This document shows positions 1-48,120 of a stretch of DNA of 48,120 bases, piece after piece (the stretch's first letter is position 1; the number at the start of each line of letters is the position of its first letter). This DNA comes from a virus, in the IMG/VR virus record IMGVR_UViG_3300021963_006145, positions 1 through 48,120 of that record; one strand, 5' to 3'. The notes under the pieces are model-generated. The model worked only from the letters and a program-made list of their open reading frames with translations. It searched no databases and was not told where the DNA came from. Both the position numbers and the translations under genes were made by a program.

Positions 1-318
1 GATGAGAGCTGGTTGCAGTTTTATAAAAATGCTGACTATAAAGTTCTGCACAATCATTTAAGATATGACCTAGATCCGACCGAACATAGAAATATCTGGG
101 CTGGTGGATATTATATTAGTGATGGTAGCCCAGACAAGTATCAACCATATAGTGGGAGATTTTCTTTTAACACCAGAAATAAATCTTATCTTGTTAAACC
201 TGAAACAGGAATGATTATGTTGTGGCCAGGGGATATTCTACACGAAGTACACCCATTTTATGGCGAGAAAGAAAGAATATGTATTAACTTTAACTTAAGC
301 ACACGTGAAGAAAAATAA
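1..318 (+). CDS. 2OG-Fe(II) oxygenase-like protein, C-terminal part (cut by window edge)
   Basis: The reading frame is open from base 1, so the N-terminus lies outside the window; a TTG at 13 is an internal codon, not a convincing start. The visible part fits the small phage 2OG-Fe(II) oxygenase family: an HNH-containing stretch, then YYISDG, a double-stranded beta-helix core, and a distal metal/2OG-binding end (GDILHEVHPFYGEKERICINFNL) with the expected H...R spacing. Family members hydroxylate amino-acid side chains or sugars using 2-oxoglutarate and oxygen; the substrate here is unknown. It overlaps the next gene by 14 nt. Its C-terminus (STREEK) does not carry the L/I ending seen in the 3756-13568 enzymes. 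Confidence 0.7.
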   Translation, partial: DESWLQFYKNADYKVLHNHLRYDLDPTEHRNIWAGGYYISDGSPDKYQPYSGRFSFNTRNKSYLVKPETGMIMLWPGDILHEVHPFYGEKERICINFNLSTREEK

Positions 319-937
319 GCTAGCAATTGTTGCTGTTGGTCAAGCCTACATTGATGCAGCAAATTATATTATTGCAAATTTTGGAAATGAGTGGGATATC
401 CATGTCTTAACAGACTATCCGGATAAAATAAATGGAAAATGTGAAATAGAGTTATACAAACATAAAGTATTTTCATATTTCCATAAATTATTGTTTGTAT
501 TGAGACTTGTTGAAAAACATAAACAACCAGTTACATATGTTGACGCTGATAGGTTAGATATGTTTTCTAATGAATTTCTTAAAGAATTTTCTTTTGGCCC
601 ATATTTTAAAATATTAAACTGTTGGCCAGAAGGTAGGGAGTTTAAAAAACATTATTCACATGGCCAACATTTTAAACCATTTGTTGACTATTGTATTGAG
701 AATGATTTAGATTATGATATTGATACATTTTCCGAAGAGGTTTTTTATGTACCATATGTCGAGGACATATATGATATAATATTAAACGTTGAAAAAATAA
801 AACCAATATTTGAATACCAAAGCATAATTAGTAGAGAAACTAACCCATATTATCCAAACATAGGTAATGCAGAAGGGTTAGCACTATCATTTGCACTTAA
901 AAAGAGTCATATAAAAATTGTAAAACATGGAGATTAA
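305..937 (+). CDS. Glycosyltransferase-like protein (GT-A type)
   Basis: A 210-residue protein starting at GTG 305 (MKKNKLAIVAVGQAYI), 14 nt inside the preceding gene. The pattern is that of a GT-A nucleotide-sugar transferase: an N-terminal Rossmann-like beta strand, HVLTDYP, and a VTYVDADR segment in which DAD is a plausible DxD metal/nucleotide-sugar site. A second acidic stretch follows (YCIENDLDYDIDTF). It probably transfers a sugar to a surface polysaccharide or a virion glycan. It overlaps the next glycosyltransferase-like gene by 11 nt, which suggests the two are translated together. Donor and acceptor cannot be read from the sequence. Confidence 0.6.
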   Translation: MKKNKLAIVAVGQAYIDAANYIIANFGNEWDIHVLTDYPDKINGKCEIELYKHKVFSYFHKLLFVLRLVEKHKQPVTYVDADRLDMFSNEFLKEFSFGPYFKILNCWPEGREFKKHYSHGQHFKPFVDYCIENDLDYDIDTFSEEVFYVPYVEDIYDIILNVEKIKPIFEYQSIISRETNPYYPNIGNAEGLALSFALKKSHIKIVKHGD

Positions 938-1694
938 ATTATTTTGGAGTTTTGATAGTAGGATGAATTTATATGGCGCAACAGAATATATGTACGATTT
1001 ATATCGTGCATCAATGTTAAGAGCAAAGCAATTAGGTTACGAGGTGCACTTTTATGGTGATGATGTGGCAATTAATAAATTTCAGGGATATGTTGATCAT
1101 TTTTACGATATCACACCAATACATTTTGAAATAGTAGATGATCTTAAATTATATATCCACACACAGCATGATTTAGATTGTGTAACTATTGATGGTGATT
1201 TAATTTTACACGAAAGATTAGTATTTTCAGATTCGGATGTTAATCAGGTTTATTTTGATTTTCCAGAAACAAATAAAGATATCTTAAAAGAAGAAAACAA
1301 CAAGTATAATGGGTATGGCGACTTAAAACGTATATTTGAAAAATATAACACCAAATATTTCTTTCCGCATTTTAATTATAATAATGATATTGCATGCAAT
1401 ACCGGGCTGATTAAATTCAATGATCAAAAAATCAAAGATCTATTCATTCATGAGTTCAGGGGTATTAATAGTTATTTTGTTAAACACATAGAACCATTTG
1501 AAAAAGAAAATGTAGATGCTATGAGAAAAATTAGGTTCATTATTGCTCAGTATCATTTTGGGTGTTTAATTCGTTCTTTAGATGTACCAGCATCTTTTCT
1601 TAAAGAAAACAATAATTATGTACACCTGTTCGGTAATGAAAAGTTTTATGATCATAATAAAGAAATGATTTATAAAATATTAAAAAATATATAA
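927..1694 (+). CDS. Glycosyltransferase-like protein (MxKLFWSFD family)
   Basis: A 255-residue protein beginning MEIKLFWSFDSRMNLYGATEY, a start typical of phage and marine-bacterial GT-A-fold proteins of unknown acceptor. CVTIDGDLIL looks like the DxD metal site and NTGLIKF like the acceptor-side loop; VHLFGNEKF near the end is another segment I associate with these proteins. It is coupled to the upstream gene through an 11-nt overlap. It ends in KILKNI, so it lacks the S/T-L-I ending of the later cluster. Sugar transfer is inferred from fold-like motifs only. Confidence 0.55.
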   Translation: MEIKLFWSFDSRMNLYGATEYMYDLYRASMLRAKQLGYEVHFYGDDVAINKFQGYVDHFYDITPIHFEIVDDLKLYIHTQHDLDCVTIDGDLILHERLVFSDSDVNQVYFDFPETNKDILKEENNKYNGYGDLKRIFEKYNTKYFFPHFNYNNDIACNTGLIKFNDQKIKDLFIHEFRGINSYFVKHIEPFEKENVDAMRKIRFIIAQYHFGCLIRSLDVPASFLKENNNYVHLFGNEKFYDHNKEMIYKILKNI

Positions 1695-1750
1695 GTATAT
1701 ATAAAATTTTAAATTAATTTTTGATATTTATTAGTAAGAAAAAATAAAAC

Positions 1751-1969
1751 ATGGCAATTAAATTAAGAGGTTTAACATCAGAGTCCACAGTGGACATTCC
1801 GGTAATGGAAACATTACCTAATGAGTTTGAGACAAAAGAAGAAGCGCTTGACTTTGTTAAAGCTAATTTAGCTTTATCTACATTTGATCCAGCAGTCACG
1901 GTGATTTGTTTAAAAACTGAGACTGAAGAATATCACTATTTAGAAGTTTTCGATAATGACGCGTTATAA
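1751..1969 (+). CDS. Small acidic protein of unknown function
   Basis: A 72-residue, strongly acidic protein (MAIKLRGLTSESTVDIPVME...). ATG 1751 is preceded by the A-rich stretch taagaaaaaataaaac, the usual start context here and one without a Shine-Dalgarno sequence. Predicted strands alternate with one helix (TKEEALDFVKANLAL). There is no signal peptide, membrane segment or cysteine pair. It stands alone, with gaps on both sides and a strong terminator just downstream, so it is probably transcribed as its own unit and perhaps abundantly. It could be a small virion or decoration protein, but nothing proves this. Confidence 0.6.
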   Translation: MAIKLRGLTSESTVDIPVMETLPNEFETKEEALDFVKANLALSTFDPAVTVICLKTETEEYHYLEVFDNDAL

Positions 1970-1996
1970 TTAATTTCTCTCCGTTTGGACGCAATA

Positions 1997-2021
1997 CCCC
2001 CCTATTAACGGGGGGTTTTTT
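1997..2021 (+). terminator. Rho-independent terminator
   Basis: Six C (1997-2002), a 7-nt loop TATTAAC, six G (2010-2015), then six T (2016-2021). This all-GC stem followed by a T-run stands out in AT-rich DNA. It lies 27 nt after the stop of the small acidic protein gene and closes that unit. Confidence 0.9.
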
Positions 2022-2068
2022 ATTTGTTTAAATTTTACTTTTAATCTATTTTAAATTATATTAGGTAC

Positions 2069-2677
2069 ATGAAGAATTTATGGGTATTCGGTGACTCATT
2101 TAGTACACCATTTAGTTATTACCAACAATATTGTGATTTCAAGGGGTATGTACCTAAAACTTATTATGAAATACTGGGGGAAAAATTAAACATGGATATT
2201 ATCCCATTAGCTAGTGGTGGATCTGACAATCACACAATATTAGATAAATTAATTGAACACATACATAATATTAAAGATGGTGATATTGTTTTAATTGGCT
2301 GGACGGATTGGTTTAGAACTAGGGTTGTTAATGAAAACGGAGAATGGGAATGTTTAAACCCCGGTCATGTAAATCAACCCACGGTTGGAATTTCAAATTA
2401 CTCAATAGCGTCGATCAAAGATATTATACTTAACAGAGACCACCCAAAATATATTACAGAAATGAATAATATAATCAAGTTGGTTAAATTTTCACTTAAA
2501 AATAATAGAGTTATTGATTGGTGTTGGATCGATGAATATAACGTACTCAATTGTGAACTAAAACATATTGGTAGACAAATAACAATCAAAGAGGAAACAA
2601 AAAATCTAGTATGGGATTATCATTGGGGTGAAAAGGGGCATCAAGTATTGGCTGATGAGATGCTGAAAATCATATAG
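2069..2677 (+). CDS. SGNH/GDSL hydrolase-like protein (untagged paralogue)
   Basis: A 202-residue protein with SGNH hydrolase signatures: GDSF at residues 8-11 (nucleophile Ser), ASGGSDN (oxyanion Gly/Asn block), IGWTDW, and DYHWGEKGH near the C-terminus with the catalytic Asp-His. Such enzymes de-esterify sugars or lipids (deacetylases, esterases). It is clearly related to the proteins at 12328 and, more distantly, 9392; GDYCDWKGYVPK-like segments recur in the 12328 protein. It ends right after the last helix (ADEMLKII), whereas the two relatives continue for 10-17 more residues to end in KLI/YLI. It is a useful reference for the C-terminal tag idea. Confidence 0.75.
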   Translation: MKNLWVFGDSFSTPFSYYQQYCDFKGYVPKTYYEILGEKLNMDIIPLASGGSDNHTILDKLIEHIHNIKDGDIVLIGWTDWFRTRVVNENGEWECLNPGHVNQPTVGISNYSIASIKDIILNRDHPKYITEMNNIIKLVKFSLKNNRVIDWCWIDEYNVLNCELKHIGRQITIKEETKNLVWDYHWGEKGHQVLADEMLKII

Positions 2678-2722
2678 GATACATTTCTTATTTTGAAATT
2701 TTTTCATTATATTAATAGTATT

Positions 2723-3154
2723 ATGATAATTTGGCTAACAGGACAACCAGGCGCAGGAAAAACAACGCTAGCGGAGTGGTTAAAAGCACACTACTACAAC
2801 AACGGAATCATTATTGATGGCGATGATATTAGAGACGTATATCAGAACAAAGATTATTCCGAAGAGGGTAGGAGAAAGAATATAGAAAAAGCACAAGATT
2901 TAGCTTTGTTCTTACATCATAAGAACTTCACACCAATAGTATCATTGGTTTCCCCATATAGAGATCAACGAGAATCTTTTAAGCAAAGAATGGGAAATAA
3001 CATTAAAGAGATTTACGTTCACACGTTAAATATTAGGGGTAGAGAACAGTTTCATGTTCAAAATTATGAACCACCAATTGAAAATTATATTGATGCGGAC
3101 ACAACAAATGAAGATCAATATCTTTCCTTCCAAAAAATTAAAAAATACCTATAA
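2723..3154 (+). CDS. cysC: Adenylylsulfate (APS) kinase
   Basis: A 143-residue protein that would phosphorylate APS to PAPS, the sulfate donor for sulfotransferases. Visible motifs: P-loop GQPGAGKTT (residues 7-15), DGDDIR (32-37, substrate-binding), GRRKNIEKAQDLA (the region equivalent to ERRENIRR), and VSPYRDQR (76-83). ATG 2723 is preferred; an in-frame TTG at 2693 would add ten residues upstream of the beta strand that leads into the P-loop. It is slightly shorter than bacterial CysC (about 170-200 residues). A nucleotidyltransferase and a DUF2061 protein follow immediately, and four sulfotransferases lie within the next 10 kb, so PAPS use is local. Confidence 0.85.
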   Translation: MIIWLTGQPGAGKTTLAEWLKAHYYNNGIIIDGDDIRDVYQNKDYSEEGRRKNIEKAQDLALFLHHKNFTPIVSLVSPYRDQRESFKQRMGNNIKEIYVHTLNIRGREQFHVQNYEPPIENYIDADTTNEDQYLSFQKIKKYL

Positions 3155-3157
3155 ATT

Positions 3158-3568
3158 ATGAGCAAAAAGTACGCCTTGTACATCGGAAGATGGCAAAATT
3201 GGCACAAAGGACACGAATGGTTAATTAACCAACAATTAGAAAAGGGTAAAGATATCTGGGTGGCTATTAGAAATGTCCCAACAGATGAAAATAATCCCAA
3301 AACGGCACAACAAGTAATGATGGATTTATCTGAAGAGAAGTTCTTTAGAGATAATGCGCAGAGAATTCAAATATCAATTATACCAGATATCGAATCTGTT
3401 AATTATGGTCGAGGAGTTGGGTACGAAGTTATTTACCACGAACCACCTAAAGAAATTGAAAAAATAAGTGGGACCGCAATTAGAAAAAAATATATTGATT
3501 CTAATGGGGATTCAATTGTATATAATATTGAAAAAAATGATAGTAGAGAGGAAGAGACACATAGCTAA
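3158..3568 (+). CDS. HxGH nucleotidyltransferase (cytidylyl/adenylyltransferase-like)
   Basis: A 136-residue protein of the HIGH-type nucleotidyltransferase fold: YIGRWQNWHKGHEWLI (residues 8-23) matches the GRFQPFHxGH nucleotide-binding loop, and ISGTAIRKKY matches the ISxTxIR phosphate-binding motif near the C-terminus. Relatives include NMN adenylyltransferase and phosphopantetheine adenylyltransferase. It begins 3 nt after the APS kinase stop. A role in making APS or another activated intermediate is suggested by position, but it is not a classical ATP sulfurylase, so NAD metabolism is an equally fair reading. The DUF2061 gene starts inside its 3' end. Confidence 0.7.
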   Translation: MSKKYALYIGRWQNWHKGHEWLINQQLEKGKDIWVAIRNVPTDENNPKTAQQVMMDLSEEKFFRDNAQRIQISIIPDIESVNYGRGVGYEVIYHEPPKEIEKISGTAIRKKYIDSNGDSIVYNIEKNDSREEETHS

Positions 3569-3755
3569 AACAATCTCATATAGAGTGATAAGTACATTAA
3601 TTGGTTTTATCATAATGTGGTGGGTAAGCGGGTCAATTAAAGTTGGTGCCGCTTTTGGTGTTGCTGAATTGGTATATAAACCCATACAATATTATTTACA
3701 TGAAAGAATTTGGTATAAATGGATTAAGTATGGTCTAAATAAAAAAGATTTATAA
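3537..3755 (+). CDS. DUF2061 membrane protein
   Basis: A 72-residue protein with the DUF2061 layout: a basic N-terminus (ERKRHIAKTISYR), a membrane segment (VISTLIGFIIMWWVSG), a second weaker segment, and the characteristic YYLHERIWYKW near the end. The start is taken at ATG 3537 because the conserved family begins there; an upstream in-frame ATG at 3468 would lie deep in the preceding gene. It overlaps the nucleotidyltransferase gene by 32 nt. From general knowledge, DUF2061 genes are often found near sulfate-activation genes, so the neighbourhood agrees. Its biochemical role is not known. Confidence 0.8.
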   Translation: MIVERKRHIAKTISYRVISTLIGFIIMWWVSGSIKVGAAFGVAELVYKPIQYYLHERIWYKWIKYGLNKKDL

Positions 3756-4304
3756 ATGGAAAAACTACACACTTATGAAAACTTCTTAACAATAGAGGAA
3801 TGTGAATCAATTTTAAAGAAATATAGAAACGAGTTAGAACTAAAACCTGGTTTGGTTGGTAGTAATGACGCTAATGCTAGAAAGTCTTCAGTTGCTTTTA
3901 TTGATAACATAGATATAATTGATGATAAGTTAAAAGAATGTTTAAGAAATTTGATTCGTGTAAAAGGGTTTGAAGTTACTGGTTTGGGACCATATCAATT
4001 TACGGAGTACAAGACTGGAGAATATTATGATTGGCACACCGATTCTAAAAAGACCGGAGAAACTAAAAATAGATTTGTTTCTATAGTTATACAATTGAAT
4101 GATGAATATGAAGGGGGTTATCTCCAATTAAAAGATGAGAGTGGCGATAATACTATTCAGCTTGATAAGGGTATTGGTACAATGTATATATTTTATTCAA
4201 ATATAAGACATAGAGTGATGCCGGTAACGAGTGGAACAAGATATTCACTAGTTAATTGGGTTTCACTTAAAGAGATAGAAAATTTTAAAAAGACACTTAT
4301 ATAA
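3756..4304 (+). CDS. 2OG-Fe(II) oxygenase (prolyl-4-hydroxylase-like)
   Basis: A 182-residue 2-oxoglutarate/Fe(II) dioxygenase that begins directly after the DUF2061 stop. The iron ligands are visible: HTD in YYDWHTDSKK and the distal His in RHRVMPV, with the 2OG-binding Arg in SGTRYSLVNW. EYEGGYLQL is a family landmark. The fold should end at NWVSL, yet a 14-residue tail continues to KKTLI-stop, the first occurrence of the C-terminal ending shared through 13568. The stop overlaps the next ATG by one base (TAATG). The likely reaction is hydroxylation of a protein side chain or small molecule; the substrate is unknown. Confidence 0.85.
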   Translation: MEKLHTYENFLTIEECESILKKYRNELELKPGLVGSNDANARKSSVAFIDNIDIIDDKLKECLRNLIRVKGFEVTGLGPYQFTEYKTGEYYDWHTDSKKTGETKNRFVSIVIQLNDEYEGGYLQLKDESGDNTIQLDKGIGTMYIFYSNIRHRVMPVTSGTRYSLVNWVSLKEIENFKKTLI

Positions 4305-5071
4305 TGCTCATAGATAATAAATTTTTATTTGTTTCTCTACCAAGAAGGGCATCTACGTCTTTTCATTTTACTTGTTTATTAAATGGTTTAGATGTAAAAA
4401 ATATTGGCCCGATAGATTGGAGTATTAATAATTCAAAAATTGACTTTAATACTATAGATGAGTCAAATATTATGGATTATATATCACATGGACATGAAAA
4501 AATTGTTGATTTAAAAAAAAAATATGGTAATTCATATCCAATAATATCAATACACAGAAACAGACATGAATCTTTTTATTCTTATTTTAAACATTTAATT
4601 TTTGACTTAGAAAGAGCCGGATTCCCTGAAATTTCAAAACATTTTTCAGAGATATCAGCAAGAGATTTGTTTTTTTTTGATACAAATGATTTAAAATCAT
4701 CAGTTACTAGATATGAAAAAATTATAAGTTATCTTTATAATAATGACTTAATAAAAAATAAAACATATATACTACCAAGTGATTTATCACTTAATACTGA
4801 AGGATATGTTATAAATGTTATAGATATATTATTAACACCAATGGCACATTGGCATAATAATGATAAAGAAATAACTTGGTTTGATATAAATGATTTAACA
4901 AAATTAGAAAATTGGGTATCGAATATAACTAAAAAAACTTTTAAATTAAAAAAGTTAAATTCGAACGATAAAATAGAATGTAAATTAGAATTAAACGATG
5001 AGTTTATACACTATTATAATACTGTTTATGATTATTATGATTTACCTAAAATTGAAAAAACATTAATATAA
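4304..5071 (+). CDS. Sulfotransferase family protein
   Basis: A 255-residue PAPS-dependent sulfotransferase-like protein. The 5'-phosphosulfate loop is LPRRASTSFHF (residues 12-22) and the 3'-phosphate-binding region is ISIHRNRHESFYSYFKH (about 81-97, Arg and Ser in the expected order). It is a close paralogue of the gene at 6923: both have similar N-termini, a PMAHWHN / PLSHYHN segment, WFDI and an LExWVS helix. It ends in IEKTLI, overlapping the next ATG by one base. It would move sulfate from PAPS to a hydroxyl or amine on an unknown acceptor; the APS kinase at 2723 could supply PAPS. Confidence 0.8.
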   Translation: MLIDNKFLFVSLPRRASTSFHFTCLLNGLDVKNIGPIDWSINNSKIDFNTIDESNIMDYISHGHEKIVDLKKKYGNSYPIISIHRNRHESFYSYFKHLIFDLERAGFPEISKHFSEISARDLFFFDTNDLKSSVTRYEKIISYLYNNDLIKNKTYILPSDLSLNTEGYVINVIDILLTPMAHWHNNDKEITWFDINDLTKLENWVSNITKKTFKLKKLNSNDKIECKLELNDEFIHYYNTVYDYYDLPKIEKTLI

Positions 5072-6285
5072 TGAAAAATATTGTAATAGTTGGTGGTGGA
5101 ACTGCTGGGTGGTTGAGTGCGTTTTTTTTAAAAAGAAAATATCCTAATTATAATGTTACTTTAATTGAAAGTACAGTAATCGGCATTCTAGGCGCTGGAG
5201 AAGGGGGCACACCAAATCTTAAATCGATTATTGTTGATGATTTTGGCTTTAATGAAGAAGAATTTTTAGAAAAAGTTAATGGAACCAAAAAATACGGTAT
5301 TATTTTTGACAAGTGGCATAATGATTTAAATCATTCTTTCGTACATGGGTTTGGTTATGATGGTTTAGAAAATGATTTATATTCATATCATTTTAACGCT
5401 CGTTTATTCGCTGAGTTTTTAAAAACCAAAAGTCTGGAAAGGGGGGTAAACCACATAGATGCTGAAATATCTGAATTCATTAATGTCGATAATAATATTA
5501 ACACAATAGTTTTAAATTGTGGTAATAAAATAGTTTCGGATTTTGTATTTGATTGCTCTGGATTTTCTAGATTAATTATCGGTAAATTATATAAAACAAA
5601 ATGGAATTCTTATGAAGATGAGCTATTAATTAATTCCGCTTTACCATTTTTTATAAACAAACCAAATAAGGAGATTAATCAAAGAACCATTGCTGAAGCA
5701 ATTGACTATGGATGGATGTGGAAAATACCCCTTCAAGATAGATGGGGTTGTGGATATCTATATAACGATCAGATGGTTGATGACAAAAAAATTGCTTCTG
5801 AAATCTCAAGATTATATTCAAATGAGAGTATAACGATTAACAAAAAGATCAAATTTAATGCTGGGGCATACGAAAATGTTTGGGTAGAAAATAGTTTGGC
5901 AATTGGATTATCCAGTGGATTTTTAGAACCGCTAGAAGCAACATCAATAATGACAATTATATATCAATTAAGACATTTACCAGAAGATATATTTGATTAT
6001 TCAAAAAGAGATGAGTACAATCATAATGTTAATAGATACAATTATCAAAACATGATGTTTTTACGCCATCATTATAATTGTTCCAGAAATGATACCATTT
6101 TCTGGAAAACATATCGTGGTAAAAAAATACCTCTAATATTGGAAAAAGTTTATTCAAAACTTAATACTCAAGAACAGATTTTGGATGTGTTTGATATAGT
6201 TGGTAATATGGTGACATTTACTAAAGAACAGTATACACACATTTTGAATAATAATTTTTTAAAAAAGGAAAAAACATTAATATGA
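5071..6285 (+). CDS. Flavin-dependent tryptophan-halogenase-like protein
   Basis: A 404-residue FAD protein of the PrnA/RebH type. It shows the FAD loop GGGTAGW (residues 8-14), AGEGGTPNL, the diagnostic WMWKIP, and GFLEPLEATSI with a Glu at the position of the PrnA catalytic Glu. NGTKKYGIIFDKW aligns with the catalytic-Lys segment, so Lys74 may be the halogenating lysine. It is about 130 residues shorter than PrnA, so halogenation is plausible but another FAD oxidation is possible. It needs a flavin reductase, not seen here. Trp-halogenase-like genes are known in some marine T4-like phages. It ends in KEKTLI and overlaps the next gene by 4 nt (ATGA). Confidence 0.85.
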   Translation: MKNIVIVGGGTAGWLSAFFLKRKYPNYNVTLIESTVIGILGAGEGGTPNLKSIIVDDFGFNEEEFLEKVNGTKKYGIIFDKWHNDLNHSFVHGFGYDGLENDLYSYHFNARLFAEFLKTKSLERGVNHIDAEISEFINVDNNINTIVLNCGNKIVSDFVFDCSGFSRLIIGKLYKTKWNSYEDELLINSALPFFINKPNKEINQRTIAEAIDYGWMWKIPLQDRWGCGYLYNDQMVDDKKIASEISRLYSNESITINKKIKFNAGAYENVWVENSLAIGLSSGFLEPLEATSIMTIIYQLRHLPEDIFDYSKRDEYNHNVNRYNYQNMMFLRHHYNCSRNDTIFWKTYRGKKIPLILEKVYSKLNTQEQILDVFDIVGNMVTFTKEQYTHILNNNFLKKEKTLI

Positions 6286-6923
6286 CACCGCCTAAAGAAA
6301 TTGTGTTTAGTCCATCTTTGTCAATATGGAAGTCAACATTTGATATAACAAATAAAGATAAAATGCTAACGGAATGTGAAGATCTAATAAAAAGAATGTC
6401 AAAAGTTAGTACTGATGGTTATGCGTATTATATAAATAATAAATTAGATTACAAAAACCATATTGCAGTTGAAATAAAAAATGTGTTAGATCAATTAATG
6501 ATAGACGGTCTGAATGCGTGTATTGAATTGTTTGATGAACCATTTAATGAACTTAAAACTGACGTATGGGTAAATGTTGTTAGATTCAAAGATCCAGTAC
6601 AAAAGAATTATAAAAAAGATGGTTCATTGGTGTTTCATAATCATGTTGATTTAAATATAGCAAATAAACTACCACCCCCATTTTATACCTTTGTTTGCTA
6701 CATACAGATGCCAAATAATTTAAGCGGGGACGATGGGGTACTATTTATGGAAGATGTAGACCACAAGATCTACTCTATATTACCCGAAGATGGTGATATA
6801 ATAATAATGAAGGGGGATCTTCCGCATGTACCCAATTACGCACCAAATTCAAATAAAGATAGAATAGTTTTAGCTGGTAGTGTTCGCATGGATCTATCAA
6901 AACAAACCAAAAGTTTAATATAA
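6282..6923 (+). CDS. 2OG-Fe(II) oxygenase-like protein
   Basis: A 213-residue protein with a 2OG oxygenase core: FHNHVDLN supplies the HxD pair, GDGDIIIMKGDLPHVPNYAP the distal His, and NKDRIVLAGSVR the Arg that binds 2-oxoglutarate. It belongs to the group with short phage oxygenases of the YYI/FVCYIQMP type and is only distantly similar to the 3756 protein. It overlaps the halogenase stop (ATGA) and its own stop overlaps the next ATG. The last residues are QTKSLI, again the S/T-L-I ending. The substrate is not evident. Confidence 0.75.
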   Translation: MTPPKEIVFSPSLSIWKSTFDITNKDKMLTECEDLIKRMSKVSTDGYAYYINNKLDYKNHIAVEIKNVLDQLMIDGLNACIELFDEPFNELKTDVWVNVVRFKDPVQKNYKKDGSLVFHNHVDLNIANKLPPPFYTFVCYIQMPNNLSGDDGVLFMEDVDHKIYSILPEDGDIIIMKGDLPHVPNYAPNSNKDRIVLAGSVRMDLSKQTKSLI

Positions 6924-7648
6924 TGTTAGTAGAAAATAAGTTTATATACCTAAATTTACCTAGATGTTCGTCAACATCTTTCCATATTGCGTGTCTTAAA
7001 AACGGGTTAGATATTAAATATTATGATGATATTATTCATACACTAAATCCCCCTAAAATTTCTGTAGATGCCGATAACGAATCAATCGCAGACAACTTAA
7101 CACACGCTCACGAACGAATTAAAAATTTAAAGAAAAAATTTGGTAACGATTTACCAGTTATTTCGGTCAGAAGAAACCCTTATGATAGGTACATCTCATT
7201 ATGGAAACACATAATTGATGAACTCTACAGGGTAAATGAAATGGAAACATTTAACATATTTAAATCATTAAAAATAGATGAATTAATGTGTTATACTGAA
7301 AACGATTTAGTTTCTAATGAGAGAAAATATGGCTGGATTAAAGAGTTTTTTAATAAAACCGGAGTAAAAAAAACAGGTCCATATGTTACGGCTATGATTT
7401 ATATGATGATAACCCCATTATCTCATTATCACAATCATGATACTTCAATAAAATGGTTTGATATAAGCAAACTTGACGAACTAGAAAAATGGGTTTCAGA
7501 CACTTTAATGATCGATTTTAAACTTGAAAAAATCAATTCAAGCCAACATTTTGAATGTTCTATTTTAAATGATGAGTATTTCAAAAAAAGGTACGATACC
7601 ATATATGGTAATTTTGACAACCCCAAAAGAATTAAAACATTGATTTAA
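6923..7648 (+). CDS. Sulfotransferase family protein (paralogue of 4304 gene)
   Basis: A 241-residue sulfotransferase-like protein with the PAPS loop LPRCSSTSFHI (residues 12-22) and the 3'-phosphate region ISVRRNPYDRYISLWKH. It aligns along its full length with the protein at 4304, so one probably arose from the other by duplication. It ends in RIKTLI. Its stop is followed by an 82-nt AT-rich gap with no start codon of another gene nearby, so here the shared C-terminal ending cannot be explained by overlap with a downstream start. The codons (aca ttg att) also differ from those used at 5071 and 6285. Confidence 0.8.
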   Translation: MLVENKFIYLNLPRCSSTSFHIACLKNGLDIKYYDDIIHTLNPPKISVDADNESIADNLTHAHERIKNLKKKFGNDLPVISVRRNPYDRYISLWKHIIDELYRVNEMETFNIFKSLKIDELMCYTENDLVSNERKYGWIKEFFNKTGVKKTGPYVTAMIYMMITPLSHYHNHDTSIKWFDISKLDELEKWVSDTLMIDFKLEKINSSQHFECSILNDEYFKKRYDTIYGNFDNPKRIKTLI

Positions 7649-7730
7649 TAAAATTATATATACATATATTTCATTAGAAATCTTTAAAATATTGTTTCTA
7701 ATATTTATATTTAATAATTAACAATACATT

Positions 7731-9218
7731 ATGAAGGGTACAATTATAGGAACCGATCTATTAGAAAAAAACGATTCGGTAGAAATTATAGAAATAAATA
7801 CAAACACAACCATTTTCAATGATGGTGCTGAATTGTTGGATTATGATCCGTTTTTTGCTGTTTTGGTAGCAAATGAAATAACAGAATTACATTTCATATA
7901 TACCGCTGGTAGTAGCTACTTACCATTAAATGCGGGTTCATTTGTATTTGAGGATAAATTAAAAGAAAAATGTTTGGAAAACAACATTACCTATTACCCT
8001 TACGTGGTTCCAGAAAGTTCAGTTACAGTACCATATATTGAGGACGCTGCTAATAAATTTATTTTAAGACAAGCATTTGATACAACTGCTCTAGTTGATG
8101 AAACCTATTGTGCTGACAAGTTTGAGTTCGCTAATTTAATGAGTGGCTCAACTTATTTTCCAAAAACGTTTTTTAATGACATATCATTAGGTATGGATAC
8201 AATAGATGAAATAAATTTATTGAATCCAAACCAACCAAACTATGTTATTAAATCTAAATCACCCGCATATTCTACTATGCAGTATCCTGAATTATATGAA
8301 TTAAGTACACAAGAGGAACTAGACACATTAAAAAATGAACTCGTAGTTGACCATTTTATTCAGGAATTCATTTATGATGAACAAAATGTTGTTGACGGTA
8401 GATGGAGTGTTATAAGAAGTATTGACATAATTTATGGTGGAGAATTAGATGTAATTAATATGGGTGGGTATAAACAAAGTACAATAATACCATTAAATTT
8501 TTCGTCTAATGAATTTATTGAGGGTACTAAAAAGTACAATCAAAAAACCAGATACAAATACATAAACAAACAATTGGGTAATTTCGCAACAATAGATTAT
8601 CATGTTGATGACGATACAATGATATTAAGTTACACAGGTACACTTGTAGATGTTGATACTATACAACTGGGTGATTATGTTAAATCAATAGATTTCACTG
8701 ATTTAAGTGGATTTTCAATAAACGATGCTGAATCTATAACCACATTCGGCTGGGATGGCACGGTAGCAAAAACTGTTGAAAGTTTATCAGAGGTACAGTC
8801 AACACTTGTTGGAAAACGAAGTGTGTCAGTAGATACTATTTTTATACAAATAACACTAGAAAACGGTTTAACCTGGGACGACTCACCTTCCGCAACTTAT
8901 TATTTTGAAGAAGATGGATTATCATCTACTAGGTGGGATAAGGTTAATAACATGCGTGTTGGTGATAAATTAGTTGTTAGAAATAATACTACAAACCAAC
9001 TAGAAACAATAAGAATTAGTAACTTAGAAATGGTTCATGCGCAAAAAACCATTTATGATTTAGATTTTGAGGATTCTGATTTATTTTTAGTCGATATTGG
9101 AAATGGTTTATTTGGTATAATGCACAACTCCTGTTGGTGTTGTTATAATCCGTGTGGTCATTGGTGTTGTTCAAATTATTGCCCTACTTGCGACCAAACA
9201 CCATTACCTAAACTTTAA
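7731..9218 (+). CDS. ATP-grasp-like protein fused to a Hint (intein-like) domain and a Cys-rich tail
   Basis: A 495-residue three-part protein. Residues 1-280 look like an ATP-grasp enzyme: DKFEFANLM, FPKTFF, NYVIKSKS, VDHFIQEFIY and GRWSVIRSIDIIYGGEL follow the usual order. Residues 290-466 look like a Hint domain: block-A-like DDDTMILS...TIQLGDYVKSID (291-321), WDKVNNMRVGDKLVV, then block F/G IYDLDFEDSDLFLV...GIMHNS ending with His465-Asn466-Ser467. The usual first Cys is replaced by His291 and the TxxH of block B is not seen, so normal splicing is unlikely; C-terminal Asn cleavage could still release the tail. Residues 467-495 hold eight Cys. It has no L/I tag. Domain calls are by motif reading. 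Confidence 0.65.
   Translation: MKGTIIGTDLLEKNDSVEIIEINTNTTIFNDGAELLDYDPFFAVLVANEITELHFIYTAGSSYLPLNAGSFVFEDKLKEKCLENNITYYPYVVPESSVTVPYIEDAANKFILRQAFDTTALVDETYCADKFEFANLMSGSTYFPKTFFNDISLGMDTIDEINLLNPNQPNYVIKSKSPAYSTMQYPELYELSTQEELDTLKNELVVDHFIQEFIYDEQNVVDGRWSVIRSIDIIYGGELDVINMGGYKQSTIIPLNFSSNEFIEGTKKYNQKTRYKYINKQLGNFATIDYHVDDDTMILSYTGTLVDVDTIQLGDYVKSIDFTDLSGFSINDAESITTFGWDGTVAKTVESLSEVQSTLVGKRSVSVDTIFIQITLENGLTWDDSPSATYYFEEDGLSSTRWDKVNNMRVGDKLVVRNNTTNQLETIRISNLEMVHAQKTIYDLDFEDSDLFLVDIGNGLFGIMHNSCWCCYNPCGHWCCSNYCPTCDQTPLPKL
9129..9215 (+). other. Predicted releasable 29-residue Cys-rich peptide
   Basis: This is the segment after the predicted Hint cleavage point (HN|S). It has eight cysteines in 29 residues (protein positions 468, 470, 471, 475, 479, 480, 484, 487) plus a His at 477, arranged around SCWCCYNPCGHWCC and CPTC. 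The spacing would suit disulfides, metal binding or enzymatic thiol/Trp modification; two Trp residues are present. Whether it is cleaved, modified or merely a metal-binding tail is not shown by sequence. Confidence 0.4.
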
Positions 9219-9242
9219 AAAAAATATATAAAAAAAATAGAT

Positions 9243-9383
9243 ATGGCACAGAATAAAAGAGTAGAAAGACCAGCAAATACAATAAAAGCTAACATTACCC
9301 CGTTAAGCTCCAGCCTTAAAACTAAGGTAGCATCTGCATTTCAGTCAGTTGTAAATAAGATTAAAGAAAAACATTTATCATAA
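9243..9383 (+). CDS. 46-residue basic peptide of unknown function
   Basis: A small gene from ATG 9243 (MAQNKRVERPANTIKANI) to TAA 9381, preceded by the A-rich stretch aaaaaaatatataaaaaaaataga. The product is basic, with a Pro/Ser-containing middle (TPLSSSLKTK) and an amphipathic C-terminal helix (VASAFQSVVNKIKEKH). It has no Cys, Trp or Tyr. It lies 24 nt after the ATP-grasp/Hint gene and 8 nt before an SGNH hydrolase gene, inside the modifying-enzyme block. It may be a peptide substrate, a leader-like peptide or a small structural protein. Its reality is supported by start context and snug fit between neighbours. Confidence 0.55.
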   Translation: MAQNKRVERPANTIKANITPLSSSLKTKVASAFQSVVNKIKEKHLS

Positions 9384-9391
9384 TGTAATTT

Positions 9392-10213
9392 ATGAAGTTA
9401 CTTACTTTTGGTGACAGTTGGACTGAAGGAGTAGGTGGTAATCTTGAAGAGGAGAAAAAAACTGAAATACCCGAAGAAAGAACGAGCATAAGACAAGAAT
9501 ACTGCTGGCCCAAACACTTATCAAAATTACTTAATTGTGAATTTAAAAATAACGGTGTAGGTGCGTTTTCAAATAATGCAATATTCAACACAGTTTGTTA
9601 TCAATTAAAAAACGAAATCATCACTTCAGATGATTTTGTTGTTATTATGTGGTCCTCATCTTTAAGAGATCAATTACCATTTTTCCCAAGCGAAAACAAT
9701 TTTCATATTTGGGGTAAAAGATATAAAAGTAAACAACATTTGTTTAAATATATTTTTGACGGTGTTGCTGGTGATAATGCAAAATACAATAGAGCAGAGA
9801 AAAACTTCAGGGATTACTATATTAGTAATTTGTTTAACGAAACCTACTACGATATTGTAAATCAAAACTACATTTTACACCTACAATTTATGTTTAAAGA
9901 GTTGGGGATTAGGTATGTTTTTTGCGACGCATTTGATACAATCATTAATAAAAATATTGAGGATTCTTCAAATAAAACTCATTTGATTGATAGTGATAGG
10001 TACTGGGGTTATAGAAATAAAACAATGGCCAATTTATTAATTGACACAAAAAGAAAGGATGTGTGGGAAGACAACAATCATTGGGTAGATAGTACAGCTG
10101 GTAAACATCCAAGCGGCGTTGGTTATGAATTGATTGCTGATGAGCTATATAAATTTATAATTGATGGAGATCTATTGGTGCAGAATAAAACAAAAAATTC
10201 TTACTTAATATGA
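9392..10213 (+). CDS. SGNH/GDSL hydrolase-like protein with C-terminal tag
   Basis: A 273-residue SGNH hydrolase-like protein: GDSWTEG (residues 7-13) with the nucleophile Ser, NNGVGAFSNNAIF (Gly/Asn block), VIMWSSSLRDQ, and the Asp-His segment KHPSGVGYELIADELY near the end. The fold should finish at about ADELYKFI, but the chain continues for some 17 residues (IDGDLLVQNKTKNSYLI). Compared with the 2069 protein this tail is extra. It probably removes an ester group from a sugar or other acceptor. It overlaps the next 2OG oxygenase gene by 4 nt (ATGA). Confidence 0.75.
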   Translation: MKLLTFGDSWTEGVGGNLEEEKKTEIPEERTSIRQEYCWPKHLSKLLNCEFKNNGVGAFSNNAIFNTVCYQLKNEIITSDDFVVIMWSSSLRDQLPFFPSENNFHIWGKRYKSKQHLFKYIFDGVAGDNAKYNRAEKNFRDYYISNLFNETYYDIVNQNYILHLQFMFKELGIRYVFCDAFDTIINKNIEDSSNKTHLIDSDRYWGYRNKTMANLLIDTKRKDVWEDNNHWVDSTAGKHPSGVGYELIADELYKFIIDGDLLVQNKTKNSYLI

Positions 10214-10776
10214 ACTATAGCATAAATAATGGTTTTTGTGATCGCGAAGTGGCTAAAGATATAATCAACTTCTGTCTTGAGTTCGGTGAACCATTTTCAT
10301 ATAACCCATCTGAAAATTGGGACTGTAGAAGAATTTATGAACCAGAATTTAAAAAAAGAATAATTGATTTACTAACAAACAATTATAAAAACGGAGACTA
10401 TAAATTGTGGTTTGATTATTCAACATTTAATTTAAAAAACTTTAATATTAGCCTAACATCGTACTATGATGGTAGGTATTTAAATCTTCATAAAGATAAA
10501 TCAAGTGAATTGACTACCGTTATTGTTCTATCTGATGATTTTGAAGGAGGTCAATTCGTATTAACAAACGAAGAAAACCCTCCTTATGATTTTGAAAACT
10601 TAAACGGATTGATGTTGTTTGACTTAAAATTAGGAGACAGCATTTCGTTTAATGGATCAGAAACCTTTCACGGGGTTTTGCCAGTAACGAAAGGTGTGAG
10701 ATATGCATTAAATGTTTGGATGACTGAAACTGATTTTAATTATCCTAAAATTAAAACTAGTAACACGCTGTTATGA
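10210..10776 (+). CDS. 2OG-Fe(II) oxygenase (prolyl-4-hydroxylase-like)
   Basis: A 188-residue 2OG/Fe(II) dioxygenase. Iron ligands: His and Asp in NLHKDKS, distal His in ETFHGVLPVTKGVRYALNVW with the Arg that binds 2-oxoglutarate. DDFEGGQFVL is the same landmark as EYEGGYLQL in the protein at 3756, of which this is a diverged paralogue. After NVWM it has a 19-residue tail ending SNTLL. Both ends overlap neighbours by 4 nt (ATGA), so translation is probably coupled across the SGNH, 2OG and sulfotransferase genes. Confidence 0.85.
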   Translation: MNYSINNGFCDREVAKDIINFCLEFGEPFSYNPSENWDCRRIYEPEFKKRIIDLLTNNYKNGDYKLWFDYSTFNLKNFNISLTSYYDGRYLNLHKDKSSELTTVIVLSDDFEGGQFVLTNEENPPYDFENLNGLMLFDLKLGDSISFNGSETFHGVLPVTKGVRYALNVWMTETDFNYPKIKTSNTLL

Positions 10777-11261
10777 GCATATTAATAATAGCATTACCAA
10801 GAACTGGATCAACCTCTTTATTATATAAATTAGCAAAAGAAAAGGGGTTAAAACCTTTGTTTGAACCATTTGATGGTAGTAACAGAGTTAGTTACAATAA
10901 TGAAAAAGATGTGGTGGTTAAAACAATATTATGTCATCATAATGATAATTTAGAATTGACTAAACAATTTGATGAAGTTATATTATTAACGAGAAAAAAT
11001 GTTTTGGAATGTGCGGAATCGCATTCTTATCAGACATATTTTTCAAAAAAGAAGAAATATAATTCAAACAAACCATATGTTTATGAAGAAGTACCATCTG
11101 AAGTATTTGAACTATGTTATAATGATATTGTAAAATGGAATAAAGATATTAATGAACTATCAGTAAAACTAGATATACCAATCACATATTATGAAGACAT
11201 ATTCGATAAAGATAGTGAAGAAAGACTACGAATGATTGGTAAAAAAAGAAGTATTATATAA
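10773..11261 (+). CDS. Small sulfotransferase-like protein
   Basis: A 162-residue protein with a sulfotransferase-type PAPS loop near its N-terminus (LPRTGSTSLLYKLA, residues 8-21) and a 3'-phosphate-like region VILLTRKNVLECAESHSY. It is shorter than the 4304 and 6923 proteins and belongs to a different branch, closer to the Stf0/nodH-like compact type. ITYYEDIF resembles the YEDL-type segment of this group. It ends KKRSII, overlapping the next ATG by one base. Function as a PAPS-dependent transferase is inferred; the P-loop-like motif is clear. Confidence 0.7.
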   Translation: MSILIIALPRTGSTSLLYKLAKEKGLKPLFEPFDGSNRVSYNNEKDVVVKTILCHHNDNLELTKQFDEVILLTRKNVLECAESHSYQTYFSKKKKYNSNKPYVYEEVPSEVFELCYNDIVKWNKDINELSVKLDIPITYYEDIFDKDSEERLRMIGKKRSII

Positions 11262-12328
11262 TGAAAATAGATTTAAAAGAATACGTTTGTACGGTTCCAT
11301 TTCAAGCACTCGAAATACATGAAAACAAAAATTTTATGTGTTGTGCTAGTTGGCTAAAAAAAGAATTACCGAAAAACGTCCCATTAGAAACATTATGGAA
11401 TTCCGATGAAGCTATTGAAATAAGAAAATCTGTTATTGACGGTTCCTACCGACACTGTGATAAAACCCAGTGTCCGTTTTTATCCAAGCTGGTTAATCTA
11501 AACGTGAGCAACCTTGGACCCATTAAACATATTAACCAGTTAGATGATGATATTAAAAAATATTATGAACAACAAGAGGGTTATATGTCTGAGGGGCCAA
11601 AGATTATACAAATGTCTTTTGATAGAACATGTAATTATAAATGCCCATCATGTAGAGTTGATATGATTGTTGCAAACACTGATAAGATAAAGAAAATTAA
11701 TTTAACAATTGAAGAAATTGAAGGAGCATATTCCGATTCAATAGAGACAATCTATTGTTCTGGTACCGCAGATCCATTTGCTTCGGTTTCTTATAGAAAT
11801 TTTTTAAGAAATTTTGATCCAACAAAATACCCCAATTTAAAGACAATCCATTTACACACTAACGCTAGCTTATGGAATCAAGAGATGTGGGATAGTATGC
11901 CAAATATTCACAAATATGTTAAGACATGTGAAATAAGTATAGATGCTGGAACTAAACATACGTACGAAAATGTGACTAGATTGGGTGGTAACTGGGATAA
12001 CTTGATATCTAATTTAAAATTTATCTCAACAATACCAACAATGAAATATGTAAAATGTTCTTTTGTTGTTCAACAAACAAACTACAATGAAATGGAAGAT
12101 TTTGTGAGTTTAATTTACGGGATTTTCGGTAGTAAAACAAAGGTATTCTTTGGTAAGATAACCAACTGGGGTACGTTTAGTGAAGAAACATTTAAAATAC
12201 TAAAGATCTGGGATGAGAATCATCCTGAGTATTCTTTATTTATTAATAAATTAAATAAAATTGCACTAAATCCGTATGTGTTTCATAATATGTATGAATT
12301 GATTGACATAAAACAAAGTATAATATAA
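11261..12328 (+). CDS. Radical SAM protein with N-terminal Cys-rich (SPASM-like) region
   Basis: A 355-residue protein with the radical SAM cluster motif CNYKCPSC (Cys124, 128, 131; CxxxCxxC). Before it lies a Cys-bearing region (FMCCASW at 26-31, HCDKTQCPF at 66-73) that resembles an auxiliary-cluster module placed N-terminally. SGTADPFAS takes the place of the GGEP motif and HLHTNASLW the place of the later strand. Such proteins modify peptides or small molecules through a deoxyadenosyl radical. It ends in IKQSII and its stop overlaps the next ATG. It is unrelated in sequence to the radical SAM protein at 23710 beyond the core. Confidence 0.8.
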   Translation: MKIDLKEYVCTVPFQALEIHENKNFMCCASWLKKELPKNVPLETLWNSDEAIEIRKSVIDGSYRHCDKTQCPFLSKLVNLNVSNLGPIKHINQLDDDIKKYYEQQEGYMSEGPKIIQMSFDRTCNYKCPSCRVDMIVANTDKIKKINLTIEEIEGAYSDSIETIYCSGTADPFASVSYRNFLRNFDPTKYPNLKTIHLHTNASLWNQEMWDSMPNIHKYVKTCEISIDAGTKHTYENVTRLGGNWDNLISNLKFISTIPTMKYVKCSFVVQQTNYNEMEDFVSLIYGIFGSKTKVFFGKITNWGTFSEETFKILKIWDENHPEYSLFINKLNKIALNPYVFHNMYELIDIKQSII

Positions 12329-12999
12329 TGACAAGGATTTGGACCTTTGGCGATAGCTATACCGCATCATATGCTCCGTACCCAAATTCAAATGATTGGA
12401 GAAATAAGTATTGTGATTGGAAGGGGTATGTACCAAAAGTTTATGGTGATATTATATCCGAAACACTGGGTATGCCACTTAAGAATCTTGGCCGTGGCGG
12501 AACAGATAATAGATGTATATTAGATTCTATTATTGATTCTTTGAATTTTATTAAAGAAGATGACATTATTATCGTGGGATGGACTAGCCACATAAGATTT
12601 AGAATGGTAAACAAACATAATAATTTTCAAGGGGTTTTACCTAGTACAATATTAATCCCATATAAAAATATAGATTTTGATGTGAGTCAATCCACTATTG
12701 AAGAAATGTTGGTACACAGATCGCATGTAAATTATGTTAAAGAACATAATAAAATAATTAAATTGGTTGATCATTTGTTTAAAAAGAATGTTTTAATCCA
12801 ATGGTCGCCCTTTTATATGAACAACTCTGAAGATGGTATGAAAGTTGAAAACATAATTTTACCAATCACCACTATTAGAGACGAAACAGACGGAGAAATA
12901 AACGATGGTCATTTTTCAGAAAAAACACAAAGAGAGGTTGCAGAAAAGTTATTAGCAATATTAGATAAAGGTGGAAGTATAAGCAATAAATTAATATGA
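12328..12999 (+). CDS. SGNH/GDSL hydrolase-like protein with C-terminal tag (close relative of 2069 protein)
   Basis: A 223-residue SGNH hydrolase-like protein: GDSYTASY (nucleophile Ser10), RGGTDNRC, VGWTSHIRFRM and a C-terminal Asp-His motif (NDGHFSEKTQREVAEKLL). YCDWKGYVPK matches YCDFKGYVPK of the protein at 2069, and the two align over their lengths. The 2069 protein stops at the end of the last helix, while this one adds a linker-like DKGGSIS and then NKLI. This is the clearest comparison showing the tag as an add-on. It overlaps the following sulfotransferase gene by 4 nt (ATGA). Confidence 0.8.
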   Translation: MTRIWTFGDSYTASYAPYPNSNDWRNKYCDWKGYVPKVYGDIISETLGMPLKNLGRGGTDNRCILDSIIDSLNFIKEDDIIIVGWTSHIRFRMVNKHNNFQGVLPSTILIPYKNIDFDVSQSTIEEMLVHRSHVNYVKEHNKIIKLVDHLFKKNVLIQWSPFYMNNSEDGMKVENIILPITTIRDETDGEINDGHFSEKTQREVAEKLLAILDKGGSISNKLI

Positions 13000-13568
13000 T
13001 TTATACAATAATTGCAGAAGGTAGAAGTGGTAGCCAGAATTTATTAAACTGGTTTTCTGTTGCATTACCAAACTTCGAAGCGATTCACGAACCCTTTAAC
13101 CCAGAAGAAACAAGATATACACAAGACATTAGTGGGAACGATATTTCTTGGATAACACCCAACAAAAACTATATAATAAAAGAACTTTGGCACACAGATA
13201 GGAATTTTAGCCCGTTGATTGAAAAAAGTAACAAAATAATATGCTTGTACAGGGAAAACTGGTTTGAACAAGTCAGTTCATTATTATATGCATTTAAAAC
13301 AAATAAGTGGCATTCAAAATATACGGTAGAGAGATTAAGGGAAACCATTTCAGAGGGGGAAATATTGGATTATTATGAAAATATCCAGAAAGATGTTAAA
13401 GAAAAATTTCAAAATTTTATTAAAGAAAGGGGATTAAACTCTATTACATATGAAGATCTATACTTAGGTCAGGGCATTTATGATATTAAAGACCATTTTA
13501 ATATTGAAACCGACCATATATTCCCATTCAGCGGTCGTTACCTAACCAAAGACAATCCCTTAATATAA
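12996..13568 (+). CDS. Sulfotransferase-like protein
   Basis: A 190-residue protein with an N-terminal PAPS-loop-like motif IIAEGRSGSQNLLNWF (residues 5-20) and a 3'-phosphate-like region IICLYRENWFEQVSSLL; SITYEDLY is the segment common to compact sulfotransferases. It is the last gene of the enzyme block. It ends in KDNPLI, with no gene starting at its stop; the fibre gene begins 54 nt later. So at this end too the shared C-terminal ending is independent of any overlapping start codon. Confidence 0.7.
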   Translation: MIYTIIAEGRSGSQNLLNWFSVALPNFEAIHEPFNPEETRYTQDISGNDISWITPNKNYIIKELWHTDRNFSPLIEKSNKIICLYRENWFEQVSSLLYAFKTNKWHSKYTVERLRETISEGEILDYYENIQKDVKEKFQNFIKERGLNSITYEDLYLGQGIYDIKDHFNIETDHIFPFSGRYLTKDNPLI

Positions 13569-13622
13569 TTCGGCCATAATATGAACTCCAAAGTATTTAT
13601 CTAAGTATAATAACACATTTAG

Positions 13623-16600
13623 ATGAATATATTTGATCCACACATATCGGGCTCCCTATCAGTATCTGGTTCGGGAGAAATTTCAGGTGATTTAACGGTA
13701 CTTGGTACGTTGTTTGCAACAATTTCCGGTACCTCACAAAACGCTGTTTCAGCTTCACATGCTGCAATGTATCTATTAACCTCTAGTTTCCAGACATTTA
13801 CTGGTTCGTATACTACTGGGGCGTTTACCGGATCGTTTAAAGGTGATGGTAGTGGTTTATACAATATTCCTGCTAGTGGGGTTACTGGGCTTAATTTAAC
13901 AAGAATTGCTGATGGTAGTGCGACCGCATCTATTTCAAGTGCGGACGGTTTAAGGATTAATACAAACACCGAAATAACTGGTACATTAAAAGTTAACAAC
14001 TTTAACTTAGGTGGTAATGATATTGTTGAAATTACTCTTACAGATGGGGGAGGAAAATACTACGTTAATGGGGTTAAAAATCCAAAGCTATCATTTATTA
14101 GAGGATTTAAATATAGATTCTATTTTGATAATAACAATGTTCACCCATTACTTTTTTCTATAACTAATGACGGTGAGCATAATGGTGGTGTGGTATATAC
14201 CACGGGAGTAACAACTGGATCAACTCCATCATTTTACGTTCAGATCGATGTTACTGATGCTACCCCATCAACTCTATATTATTTCTGTGACCATCACGTT
14301 GGAATGGGTAATTCCATTACAGTTTATTCTGATTTTTTAAATGCCCAATCTAGTGTTAACCTTACCAATGTAGATACGGGAATGTATGCCACAACTGGGT
14401 CGAACAACTTTACAAACATTCAAAGAACAAGTGGTTCATTAGTTGTAACCGGATCTGTAGATGTCACAGGGTCAATTAATCTTTTTGGTACCGCTAATAT
14501 AAGTGGGTCAATAATGCTAAATGGTCAAGCAATTGGTACTGGAAAGTTAGATGAAACAACATTTAATTCATATACCTCTTCAAATGATGGTAGGTTATTT
14601 GCAATTGAAAATTCTACATCGTCATATAACACATTTACCAGCTCAATAGATACCAGAATTAAGAATGAGATGAACGAAGAAAACGTTATCTCTGGATCAA
14701 TTCAAGTTATATTAACTGGAACCACAGGTTATTCAACATTCAGTTCAAGTGTATCAACAAGTATTGGTGCGTTAAGTTCTAGCGTTGAAACAACAACATC
14801 TGGTCTTAGTTCATCTATAGGTTCTTTAAGTTCATCAGTTGCAACTACAACTAGTGGTTTAACTTTATCCATAAGTTCACTAAGTTCATCAGTAGCCACA
14901 ACAACATCTGGTCTTAGTTCATCAATTGCAACAACCACCAGTGGTTTAACTCTATCAATAAGTTCTTTAAGTTCTAGCGTTGAAACAACAACTTCTGGTC
15001 TTAGTTCTAGTATTGGTTCATTAAGTTCTTCTGTTGCAACAACAACATCTGGTCTTAGTTCCTCAATTGGATCTTTAAGTTCATCGGTAGCTACAACTAC
15101 ATCTGGGTTAAGTTCTAGTATTGGAACAATATCTTCATCATTTAGTTCTACTAATGATACTCAAAATGGTAGACTAGGCACTATTGAAACTTCTACAGGT
15201 AGTTTAAATACATTTACTAGTTCAATAGACACCACAATTAAAAACAAATTAAACACTGAATCAGTAATATCTGGCAGTATTCAAGTTAATATTACTGGCA
15301 CAACAGGATATAACACATTTAGCTCAAGCGTATCAACAAGTATCGGGGCATTAAGTTCAAGTGTTGCAACAACAACGTCTGGATTAAGTTCAAGTGTTGG
15401 TAGTATATCTTCATCACTTAGTTCTACTAACGATACACAAAACAATAGATTAGGCAGTATCGAAACTTCAACTGGTAGTTTAAATTTATTCACCAGCTCA
15501 ATTGATACAACAATTAAAAATAAACTTAATACAGAATCAGTAGTATCCGGTAGTGCACAGGTTTTAATTACAGGAACTACTGGATATTCAACATTTAGCT
15601 CAAGTGTATCTACAAGTATCGGCGCGTTAAGCTCTAGTGTAGGTACTGCAATCAATGGACTAAGTTCTTCTGTTGCTACAACAACAAACGAATTAAGTTC
15701 TAGTATTGCAACAACAACAAGTGGGTTAACACTTTCAATAAGTTCTTTAAGTTCAAGCGTTGCAACAACAACATCTGGGTTAAGCTCAAGTATTGGAAGT
15801 TTATCTTCATCTGTTGCAACAGTAAATTTAGGTCAAAATAATAGATTAGATTCTATTGAAGGTAAAACTGGTAGTTATGCAACTACTGGATCGAATACGT
15901 ATCAAGGTAGTCAAACAATTACCGGATCATTATATATTTCAGAAAACTTAATAGTAGCTGGATCATCTTCAATTCAACATATTAGTTCGTCCATTGTTAA
16001 TATAGCGGATAATATCATAACAGTTAACGCGCAAAACCCGGCACTAAGATTCGGTGGTCTTGCAGTTATTGATAGTGGTTCTTCACCACAGGTGTCTGGT
16101 TCGTTATTATTTGACGCTACTGAAAATGAATGGATATTTGTTCATCAAAATCAGTCATCTGTAACATCAGCATTGTTAATAATGGGTCCAGAGACTTTTG
16201 ACGATTTAGGCAACGAGATTCATTTAACAAACAATAGATTAGTTAAATCAACAATAGATGAACATGTTGGTGATAGTAATATCACTGACACAGGTACCAA
16301 GGTATCTATAAATTCAAATACTGAAGTAACTGGTACATTTATTTCAACTGGTAATGTTTCCAGTCCAAATATAACAGCAATTCAAATCGCAACAGGGAGT
16401 TTAAATTCATTTACTTCCTCATTATTAACAGCAATAGAATTAACGGGTTCTAACTTAACTGTTAGAGGTAACTTATTGGTTAAAGGAACCACAACAAACG
16501 TTAATACATCGACATTAGATGTTGATAACAATTTAATTAATCTTAATGGCGCTGGAGCATCTAATGCCGGTCTAAGAGTTAAAGATACAACCGGAGTAAG

Positions 16601-18746
16601 TCAAATTTCTGGTTCGCTTTTATGGGATGCAACAAATGATTACTGGATTGCCGGTCAATTAGGATCTGAACAAAGATTAGTAAGAGAAACTGAATTTAAT
16701 ACACAAGTTACTAGAATTAATAATGTTGAAACAAGTACTGGTTCGTTGAATTCATTTACTAGTTCAATCAACACAACTATTAAATCTAAATTAAATAGTG
16801 ATGGTGTTATTAGTGGCTCGTCACAAGTAAATCATAATGCAACAACAAACTATGATTCGAATCAACACGTTGATCACACAGCTGTTTCAATTTCTGCTGG
16901 TAGCGGTTTAAGTGGTGGTGGTACAATTGCGGCAACGAGAACATTAACTTTAGATACAGGTTCTTCACATTTTACTAATGGTGTTAAATCAAAGATGAAT
17001 ACCGATGGTGTTATATCTGGATCATCACAAGTATTATCTGGTACAGGTATATGGTCAGGTTCAGCGCAACTACCATCGGGTGTGGTGTCAGGGTCATCTC
17101 AGGTATTATTGGGATCAGGTATTTGGTCAGGGTCAGCGCAATTACCAGCTGGTACGGTATCAGGTTCATCACAAGTATTAGCTGGAACAACAATACATTC
17201 AGGCGCATTTTTTAATGGAATAAGTGTGGTTTCAGGATCTGCACAAATTTCATTTAACGGGATAACAGATAAACCAGCGCTTGTTTCCGGTTCATCACAA
17301 ATTTCGTTCTTAAGCCTTAACGGCATCCCAACTGGCTTAGTATCGGGATCGTCTCAAGTATTAGCAGGAACGGGGATATGGTCTGGATCAGCACAATTAC
17401 CAGCAGGTGTTGTGTCAGGATCTTCACAGGTTTTAGCTGGAACTACAATACATTCGGGAGCATTCTTTAATGGAATATCTGTTGTATCTGGTTCTGCACA
17501 AATATCGTTTGGCGGAATTACAGGAGTTCCTAGTGGTTTAGTTTCAGGTAGTTCACAAGTATTATCAGGAACTGGAATTTGGTCTGGTTCTGCTCAATTA
17601 CCAAGTGGTGTTGTGTCTGGGTCTTCACAAATAACTTACGGTTCAATATCAGGAATACCGGGTGGTATAGTATCGGGTTCAAGTCAAATAACTTTTGGAT
17701 CAATAAGTAGCATACCTTCAGGATTGGTATCGGGATCAAGTCAAATAACATTATCATCTACCACTGGATATGGTTCAGTTTTAAATCAGGCAGTTTTAAC
17801 TACAAGTACTCCAACATTTGATCAAGTTATTACTAGTAACAATGGTAACGGAACAAACTTCCGTATAGGAGATGACGTTTGGATTGGTGACATAAACGCA
17901 GCTAATACATTTAGAATACAAGGTGTACAAAATGCGGCTAATGCATATATAGTATTTGGTAATGGTGATGCAACTGCTCTTGGTAGAGCAAGTACTGGCG
18001 CATTAACATATGGTGGTAACACGGTTTATCATGCGGGTAATTTAACTAACTTAAATCAACTTAGTAATGGTCCTGGTTATATCACCGGAATTAACTCTAG
18101 TGCGGTAACAACAGCATTAGGTTACACCCCATATAACGCAACTAACCCAAATGGTTATATTACTGGTATTTCATTTGCCAATGTCTCAAGTAAACCAACA
18201 ACAATAAGTGGGTATGGAATTACTGATGCAATTACAACAAGTAACATTGGTTCACAATCCGTAAGTTATGCATCGACTGCAGGGTCTGCCGATCAAATTG
18301 ATGGTATAGGAATTAGAAACACAAACACAAGTGGTGTAGCGGCAAATACATTAGATTCAAACGGTTTAACATATGTTACAGATGTTGATGGTAGTAGCAC
18401 AAACCTAACAGGTAACTCAACAGATGGTGCGTTGTATTCTCAAATATATAGTTCAAGCTGGCAACATCAAATATATGGTGACTATAGAACCGGTATCATG
18501 TATGTTAGAGGTAAGAATAATGGTACTTGGGCCGGTTGGAAGAGAGTTGCGTTAAGTAGTGCAACAACATTCTCAAGTGTAACGAGTTTAACATTTACTC
18601 ATAACTTAGGTACTGCAAACGTAACGGCACAAGTATTCGATACCAATGGAGATATGTTCTTCCCTTCTAATATAAGAATATCATCAACACAAGTAATAGT
18701 AACTTTCGCTTCTTCTAGATCAGGAAGACTTGTAGTTACAGGATAA
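13623..18746 (+). CDS. Giant repetitive tail-fibre protein with cupredoxin-like and pyocin-knob-like domains
   Basis: A 1707-residue structural protein of the Ser/Gly/Thr-rich type seen in marine T4-like phage fibres. The order is: N-terminal SGSL/SGS repeats; a cupredoxin-like domain at about 130-240 (ends YYFCDHHVGMGNSITVY); a coiled region with many SSSVATTTSGL units (about 370-740); further segments sharing the GSLLFDA motif; a long SGSSQV(L/I) region (about 1130-1380); and near the C-terminus a pyocin-knob-like segment (GALYSQIYSSSWQHQIY...WAGWKRV, about 1600-1642). It ends in a beta-rich SGRLVVTG. It is probably a host-recognition fibre and a candidate substrate for the modifying enzymes just upstream (inference). 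Confidence 0.85.
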   Translation: MNIFDPHISGSLSVSGSGEISGDLTVLGTLFATISGTSQNAVSASHAAMYLLTSSFQTFTGSYTTGAFTGSFKGDGSGLYNIPASGVTGLNLTRIADGSATASISSADGLRINTNTEITGTLKVNNFNLGGNDIVEITLTDGGGKYYVNGVKNPKLSFIRGFKYRFYFDNNNVHPLLFSITNDGEHNGGVVYTTGVTTGSTPSFYVQIDVTDATPSTLYYFCDHHVGMGNSITVYSDFLNAQSSVNLTNVDTGMYATTGSNNFTNIQRTSGSLVVTGSVDVTGSINLFGTANISGSIMLNGQAIGTGKLDETTFNSYTSSNDGRLFAIENSTSSYNTFTSSIDTRIKNEMNEENVISGSIQVILTGTTGYSTFSSSVSTSIGALSSSVETTTSGLSSSIGSLSSSVATTTSGLTLSISSLSSSVATTTSGLSSSIATTTSGLTLSISSLSSSVETTTSGLSSSIGSLSSSVATTTSGLSSSIGSLSSSVATTTSGLSSSIGTISSSFSSTNDTQNGRLGTIETSTGSLNTFTSSIDTTIKNKLNTESVISGSIQVNITGTTGYNTFSSSVSTSIGALSSSVATTTSGLSSSVGSISSSLSSTNDTQNNRLGSIETSTGSLNLFTSSIDTTIKNKLNTESVVSGSAQVLITGTTGYSTFSSSVSTSIGALSSSVGTAINGLSSSVATTTNELSSSIATTTSGLTLSISSLSSSVATTTSGLSSSIGSLSSSVATVNLGQNNRLDSIEGKTGSYATTGSNTYQGSQTITGSLYISENLIVAGSSSIQHISSSIVNIADNIITVNAQNPALRFGGLAVIDSGSSPQVSGSLLFDATENEWIFVHQNQSSVTSALLIMGPETFDDLGNEIHLTNNRLVKSTIDEHVGDSNITDTGTKVSINSNTEVTGTFISTGNVSSPNITAIQIATGSLNSFTSSLLTAIELTGSNLTVRGNLLVKGTTTNVNTSTLDVDNNLINLNGAGASNAGLRVKDTTGVSQISGSLLWDATNDYWIAGQLGSEQRLVRETEFNTQVTRINNVETSTGSLNSFTSSINTTIKSKLNSDGVISGSSQVNHNATTNYDSNQHVDHTAVSISAGSGLSGGGTIAATRTLTLDTGSSHFTNGVKSKMNTDGVISGSSQVLSGTGIWSGSAQLPSGVVSGSSQVLLGSGIWSGSAQLPAGTVSGSSQVLAGTTIHSGAFFNGISVVSGSAQISFNGITDKPALVSGSSQISFLSLNGIPTGLVSGSSQVLAGTGIWSGSAQLPAGVVSGSSQVLAGTTIHSGAFFNGISVVSGSAQISFGGITGVPSGLVSGSSQVLSGTGIWSGSAQLPSGVVSGSSQITYGSISGIPGGIVSGSSQITFGSISSIPSGLVSGSSQITLSSTTGYGSVLNQAVLTTSTPTFDQVITSNNGNGTNFRIGDDVWIGDINAANTFRIQGVQNAANAYIVFGNGDATALGRASTGALTYGGNTVYHAGNLTNLNQLSNGPGYITGINSSAVTTALGYTPYNATNPNGYITGISFANVSSKPTTISGYGITDAITTSNIGSQSVSYASTAGSADQIDGIGIRNTNTSGVAANTLDSNGLTYVTDVDGSSTNLTGNSTDGALYSQIYSSSWQHQIYGDYRTGIMYVRGKNNGTWAGWKRVALSSATTFSSVTSLTFTHNLGTANVTAQVFDTNGDMFFPSNIRISSTQVIVTFASSRSGRLVVTG
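14730..15830 (+). repeat. Coding repeats: LSSSVATTTSGLSSSIG units
   Basis: About 1.1 kb of imperfect in-frame repeats in the fibre gene. Units of roughly 11-14 residues (SSSVATTTSGL, SSSIGSL, SISSL) recur with silent codon changes, and longer blocks of about 110 residues (GRLGTIETSTGSLNTFTSSIDTTIKNKLN... to STSIGALSSS) repeat at about 14590, 15160 and 15450. The units look like a trimeric coiled shaft. Varied synonymous codons suggest old duplication kept apart from recombination. Confidence 0.8.
17017..17760 (+). repeat. Coding repeats: SGSSQV(L/I) shaft repeats
   Basis: In-frame repeats of the pattern VSGSSQVLxGTGIWSGSAQLPxG, with SGAFFNGISVVSGSAQISF inserted at two places (about 17195-17260 and 17450-17515). 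The unit SGSSQ or SGSAQ appears more than fifteen times. Both large blocks share order, which suggests one duplication of about 250 bp. Such repeats are typical of long fibre shafts in marine myoviruses. Confidence 0.8.
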
Positions 18747-18760
18747 AATCATTATATTAG
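18730..18760 (+). promoter_or_regulatory. Bacteroidetes-type promoter, nearly leaderless
   Basis: TTG (18730-18732), 20-nt spacer, TATATTAG (18753-18760), then only 3 nt to ATG 18764. The elements and spacing follow the Bacteroidetes -33/-7 pattern (TTTG, 17-23 nt, TAnnTTTG) with an A in place of one T. The box is so close to the ATG that the transcript would start at or near the first codon. Confidence 0.5.
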
Positions 18761-18763
18761 ATT

Positions 18764-19897
18764 ATGCTAAGAGAAAACGTTGAAGTAAGTGGATCATTAA
18801 ATGTAAGTGGGCAATATATCATACCTAGAGGGCCTAGAGCAAATAGACCAACTAGCCCCGATATTGGTTCATTATATTTAGAGGAGTCTACTAGTGGAAG
18901 TTTTGTTGTAACATATACCGCATCATCCAACTATGATGCTGGATGGGAACCAGTTGGTTCACAAGATACCGATAGAACTGGTTTCAAATATAGACAAGTA
19001 ATTAATTTTTCTTATTTAGCTGGCGGTTATAAAGACGCGTCCCCTTGGAAAAATGTTCATAGAACAACTAATGCAACAGATCAAACTGTTCACTTAGGAG
19101 AATTGATGGATTACCCAGCATCTTATACATCGGGTGCTTGTAGTAAATCAATATTATTTGTTTGGTCAACAAACACAGATGGCGCGTGGAAATCGGCAAC
19201 ACAAATACATTCTACATGGACAACAGGTGTTCATATGGTTAATGAAACAGCATATGCTCACCAATCAAAATGGGATTTAGCAAATGCTAGAGACGACTTA
19301 GGAACGTTGTTTCAAGAAACAGAGTTCGCTTGGGTTTTTGGCGGCGGTGTTGCGACCGTTGAGAAATTCAATTTAACAAATGAAACAATGTATAGTGTAT
19401 ACTACCAAGCAGGTGCTCCATATATTACAACAACAACGTCTTTAACAAGTAGTTTAGGTGCGTCTGGATTCTCTGATGAAAATTATGGTTATGGTTATGG
19501 ATCGGAGAGTGGAAATAAATTATTCTTTGCAAATGATACATTTACTGCAAATCAACAATGGGGGGCTAGTGGTCAACAAAAGGGGATTAGTTCTAAAGTA
19601 GGAAAGGGTTATGCTGGGAATGAGGGAAACTATAATGGAGGTTATAACTTAAGAAGATGGAATGTTTTCACAGAAACCAATATTGGTAACGTCGCTAAAC
19701 CTCACGGTAACTGCGGAGAAGAAAATTTTACTATGGGACAAGACCATCAGTATATGCTAGGGAATTATGATGGTTTACAAAATAACACAAGTTGGAAATT
19801 TATTTATTCAACAGACACGGGAACTGTTAACCCATCTGGTTTAGCTCCGGGAGTTAATGGGGGAACATCATCTGGACATTGTGGTTGGAGAACATAA
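18764..19897 (+). CDS. Receptor-binding / tail-tip-like protein, paralogue 1
   Basis: A 377-residue protein, first of three tandem relatives. The N-terminus MLRENVEVSGSLNVSG echoes the SGSL attachment motif of the giant fibre; then come GPRANRPTSPDIGSLYLEESTSGSF and a C-terminal domain rich in Gly, Trp and aromatic residues (KGISSKVGKGYAGNEG, YNLRRW, CGEENFTMGQDHQYMLGNYDG). It ends SSGHCGWRT. The shared N-terminal piece looks like a docking module and the C-terminal part like a surface-exposed tip. The cysteines in NCGEEN and HCGW are kept in all three copies. Role in host binding is inferred from position. Confidence 0.7.
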   Translation: MLRENVEVSGSLNVSGQYIIPRGPRANRPTSPDIGSLYLEESTSGSFVVTYTASSNYDAGWEPVGSQDTDRTGFKYRQVINFSYLAGGYKDASPWKNVHRTTNATDQTVHLGELMDYPASYTSGACSKSILFVWSTNTDGAWKSATQIHSTWTTGVHMVNETAYAHQSKWDLANARDDLGTLFQETEFAWVFGGGVATVEKFNLTNETMYSVYYQAGAPYITTTTSLTSSLGASGFSDENYGYGYGSESGNKLFFANDTFTANQQWGASGQQKGISSKVGKGYAGNEGNYNGGYNLRRWNVFTETNIGNVAKPHGNCGEENFTMGQDHQYMLGNYDGLQNNTSWKFIYSTDTGTVNPSGLAPGVNGGTSSGHCGWRT

Positions 19898-19915
19898 AAA
19901 TTGTATTTATAAGAT

Positions 19916-21022
19916 ATGCTACACGAAAATATAGAAATAAGTGGGTCTTTAAAAGGACAAGGGGTAACAAAGCCACCAATAGGAACAAGAGCTAATAGAC
20001 CAGGTAGCCCACAAACGGGTTCTTTATATCTAGAACAAGCTGCTAGTGGTAGTTTTTTAATGGTTTATATTGGTGTAAGTAATAACGATAGTGGTTGGGT
20101 TAGAGTATCATCCCAAGTAAATGCCAATGTTAGTTTTAAATTCAGACAGATAATAAGTACATCTTTTTTAGCGGGTGGTTATAAAGACTCATCTCCTTGG
20201 AAAAATGTTCACAAAACGATTAACTCAACCGATCAAACAACACACATTGGTGAGTTATTGGATTTTCCTGCAACATATACATCGGGCGCTTGTAGTAAAT
20301 ATATCTTTTTTGTTTGGTCTGTTAATAATGATAATGCGTTTAAAGGACCCTCTGATGTACATAGTGTTAGAACTTCAGCTATTAATATGGCAAATGACAC
20401 AAAATATGCTCATAATACTAAATTTGATATAACAACCGCTAGAGGTGATTTGGGTACAATGCATAAAGAAACTGAAATCGCCTATATGTTTACTGGTGGT
20501 AGCTCTACCGTTGAAAGATTTGATTTAAGTACAGAAACAATTTCAACTGGGTTTAATTTAACAACAATTAATGGTAGTGATGGTGGTTCAGCATTTTCTG
20601 ACGAAAACTTTGGTTATGGTTGGACATCTTCAGCGGGTATTAAAATGAGTTTTGCTACTGAAACAATTGAATCATCTACTCAATGGGGGGCACATTCACA
20701 ACAAAAAGGTATTAGTTCAAAAGTGGGAAAAGGTTATGCGGGAAACGAAGGTAACTATGCTGGTGGTTATAACCTAAGACGTTGGAGTAACGCTAATGAC
20801 ACCAACATAGGTAACGTGGCAAAGCCACATCCAAACTGCGGTGAAGAAAATTTTACACTAGGACAAGACCATCAATATATGTTAGGAAATTATGATGGCG
20901 CACAAAATAATACAAGTTGGAAATTCTTCTATGCAACAGACACAGGAACAACCAGTGTTAGCGGATTAAATCCTGGTGTAAATGCTGGGACATCATCGGG
21001 CCATTGCGGATGGAGAGCATAA
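19916..21022 (+). CDS. Receptor-binding / tail-tip-like protein, paralogue 2
   Basis: A 368-residue paralogue starting 18 nt after copy 1. It keeps the N-terminal MLHENIEISGSL, GTRANRPGSPQTGSLYLEQ, the SFLAGGYKDSSPWKNVHKT core, YAGNEGNYAGGYNLRRW, PHPNCGEENFTLGQDHQYMLGNYDG and SSGHCGWRA. The middle part (about residues 120-250), around EIAYMFTGGSSTVERFDLS, differs most from copy 1 and may be the variable surface. There is no promoter-like box before it, so it is probably read through from copy 1. Confidence 0.7.
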   Translation: MLHENIEISGSLKGQGVTKPPIGTRANRPGSPQTGSLYLEQAASGSFLMVYIGVSNNDSGWVRVSSQVNANVSFKFRQIISTSFLAGGYKDSSPWKNVHKTINSTDQTTHIGELLDFPATYTSGACSKYIFFVWSVNNDNAFKGPSDVHSVRTSAINMANDTKYAHNTKFDITTARGDLGTMHKETEIAYMFTGGSSTVERFDLSTETISTGFNLTTINGSDGGSAFSDENFGYGWTSSAGIKMSFATETIESSTQWGAHSQQKGISSKVGKGYAGNEGNYAGGYNLRRWSNANDTNIGNVAKPHPNCGEENFTLGQDHQYMLGNYDGAQNNTSWKFFYATDTGTTSVSGLNPGVNAGTSSGHCGWRA

Positions 21023-21036
21023 AAATAATTTAAATT

Positions 21037-22146
21037 ATGATATACGAGAATTTAGAAGTTAGTGGTAGTTTAACATCGGATAGAGTTATCAATAGACCAC
21101 CTAAAGGAACTAGAGCAAATAGACCAGGTTCACCATTATCCGGATCTTTATATTTAGAAGAATCCAACAGTGGTAGTTTTTTAATGTTATATACCGGAGT
21201 ATCAAATATTGATAATGGATGGGAAAGAATTGCGGCACAAGAACCTGTACCAATTGCATTTAAATATAGACAAATTTTAGCATATACATATTTGGCCGGA
21301 GGATATAAAGACTCATCTCCATGGAGAAACGTACATAAAACAACAAACTCAACGAGTCAAACAACACACATCGGCGAGTTGTTGGATTATCCAGTATCTT
21401 ATACATCCGGAGCATGTAATAGAACAATATTATTCATTTGGTCAGTAAACGACGACGGAGCTTGGAAAGGTCCAGATTCTATTCATGGAACTAGAACATC
21501 GGCCATCAACATGTTTAATGATACAAACTATGCGCATCAAACAAAGTTTAATACTGGAACAGCTAGAAGTGACGTCGCTACCATGCAAAAAGAAACTGAA
21601 TTTGCTTATTTAATTTCAGGAGGTTCTACTTCAATTGAAAAATTTAATTTATCAAATGAAAGTTATGTAAGTGGATTTGGGGTAACATCTATTAATGGTT
21701 CTGACGGAGGTGGTGCGTTTTTTGATGAAAGTTTTGGATATGCTTGGACATCAAGTGCGGGTATTAAATTTAATTTTTCGAACGAAACACCAAGCTCTTC
21801 TACTCACTGGTCAGCACATGCTCAACAAAAGGGAATCAGTTCTAAGGTGGGTAAAGGTTACTGTGGTAACGAAGGTTCCTACAACGGTGGTTACAATTTA
21901 AGAAGATGGAGTAATGCCACAGATACAAACATTGGCAACGTAGCAAAACCACATCCAAATTGTGGCGAGGAAAACTTTGCAATGGGGCAAGATTGGCAAT
22001 ATATGTTAGGAAATTATGATGGCACTGGTCAAAATAACAGTAGTTGGCAATTTGTTTATGCGACCGATACTGGTTCAAACGCCGTTACTGGACTAGCACC
22101 TAGAGTTAATAATGGAACATCATCTGGACACTGTGGGTGGAGATAA
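21037..22146 (+). CDS. Receptor-binding / tail-tip-like protein, paralogue 3
   Basis: A 369-residue third copy starting 14 nt after copy 2. MIYENLEVSGSL, KGTRANRPGSPLSGSLYLEE, YLAGGYKDSSPWRNVHKT, GKGYCGNEGSYNGGYNLRRW and NCGEENFAMGQDWQYMLGNYDG are preserved, and it ends SSGHCGWR. One extra Cys (YCGNEG) replaces Ala of the other copies. Copies 2 and 3 are closer to each other than to copy 1 (shared SINGSDGG-type segment). All three could assemble on the same fibre as a mixed tip, or give alternative specificities. Confidence 0.7.
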   Translation: MIYENLEVSGSLTSDRVINRPPKGTRANRPGSPLSGSLYLEESNSGSFLMLYTGVSNIDNGWERIAAQEPVPIAFKYRQILAYTYLAGGYKDSSPWRNVHKTTNSTSQTTHIGELLDYPVSYTSGACNRTILFIWSVNDDGAWKGPDSIHGTRTSAINMFNDTNYAHQTKFNTGTARSDVATMQKETEFAYLISGGSTSIEKFNLSNESYVSGFGVTSINGSDGGGAFFDESFGYAWTSSAGIKFNFSNETPSSSTHWSAHAQQKGISSKVGKGYCGNEGSYNGGYNLRRWSNATDTNIGNVAKPHPNCGEENFAMGQDWQYMLGNYDGTGQNNSSWQFVYATDTGSNAVTGLAPRVNNGTSSGHCGWR

Positions 22147-22149
22147 TAG

Positions 22150-22180
22150 TTGACATTATGAAAAATTTTGAGTATATTAA
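22150..22180 (+). promoter_or_regulatory. Bacteroidetes-type promoter
   Basis: TTG (22150-22152), 20-nt spacer, TATATTAA (22173-22180), followed by a 14-nt A-rich leader and ATG 22195. It begins directly after the third paralogue's stop and would start a new unit of structural-looking genes. Confidence 0.45.
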
Positions 22181-22194
22181 ATAAAAAAACAAAT

Positions 22195-22959
22195 ATGGAA
22201 CAAGGTTACAAATATGACAGATCTAACTTCATCAATAATCCTTTTGATGAAAAATTAATGCAAATATCTGAAAACATGTCTTTTGCTCTACCAAAATACA
22301 AAGCGTACAATTTCGTTGGTGGTGCACAAATAACACCATATGCGAAATTAAAACAATGGTTATTAGAGTTAAGAGGTAGAGAAGACGCGGTAGAACATCT
22401 TGAATATACGGTTAGAAAAGCAGAACTTGAAATTCAAATGGATGAAGAAAGTAAAGAATTTATTGCAGATCCTAAAAGAAAAGAAATGGTTGATCTAACC
22501 ATTGCAGATAAACACGTAGATCTAAGAAAATTTAAGAGAAATCTTAGAGACGCATATAGAGAAAGACAGGGGTTTATTGATTTAATTAAAGAATTTTTAG
22601 AAACAGAAGACGCGATTTTACCTGATGGTACAAGATTAATTGATGTTTTTGGTAATCCAGAATTGGAAGAAAAGTATGAACATGAATACTGGACAGTTCG
22701 TATGGCTAAACAAGCTATGTTAGATATGATTTCATATGGTAGAATTGGTACAGGTAATTTAGATTCAATCTTAATGATGGCTCCGGAACAACAAAAACAA
22801 GTTTTATCGCTAGCATCGGCGTATACAATATCAATTGATAAAAATATAAATCAATTAATGGCGGAAGCGACAACAAATAATTTCTCAATTGAGGAATCAT
22901 TAAAGAATCAATTGAAATTAACAGAACCAAATAAAATAGAAACAGAAAAATTATTATAA
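22195..22959 (+). CDS. Helical phage protein of unknown function
   Basis: A 254-residue, highly charged and mostly helical protein. ATG 22195, behind ataaaaaaacaaat, is preferred over an in-frame TTG at 22168. Residues about 50-150 (KLKQWLLELRGREDAVEHLE..., ELEIQMDEESKEF, RDAYRERQGFIDLIKEFLE) would form long coiled coils; a smaller C-terminal part holds MLDMISYGRIGTGNLDSILMMAPEQQ. There is no signal peptide. It is probably a virion or assembly protein, given its place after the fibres. It ends EKLL and its stop overlaps the next ATG. Confidence 0.7.
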   Translation: MEQGYKYDRSNFINNPFDEKLMQISENMSFALPKYKAYNFVGGAQITPYAKLKQWLLELRGREDAVEHLEYTVRKAELEIQMDEESKEFIADPKRKEMVDLTIADKHVDLRKFKRNLRDAYRERQGFIDLIKEFLETEDAILPDGTRLIDVFGNPELEEKYEHEYWTVRMAKQAMLDMISYGRIGTGNLDSILMMAPEQQKQVLSLASAYTISIDKNINQLMAEATTNNFSIEESLKNQLKLTEPNKIETEKLL

Positions 22960-23699
22960 TGACACATATACTTTTTAAAGTTCAAGGAAATGTTCCGGGT
23001 TACATACACGTAGTTGGAATGTACTTAAATTATAATTATGGCAGAATAGCGGATGAATACAACGACATGAGAGTTGAATTAAACAAACTCGGAGCAATCG
23101 TTATACCAGAAGAAGTTGCTAGAGGTTTTGTGTTTGCTGACATATATAAAGAATATATTAGTGTTAGAACAAATTCGCACATTATGGATGAAATTCCACA
23201 GCTAGCAGAATCTGGTGAGACCGAAGCGGAAAAAGTTAAACATTATTTAACAGATGAAGACAAAGCGGCTAGTGTTGCGTTCAATAAAGCTGTAATGAAA
23301 AAAGTGGTTGCTGATAGATTCTCGGAAAGATATAAAGATCTTATGCTTGATGCCTCTTTGTTAGAAAAAGACACATGGGAAGAACAGAAAAGAGAAGCGT
23401 TTGGTTGGGTTGCCGATGAAGATTATCAAACACCAATCATTGATATTTTATCTGCTGGGAGAAATATTGATAAAGCAACATTCGTACAAAAAATAATTAA
23501 CAATGTTACAGGTTACAATACAAAACTGGCTAATCTATTGTTAGAACAACAACTATTAGAAGAAAGAATTAAAGCATGTGAAACTATTGCTGACTGTCAT
23601 AGACTTAAACATGAGAAATTTGGTGTTGCAATGAGCAAACAACAAAGAGAAGATGAGAATATTGAAACAACTCCTCTTACATTGAGAATGGACTTTTAA
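22959..23699 (+). CDS. Phage protein of unknown function
   Basis: A 246-residue, mostly helical protein beginning MTHILFKVQGNVPGYIHVVGMYLNYN. It has a possible N-terminal beta strand pair, an acidic mid-region (QLAESGETEAEKVKHYLTDEDKAASV) and a C-terminal helical part with ERIKACETIADCHRLKHEKFG. It is translationally coupled to the 22195 gene (TAATG), so the two products probably act together. I do not recognise a family; a structural or assembly role is likely from context. Confidence 0.65.
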   Translation: MTHILFKVQGNVPGYIHVVGMYLNYNYGRIADEYNDMRVELNKLGAIVIPEEVARGFVFADIYKEYISVRTNSHIMDEIPQLAESGETEAEKVKHYLTDEDKAASVAFNKAVMKKVVADRFSERYKDLMLDASLLEKDTWEEQKREAFGWVADEDYQTPIIDILSAGRNIDKATFVQKIINNVTGYNTKLANLLLEQQLLEERIKACETIADCHRLKHEKFGVAMSKQQREDENIETTPLTLRMDF

Positions 23700-23709
23700 A
23701 TTATAGTTA

Positions 23710-24711
23710 ATGAATTTAGCGATAAATGGGACTTGTGCTAAAGGTTGTTCATTTTGTTTTACTAAAGAAGACGCAAGATTAAAACACACATTAGGTGAAA
23801 TGGATATAGAAATGGTCGATAAAATTATCGACCATTATCGTCTAAATAACTCTAATGAAGAAATCACAATACTTGGCGGTGAACCAACACAGCATTCAAA
23901 TTTTATTGGGATATTAGATCACATATTTGCTAGAGGGTTTAAAGTAAACCTTGTTAGTAATTTTTTATTTAGTAAAACCACCAGAGATTATTTAATAGAA
24001 AATATTAAGAACATTAGATGGGCATTTCCAAACGCTGCAGAACTTAATGAAAAAAATAGAATGGTTTTATTTAAAAAAAACTATCTAGAAATTTATAAAG
24101 CGTATGCAAATACATGGGGATTTGAAAATCACCCAAGACTTTACTTGGCGTTAACTATGTCAAGCGATTGGAAGAATAGAAATTTTTACGAATATGTCAA
24201 GTGGATGTACCATGAACTAGATGGTAAAATAAACGCAATAAGACTTGGATTAGATTTAACAGGGACTTATCTCATCAACAATAAAGAGATGGGAGAAGAG
24301 ATGACCAAAATACTTAAATTTGGTTTATATAACCAAATAAAGATTACATCAGATTGTCAGGTACCACCATGCTTATGGGAGGGTAAAACAAAAAAAGCGG
24401 TATTAGAGAACTCATTAAACTTTGCCACCTTTAAAATCCCTGAGTATGAAACAATATGTGGATTTATGCCGTTAGATATTTTCCCGGACGGTAGTTCAAT
24501 CCATTGTTACCCACTGGAAGATAAAGTAAAAATCAAAAATGTTTTGGAAATATCGGGGGAAAATGGTATATTAGGTCTGAGGGAAGAGTTTGATAAACTT
24601 TATATCGATAATCATAAAAATTATTCAATTCCACAGGATTGTTTAGATTGTGTTTTTTATAAAACAGAATGTAATGGGATCTGCAGTGGTTGTATGGAAG
24701 GTAACAAATGA
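23710..24711 (+). CDS. Radical SAM protein with C-terminal Cys cluster
   Basis: A 333-residue radical SAM protein: CAKGCSFC (Cys9, 13, 16) near the N-terminus, ITILGGEPTQHS for the GGEP motif, and a C-terminal Cys-rich part (CGFMPLDIFPDGSSIHCYPLE, CLDCVFYKTECNGICSGC) typical of SPASM/Twitch auxiliary clusters. Such proteins commonly modify peptides or proteins. It overlaps the U32-like gene by 4 nt (ATGA), and a methyltransferase gene follows, so these three form a second modification set, without the L/I tag. Confidence 0.8.
   Translation: MNLAINGTCAKGCSFCFTKEDARLKHTLGEMDIEMVDKIIDHYRLNNSNEEITILGGEPTQHSNFIGILDHIFARGFKVNLVSNFLFSKTTRDYLIENIKNIRWAFPNAAELNEKNRMVLFKKNYLEIYKAYANTWGFENHPRLYLALTMSSDWKNRNFYEYVKWMYHELDGKINAIRLGLDLTGTYLINNKEMGEEMTKILKFGLYNQIKITSDCQVPPCLWEGKTKKAVLENSLNFATFKIPEYETICGFMPLDIFPDGSSIHCYPLEDKVKIKNVLEISGENGILGLREEFDKLYIDNHKNYSIPQDCLDCVFYKTECNGICSGCMEGNK
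23811..23836. repeat. 26-bp perfect interrupted palindrome inside the radical SAM gene
   Basis: Left arm AATGGTCGATAA (23811-23822), two-base centre AA, right arm TTATCGACCATT (23825-23836). All 12 pairs match. It lies about 100 nt inside the coding region. It could be a protein-binding site or an RNA hairpin that affects early translation, or coincidence of codon choice. Confidence 0.7.
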
Positions 24712-25748
24712 CAAAGAAAATATTTTCAATACCGTTTAATCCGATGTTAACGGAAGATATGTTTATAAATGAATTTTATCCATTTTTAGAAAGAAATAAA
24801 GAGTGGATCTATGACATTTATTTTACATGCAGAATACCGCCGTTTACACAAGATGCTATGGGCGCTGTATTCAGAGAAGAGGATAAAGACATTGTGTTTG
24901 AAAATGCAATGATAATTCAAAAGGCTTTGGGTATTAAAATAAGTGCAACATTTAATAATGTTAATATCTCACCAAATTTTCAGAATTATAAATTGTTTGT
25001 TGATAATCTAAAACCTTTATATGAAAAGGGTTTAAGGTGCATTACTATACCACATGGTCACTGGGTTGCAATGGGGTTAAAGAAACATTTTCCTGAGATG
25101 GAAATTAAAAATACCATATTAAGAAAGGTAGCAACGGGACAAGACTTTTGGTATAATGCCGATCAAGGTTTTGATTACATTAATCTTGATAGAATTTTAA
25201 TGAGAGATGTTGAAGAACTAAAAAACATCAAGAGAGCACAATTAAAATACCAAGAAGATAAAGGTAGATATGTGAAAATATCGTTGCTTGTAAATGAGGG
25301 TTGTTTGGGTAGATGCCCGGTAATGGATGAACATTATACATACAATAACTTAAGAACAAACAACGAGTTACCATACTTTCATCATGAGATATCTAAAGTA
25401 ACTTGTGAACATAAATGGGAAAAAGATATCAATGCATTCTTTTTTAAGACCGGCACAATCCCTCCGTTTAAAGAAGAGTTTGATGAGTTCTTGGAATATA
25501 TTGATGTGTTCAAAATGCATGGTAGGGATAGTTTCAATCGTTTAAAAGAAACGATGGAAATAGTTGATTCATATGTTCAGGGTAAAGAAGTTCTATCAGA
25601 TACATCACACATTTATCTTGACGGCATTCCTCATGAAGAACTAAAGGGTTGGAGAAATAAAATAAAGAAATGTAAATTCCAATGTTGGGATTGTAACTAT
25701 TGTGATATTGTTGCAGACCATAAAAAGAAATCATATGGACTTAGTTAA
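24708..25748 (+). CDS. Peptidase-U32-like protein
   Basis: A 346-residue protein with the U32 family landmark NEGCLGRCPVMDEHYTYN (two Cys that ligate iron-sulfur in relatives) at about 195-212, preceded by a TIM-barrel-like pattern (KISATFNNVNISPNF, LRCITIPHGHW, FDYINLDRILMRD). A C-terminal Cys set follows (CKFQCWDCNYC). Many U32 proteins are not peptidases but act in hydroxylation or prephenate-like conversions, for example UbiU/UbiV and RlhA. It is coupled to the radical SAM gene upstream and the methyltransferase gene downstream. Confidence 0.65.
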   Translation: MTKKIFSIPFNPMLTEDMFINEFYPFLERNKEWIYDIYFTCRIPPFTQDAMGAVFREEDKDIVFENAMIIQKALGIKISATFNNVNISPNFQNYKLFVDNLKPLYEKGLRCITIPHGHWVAMGLKKHFPEMEIKNTILRKVATGQDFWYNADQGFDYINLDRILMRDVEELKNIKRAQLKYQEDKGRYVKISLLVNEGCLGRCPVMDEHYTYNNLRTNNELPYFHHEISKVTCEHKWEKDINAFFFKTGTIPPFKEEFDEFLEYIDVFKMHGRDSFNRLKETMEIVDSYVQGKEVLSDTSHIYLDGIPHEELKGWRNKIKKCKFQCWDCNYCDIVADHKKKSYGLS

Positions 25749-26400
25749 ACATATCGACGATTCAATTGAATGGGGTGAATTAGAGGTATCTAAATTGACT
25801 CAAGATATTTTAGATATACACGGAATCACCAGTAACAAGGTGAGATCTTTTCTCAATAACATTTGCAATATTGATAATGCAACATATCTTGAGGTTGGTG
25901 TATTTCGAGGGGCCACATTCTGTTCCGCCATTTATGGCAATAATATTTACTCAATCGCTATAGATAATTTTATGTCGCCTAATCTAACACCTAAAGGGGT
26001 GAGTCAAAAATTAGGTAACTATTATAAACACAATATCGACATTTTACCACAAGAAGATTTTTTACATAATGTTAAAAAATTTGGTGAAGTTAAAAAAATA
26101 TCAGTATATAAAACAGATTATCACACATTTGATTTTAAATCATTATCAAATGTAGATATTATTTTTTATGATGGTGAAACAAAATACCATGACCAGTATA
26201 TTGCATTAACAAAGATGTTACCAATTTTCTCAGATGAAACAATTATTATAATGGATGATTGGAATTGGGATAGTGGAGCATTTGAAAAATTTGTTGAAGA
26301 CAATAATTTATTTATAAAACATTCTAGACAATTATTCACATCTGGAGAAGATTCTAAAGACTTTTGGAATGGTTTAGGTATATTTTTAATTGAGAAATAA
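25735..26400 (+). CDS. Class I SAM-dependent methyltransferase-like protein
   Basis: A 221-residue protein with methyltransferase motif I TYLEVGVFRGATFCSA, an acidic residue ending strand 2 (AIDNF), and DIIFYDGETKYHDQY / IIIMDDWNW for the later strands, as in the Methyltransf_24 group. ATG 25735 is chosen over the GTG at 25702, because residues before it sit deep in the upstream gene. It overlaps the U32 gene by 14 nt. Sugar-, lipid- or peptide-O-methylation would fit, but the acceptor is not visible. Confidence 0.65.
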   Translation: MDLVKHIDDSIEWGELEVSKLTQDILDIHGITSNKVRSFLNNICNIDNATYLEVGVFRGATFCSAIYGNNIYSIAIDNFMSPNLTPKGVSQKLGNYYKHNIDILPQEDFLHNVKKFGEVKKISVYKTDYHTFDFKSLSNVDIIFYDGETKYHDQYIALTKMLPIFSDETIIIMDDWNWDSGAFEKFVEDNNLFIKHSRQLFTSGEDSKDFWNGLGIFLIEK

Positions 26401-26735
26401 TGTTAATAAATTTATTAGTTTACATATCATTCATAATAATACTTTTTGGTATTATTGGTTATAAAAAAATCTTTCACAAGATCTTAATGTACTCTGATAA
26501 AGAGTATTGGACAAATTATAATAGAATAGAATTTGCTGCTTGGATGGCTAAAGCCGCTGTTATAATTCCCGGTTTAGTTTTCGGTAAAGAGATTTGGTGG
26601 TTACATTTTTTAACACTAACAACATCATCGCTATTGATATGGGCCAGTATGAGAAAATCATTACCAACATTAATAGTTTTTAACACAATTTGGATTATAA
26701 TTTCTTTAACCATTATCTTAAGAAACGTTTTATAA
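26400..26735 (+). CDS. Small multi-pass membrane protein
   Basis: A 111-residue protein with three or four hydrophobic segments (LLVYISFIIILFGIIGY; WMAKAAVIIPGLVFG; WWLHFLTLTTSSLLIWA; LIVFNTIWIIISLTIIL) and a charged loop KEYWTNYNRIEF. Its ATG overlaps the methyltransferase stop by one base. No family recognised. It may sit in the inner membrane and help the upstream set or act alone. Confidence 0.6.
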   Translation: MLINLLVYISFIIILFGIIGYKKIFHKILMYSDKEYWTNYNRIEFAAWMAKAAVIIPGLVFGKEIWWLHFLTLTTSSLLIWASMRKSLPTLIVFNTIWIIISLTIILRNVL

Positions 26736-26752
26736 TTTGATCATTTTTGTTT

Positions 26753-26760
26753 ATATTTGA
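26753..26760 (+). promoter_or_regulatory. TAnnTTTG promoter box
   Basis: TATATTTG lies 33 nt before ATG 26794 and matches the Bacteroidetes -7 element exactly. A TTTG at 26737 is upstream but only 12 nt away, shorter than the usual 17-23 nt, so strength is uncertain. The leader is A-rich with taaacaaaaaacaa just before the ATG. Confidence 0.45.
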
Positions 26761-26793
26761 GTTAATAATAAACTTTTCTTAAACAAAAAACAA

Positions 26794-27678
26794 ATGAGAA
26801 AAACAATCACAATGCTATCGCTAATGTTAGCATTATTGTTTACTACAACGTTGTCATATGGTCAATATAGTAGTAGTGCAATTCAGAAAGGTTCAGAACA
26901 AACCTCAAAAGTTCAAACGGACTCGGTCCCTAATCAATTACAAGAAATTGTTGTTACAGCAAAAAAAGTCCCCTTAATGACTAAGGTTGGCCCATATGGT
27001 CAACCACTTTGGACAACAATACGAATGTTTCCATCCACTAGAGTTTATGTAATGAACCCTCCTGGTACAGCAATGTACGAGAAGTGGTTTGATATTAGAA
27101 ACAGAAGAGATGGTGCCACCCAAATCAGAATGAGAGATGAATTTACATTTGGTTTGGGCAAAAGACTTCAGTTAGATTTATATTCCCACACTGTTTATGA
27201 TGGTTACAATGGTGATAAGGAATTTAAGTGGAGAGGTTTCTCATGGGAGTTTAGATATGCTCTTGCCGATTGGGGTAAGATCTGGGGTAATCCAACATTA
27301 TATTGGGAAACTAAAATGTTAGATGGCCGTTGGGGAATTGAACCTAAATTATTATTAGGAGATCGTTTTGGTGAACGAGGTATCTGGGGTTTCAACGCCA
27401 TTTACGAAGGTAATTTAGGTGGGACAAAAGAAGAAAGAGAACCTGAATACGCTTACACCGCATCGTTTGGTGAGATGGTAAATAACAACCTAACAATAGG
27501 TGCATCGCATATGCTTCGTTATAACGATTATGGCGGAGGATCTACCGAAGTTTATTTCGGCCCTCTTGTACAATACCGTTTTAACAATAGAGCATATCTA
27601 AGCGTTGAGCATATGCACGGCTTAACAGACGCATCACATTTATCACGAAGCACAATTATATTCGCATGGAGATTTTAA
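26794..27678 (+). CDS. Outer-membrane beta-barrel protein with signal peptide and TonB-box-like segment
   Basis: A 294-residue protein. Residues 1-23 form a signal peptide (MRKTITMLSLMLALLFTTTLSYG then Q), followed by LQEIVVTAKKVP at about 50-61, which matches the TonB-box / plug start common in Bacteroidota outer-membrane receptors. The rest alternates amphipathic strands (TFGLGKRLQLDLYSH, WEFRYALADWG, YLSVEHMHG) and ends in Phe (FAWRF), the usual signal for barrel insertion. Length suits a barrel of about 10-12 strands without a full plug. It is a host-like gene in a phage; a role in excluding other phages or altering uptake is speculative. Confidence 0.7.
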   Translation: MRKTITMLSLMLALLFTTTLSYGQYSSSAIQKGSEQTSKVQTDSVPNQLQEIVVTAKKVPLMTKVGPYGQPLWTTIRMFPSTRVYVMNPPGTAMYEKWFDIRNRRDGATQIRMRDEFTFGLGKRLQLDLYSHTVYDGYNGDKEFKWRGFSWEFRYALADWGKIWGNPTLYWETKMLDGRWGIEPKLLLGDRFGERGIWGFNAIYEGNLGGTKEEREPEYAYTASFGEMVNNNLTIGASHMLRYNDYGGGSTEVYFGPLVQYRFNNRAYLSVEHMHGLTDASHLSRSTIIFAWRF

Positions 27679-28673
27679 TCAAAGGGCAAGAGTTCCTTGT
27701 CTATTTAATATTCATTATGTTCGTAACTGGTATCCTCAAAGAAAGAGGATACCTTATGGACATCTTCAGACTACTTGAACAAAAAGTTAAGTCAAAAAGA
27801 ATGGTAGTATTTTTGGTATCTTTGTTTGGCGGTATATTACCTATTCCTGGTCGAGTAGCATTATCAGCATCTATGTTAAACAGCATAGCGCCGATTGATA
27901 ATAAGAAGCGTAAGAAATTCGGTATTATTGATTATCTAGCAACACATCATTATTATCTATGGTCACCACTGGAAAAAACAGTTATTATACCAATGGCGGT
28001 ATTGGGTTTAACTTATATGCAATTCATGTCATATATCTGGCCGTTACTTTTAATTTCAGTATTGTACGTTACTTATTACATTTTATCACTACAAGATGAT
28101 GAAATTGATATTGAAGTTAAAGACGAACCAATCAATGTTAAAAACATTACAATGGTGGTTGCGCCATTTTTAGCAACCATATTAATGTGTGTCTTTCTTA
28201 CAGATTATTACTTTGGTTTCTTCACTGGTTTCACCTTATGGTTGGTATATTATTCTAAAAGTTGGAATAAATTATTAGGTTATATTGATTGGGAACTAAT
28301 ATGGATTGTTGGATTAGTAATTATTTTAGGTAATCTGGTTGGTTCTTATTATGGTGTAATAGAATCTTATATCAAACAGTACAATAAACCAGAGTACATA
28401 TTAGTGGTTTCTGTTATATCATTTCTTTCATCATTTATGTTGGGGTCATCCGCAAAATATGCAAGTATTGTTAGTTTACTAACAAGTGTATTTGGTATGG
28501 AATATTTTGTTTTATTCTTTACGCTTGAGTATTCTGCATATTTGATTTCCCCATCACATAAGTGTTTACCAATAGGTCAAAGGTATTTCCATACCGGGTT
28601 TATGACATATCTTAAAGCATTAATTATTTGGATATCTCTTATGATGACTTATGCTCTTTTAACTATTTTATAA
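27666..28673 (+). CDS. Multi-pass permease-like protein (DUF401-like)
   Basis: A 335-residue inner-membrane protein with about ten hydrophobic segments. The GGILPIPGRVALSASMLN stretch (about 55-72) and the later FMLGSSAKYASIVSLL and ISPSHKCLPIGQRYF are half-repeat-like loops, as in the DUF401 / ion-transporter superfamily. A middle acidic loop (LQDDEIDIEVKDEP) separates two halves. Its start lies 13 nt inside the barrel gene, so both are made from one transcript. Substrate unknown; family assignment is by pattern only. Confidence 0.55.
   Translation: MEILIKGQEFLVYLIFIMFVTGILKERGYLMDIFRLLEQKVKSKRMVVFLVSLFGGILPIPGRVALSASMLNSIAPIDNKKRKKFGIIDYLATHHYYLWSPLEKTVIIPMAVLGLTYMQFMSYIWPLLLISVLYVTYYILSLQDDEIDIEVKDEPINVKNITMVVAPFLATILMCVFLTDYYFGFFTGFTLWLVYYSKSWNKLLGYIDWELIWIVGLVIILGNLVGSYYGVIESYIKQYNKPEYILVVSVISFLSSFMLGSSAKYASIVSLLTSVFGMEYFVLFFTLEYSAYLISPSHKCLPIGQRYFHTGFMTYLKALIIWISLMMTYALLTIL
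27729..27753 (+). other. Intragenic hairpin near start of permease gene
   Basis: GGTATCCTC (27729-27737), loop AAAGAAA, GAGGATACC (27745-27753): nine perfect pairs about 20 codons into the permease gene and about 50 nt after the end of the barrel gene. It may lower permease expression relative to the barrel or protect the upstream message. It lacks a T-run, so it is not a standard terminator. Confidence 0.5.
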
Positions 28674-28723
28674 TCTTTACTTTTTCAATAAAGAAATATA
28701 TATTAATAAAGAATTTAAATTAT

Positions 28724-29197
28724 ATGGAAAAAATTACATTAAAATTAGGTGACGTTCTACAATTAGAAAGTGAAATAAATGGTTATGTTGATCCACAATC
28801 TGGCGATCAGATCTACGAGGGTTTCACAAAACAAAACTTATCTATCATTTTGAAATATGAGTTAAGTGATTTTTCAACAACACTTAAAACCGAGAGAACC
28901 AAAATCGATTCATTGAGAGACGATTTAATTAAAAAGTATGGAGAAGATGATGGTAAGGGAGGTTTATGGGTAAAGATGCATAATGAAATGAAAGACGAAG
29001 AAGGTAATGTAATCGGAAAAGTCATTAATCCAAAGTATCTCGAATTTGATAAAGAGTATGGTACTCTTTTAAATCAAGAAATTGAACTTGAATACCCCGA
29101 AATTACCAAACAAGATCTAAAAGACGCGGGAAAAACAAAAGACAAATACATGGTCTTATTTAAATTAATTAAAAAAGAAAAAGAGGGAGCTAAATAA
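28724..29197 (+). CDS. Phage protein of unknown function
   Basis: A 157-residue, Lys/Glu-rich protein beginning MEKITLKLGDVLQLESEING. ATG 28724, after taaattat, is chosen; an upstream in-frame start at 28628 would lie within the permease gene and add 32 unlikely residues. The N-terminal half is beta-rich (ITLKLGDVL, QNLSIILKYEL) and the rest mixed. I do not recognise the family, but the acidic, loop-rich make-up is like small phage regulatory or structural proteins. It ends at a bidirectional terminator facing the minus-strand sugar cluster. Confidence 0.65.
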   Translation: MEKITLKLGDVLQLESEINGYVDPQSGDQIYEGFTKQNLSIILKYELSDFSTTLKTERTKIDSLRDDLIKKYGEDDGKGGLWVKMHNEMKDEEGNVIGKVINPKYLEFDKEYGTLLNQEIELEYPEITKQDLKDAGKTKDKYMVLFKLIKKEKEGAK

Positions 29198-29208
29198 GCT
29201 CCCTTTTT
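29185..29208. terminator. Bidirectional terminator between convergent genes
   Basis: GGGAGCT (29185-29191), loop AAATA, AGCTCCC (29197-29203), T-run 29204-29208; the opposite side has a long A-run (T-run on the minus strand). The stem overlaps the last codons of both the plus-strand gene at 28724 and the minus-strand glycosyltransferase gene, so one hairpin ends both units. Confidence 0.85.
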
Positions 29209-30296
29209 ATTTCTATCTTCATATTCCCAATTGAATATTCACCCGGTTCATAGTGAGGTATTGATATTCTAAGAGTTCTTAATGTTGTGATGTCATCATC
29301 TGTAAATGGTTCCATCTCATAAATCATAACGTCAACGGTATCTGTTAGCACGAATTTTGACCTTAAATCATATCTCGTGTGCTTCTGTTCATTATTAATA
29401 TAATCCTCGGGAATAAGTCCTAAATCGATTTTATCGAAAAACGGTTCTATCTCCATTAATCTGTTTTTGTTTCTTGTTGTCAAACCCATTGAGAATGTGT
29501 TATATTTAAATTCTTTTTCTTCCCAATATCTCATTTGCATAAACGCCCCGTATTGTACTCCCCATTTTCTAACAAAGTTTCTATTTGAGGAAACTTCATA
29601 TCTAAGTCTATCTTTTTTATAATCGTCACTAAATCTAGATGTTTGTGAAACAAAGTGGTAAACAATTGCACTATCACAAGTTTTTAATTCATATCCCTTT
29701 AATTTTGCTCTTAATAAAAAATCATCGTCTTCACAGAAAGCTGGAACAAAACTAAAACCATCAAACCCACCAACCTCATCAAACATTTTTTTGTAACCGC
29801 TCATAAAAAAAACAGCGCCATCATATATGTTATCACTTTGATTCCACTGTTTAACGAATTCATTGAATTGATAATGGTCAAAATTATCGAAACCAGATCC
29901 CATATCTAATAAGACTTTGCCAGGACGTTTATGTCCCTTAAAGATTGGTGGTTCAATCGTTGTATATGATAATAACATATTTGGTTTTAATAATCTTTCA
30001 ATAGCTTCTAAAAACCCCTCACCAATAACCATGTCATTATGAATGAGAACTATCTTTTCCGTGTCAACCAATTTAATACCAGCGTTGTATGTGTCTGAAA
30101 ATGTTAATCGATCATCATCGTGTATAAAAGAAAGGTATTCATCATCTAATGATTCCAACCATTCTTTAGTACCATCAGTTGATCCACCGCTACTTATTGC
30201 TAGTGGTGCTTTTGGATATAGATCACGAAGATGTTTATAACATTCCTTTGTTAAATCTAATTTATTAAATACTGCTAATACAAATGTTATATTCAT
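29190..30296 (-). CDS. Family 2 glycosyltransferase
   Basis: A 368-residue GT-A protein: NITFVLAVFNKLDLTKECY (donor-binding start), SSGGSTDGTKEWL, VLIHNDMVIGEGF (metal-site region), and a GGFDGFSFVPAFCEDDDFLLRAKLKGYEL block with the catalytic-base ED. The C-terminal 100 residues are an added domain without a clear match. It is the last gene of the five-gene minus-strand sugar operon and ends in the terminator hairpin. The C-terminus reads KRELI, but this is the hairpin's coding sequence and I do not count it as the tag of the other cluster. Likely role: adding sugars to virion or cell-surface glycans. Confidence 0.8.
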   Translation of the reverse strand: MNITFVLAVFNKLDLTKECYKHLRDLYPKAPLAISSGGSTDGTKEWLESLDDEYLSFIHDDDRLTFSDTYNAGIKLVDTEKIVLIHNDMVIGEGFLEAIERLLKPNMLLSYTTIEPPIFKGHKRPGKVLLDMGSGFDNFDHYQFNEFVKQWNQSDNIYDGAVFFMSGYKKMFDEVGGFDGFSFVPAFCEDDDFLLRAKLKGYELKTCDSAIVYHFVSQTSRFSDDYKKDRLRYEVSSNRNFVRKWGVQYGAFMQMRYWEEKEFKYNTFSMGLTTRNKNRLMEIEPFFDKIDLGLIPEDYINNEQKHTRYDLRSKFVLTDTVDVMIYEMEPFTDDDITTLRTLRISIPHYEPGEYSIGNMKIEIKRELI

Positions 30297-31138
30297 TACA
30301 AACTTTTAATATAATTTTCTAATTTATCCGTAGGTTTCCACCCTAATCTTTCAATAGCGTCATTGTTAATTCGTAACGTTTCTCTGTAGTTGCCCTTCAC
30401 ATCATTAACATATTCTAAAGGTGTATTAAACATTGATGCCACCTCATTTAAAGAATAGTTTTTTCCGGTACCTAATTCCCAAGCATCATGATGTCTTTCA
30501 TCACTCTCAGCTATTCTGATTAACCCATCCACAATATCATCAATATGTGTAAAATCTCTTCTCTGTTCACCATCTCCATGTATCTTAATTGGTTCACCTT
30601 TTTTGATTGCCGCTCTCCACAGACCAATTACAGCGGCCATATGAGAGTCTACTAATTCGCCAGGGCCATACACATTATAAAATCTAACTATTTCTGCGTT
30701 TAAATCAAATATAAGTTTTTCCATTTTAATCCATACTTCACCCATATACTTACTCATAGCATAAGGTGATAATTCTGGGTTATGATGTTTTGAAGATGAA
30801 CCCGAATATATCAATTTACATCCGTTTCTTTTTGCGTATCTGACAACTTCTTTAGTCCCATCAACATTAACTGAAAATGTTGTGTATGGATTTTTGAAAG
30901 ATGGTTGAATTCTACTTAATGCAGCTAAATGAAAAATACATGAATACGGTTTATCGTCTATATTATCCATTACTCTAATATCGCCACCCAAAAATTTAGA
31001 ATACGCGGGTATTTTAGCTTCTTTACCAATATATAAGTTATCGATAACATCTATTTCATAACCACCTCTTCTATGTAGTTCAGCAACCAATGCAGAACCT
31101 ATAAACCCACAACCACCAGTCACTAATACTTTTTTCAT
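30296..31138 (-). CDS. NAD-dependent sugar epimerase/dehydratase (extended SDR)
   Basis: A 280-residue extended short-chain dehydrogenase: TGGCGFIG (residues 7-14) for NAD(P), FHLAALSRI, SGSSSKH, the catalytic PYAMSK (Tyr-x-x-x-Lys), RFYNVYGPGE and GEQRRDFTHIDDIV for sugar nucleotide binding. It is most like UDP-glucose 4-epimerases or related dehydratases. It shares a 1-nt overlap with the downstream glycosyltransferase gene and a 4-nt overlap with the upstream one. It would make the nucleotide sugar used by these transferases. Confidence 0.85.
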   Translation of the reverse strand: MKKVLVTGGCGFIGSALVAELHRRGGYEIDVIDNLYIGKEAKIPAYSKFLGGDIRVMDNIDDKPYSCIFHLAALSRIQPSFKNPYTTFSVNVDGTKEVVRYAKRNGCKLIYSGSSSKHHNPELSPYAMSKYMGEVWIKMEKLIFDLNAEIVRFYNVYGPGELVDSHMAAVIGLWRAAIKKGEPIKIHGDGEQRRDFTHIDDIVDGLIRIAESDERHHDAWELGTGKNYSLNEVASMFNTPLEYVNDVKGNYRETLRINNDAIERLGWKPTDKLENYIKSL

Positions 31139-31758
31139 ATTGTTGTATAAAGGTTATTTTGTTTTTCTTGTTTATCGATAGTTTTGTGGTGTTGAATACA
31201 ATATGATTTCTCTTCCATTGGTAATGTAGAAAAAACTTCCCCACCAACTATTCTCTCATGAACTCTACCGTACCAGCTCATATTTTTCCTATAAACTCTG
31301 CCTTGATAATCAGGGAAGTTTATCCAATTATTTTCGTCAACTCTCCATCCCCATTTATTTATATGCTCTTGAGTAATCCCATCAACTGTATTAATTCTTG
31401 GTACAAATATGAGATCAACCTTTGGATTCATTTCAAGAATAACTGAAATGTTTTTAACCATATACTTGTCAATCATTTCATCTGCGTCTAATTGAAAAAT
31501 ATAATCACCAGTACAGTAATCATTTAATTTATTTTTCCAATCCGCAAAATTATTATTCCAATCTAAACCTCTCCAGGTCTGTACATTTGGTTTGATATTA
31601 AACGGTAGCAAGAAATCTAAAACTTCTTTACTACCATTTTTTTCATCAAATAAAATCACAATTTCATCCTGTTGTCTTTTGTGTTCCAATAAAAATGGAA
31701 CCAATCTTTTTATTTCATCTAATTCATTACATACTGTAATTGCAAATGATATTTTCAT
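31135..31758 (-). CDS. Family 2 glycosyltransferase (short)
   Basis: A 207-residue GT-2-like protein: KISFAITVCNELDEIKRLV, DEIVILFDEKN, WNNNFADWKNKLNDYCTGDYIFQLDADEMID with the DxD at LDAD, and later VPRINTV, WYGRVHERI. It is shorter than most family members and covers only the catalytic domain. It overlaps both neighbours by 1-4 nt in the same minus-strand operon. Confidence 0.8.
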   Translation of the reverse strand: MKISFAITVCNELDEIKRLVPFLLEHKRQQDEIVILFDEKNGSKEVLDFLLPFNIKPNVQTWRGLDWNNNFADWKNKLNDYCTGDYIFQLDADEMIDKYMVKNISVILEMNPKVDLIFVPRINTVDGITQEHINKWGWRVDENNWINFPDYQGRVYRKNMSWYGRVHERIVGGEVFSTLPMEEKSYCIQHHKTIDKQEKQNNLYTTI

Positions 31759-33008
31759 TAATTAATTTTTGTTAGCTTAGGTAGAACCAATTGAGTTTGT
31801 TTTGGTACACTCGGTAGTTCCTGAATTAATTTTTTAAATTCTTCTCTCATTGCTTCCATTGAAAACTTTTCAGTATTTTCCAATCTCAAAGATTCAGATC
31901 TCTCTAAAAATTTTTCATAATCTTTATGTACTAATTTAAAAACTTCAACAGCTTCATTATAGTTTGCGGTGAACCATTTAGAATCTTTTAAAACAAATGC
32001 GTCTGCTGCGCTCTCATGAACTTCTGTAAGCTTACCTCCGATCATGATTGCTTTATTCATTGGTAAGAAGTCCTTATGCCCAGACCAATTAGATGCTATG
32101 ATTGGTTTACCAGTCATTGTAAACTCTAACAATGGTCTACCGAATCCTTCACCTTTAGTTAAAGTAACCATTGATTTTATTTTTGGGTGATTATAAACTT
32201 CATTCATTTCTTCATTTGTTAAATCACCAAACAATAGATAGATCGACGGAGGATTCTTTATGTCTTTCACCAAGTCTTCTATCCTTTTTCTGAAGTTTTC
32301 TCTTTCTTTAACTGAGAATGTTGCTGAAGATGTTTTTAAAACAAGCGCTGGTTTGTTTTCGCTATTACTAAATGCTGTAGCAAAACATTTGATTAACATG
32401 CCCACATCTTTTCTATCTTGTCCGAGATCACCTTTTAACCAGTGGCCAACAAATAAGAATGCAAAGTCTTCTTTAATATCCAAATCAATTCCTTTGTAAG
32501 TGTTGTTATAAACATTTAGATCAACACCTTCAAACAAAACACTAATAGGTTTTTCTATTTTATATTGTTTAATAAGTTTACCTGTATTCTTTTCATTTTC
32601 ATTGTAAACTGTTGAAATAAGAACATCTCTAGAAAATATAGAAGTTGTTATAACTTTATCCATTCTGTTACAACCATCAACCCAATCCTTTGGAGCGACG
32701 GTAGTTTCAATACCAGCTGTTATTCCAATATTATATTTTCCAACCCTTTGAAATTCATTTGGAACTGTTACTTGAACATATATGTCTGGTGTTTCTGAAA
32801 GTGATGTTATAATGTTTTCTTCAATCCAATTATGAAATTGGTTATTGTTCTCTAATGCAGTTAACGGAGTAACACCCCAACCACAACTATCTATTTTAAT
32901 ATCAAACAAATCCATTTCATATAATGCTTGTAACAGATCTCTTGAATGTGCGCCGTAGCCGCTTCTTGTTTTTACTGGCCCTCTAAATAATAATGTTTTT
33001 TTGCTCAT
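31758..33008 (-). CDS. GT4-type glycosyltransferase (GT-B fold)
   Basis: A 416-residue retaining glycosyltransferase of the GT-B fold. The diagnostic C-terminal donor site is LTKGEGFGRPLLEFTMTGKPIIASNWSGHKDF (E-x7-E pattern), with FVGHWLKGDLGQDRKDV starting the C-terminal domain. The N-terminal GPVKTRSGYGAHSRDLL is an acceptor-side loop. It lies between two overlapping genes. It acts in the cytoplasm on a nucleotide-sugar donor; sugar unknown. Confidence 0.85.
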   Translation of the reverse strand: MSKKTLLFRGPVKTRSGYGAHSRDLLQALYEMDLFDIKIDSCGWGVTPLTALENNNQFHNWIEENIITSLSETPDIYVQVTVPNEFQRVGKYNIGITAGIETTVAPKDWVDGCNRMDKVITTSIFSRDVLISTVYNENEKNTGKLIKQYKIEKPISVLFEGVDLNVYNNTYKGIDLDIKEDFAFLFVGHWLKGDLGQDRKDVGMLIKCFATAFSNSENKPALVLKTSSATFSVKERENFRKRIEDLVKDIKNPPSIYLLFGDLTNEEMNEVYNHPKIKSMVTLTKGEGFGRPLLEFTMTGKPIIASNWSGHKDFLPMNKAIMIGGKLTEVHESAADAFVLKDSKWFTANYNEAVEVFKLVHKDYEKFLERSESLRLENTEKFSMEAMREEFKKLIQELPSVPKQTQLVLPKLTKIN

Positions 33009-34363
33009 ACTATTTTATATAAATCGAATCTTTTTCTAGGTTTAAAATTATCCAAAGTCTGTTCAATACCTTGGATCATTTTATCACACATTATTTTATT
33101 TGATAAGTTATTAATCATAAATTCCCTACCAGCTAAACCTTTTTCTTTTCTTTTCTTTTTACCAAACTTATACATTTTCATAATAGCGTTTGATACATCA
33201 TTGTCATTAACTCTATCATCAAAAATATATGGTGTTGGTATAGAACCATTTAAGTTTATTGCTGATGGCCATACTGGTATAACCCACTCACCGTGTTGTT
33301 CTTTACTGTATTTGTCTTTATCATGCATAGAACCGATTTGAATGTAATCATTTTCATTATATGAAAACCCACATTGATCTTGTAATCCTCCGGTAACATT
33401 AACGATGATTGGTGTGCCGGCCATTAATGATTCTGCTGTGGTTAAACCAAACCCTTCATTGTTTGCAATATTAATTGTGCAATCAACAGCATTATAAAAA
33501 TGATTTAGTTTATCTTGTTCTAATTTTAAATCAGTAAATTTTACATCATAGTTAGGGCAAACAGCTTCTTTAACCGCAACTAGGTCGGTGCCATTTTCAT
33601 CCATTGGATTTGTGTGCATTAATAATAAACATTTCTCAGCTTTTTCTTTTGGTAACTTATCACAGAATAATTTAAAAGAATATATAACATCACTAGGTTG
33701 TTTTCTTCTTATGTTTCTATTGTTATAGAATAAAACGAAATCGTACTCTTTATCTTCGTGAATATATTTTTGCACATCATCTGAAACAGTGTCGATTGGT
33801 TTGAAAACATCTGGATTAATACCATGTGGAACATAACTTATTTGCCAGTCCTCTAGTGGTTTATAGGTTTGTTTATCTTTTAATTTACCTACTCTATGTA
33901 CGATACCGTATGTTTGTTTAGATATACAACCTAACCAATCACAACTCTCATAGAAATTTCTATTGAATTTTGGATCGGGTAAATCGTCCCAGATATGATA
34001 GAATAAAATTGGTGTGTGCTGTCTAATTTCATGTTCATTATCATATAGCCATTGCCAATAATGTGGATCAGTAAAATGTAAAATAGCATCTGGCTTCTCG
34101 TCATTTAATATTTTTCTTAAAATATTCATGTCACCATATCCATGATACGGAATCACTTTTAGATTCGCGTCTTTGACGCCTGTTCTACTTCTAACATCAT
34201 CATTGATATCAATAATCTTACCATACTCAGGATGTTTGATTGCAGCACCTAATTGAACCCAATCATATTTGTGCAAAGTCCCTAAAACAAATTCTTTGGA
34301 CATAGTAGCAATCCCTGACGTCATTCTTAAATCATCAGATAGTAATAATATTTTCTTCTTCAT
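33005..34363 (-). CDS. GT4-type glycosyltransferase (GT-B fold)
   Basis: A 452-residue GT-B protein and first gene of the sugar operon. MKKKILLLSDDLRMTSGIATMSKEF gives the N-terminal Rossmann start, and INIANNEGFGLTTAESLMAGTPIIVNVTGG the donor-binding E-x7-E site. It carries LPDPKFNRNFYESCDWLGCISK in the middle. It is related in layout to the 31758 protein but not closely. The 4-nt overlap with the next gene suggests one transcript through 29190. Confidence 0.85.
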   Translation of the reverse strand: MKKKILLLSDDLRMTSGIATMSKEFVLGTLHKYDWVQLGAAIKHPEYGKIIDINDDVRSRTGVKDANLKVIPYHGYGDMNILRKILNDEKPDAILHFTDPHYWQWLYDNEHEIRQHTPILFYHIWDDLPDPKFNRNFYESCDWLGCISKQTYGIVHRVGKLKDKQTYKPLEDWQISYVPHGINPDVFKPIDTVSDDVQKYIHEDKEYDFVLFYNNRNIRRKQPSDVIYSFKLFCDKLPKEKAEKCLLLMHTNPMDENGTDLVAVKEAVCPNYDVKFTDLKLEQDKLNHFYNAVDCTINIANNEGFGLTTAESLMAGTPIIVNVTGGLQDQCGFSYNENDYIQIGSMHDKDKYSKEQHGEWVIPVWPSAINLNGSIPTPYIFDDRVNDNDVSNAIMKMYKFGKKKRKEKGLAGREFMINNLSNKIMCDKMIQGIEQTLDNFKPRKRFDLYKIV

Positions 34364-34367
34364 TAAT

Positions 34368-34565
34368 TTAAAACTTAGAACCGGTTGTTGCTAAACCAGT
34401 GTGGTTGTTTATTTGATTTCTGAACTCTTCGTTCTTATTGTACAGATCCATTGATCTGTTTACCAATTTTTGAAAATTAATACTTCCTTCGATGACATTA
34501 ATTTTAAACTTTTTGTAAACGTCGTCAATGACATTTACCGTCGTTAATTTTGTGTTTGCTTTCAT
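34368..34565 (-). CDS. Small ribbon-helix-helix-like protein
   Basis: A 65-residue basic protein: MKANTKLTTVNVIDDVYKKFKINVIEGSINFQKLVNRSMDLY. One short strand (TTVNV) followed by two helices fits a ribbon-helix-helix DNA-binding fold. It sits just upstream of the glycosyltransferase operon (4-nt gap), so it could be the operon's regulator, but this is inference from size and pattern. Confidence 0.55.
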   Translation of the reverse strand: MKANTKLTTVNVIDDVYKKFKINVIEGSINFQKLVNRSMDLYNKNEEFRNQINNHTGLATTGSKF

Positions 34566-34600
34566 ATTAGTATATATATTCTTATATATTAAATGGTTAA

Positions 34601-34627
34601 AAAATAACGGACAGAGTCCGCTATTTT
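34601..34627 (-). terminator. Terminator-like hairpin (minus strand)
   Basis: Stem CGGAC/GTCCG (34608-34612 and 34616-34620) with loop AGA, extended by A/T pairs, flanked by T-runs on both strands. On the minus strand it follows the MGCGC gene by about 20 nt and precedes the RHH-like gene, so it probably separates the two units. Confidence 0.55.
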
Positions 34628-34644
34628 ACTATGTTTAGATAATT

Positions 34645-34803
34645 TTAACCATTTTTCTTATTCACCATTTCGCGTAGAATGGTGGTTATCTTAACCATCT
34701 CATCAGTAGTTTGTACTGCTGTTGGTGTTACCGACGGAGTTTGTTGTGTCGGCGCTTCTTGTGTTGTTGTTTGAACAGATTTCTTTTTACATCCGCATCC
34801 CAT
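34645..34803 (-). CDS. 52-residue Thr/Gln-rich protein starting MGCGCKKK
   Basis: A small gene from ATG at 34803 to TAA at 34645. The N-terminus MGCGCKKKSV has two Cys separated by Gly, then a Thr/Gln/Pro-rich linker (TTTQEAPTQQTPSVTP) and a short C-terminal helix (DEMVKITTILREMVNKK). It has no signal peptide or lipobox. The Cys pair plus a flexible linker suggests a small structural or metal-binding protein. It is followed by the terminator-like hairpin at 34601-34627. Confidence 0.6.
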   Translation of the reverse strand: MGCGCKKKSVQTTTQEAPTQQTPSVTPTAVQTTDEMVKITTILREMVNKKNG

Positions 34804-34876
34804 AATAAAAGTCTTTTAGATAAATATTTGCTTATTGTTTTGATTAATATACCAAATTTTAAAATAAAATTGAATA

Positions 34877-35233
34877 TTAAACTGGATTATATTTTGTTCC
34901 TAAATATAAATTTACATTGTCCCCCTCAGACCATTCACCACACGTACCTGAAGGAAATTCATACACCATGTCAGCTGCGGCTGTAAATCTTTGACAATCA
35001 TCGCCACCACAGGGTTGGCAACCAGAAAAAATCTTATTTATTTTGTTATTAACCACAAAAACGATATCAAGAGGGATTAAACAATCTTTCATCCAGAAGC
35101 TATGAAATCCTCTTTTTAATTTAAATCCCATACAACCATCTAGATTTTCTCTACCCATCATACCCTGACTAATATCTTCAGGTGATCTCATAAGTTCCAC
35201 GGGGAACACTTTACCGTTTATCTCTACTTGCAT
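34877..35233 (-). CDS. DUF192 family protein
   Basis: A 118-residue protein with the DUF192 signature: MRSPEDISQGMMGRENLDGCMGFKL and FWMKDCLIPLDIVFV, then a Cys-rich loop (GCQPCGGDDCQRF) and a glycine-rich C-terminal part. DUF192 proteins are small beta-rich proteins of unknown function, usually with a signal peptide in bacteria; this copy has none. Phage copies occur. It is divergently oriented from the 35286 gene and shares the region between them. Confidence 0.8.
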   Translation of the reverse strand: MQVEINGKVFPVELMRSPEDISQGMMGRENLDGCMGFKLKRGFHSFWMKDCLIPLDIVFVVNNKINKIFSGCQPCGGDDCQRFTAAADMVYEFPSGTCGEWSEGDNVNLYLGTKYNPV

Positions 35234-35249
35234 ATCTATAAATATCGTG

Positions 35250-35281
35250 TTTGTTTTTTAAGATTTTTTTATATATATTTG
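35250..35281 (+). promoter_or_regulatory. Bacteroidetes-type promoter, near-leaderless
   Basis: TTTG (35250-35253), 20-nt spacer, TATATTTG (35274-35281), then 4 nt to ATG 35286. Both elements match the Bacteroidetes consensus (TTTG, TAnnTTTG) and the spacing is within the known 17-23 nt. It is the best promoter in the window and implies a transcript that begins at or within a few nt of the ATG. Confidence 0.65.
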
Positions 35282-35285
35282 AAAT

Positions 35286-35525
35286 ATGACAGCAATTTTT
35301 AACGGTATTCTCGAATTTGAGAACGAAGAAAAACTAGAACAAACTCTAGACCAGATGGATAAAGGCTTGGCAATCAAGCTATTAACAATTGCATTGGATC
35401 TCACTACGGAGCATTTTACCCTGGCTGAGAACCATGTAATCTATAAATGTTTAACTAAATTAAAACAAAATGAAGCTAAGACAGATCATTTACGTAATGA
35501 TGATAATAACGGGGATATTGGTTGA
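35286..35525 (+). CDS. Small acidic protein of unknown function
   Basis: A 79-residue protein (MTAIFNGILEFENEEKLEQTL...) with two helices and a short N-terminal strand, overall acidic. It starts directly under a strong promoter and its 3' end overlaps the next small gene by 29 nt. It is first in a long run of small accessory genes (35286-38481). Function not recognised. Confidence 0.6.
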   Translation: MTAIFNGILEFENEEKLEQTLDQMDKGLAIKLLTIALDLTTEHFTLAENHVIYKCLTKLKQNEAKTDHLRNDDNNGDIG

Positions 35526-35643
35526 GAGGTACGGTCTTAACACAAATAACCCAGAACTTGAGAAATATTTTGGATTTGGAGCAATAGGTCTCGGATCTTT
35601 TAATATTGTATTAGATTATATTCGTAAACCTAAAAAGAAATAA
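35497..35643 (+). CDS. 48-residue small protein
   Basis: A short gene from ATG 35497 (or 35500) to TAA 35641 that begins MMIITGILVERYGLN. It has a possible short hydrophobic segment (FGFGAIGLGSFNIVL) and a basic end (RKPKKK), as in a small membrane-associated protein. It overlaps the preceding gene and ends 1 nt before the next start. Support is mainly from snug placement; the length is short, so it could be spurious. Confidence 0.45.
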   Translation: MMIITGILVERYGLNTNNPELEKYFGFGAIGLGSFNIVLDYIRKPKKK

Positions 35644-35644
35644 C

Positions 35645-35947
35645 ATGGATCAACAACTGTTTTCATTAGAAAACGATATGTCCAATTATCAAAAAGTAAA
35701 AGAAATTGTACTATCAAAGCTAGTCAATGATGGGTTGCTCGATCAAAGCGACGCAGATGAATTTAATGAAAGATGTCAAGTACTTGTGTACAAGGGAACT
35801 TGGTTTAGTAAATGGTTTGATAAAAACGTTAAAGTAGATAGCCCAAAAGATAAAACTGGTTACTACATGCGTATTATTGAAATGCGTGAAAAAGAAGATG
35901 AAGTAGATCGTTTATTAAGAAGAACAACAGGAGATTATGATGACTAA
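35645..35947 (+). CDS. Small protein of unknown function
   Basis: A 100-residue charged protein (MDQQLFSLENDMSNYQKVKEIVLSKLVNDGLLDQSDADEF...). Mostly helical, with a conserved-looking CQVLVYKGTWFSKWFDKNV segment that resembles small phage proteins of unknown role. It overlaps the following gene by 11 nt. No signal peptide or membrane segment. Confidence 0.6.
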   Translation: MDQQLFSLENDMSNYQKVKEIVLSKLVNDGLLDQSDADEFNERCQVLVYKGTWFSKWFDKNVKVDSPKDKTGYYMRIIEMREKEDEVDRLLRRTTGDYDD

Positions 35948-36149
35948 AGAACCAAAATATTTAAAAGATTTTTTTATATATAATAAAAGATATCATTGGT
36001 TTATTATTCCAACGATTGTTTTCTATTATAGAAAGGACACATTTTTTGAAACAGGAATTACTTCTCCAGCTTTCGGAATGTCAATAAGATGGTTTACTTT
36101 TTTTGCTGGGTTTCAAATTCAAAAAAATATTTATTATAATGGAAAATAA
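35937..36149 (+). CDS. Small membrane-associated protein
   Basis: A 70-residue protein (MMTKEPKYLKDFFIYNKRYHWFIIPTIVFYY...) rich in aromatic residues, with one hydrophobic stretch (WFIIPTIVFYY) and a second near the end (FTFFAGFQIQ). It overlaps the upstream gene by 11 nt and the downstream one by 11 nt. Not recognised. Confidence 0.5.
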   Translation: MMTKEPKYLKDFFIYNKRYHWFIIPTIVFYYRKDTFFETGITSPAFGMSIRWFTFFAGFQIQKNIYYNGK

Positions 36150-36501
36150 AAAAGACATTTTACTAATAGTTCTTTCACTTATTATTATTTTTTTAAGTGT
36201 TAAGGTTTTCGAAACGAATGATAATAATGTTGCGCCAATAGCTCACGTATGTGAGGAAGATTCACTCAAGTCGCTCGTTAATGAATTATTAATGCAGAAA
36301 GAACTAGATGAAAATGGTTGGGATGATAAAGAAATAAGATACGAACAAGTAATCTTTGAATATCAATTTGGATTAGAGCATTTAAAACAATATCACCCGG
36401 AAGCATATAAAGAGTTTCATAGAATTATAGGTTATAAAGAAAAATATACTCATGAAACTGAGAGAGAAAACAAAAAAAGATTATATGAATACAATAGATA
36501 A
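36139..36501 (+). CDS. Membrane-anchored small protein
   Basis: A 120-residue protein from ATG 36139 (MENKKDILLIVLSLIIIFLSVKVF), giving one N-terminal membrane segment and an outward helical region (DSLKSLVNELLMQKEL, EFQFGLEHLKQYHPEAYKEFHRIIGY). An alternative upstream start at 36103 adds 12 residues. It could be anchored in the inner membrane facing the periplasm. Its last 17 nt overlap the thymidylate synthase gene. Confidence 0.55.
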   Translation: MENKKDILLIVLSLIIIFLSVKVFETNDNNVAPIAHVCEEDSLKSLVNELLMQKELDENGWDDKEIRYEQVIFEYQFGLEHLKQYHPEAYKEFHRIIGYKEKYTHETERENKKRLYEYNR

Positions 36502-37699
36502 GAAGTACCAAGAATTATTACAAGATATTTTGGACAATGGTGTGGTTAAGAAAGACAGAACTGGCACTGGAACAATATCTGTATTCGGTCGTCAGATTAG
36601 GCACAAAATGTCTCAGGGATTTCCATTACTTACTACAAAGAAGATGGCCTGGAAGACAATGGTGGTAGAACTCCTATGGTTTCTTCGTGGTGACACTAAC
36701 ATTAAGTTCTTGTTGGATTATGATTGTCATATTTGGGATGGCGATGCATATAAAAATTACACTAAAGAAGTTAATGAAATTATTGATGGATATATGTGTG
36801 GTGACATAATGGGAATGCAACCACACATTGAAAAATTGTTTAGTGATTCAGATAAGTTAACACCATTAACTCAAGAAGAATTCATTAATAAAATAAAAAC
36901 AGATAATGAATTTGGGGAAGAGTGGGGTGAGTTAGGACCAATATATGGTGCGCAGTGGAGAGAGTGGCACACCAAAACGTTAGTAAAAACAACATTAAAA
37001 GACCCATTAACTGGGAACGATACATATATTGAGGGTAATAAAACAATTGATCAAATACAAACCTTAATCAACGATCTTAAAACAAATCCAGATAGTAGAA
37101 GATTAATGGTTAGTGCTTGGAATGTTGGTGAATTAGAATATATGGTTCTTCCGCCTTGTCATTATGGTTTTCAAATTTATACAAGAGAGTTAAGCGGTGA
37201 GGAAAGATGGGATTTGTTAAATAAAAAAGTTGGTGATGATAAGTTTCAATCGATGGTTAATGATATTGTTCCGTTCGGCGGCGGTCTAAGTGAAGAGTTA
37301 CAATCATATAACATACCTAGACGAGCGATATCTTTAATGTGGAGTCAACGCTCAGTAGATACTTTCTTGGGGTTACCATTTAACATTGCGTCTTATGGTT
37401 TATTATTGGAGATCATCGCAAAAGAAGTAAACATGATGCCTGATGAATTGATTGGTAATTTAGGTGACGTTCACTTATACTCAAATCATATTGAACAAGC
37501 AAAAGAACAAATCGATCGAGATCCATATGATTTACCAACCATTCAAATCACAGAAAGAAATTGGTATATGCATGAAAAAGTAAAAGAACATTTGGGAGAG
37601 AAAACTTTTAGTGAAAAAATTCTATCATATAGACCTGATTGTTTTGAATTAATAAATTATAAATCACATTTAAAAATAAAAGCGCCATTATCAAATTAA
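36485..37699 (+). CDS. thyA: Thymidylate synthase with insertions
   Basis: A 404-residue thymidylate synthase that makes dTMP from dUMP with methylene-THF. Signatures: DRTGTGTISVFGRQIRHKM, FPLLTTKKMAWKTM, LRGDTNIKFLL, DSRRLMVSAWN, catalytic Cys225 in VLPPCHYGFQIY, and QRSVDTFLGLPFNIASYGLLLEI. Common bacterial ThyA has about 264 residues; the extra length comes from two insertions, one after HIWDGDAYKNYT and one after QIYTRELSGEERWDLL. ATG 36485 matches the family start better than the upstream ATG at 36452. Phages use it to support DNA synthesis. Confidence 0.9.
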   Translation: MNTIDKKYQELLQDILDNGVVKKDRTGTGTISVFGRQIRHKMSQGFPLLTTKKMAWKTMVVELLWFLRGDTNIKFLLDYDCHIWDGDAYKNYTKEVNEIIDGYMCGDIMGMQPHIEKLFSDSDKLTPLTQEEFINKIKTDNEFGEEWGELGPIYGAQWREWHTKTLVKTTLKDPLTGNDTYIEGNKTIDQIQTLINDLKTNPDSRRLMVSAWNVGELEYMVLPPCHYGFQIYTRELSGEERWDLLNKKVGDDKFQSMVNDIVPFGGGLSEELQSYNIPRRAISLMWSQRSVDTFLGLPFNIASYGLLLEIIAKEVNMMPDELIGNLGDVHLYSNHIEQAKEQIDRDPYDLPTIQITERNWYMHEKVKEHLGEKTFSEKILSYRPDCFELINYKSHLKIKAPLSN

Positions 37700-37700
37700 G

Positions 37701-37952
37701 ATGTTTATTCACATTACCCCCGATGAGTTAGAACCAGAATTTAAAGAATCTTGGAAATTAGGATTCATTAGCCAACCGTCTATAGATTATGCGGATAATG
37801 CTATCTATGCAAACTTTGAAGGTAAGTTGGTTATAATTTTTAGGTTTAAAGATTATGGGTGGATAAATGACAACAGATACAATACGTATAAAGTTACTGC
37901 TGGGTCTGCTGGAATAACAATTCAAATAATAAGAAATGAAAGAAACCATTAA
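37701..37952 (+). CDS. Small protein of unknown function
   Basis: An 83-residue protein (MFIHITPDELEPEFKESWKLG...) that starts 1 nt after the thymidylate synthase stop and overlaps the NlpC/P60 gene by 17 nt. Mostly strand-rich. No motif recognised. Confidence 0.5.
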   Translation: MFIHITPDELEPEFKESWKLGFISQPSIDYADNAIYANFEGKLVIIFRFKDYGWINDNRYNTYKVTAGSAGITIQIIRNERNH

Positions 37953-38481
37953 ACTAATATTGATTTTTGGGACCCTGATGTTATTGTTAGGGCTCTCATG
38001 TTTTGGACAGAATCAATTTGCTGATTACACCAACTTCTTACGTGGTAAAACAGATGGTGATTATCTTTACGTTAAAGTAAAAAATAGAACAGAGCTAATA
38101 CCAAACACCGATAGTGCCAAGTTAGATACATTCATAAAAGATTGGTTGGGTGTTCGATATCGTTTAGGTGGTAGCACCAAGAGAGGTATTGATTGCTCTC
38201 AGTTCACCAAAAAGATATATCAAGTTGTGTATAATAAAACATTGGGTAAAAATTGTGCTGAACAGTGGAGCCAGACCATACGAATACCTAAAGATAGTTT
38301 AAAAGTATCTGATATTGTTTTCTTTAGAAGTACACAAAGTCCAAGTGGATGGCACTGTGGGCTTTATATTGGGGATAATAGGTTTGTACACGCCGCAAAT
38401 AGAGCCGAGGGCGTTAAGATTAGTAGTTTAGATGAACCGAAATATAAACGAGCTTACAAAGGCTCTGGAAGGCTTAATTAA
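37936..38481 (+). CDS. NlpC/P60 peptidase with signal peptide
   Basis: A 181-residue peptidoglycan peptidase. Residues 1-24 are a signal peptide (LILIFGTLMLLLGLSCFG then Q; not a standard lipobox). The catalytic Cys87 is in RGIDCSQF, His140 in WHCGLYIG, and His152 in FVHAANR, the expected Cys-His-polar triad. Such enzymes cut between D-Glu and the diamino acid of the peptide stem. The signal peptide suggests release into the periplasm as part of lysis or wall remodelling. It converges on the basic peptide gene at 38478, sharing stop bases. Confidence 0.85.
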   Translation: MKETIKLILIFGTLMLLLGLSCFGQNQFADYTNFLRGKTDGDYLYVKVKNRTELIPNTDSAKLDTFIKDWLGVRYRLGGSTKRGIDCSQFTKKIYQVVYNKTLGKNCAEQWSQTIRIPKDSLKVSDIVFFRSTQSPSGWHCGLYIGDNRFVHAANRAEGVKISSLDEPKYKRAYKGSGRLN

Positions 38482-38609
38482 CGGCCCTGACCCCTATATT
38501 TTTTAGGTTTCTGAGCTTTTGGACCGTAGTTCTTTTTAGCTTTTCCTTTCCCTTTTTTGCCAAAGCTAATCTTCATTGAACTAGCTGAGGAACCCTTTGC
38601 TTTTGCCAT
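38478..38609 (-). CDS. 43-residue Lys/Gly-rich basic peptide
   Basis: A minus-strand gene from ATG at 38609 to TAA at 38478: MAKAKGSSASSMKISFGKKG then a run of Lys/Gly/Pro residues (KGKAKKNYGPKAQK) ending YRGQGR. Very basic and low in complexity, like small nucleic-acid-binding or condensing proteins. Its stop overlaps that of the NlpC/P60 gene. An A/T-rich region with promoter potential lies just beyond its ATG on the minus strand. Confidence 0.5.
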   Translation of the reverse strand: MAKAKGSSASSMKISFGKKGKGKAKKNYGPKAQKPKKYRGQGR

Positions 38610-38653
38610 ATAATATTTTTTTATATAAATACATATTTTATGTATTTTTTTAG

Positions 38654-38661
38654 TATATTTG
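38654..38661 (+). promoter_or_regulatory. TAnnTTTG promoter box before PcfJ-like gene
   Basis: TATATTTG, 18 nt before ATG 38680. It matches the Bacteroidetes -7 element; no clear TTTG 17-23 nt upstream. It overlaps the TTG at 38659, which speaks against that TTG being the start codon. Confidence 0.4.
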
Positions 38662-38679
38662 TCAACAAACTACCTACAG

Positions 38680-40662
38680 ATGAAAAAAGACATACTAACC
38701 CAAAGATTCAACTACGGTACTATCTCCGTTTACAAGGACTATTCAAATATATGTGAAAAGCCAGCTCATTTGAAACCAATGAACGAAATAACACAGCTTT
38801 GTGGTTCAACCATATCTGATATAGATGATAATTTTAAAATGACATTTTCAGATCAAGAGGATGGCTTTTTTAAACTTAATGGGTTTCTACAAGAAATTGA
38901 TGATACAAAATCCAAGCTAACGGATACCTTGTTTTTGCACGGTAAGAAATATGGTAAAAAAAGAAATACCAAGTACTTCTATAATCACGAAGAATCAGAG
39001 ATTAAAGTACCACTACATTCTCGCCAATCAAACGTACATTTTACAACCAGTGATCGACAAATAAAACGTCATTACGGAAATCCATTTGCTAATATAAATT
39101 TATTTTTAATTGAACGATCAATTAGAATTGACGGGGATAGAATTTGCGTTAGGGCGTATAGACATTCAAAATCCAGAATGATCAATTCCAAATATTTTAA
39201 AAGAAGAAAAACGGCAATTGGTTTTAACTTCAATCTAAAAACAGGAAACTTTGTAACCTATGATACTTCTGGGGATACAAAATCTTTTAGACAAAATAGT
39301 TTTAATCATTTACAAAATGTAATGAATACTATTTTCGATCAATCTACCATAATTTATTTTTCTTTAAACGATAATAAAGAAAAAAATAGCATGACCATTA
39401 CAGAGGAAAAATTAAAAAGAGAATTAAATGATGTTGAATTTAGTAATCATTTTTTCCATGTGATCGCCGAACATTTAAAAATAAACGAAAAATATTTTTC
39501 TACCGATCTTCCCGGTAAATCCGCGCAGGTTAGTCAGTTTGTTGATTGGGTAATGAAGTTATTCCTAGAAAAAAATAACATTAAAGCACCAAACAATTAT
39601 AAAGAATTCTTGATGGAATGGTATCCAACAAAGCCATTTTTAAAAAGAAACGATAATAAACTAATTGTATCTATTTTAGATAGATTGGGGTTGAAAACCA
39701 AATCTATGATTAAGTTGATGCACGTAGAAAATTTTGATATAAAGAAAATACTATTGCTGGCAAAGTATTTTGGTTATAAAAACATCTCAAAATACTTATC
39801 AAACATTCACCCAAATTTTCTTAACATAAAATGGAAAAAAGATTGGTCAACCATAAATGGTTTAGAAACCGCTTACCATTATTTTCATAATCAATTCGAA
39901 TATGAATTAACAAGCAAAGAAAAAACTAATCTACTAAAAATGATTAATAAGATTTTTGGTAATAGTTTAAACTTTGATGGAACTTGGAAAGATGGCCAAA
40001 ACGAGGAGGCATTTAATCGAGTGATAGGGAGCCAGTTTAGACAATTTGATGATCACTTTAACATGATCGCTAAAATAAGAAATTATATACCAGAAACTGA
40101 AATGAAAGCAACAAATGAAATTGACTTTCATCACGAACATTTGGAGTTATCGAAAATTGAAAGGACCATCAGAAAAGGCTATTCAATTCAATACACTTTT
40201 GAAAAACGAATGTTAGATTTTATTGAAAGGACTATCGTTGGTCACACTGATGATAATGAAAGTTTGAGTGCAACTGCATATTATCCTGTGATATTAAAAA
40301 CAGATGCAGAATATAGTGAGGAAGGAGAACACATGCACCATTGTGTTGCAAGTTATGCTGATTCAGAAAACTCTTTAATAGTATCAATTCGCGAAGGTAG
40401 TGAAATTGGGAGCGAGCGAGTTACTTGCGAGTACAGTACTAAAACAAAAGAATTGGTACAAGCCAAATACTACTGTAACGCTAAGCCGCCTGAAAGATTT
40501 GAAAACGTTTTGACTGAATTAACAGCACGAATACAAACATATAAAGGTTCAATTAAATCAACTGGTAAAGAGAAAATACCTTTGGTAATTAACGGTATAG
40601 AAATAACCCCACCCCCAAAAGATGAGTTCGCTCAAATGATGGATCGGTTAGCGTTGTTTTAA
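38680..40662 (+). CDS. PcfJ-like protein
   Basis: A 660-residue protein with a C-terminal PcfJ-like domain: HMHHCVASYADSENSLIVSIR at about 549-569, followed by RVTCEYSTKTKELVQAKYYCNA, which keeps the His/Cys pair and the strand pattern of the family. The remaining 500 residues are helical with no recognised domain. ATG 38680 is preferred over TTG 38659, because the promoter box covers the TTG. PcfJ was named from a conjugative plasmid and its biochemical role is unknown; phages often carry relatives. The tandem second copy follows at 40712. Confidence 0.7.
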   Translation: MKKDILTQRFNYGTISVYKDYSNICEKPAHLKPMNEITQLCGSTISDIDDNFKMTFSDQEDGFFKLNGFLQEIDDTKSKLTDTLFLHGKKYGKKRNTKYFYNHEESEIKVPLHSRQSNVHFTTSDRQIKRHYGNPFANINLFLIERSIRIDGDRICVRAYRHSKSRMINSKYFKRRKTAIGFNFNLKTGNFVTYDTSGDTKSFRQNSFNHLQNVMNTIFDQSTIIYFSLNDNKEKNSMTITEEKLKRELNDVEFSNHFFHVIAEHLKINEKYFSTDLPGKSAQVSQFVDWVMKLFLEKNNIKAPNNYKEFLMEWYPTKPFLKRNDNKLIVSILDRLGLKTKSMIKLMHVENFDIKKILLLAKYFGYKNISKYLSNIHPNFLNIKWKKDWSTINGLETAYHYFHNQFEYELTSKEKTNLLKMINKIFGNSLNFDGTWKDGQNEEAFNRVIGSQFRQFDDHFNMIAKIRNYIPETEMKATNEIDFHHEHLELSKIERTIRKGYSIQYTFEKRMLDFIERTIVGHTDDNESLSATAYYPVILKTDAEYSEEGEHMHHCVASYADSENSLIVSIREGSEIGSERVTCEYSTKTKELVQAKYYCNAKPPERFENVLTELTARIQTYKGSIKSTGKEKIPLVINGIEITPPPKDEFAQMMDRLALF

Positions 40663-40675
40663 ACTACACATTTTA

Positions 40676-40722
40676 AATAATTCCATCTATATTACTCAAA
40701 AGGGTATGTAGATGGAATTATT
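40676..40722 (+). promoter_or_regulatory. 14-bp perfect inverted repeat over the start codon of the 40712 gene
   Basis: Left arm AATAATTCCATCTA (40676-40689), 19-nt spacer, right arm TAGATGGAATTATT (40709-40722). The right arm includes ATG 40712. In RNA the hairpin would hide the start codon; in DNA it could be a dimeric repressor operator, as it also overlaps a TATATTAC box at 40688-40695. It links expression of the second PcfJ-like gene to a control signal. Confidence 0.65.
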
Positions 40723-42094
40723 ATATAGTTACAATCAAGAAAAAATTGAACAAAAAAATAACCTTAAATCTAATTGTGAGCTTAATTTAAGTGGGGATGA
40801 AACTTATTTACATTATACATCAAAGTATATTTTAGAGTACATTAGACTTGATGATAAGAATATATTAACGTTTGAACATAATTTAGTTCTAAATAAAATT
40901 AACGGTTCTTTTAGTGTTGGTTATAGGATTATAAACAATAAGAAAAACAAATACTCGTTATATAAAACAACCAACAGGGTTTCCAAAAACAACTTCGACT
41001 TATTATTAGAGTTAACGCAAAGAGGCTTCTACACTGGTGAGAAGCGTTTCAATTTCTGGGGGGTAAAGTATAAGAGAGCATGCATTGATATGTACAAGAT
41101 CTTCTCAAATGAATTAAAAATGCCAATTGTGGTTGAAAAAGATTCATACCTCAACCCATTATATGATATGTTTGTTGATTACATATTAAAAATCAAAAAG
41201 ATCAAAGCGCATGATAGTGTTTATTGGGATATTAGATATGTTTTTCCAAAAAACAAATGGCTTAAGTTAAATGAAAACAAATTTGTCCCGGCGGTTCTAG
41301 ATCAATATGGGATCAAGAGTAGATATCTAATCGGTGCATTATCAACAAGATCAAAAGAAAACGAGAAGATTAATTTAAAATCACTGAGATTCATTTGTTC
41401 GTTGTTTGGTGACAACTACATTGATTACATAAAAGATTTTGATTGGAAAACAATATCATCCGATGAGGTAAAGTATTCAAAACCATTTACTTGTGAGAAT
41501 GAGAGCGAGAAGAGAGCAATAGCAAACTCTTTAAAAACATATTCCGAGGCTGAGCAAATAATTTTTAATGATAACATTTTAATCACCATTCAGAAACTAT
41601 TCATTTTAAAAAAGTTCTTAACAGAGAATGGTTTAAATGTAAAAATAAAAGCTAGAACAGCAACTGAATTAAATTCATTGTACGAGCAATGGGAACTCCA
41701 TAAGAAACATATAAAGCTTGGATATAAAACAGCGTACTATGTTCCTGAAGACATGGCAAATGAAATCCAAGAACCTATTGAATATTCTGGTTTAACATTT
41801 AAACCTATGATGATTTTAAGCGAAGATCAATTTAAGATCGAAGGTTTATTGATGAAGAACTGCATGGCGAAACAATTTCCAATGGGTCAACTATATTATC
41901 ACATTGCAATTTCGTGCGGTAAAAAAAGAATAAATGTACAATATCGAAAGGGAACATTAAACCAAGCCAGGGGTAAAACCAATAAAGATATTTCTGCAGA
42001 TTTTGAATTATCTGTTGAAATTTTATCAGAAAGAATGAAGAAATTTGCTCATATATCTCCAGTAAAGATAAAATATGATTTCATAAATCGTTGA
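40712..42094 (+). CDS. PcfJ-like protein, shorter diverged paralogue
   Basis: A 460-residue protein related to the preceding one. Its last third has LWEL-type HIKLGYKTAYYVPEDM, and then GLLMKNCMAKQFPMGQLYYHIAISCGKKRINVQYRKGTLNQARGK, which corresponds to the His/Cys and NxxQ parts of the PcfJ domain, with Asn-Cys in place of His-Cys. Its 300-residue N-terminal half is unlike known domains. The start codon lies in a perfect inverted repeat. Function unknown; the paralogue pair suggests a shared process or a partner relation. Confidence 0.6.
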   Translation: MELLYSYNQEKIEQKNNLKSNCELNLSGDETYLHYTSKYILEYIRLDDKNILTFEHNLVLNKINGSFSVGYRIINNKKNKYSLYKTTNRVSKNNFDLLLELTQRGFYTGEKRFNFWGVKYKRACIDMYKIFSNELKMPIVVEKDSYLNPLYDMFVDYILKIKKIKAHDSVYWDIRYVFPKNKWLKLNENKFVPAVLDQYGIKSRYLIGALSTRSKENEKINLKSLRFICSLFGDNYIDYIKDFDWKTISSDEVKYSKPFTCENESEKRAIANSLKTYSEAEQIIFNDNILITIQKLFILKKFLTENGLNVKIKARTATELNSLYEQWELHKKHIKLGYKTAYYVPEDMANEIQEPIEYSGLTFKPMMILSEDQFKIEGLLMKNCMAKQFPMGQLYYHIAISCGKKRINVQYRKGTLNQARGKTNKDISADFELSVEILSERMKKFAHISPVKIKYDFINR

Positions 42095-42178
42095 TAATCA
42101 ATTAATTAAAACTTTTTTAAAATTTTTTTGTAATTTCAAGAATTATTTATAATTTTATACCCAGAAAACCATAATATC

Positions 42179-42298
42179 ATGAGCGCACTAAAATACTACC
42201 AGGAAAAGTACAAAGACTATCAAAGAGAAAATAGTTTTAGAGGTTGGTTATTGCATATCAAATTAGTTTTGATATCAATGCTGATCAATAAAAATTGA
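42179..42298 (+). CDS. 39-residue small protein
   Basis: A small gene from ATG 42179 to TGA 42296 (MSALKYYQEKYKDYQREN...). It has an acidic/basic N-terminal helix and a hydrophobic C-terminal helix (LHIKLVLISMLI), so it may attach to a membrane. The start context is accataatatc. Short, hence uncertain. Confidence 0.45.
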   Translation: MSALKYYQEKYKDYQRENSFRGWLLHIKLVLISMLINKN

Positions 42299-42299
42299 T

Positions 42300-42330
42300 T
42301 TTGAATTTCAAAAAAAATAATCTATATTAG
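42300..42330 (+). promoter_or_regulatory. Bacteroidetes-type promoter, near-leaderless
   Basis: TTTG (42300-42303), 19-nt spacer, TATATTAG (42323-42330), 4 nt to ATG 42335. It follows the same layout as the promoter at 18730. The box differs from TAnnTTTG by an A at the seventh base. Confidence 0.5.
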
Positions 42331-42334
42331 ATTT

Positions 42335-42499
42335 ATGCAACAGAAAGAATCAAAAACAAACAGCCACTTTTGGATAAGTGTATTTAAAAGTGTTTTAAGA
42401 ATCACGGCTTGTTATTTTTTATTTCACGAACAATTTGGCAACACGGCAATAATGTTATTTTTAGCAGAATTGTTAGGTATAGCTGAAGAAGTTTTCTAA
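42335..42499 (+). CDS. 54-residue small membrane-like protein
   Basis: A short gene from ATG 42335 to TAA 42497 (MQQKESKTNSHFWISVFKSV...). It contains two hydrophobic stretches, LRITACYFLF and AIMLFLAELLGIA. Supported by the promoter 4 nt upstream and good codon use. Role unknown. Confidence 0.5.
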   Translation: MQQKESKTNSHFWISVFKSVLRITACYFLFHEQFGNTAIMLFLAELLGIAEEVF

Positions 42500-42520
42500 A
42501 CCAATATAAAATTATGATTT

Positions 42521-42757
42521 ATGCCAAAAGAAAAATGCGTTGTATGTGGCGCTGAAACACCATACGAATTTGAAACTCATATTGATTTTCGCACCGGTTA
42601 CGTTGAAGGCGTGGGCCAACATTGTATCAGGTGTTATAACAAGGGAAGCCAAAGAGATATGATTACAATTCCAAAAAGTTTTATAAAAGATTTTTCAAAC
42701 GACATGGAATTGGGTAAAGAAGTCAGAGGATTTTATTATAAAAACTATGACGTTTAG
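42521..42757 (+). CDS. Small zinc-ribbon-like protein
   Basis: A 78-residue protein with two Cys pairs, CVVCGAETP at residues 6-14 and HCIRCYNKG at about 34-42, which would form one zinc ribbon. It has charged and aromatic residues around the pairs and ends GFYYKNYDV. Small zinc-ribbon proteins in phages often bind nucleic acid or host proteins; no specific role can be read. Confidence 0.6.
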   Translation: MPKEKCVVCGAETPYEFETHIDFRTGYVEGVGQHCIRCYNKGSQRDMITIPKSFIKDFSNDMELGKEVRGFYYKNYDV

Positions 42758-42802
42758 TTATGAATTATTATTTAACGCGAGCATTCGCACAAAAACTAAA
42801 AG

Positions 42803-43102
42803 ATGAACACAACAACAAGACTCCCAAACAGCTACGACGTAGTGACATTTCAAGAACTGAGCTTCCAAGATCATCCAATGGGAATGGGAAAACAATGTAT
42901 AGTACAATTTCCAAATGGTTATGGGGCAAGTGTTGTTCAGGGGCCATACACTTATGGTGGTAAAGATGGTTTGTATGAACTTGCTGTCTTTGGTAAGGAT
43001 GGTGAAATCACATATGGTACACCAATTACTGATGATGTTCTTGGTTATCTTTCAGAACAAGAAGTTGAAAAAACATTATCTGATATTAAAAATTTAGATT
43101 AA
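42803..43102 (+). CDS. Small phage protein of unknown function
   Basis: A 99-residue protein (MNTTTRLPNSYDVVTFQELS...), beta-rich with MGKQCIVQFPNGYGASVVQG and LYELAVFGKDGEITYG, ending in a helix (LSEQEVEKTLSDI). It ends at a TAATG overlap with the 43102 gene. The pattern is of a compact soluble protein. Not assigned to a family I can name. Confidence 0.6.
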   Translation: MNTTTRLPNSYDVVTFQELSFQDHPMGMGKQCIVQFPNGYGASVVQGPYTYGGKDGLYELAVFGKDGEITYGTPITDDVLGYLSEQEVEKTLSDIKNLD

Positions 43103-43395
43103 TGCGAGAAAAAACATTATTAAGAGGTAGTTTAGCGGCAGCATTATTAATGTGCGTCACTTTTTTATTCTTTTTAGCAGAAGGGTGGAGGAAACTAGGC
43201 GACTCAGAAATAAAATTAAAAAAAACCCAAGATAGTTTAAGGCTAGCTGAAAAATCACGTGATTCTTTACGTGATGAAATGTTCCCAACACAAATCGAAT
43301 TGAATAGATATCAAATTGCGTTGGAACTTTTAAAAGAAAATAATAAAAAGGCTGCTGACGAATTTGAATTAATATTAACCACACAAACAGAATAG
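43102..43395 (+). CDS. Membrane-anchored coiled-coil protein (spanin-like layout)
   Basis: A 97-residue protein with an N-terminal membrane segment (LRGSLAAALLMCVTFLFFLAEGW) and a long charged coiled coil (SEIKLKKTQDSLRLAEKSRDSLRDEM). Such a type-II anchored coil resembles inner-membrane spanins of phages, but no outer-membrane spanin partner is evident nearby. It overlaps the upstream gene by one base. Confidence 0.5.
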   Translation: MREKTLLRGSLAAALLMCVTFLFFLAEGWRKLGDSEIKLKKTQDSLRLAEKSRDSLRDEMFPTQIELNRYQIALELLKENNKKAADEFELILTTQTE

Positions 43396-43396
43396 T

Positions 43397-43720
43397 ATGA
43401 GTGAAAATGCTAGTGAATATCATATTGGTAGCGGAGCATATATGAATATTCAAACAAGCGCAATTGTGAAATTGAATGAACAATTCATTATTTACACAGA
43501 AGATGGCCCAGTAACATTAACAGTTGAAGTTAGTGCAGACTTTGCAAAGATTGATAAGAAACATCATGAGATATTTTTTAATGTACTAACATCGAAGTAT
43601 TTGAATAAAGTTTCTTTTGGTGATAACCCATTTTCTGAATGCAGGCCAATGGTAAAAAGAAAATGGTGGCAATTTTGGAAATCAAAATATGTTGAACAGC
43701 TTAAAAACCAACAGTTATGA
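43397..43720 (+). CDS. Small phage protein of unknown function
   Basis: A 107-residue protein (MSENASEYHIGSGAYMNIQTSAIV...), with an N-terminal strand-rich part and a C-terminal basic/aromatic stretch RKWWQFWKSKYV. It starts 1 nt after the preceding stop and overlaps the next gene by 4 nt (ATGA). Not recognised; moderately well supported by its operon fit. Confidence 0.55.
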   Translation: MSENASEYHIGSGAYMNIQTSAIVKLNEQFIIYTEDGPVTLTVEVSADFAKIDKKHHEIFFNVLTSKYLNKVSFGDNPFSECRPMVKRKWWQFWKSKYVEQLKNQQL

Positions 43721-43860
43721 AAATTTTAGCTTTGATTATGTTTTGTACTAGTCTTTGGATTGCTTTTGAAATCTGGAGAGCACCACTTATGGAAGAAACT
43801 CCTGACGGAAAACTTAAAACAAAAAGACCCGCAAAAAAATTCATGGATATATTTAAATAA
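43717..43860 (+). CDS. 47-residue single-pass membrane protein
   Basis: A short gene from ATG 43717 to TAA 43858. MKILALIMFCTSLWIAFEIW is a membrane segment or signal anchor, followed by a charged tail (DGKLKTKRPAKKFMDIFK). The 4-nt overlap with the previous gene supports translation. Confidence 0.55.
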   Translation: MKILALIMFCTSLWIAFEIWRAPLMEETPDGKLKTKRPAKKFMDIFK

Positions 43861-43868
43861 AAACAGGT

Positions 43869-44132
43869 ATGGAAAAAGAACAAAAAATCACGAGAGACAA
43901 TGTTGTTGAACACATGATCAACAAGCAACTTCAATATGTCGGAAAAACAATTGAAGATGTTAAAGAAGATCCTAATTGGTTTACAAACAACACGTTAACT
44001 AAAGAACAACATTCCGAATGGAGAGAATATTGTTTGAAGTTAATGAAAAAACATTTAATCAGAAAGCATCGATTGGAATATGAATTTGGTATGTTTGATT
44101 TGATGTACGGTTTAAAAGTGGTTAACGATTAA
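43869..44132 (+). CDS. Small helical protein of unknown function
   Basis: An 87-residue protein with charged helices (MEKEQKITRDNVVEHMINKQL..., EDVKEDPNWFTNNTLTKEQHSEW). The start has tatgg context after an A-rich stretch. It ends 1 nt before the next membrane-protein gene. Not recognised. Confidence 0.6.
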   Translation: MEKEQKITRDNVVEHMINKQLQYVGKTIEDVKEDPNWFTNNTLTKEQHSEWREYCLKLMKKHLIRKHRLEYEFGMFDLMYGLKVVND

Positions 44133-44133
44133 A

Positions 44134-44352
44134 ATGGTTGATTTATTAGGATTTGTTGCGTCATTAATCGTGCTAATATCTTTCACGGTTAAGGATATGA
44201 TTAAATTAAGAGTAATCAATTCGATCGGTTCAATCGCTTGGATTGCTTACGGTTGTTTAATCAGTAACACTCCTACCATATTTGTTAACGTTGCTGTATT
44301 GACGATCCACACGTGGTGGTTGATTAAAAACCATTCTAACAAAAAAACATAG
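44134..44352 (+). CDS. Small three-segment membrane protein (YgjV/SemiSWEET-like)
   Basis: A 72-residue protein with three hydrophobic segments. LLGFVASLIVLISF, SIGSIAWIAYGCL and FVNVAVLTIHTWWLI give a PQ-loop-like arrangement, in which IAWIAYG resembles the YgjV/SemiSWEET family. It would act in the inner membrane; substrate unknown. Confidence 0.55.
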   Translation: MVDLLGFVASLIVLISFTVKDMIKLRVINSIGSIAWIAYGCLISNTPTIFVNVAVLTIHTWWLIKNHSNKKT

Positions 44353-44422
44353 ATTTTTTATTTTATCTAACCTGGAAAAATACTATTTTTCTTGATATAT
44401 ATGTATAGTAAAAAACATATTA

Positions 44423-44848
44423 ATGCAAGAAGAATTTGTCCCTTATCACCAACACTTATTACTTAAATGTTGGGTAGTTAATCCACCGAAAGAGGTGGAT
44501 GTTTTAAATAAATGGTTTGTGAACTTGGTTGAAACCGTTGGTATGAAAGTGGTTGCTGGGCCTACTAGTGTATATGTCTCTGATCCAGGTAACGAAGGTT
44601 TGACTGGTACTGTTACATTAGCAACATCCCACGCATCAATACACATATGGGATCATTATGAATTACCAATGGTTCAATTTGACATATATAGCTGTAAATG
44701 TTTCACATTTGAGCAAGTATTGGATTGTTTTATGCCATGGGATTTGAAAAGAGTTGAATGGGTTATGATTGATAGAAACAACAAACCTACAATACAATCC
44801 GAAGGTGTGTGGGTGAATATGAATAGAGACAATGATCAAGTTTATTAA
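44423..44848 (+). CDS. speD: S-adenosylmethionine decarboxylase-like proenzyme
   Basis: A 141-residue protein with the class I AdoMetDC core: LATSHASIHIWDHYELPMVQFDIYSC, where Ser69 is the residue converted to the pyruvoyl group, His74 and Cys91 match the proton-handling residues, and FDIYSC matches the VDIFTC segment. The residue before the Ser is Thr, where cellular enzymes usually have Glu, so processing may differ. Decarboxylated AdoMet feeds spermidine synthesis, which could help condense phage DNA; some phage homologues instead act on arginine or ornithine. No spermidine synthase is seen here. Confidence 0.75.
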   Translation: MQEEFVPYHQHLLLKCWVVNPPKEVDVLNKWFVNLVETVGMKVVAGPTSVYVSDPGNEGLTGTVTLATSHASIHIWDHYELPMVQFDIYSCKCFTFEQVLDCFMPWDLKRVEWVMIDRNNKPTIQSEGVWVNMNRDNDQVY

Positions 44849-45152
44849 AAATAGTTTGGATCTACAGGAATTACACGTAATTTCGTGGTTGCTAAAAGAC
44901 ATGTTTTGGTGTTTAAAGTTAAATGTGTTAGCAACATTCATGATTTTCCCAACAGCATTTTTAACCATATTTCTTTTAATTAAGGAAAAAGATAAGAGAT
45001 TATTGAACATCACATTATTCTCTTGGGTTTTTATGAATATTACCTGGATGTTGCATGAAATCCATAACACACCAGAATGGCCAATTAGAGTGTTTATGCT
45101 ATTAGGAGTAGCAACAACAATTAGGTTTATTATAAATAAATTAAAAGGATGA
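44832..45152 (+). CDS. Small membrane protein
   Basis: A 106-residue protein with three hydrophobic segments (VLATFMIFPTAFLTIFLLI; ITLFSWVFMNITWML; VFMLLGVATTIRFII) separated by charged loops. It overlaps the AdoMetDC gene by 17 nt and the HAD gene by 4 nt (ATGA). Not recognised. Confidence 0.55.
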   Translation: MIKFIKNSLDLQELHVISWLLKDMFWCLKLNVLATFMIFPTAFLTIFLLIKEKDKRLLNITLFSWVFMNITWMLHEIHNTPEWPIRVFMLLGVATTIRFIINKLKG

Positions 45153-45736
45153 AGGTAATATTTTTAGACCATGATGGGGTAATATGTTTATCTACTGAGT
45201 GGGGCGGAAGAGTTAAAAAACAACAAAAAGCAAAACGTAAACTAAGTCAATCGGTTACTAGTTTACCGGTTGATGCTAGATTTGATAACTTTAATAAGAA
45301 AGCAATCGATGTTTTAAATGAAATTTTGGAAGAAACTGGTGCTGAGATTGTTGTCTCATCTGATTGGAAAAGATGGGCCACTGTTGAGGAGATGGGTGAG
45401 TATTATGAGTCACAGGGGATCAAAAAGAAACCAATAGCGTTTACCAAACGTGTTGGTGAATGTACCTGTTATAATGAACATACATTCGCTTGGTCACCAA
45501 GATGGATGTTGGAACAGGAAAGGTCACTTGAAATTCAACAGTATTTGGTAGATCATCCGGAGGTTACTCAATGGGTTGCGATTGACGATTTAAACATGGG
45601 GATTCCACAAGTCCATGAATCCTGGGGAGACATGGAAATGGATTGGGGATTGAGTAATTTTGTCCTTACACCTAAAGGTAGTGAGGGTATCAAACAAATA
45701 GGTATAAAAGAAAAAATTTTAAACTTTTTAACATAA
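45149..45736 (+). CDS. HAD-family phosphatase-like protein
   Basis: A 195-residue HAD-superfamily protein: FLDHDGVICL (DxDG nucleophile at residues 7-10), SSDWKRW for motif II, and WVAIDDLNMG for the acidic motif IV. The layout fits the HAD domain of Swiss-army-knife RNA repair proteins and T4-like phage HADs with a Trp-rich middle (FAWSPRWMLE). It would act as a phosphatase on nucleotides, RNA ends or sugars. It overlaps the upstream gene by 4 nt and the small membrane gene follows. Confidence 0.7.
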   Translation: MKVIFLDHDGVICLSTEWGGRVKKQQKAKRKLSQSVTSLPVDARFDNFNKKAIDVLNEILEETGAEIVVSSDWKRWATVEEMGEYYESQGIKKKPIAFTKRVGECTCYNEHTFAWSPRWMLEQERSLEIQQYLVDHPEVTQWVAIDDLNMGIPQVHESWGDMEMDWGLSNFVLTPKGSEGIKQIGIKEKILNFLT

Positions 45737-45737
45737 T

Positions 45738-45908
45738 ATGGGACATTTATTAGTGTTTGCAATAATGGGTGTGATTGTTGGTCTAATCTCATGGAGATGG
45801 GTTGAAGGTATCGACTATATGCAGAAAAACCATCCTGATTATAAGGGGGAAGACTTTCTTAATTGGGGAGATGAAGATAATGAGGATGATAAGAATCAAA
45901 TTATGTAA
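45738..45908 (+). CDS. 56-residue single-pass membrane protein
   Basis: A short gene from ATG 45738, 1 nt after the HAD stop, to TAA 45906. MGHLLVFAIMGVIVGLISWRW is a membrane segment, followed by an acidic cytoplasmic or periplasmic tail (FLNWGDEDNEDDKN). Confidence 0.55.
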   Translation: MGHLLVFAIMGVIVGLISWRWVEGIDYMQKNHPDYKGEDFLNWGDEDNEDDKNQIM

Positions 45909-45939
45909 ATAAACTCATGGTTTATTATATTTATAATAG

Positions 45940-48120
45940 ATGAAAATTACTGTAACCGAAGACCAAATTGCTAGAATTAAAGCAAAACTTAAAGAAAATC
46001 AACTTAATGAAGACTATCTTGATGATTTAATATCAAAGGGGGGTAACTTCGTTAACAAAAGTGTAACTGCTGTAAAAGATTTTATTTCTGGCTTAGAGAT
46101 TCCTGTTATAAAAAAACAAGAAGACGTTCCAGAGACCGCCGATTTCATTGGTGATAATGTTGAAGATTTTTTTAAAATATTAAGAAGCATCAATTCACCA
46201 ATTACCGAACAAAAGTTAGGTGAAATGGTACACCAACAAGGTGTGGAAGCAGTACAGATTGGTCTTCAAATATTGGGTTACGAAATGCCCAGATTCGGAA
46301 CAGATGGTTTATTTGGCCCTGAAACAGCGGCAGCTATAAACAAATACAAATCTGATAAAAATCTAAACGAATCAATACTGGGTTATTTCAGAAAATCACA
46401 ACTTCTTGAAATGAATATGGTTACTCTTAAAGACACATCATATTCAAATGTTAAATTTGATAACGACTCAACCAAAAATGATGCGGTTAATCAGGCGTTA
46501 TTGGATGATATAAATAAAGCAGGTGCGGCTGTTGGTGTTGTAGCAACAATAACAACAGCAAGAGCTAACCATAGTTACCTAACAACTACTGGAAATGTTA
46601 GTAGACACAATTTTGGTATTGCGGTAGATATTGGTATTTTAAATGGTATATCAACTAACGCGACTAACGGAGTAAATGGTAATAAACAATTTAGAGAATT
46701 AGGAAATGCTTTAAAAGACGCTCTAGTTGCTTTAGGTTATGTTTGGAATAGCGAATCTGGAAACCCTAAAGCGGTTTTATGGCAAACATACACAGGAGGT
46801 AATCACTACAATCACCTACACGTTTCAAACAAAGCTGGAGCATCTGATGCTGACTTAGCCGCAGGTATTGGAGCTGCTGGTGCTGCCGCTGGCGCAACAG
46901 TAATTACAGTGGAAATGGTAGCCCAATTAGTTAAAGATCTAGAAGCTAGGGGTGTAACATCTGAAGATTTAAAAAAATATATTGACCCAGCTATTTCAAC
47001 TGGAGGTGGTGCAGCATTTACTGACCTTGATCTAAATACAATTGAGGGTAAAGAAGCATATGCAAAAATTTGTCAAAACTATATTGACTATCGAGACCCA
47101 ACAGCTGAAGTTACCGGTGAAATGTTAGCAGATGGTGCGGTATATGCTTTTAAAACATTTAGAAAATATGTACCACCAGAATTAGCATTGGCACAATTAA
47201 CTCTTGAGGGTGGTATTGATTCCCCTGCTGATAGCGTTCCAATGAGAACTAAGAATCCATTCAACGTTGGTAACACGGGTAAAAAAGAAAATCCACAAGC
47301 GTCATTTGAAGATGGTGTTAAATTATATTATAGTTTAATCGCTAGAAGATATTTGGTTGGTGGTAAAACAGCATCTGATTTAGTAAATGAATTTAAAAAT
47401 GCTGATGGTAACAGTTATGCTGAAGCCGGAACATATGAAGCTGGGTTAAAATCTTTATTGAATAGTATTAAGAAAAGAAACGCACCAATATATGCGGCAT
47501 TGGCTCAAAAAAGTGCGTCAACAGTGACTGAATCGGTATTATTAGAAGCGGACAAAAGACAAGCAATTAAAAATACTTTTAATTTCAATGACGCATGGGC
47601 TAATGAATTTCATCAAATAAGTGATAAACTTTCTATTTGGGTTGCTCAAACATTTGTTAATAAAATGGTTCAAGAATATGGTAATCAAGCACCTGTAACT
47701 GCCCCGCCAACACCAATGCCTAGTGATAAAACGGGAGCCATTGGTGTGGTTAATGACCCTAATAGTTATGCAAATAAAAGAAGATATATAGTTAATTTAC
47801 TTAATCAATCATCACCAACTGGTCGAAATTCTTTAGGTTCTTTCTGGGCCAATGATTACAAATCAAAGTATGAATATATCATGCACTGGATTCGTGCTCC
47901 AAGAAGGGAACAATTAAACATTCGTGAACTAACATTTGATGATGCATATGCACAAGCACAAGAATGGCACGATAGTTTATCATATAAATCAGAATCTAAT
48001 TTTAAGGAAGAGGGGGATGTTTTTATTGATTATAGAAACAGCGATGGCCAAGGTTATTACTGGGTTCACTTACATAAAAACTATTGTGCTGCTGAAGCGG
48101 ATAGAATGGGACATTGTGCC
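45940..48120 (+). CDS. Multidomain peptidoglycan hydrolase/phage structural lysin (runs off window)
   Basis: At least 727 residues, open at base 48120. It starts MKITVTEDQIARIKAKLKE, a phage-type N-terminal helix. About residues 100-137 form a PG-binding domain (VEAVQIGLQILGYEM...DGLFGPETAAAINKYK). Residues about 220-296 match an M15-type D-Ala-D-Ala-like peptidase: SRHNFGIAVDIG and NHYNHLHVS hold the zinc ligands. About 400-480 resemble a lysozyme/glucosaminidase domain (ELALAQLTLEGGIDSP, NPFNVGNTG). The visible end contains YWVHLHKNYCAAEADRMGHC, which may be the start of another module similar to the PcfJ His-Cys motif. It probably digests the cell wall during entry or lysis. Confidence 0.75.
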   Translation, partial: MKITVTEDQIARIKAKLKENQLNEDYLDDLISKGGNFVNKSVTAVKDFISGLEIPVIKKQEDVPETADFIGDNVEDFFKILRSINSPITEQKLGEMVHQQGVEAVQIGLQILGYEMPRFGTDGLFGPETAAAINKYKSDKNLNESILGYFRKSQLLEMNMVTLKDTSYSNVKFDNDSTKNDAVNQALLDDINKAGAAVGVVATITTARANHSYLTTTGNVSRHNFGIAVDIGILNGISTNATNGVNGNKQFRELGNALKDALVALGYVWNSESGNPKAVLWQTYTGGNHYNHLHVSNKAGASDADLAAGIGAAGAAAGATVITVEMVAQLVKDLEARGVTSEDLKKYIDPAISTGGGAAFTDLDLNTIEGKEAYAKICQNYIDYRDPTAEVTGEMLADGAVYAFKTFRKYVPPELALAQLTLEGGIDSPADSVPMRTKNPFNVGNTGKKENPQASFEDGVKLYYSLIARRYLVGGKTASDLVNEFKNADGNSYAEAGTYEAGLKSLLNSIKKRNAPIYAALAQKSASTVTESVLLEADKRQAIKNTFNFNDAWANEFHQISDKLSIWVAQTFVNKMVQEYGNQAPVTAPPTPMPSDKTGAIGVVNDPNSYANKRRYIVNLLNQSSPTGRNSLGSFWANDYKSKYEYIMHWIRAPRREQLNIRELTFDDAYAQAQEWHDSLSYKSESNFKEEGDVFIDYRNSDGQGYYWVHLHKNYCAAEADRMGHCA

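Follow-up and report, generated by a model that had tools for sequence, protein, structure and literature searches.

Eleven enzymes encoded in one block of a phage genome carry a common C-terminal protein tag, K-[ST]-[LI]-[LI] or close to it, and the reality of this tag is strongly supported. The block occupies positions 3756 to 13568 of the window, the 48,120-nucleotide stretch of virus record IMGVR_UViG_3300021963_006145 that was analysed. All 11 enzymes end in two residues drawn from Leu and Ile, versus 4 of the 47 other genes in the window (Fisher p 6e-9), and eight end in [ST][LI][LI], versus one of the 47 (p 7e-7). The endings that an earlier note had listed, from KKTLI to DNPLI, are present as described, and its reservation that Leu and Ile endings might be equally frequent throughout this genome is answered by the same counts. 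The view of the block as eleven enzymes holds for the endings, but a twelfth gene (7731..9218), which is untagged, had been left out. The tag is tied to the island and to the product of this gene, referred to below as the central protein.

Composition of the tagged island

All genes discussed here lie on the plus strand. An untagged APS kinase (2723..3154; PF01583, E 3e-18; ending KKYL), present in 53% of the tag loci, likely provides the sulfate activation that serves the block sulfotransferases. It is followed by an untagged nucleotidyltransferase-like protein (3158..3568; ending ETHS) with a weak match to NMN adenylyltransferase (E 2e-6, far below cut-off), which occurs in 70% of the tag loci. 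The first tagged gene (3756..4304, KKTLI) encodes a 2OG-Fe(II) oxygenase of 182 residues (PF13640, E 4e-18), with its domain stopping at residue 169. Next come a sulfotransferase-like protein of family ST_A (4304..5071, EKTLI), a flavin-dependent (tryptophan) halogenase with a conserved WxWxIP-type motif (5071..6285, EKTLI; PF04820, E 2e-88), a member of the 2OG oxygenase-like family 2OG6 (6282..6923, TKSLI; phrog_81, E 2e-8) and an ST_A paralogue (6923..7648, IKTLI; PF03567, E 4e-4, just under cut-off). The profile of the ST_A family matched heparan sulfate 2-O-sulfotransferase with an E of 0.04 at best. PDB matches of the 2OG6 profile to "Cake" designs covered about 20 residues and were taken as artefacts.

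Beyond the central protein lie an SGNH-type hydrolase with a GDSW motif (9392..10213, NSYLI; PF19547 DUF6071, E 7e-7), a second 2OG-Fe(II) oxygenase (10210..10776, SNTLL; PF13640, E 4e-9), a sulfotransferase-like protein of family ST_B, which has a PRTGSTS motif and is without a Pfam match (10773..11261, KRSII), and a radical SAM enzyme with an invariant CxxxCxxC (11261..12328, KQSII; NF033640 twitch radical SAM, E 1e-15, below cut-off). The block closes with a further hydrolase of the same SGNH family, bearing a GDSY motif (12328..12999, SNKLI), and a second ST_B member (12996..13568, DNPLI). No relatives of two sulfotransferases, nor of the central protein, were found in cultured phages. Fibre-like genes stand directly after the island in the window.

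The same pattern is found in related phages. On a contig of 237 kb, [ST][LI][LI] endings occur in 6 of 12 island genes versus 0 of 249 elsewhere, and on one of 287 kb in 8 of 26 versus 2 of 282. Across the related viral loci about 15 unrelated families, among them 2OG oxygenases, sulfotransferases, the halogenase, SGNH and radical SAM enzymes and a small Cys protein, end in the motif or near it in 75-100% of their members, whereas for most of the families adjoining them the tag is near 0%. The same peptide thus sits on unrelated folds, as expected of a C-terminal address tag, and since the tagged families are mutually unrelated, the earlier caveat that two of the sulfotransferases are paralogues loses its force. 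Where the likely substrate is a small molecule, as for the APS kinase and the nucleotidyltransferase, the enzymes are mostly or wholly untagged.

The shared ending is a protein-level motif

It could be argued that the ending is an artefact at the DNA level, brought about by coupled translation, by recombination junctions or by an AT-rich composition. Some DNA-level effect does exist at ends with an overlapping start codon, where 94% of the final Ile codons are ATA. The earlier note had nevertheless held that overlap cannot explain all cases, and this proved right. The stops at 7648 and 13568 have no overlapping start codon, and among 82 non-overlapping gene ends 95% keep the motif, versus 2.7% for internal [LI][LI] pairs. 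At tag positions without a nearby start the Ile codons ATA/ATT/ATC are used at 0.41/0.54/0.05, close to the ordinary usage in gene bodies (0.47/0.44/0.09), and the tag Ser is drawn from both codon families. Chance, AT-richness and overlap or coupling are thus ruled out as the origin of the tag by codon usage, non-overlapping ends and the contig counts; a DNA artefact is refuted as the main cause, and we regard it as extremely improbable.

The halogenases allow tagged and untagged homologues to be compared, with untagged viral halogenases as the reference. In the alignment the untagged proteins stop a few residues before the tagged ones, so that for this family the tag is a short extension that its 54 untagged homologues in other viral loci lack; the latter do not end at the same point with the same residues. 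All 21 halogenases with a central protein in their locus are tagged. Among those without one, 54 are untagged and eight are tagged, the latter only on contigs of 4.1-7.2 kb. The distribution of the tag on the halogenase tree needs only two changes, and its co-occurrence with the central protein therefore partly follows shared ancestry.

The central protein

The central protein (7731..9218), which ends PLPKL, was analysed by AlphaFold2, Foldseek and alignment. It comprises an ATP-grasp-like N domain (residues 1-285), a Hint domain (about 290-466) that closes with His-Asn and a tail rich in Cys, Trp and Tyr (SCWCCYNPCGHWCCSNYCPTCDQTPLPKL). The Hint fold is matched by 1at0 and 2lwy (Foldseek E ~1e-8, probability 1.00), and the His-Asn at its C-terminus is invariant in all 42 aligned central proteins. 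These features are shared with inteins, Hedgehog and bacterial intein-like domains, but in the first Hint domain no Cys, Ser or Thr nucleophile is conserved at the expected N-terminal site (alignment inspection; consensus YHTDDDS). A full-splicing intein was rejected on this ground, and only C-terminal cleavage would be possible. For the N domain there is one clear PDB match, the gamma-glutamylcysteine synthetase 3k1t (E 3e-4, probability 1.00), and an E-x-N, a Lys and an Arg are invariant; no sequence family scored above cut-off. With the central protein as query, a sequence search of the PDB gave no match, and neither the 50,697 phage records nor the 84,980 genomes searched yielded a homologue. 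The Cys-rich tail follows the His-Asn in most central proteins. In one divergent clade (L276) it is replaced by tandem Hint domains, and the Cys-rich peptide is therefore not universal.

The 188 tag-set loci of at least 12 kb were selected for containing the central family, and all 188 have it; none of the 34 untagged halogenase loci does. Within 10 kb no other untagged family comes near it, the next most frequent one occurring in 70% of the tag loci. Several of the tag loci without a central protein are cut by the contig or locus end, and one (L274) matches the longer L276, which has a central protein; three further such loci (L298, L300 and L306) were seen. Peptide set and enzyme set vary together: in three loci (L007, L008 and L011) the tail is without Trp, and these loci are also without the halogenase, ST_A and 2OG6. 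In loci with a very divergent central protein (HMM E ~1e-30) the tag hardly changes, and a better conserved protein, perhaps one of the host, could therefore be its receptor.

Possible functions of the tag

Of the three roles suggested in the earlier note, docking, virion packaging and proteolysis, docking is the one that we favour. That the ending brings the tailoring enzymes onto a common partner, with the central protein as the likeliest candidate, has in our judgement an even chance of being correct. We infer that the free K-[ST]-[LI]-[LI]-COOH binds as a short linear docking tag, and that it would bring the oxygenases, sulfotransferases, halogenase, SGNH hydrolases and radical SAM enzymes to one common partner, where enzymes of different folds could work one after another on the same substrate. 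The central protein would be the candidate partner or substrate; its tail would be modified and then released by the Hint domain, cleaving after His-Asn. More tentatively, the island may encode a peptide assembly line with the address on the enzymes instead of the substrate; the enzymes would dock on the ATP-grasp-Hint protein and oxidise, halogenate and sulfate its Cys/Trp/Tyr-rich tail, the latter being cut free by the Hint domain or displayed on the virion.

Recognition by PDZ domains, whose ligand form the earlier note had seen in eight of the endings, is not supported. PDZ ligands resemble the tag in their free hydrophobic C-terminus, often with Ser/Thr third-last, but the class 1 form is S/T-x-hydrophobic-COOH, with the second-last position free. 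In the tag this position is fixed as Leu/Ile (L/I/V in about 98%), Ser or Thr is third-last in 59%, and PDZ models (PF17820, PF00595, PF13180; positive in 12-14 of 14 control genomes) found nothing in eight phage records, some of which are possibly fragments.

The constancy of the tag beside a diverging central protein would fit a tag that binds the enzymes to each other in a multi-enzyme complex, or to another phage or host scaffold; we consider this unlikely, as no other untagged family co-occurs comparably within 10 kb. Packaging of the enzymes in the capsid or onto the tail, to act at or after infection, would parallel the known cargo peptides at C-termini by which unrelated enzymes are gathered, and would agree with the neighbouring fibre-like genes and with the Peptidase_S74-like domain, typical of phage tail spikes, at the C-terminus of a few central proteins (L354, E 3e-4; L086, E 0.02; both short of the Pfam cut-off). 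However, no receptor in the capsid is known, and sulfotransferases and 2OG oxygenases, which would need PAPS and 2-oxoglutarate, better suit cytoplasmic chemistry, so that packaging too seems improbable. Since ATP-grasp enzymes join carboxylates to amines and the motif stands exactly at the C-terminus, the N domain, with its resemblance to 3k1t and its invariant residues, might ligate the shared carboxylate and so link the enzymes with one another, with the domain itself or with a small molecule; to this we give a very small chance. Several bacterial proteases recognise hydrophobic C-termini as degrons, and the ending could likewise be read by a host protease that removes the enzymes in a coordinated way. 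The tag is, however, confined to the tailoring enzymes of a single island and follows one phage protein, which would be unexpected of a general degron, and we hold this to be very unlikely.

Short C-terminal peptides that send many unrelated enzymes to one place are known from the peroxisomal PTS1 and from encapsulin cargo loading. The phage tag resembles them in this respect and differs in sequence and in setting: there is no peroxisome, the receptor is a candidate only, and the tag is tied to a phage island and its central protein. We know of no pathway with tailoring enzymes of so many unrelated folds ending in the same four residues, and narrow literature queries returned nothing on such a system. 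Among RiPPs, borosins have the precursor fused to the enzyme (PMC8429565) and graspetides depend on ATP-grasp enzymes (PMC8939145). As in such clusters, one protein combines an ATP-grasp-like domain with a candidate core peptide at its C-terminus, and many tailoring enzymes adjoin it; in the island, however, it is the enzymes that seem to carry the recognition element, in the form of the tag, the genes are phage-encoded, the built-in Hint domain would do the release and no product is known. Marine T4-like phages carry accessory 2OG oxygenases and a PrnA halogenase (PMC3037559). These belong to the same families as in the island, but the sampled ones are untagged (the HTVC008M halogenase ends HLPR), and the phage records searched yielded no central protein.

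Address tags themselves are an old idea. If the proposed docking is true, the tag would be a portable one for building multi-enzyme pathways, the island would yield a new class of modified peptide from uncultivated phages, and the so far unexplained carriage of halogenases, sulfotransferases and many 2OG oxygenases by phages would have a reason.

Distribution of the C-terminal ending

Translation of the viral window (48,120 bases, G+C 32%) bore out the eleven C-terminal endings that the earlier note had listed for the enzymes at 3756-13568, a block (the island) that also holds a twelfth gene, 7731-9218, without this tag. Endings in Leu or Ile are not equally frequent elsewhere: [LI][LI]-COOH occurs in 11/11 block enzymes versus 4/47 other window genes (Fisher p 6e-9), and [ST][LI][LI] in 8/11 versus 1/47. 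The tag is concentrated in the island, and it is largely confined there in related phage contigs as well, with [ST][LI][LI] endings in 6/12 island genes versus 0/249 outside on a 237 kb contig and 8/26 versus 2/282 on a 287 kb contig.

Related loci were fetched from IMG/VR by halogenase, radical SAM enzyme, sulfotransferase, a 2OG oxygenase-like family (2OG6) and the untagged 7731-9218 product (the central protein), and the proteins of the first ~150 loci were clustered. Tagging was strongly bimodal by family: in ~15 families 75-100% of members carry the tag (one extra tagged cluster is a halogenase fragment), in ~20 neighbouring families mostly 0-33% do, and few families are intermediate. The tagged families include 2OG oxygenases, many only 13-25% identical to the window copy. 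Among 501 non-redundant ends, the last four residues are Lys (57%) or Asn (17%), Thr (31%), Ser (28%) or Lys (17%), Leu (77%) or Ile (19%), and finally Ile (73%) or Leu (23%). Many seeming exceptions have an otherwise intact motif with a final Val, Met or Thr (EKSLV, KTLM, KKTIV); others lack it, e.g. distant SGNH genes and a number of 2OG oxygenases that are short.

Other C-termini in the window include KRELI on the gene at 29190-30296, part of a glycosyltransferase- and epimerase-like cluster (29190-34363, minus strand, opposite to the island), and another conserved C-terminus, GHCGWR, on three paralogous fibre-like proteins (18764-22146), two with one extra residue (T or A).

Protein motif and halogenase comparison

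Of the 501 ends, 283 overlap the next start and 82 have no start within 20 bases. The hydrophobic pair is kept in 95% of these 82, versus 2.7% for internal [LI][LI] pairs, in agreement with the earlier argument that overlap cannot explain every case. In a larger set (750 ends), those with no start within 25 bases show much the same choice of Ile, Leu, Ser, Thr and Lys codons as the bodies of their genes; ATA is strongly favoured only at stop/start overlaps (94% of Ile codons). The tag is a protein signal rather than a DNA signal, and we are nearly certain that the ending is a protein-level tag.

In an alignment, the untagged halogenases nearest to the tagged ones end a few residues earlier, so the tag is an extension. 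The tag requires just two changes on the halogenase tree, hence not many independent events; the independent evidence is its presence on many unrelated families.

The central protein and its associated families

A model of the 495-aa central protein, built from 42 relatives, reached a pLDDT of 81.6. The Hint domain of this protein (residues ~290-466) matches Hedgehog 1at0 and the bacterial intein-like 2lwy (E ~1e-8) and ends in a His-Asn invariant in 42/42 proteins. The usual N-terminal Cys is absent, so that only C-terminal cleavage is expected. For residues 1-285, modelled alone (pLDDT 87), the match is to 3k1t (E 3e-4, prob 1.00), a gamma-glutamylcysteine synthetase that we take to be an ATP-grasp relative. 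The ATP-grasp E-x-N motif normally lies near the domain end; in the central protein it occupies residues 21-23, suggestive of a circular permutation, and residues 1-25 weakly match the C-terminal part of CofF, consistent with this. Neither 50,697 phage records nor a pattern scan of 84,980 genomes yielded a relative.

After His-Asn follows a Cys-rich tail, e.g. S-CWCPWNYCGHWCNSWYCPSCSGGQSKL, with invariant Cys. In L089 (1488-3365) and L090 (10001-11953), two related viral loci, a second Hint domain lies downstream of the tail, and in L276 (3182-5920) three further Hint domains replace it. CWCPW tails mostly accompany halogenase, whereas CWC[ST]W tails mostly do not; the three loci with a Trp-free tail also lack halogenase, 2OG6 and the sulfotransferase-like family ST_A. 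Tail and enzyme set thus vary together in one respect, a lead only, because these loci are related.

Across 188 loci of at least 12 kb holding the central protein, the tagged families are those most closely tied to it; the untagged families that come next after the central protein itself reach 70, 65 and 53%. They include APS kinase and a nucleotidyltransferase-like protein, which perhaps supply PAPS, so the tag is mostly missing from enzymes likely to act on small molecules. Both (window 2723-3568), with a small membrane protein (~3537-3755) that we presume resembles DUF2061, often accompany the island and perhaps serve sulfate activation.

Possible roles of the tag

Halogenases with the central protein in their locus are tagged in 21/21 cases. 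Where it is missing, 54 halogenases carry no tag and 8 do; these 8 all lie on contigs of only 4.1-7.2 kb, so the central gene may fall beyond the contig end. The central protein occurs in 0/34 untagged halogenase loci. In a divergent radical SAM clade, six islands with tagged genes (L274, L280, L283, L298, L300 and L306; fetched stretches 9.7-13.2 kb) yielded no central protein; one of them, L274, matches the central-protein locus L276. The tag may bind a scaffold other than the central protein. It may also be a virion cargo signal. Peptidase_S74 (endosialidase chaperone) is typical of tail spikes, and a weak Peptidase_S74-like C-terminal end in the central proteins of L354 (3284-5209) and L086 (10001-11695) hints, at the sequence level, at a virion or fibre role for these two. 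It may, further, be a degron or be used in C-terminal ligation. The ending had also been likened to a PDZ ligand; binding by a phage PDZ protein is not supported.

We favour the ending as a putative docking tag. That it serves some kind of docking or recruitment is reasonably probable, the chances that the central protein is its partner appear evenly balanced, and the Cys-rich tail might, more tentatively, be a modified, released product.
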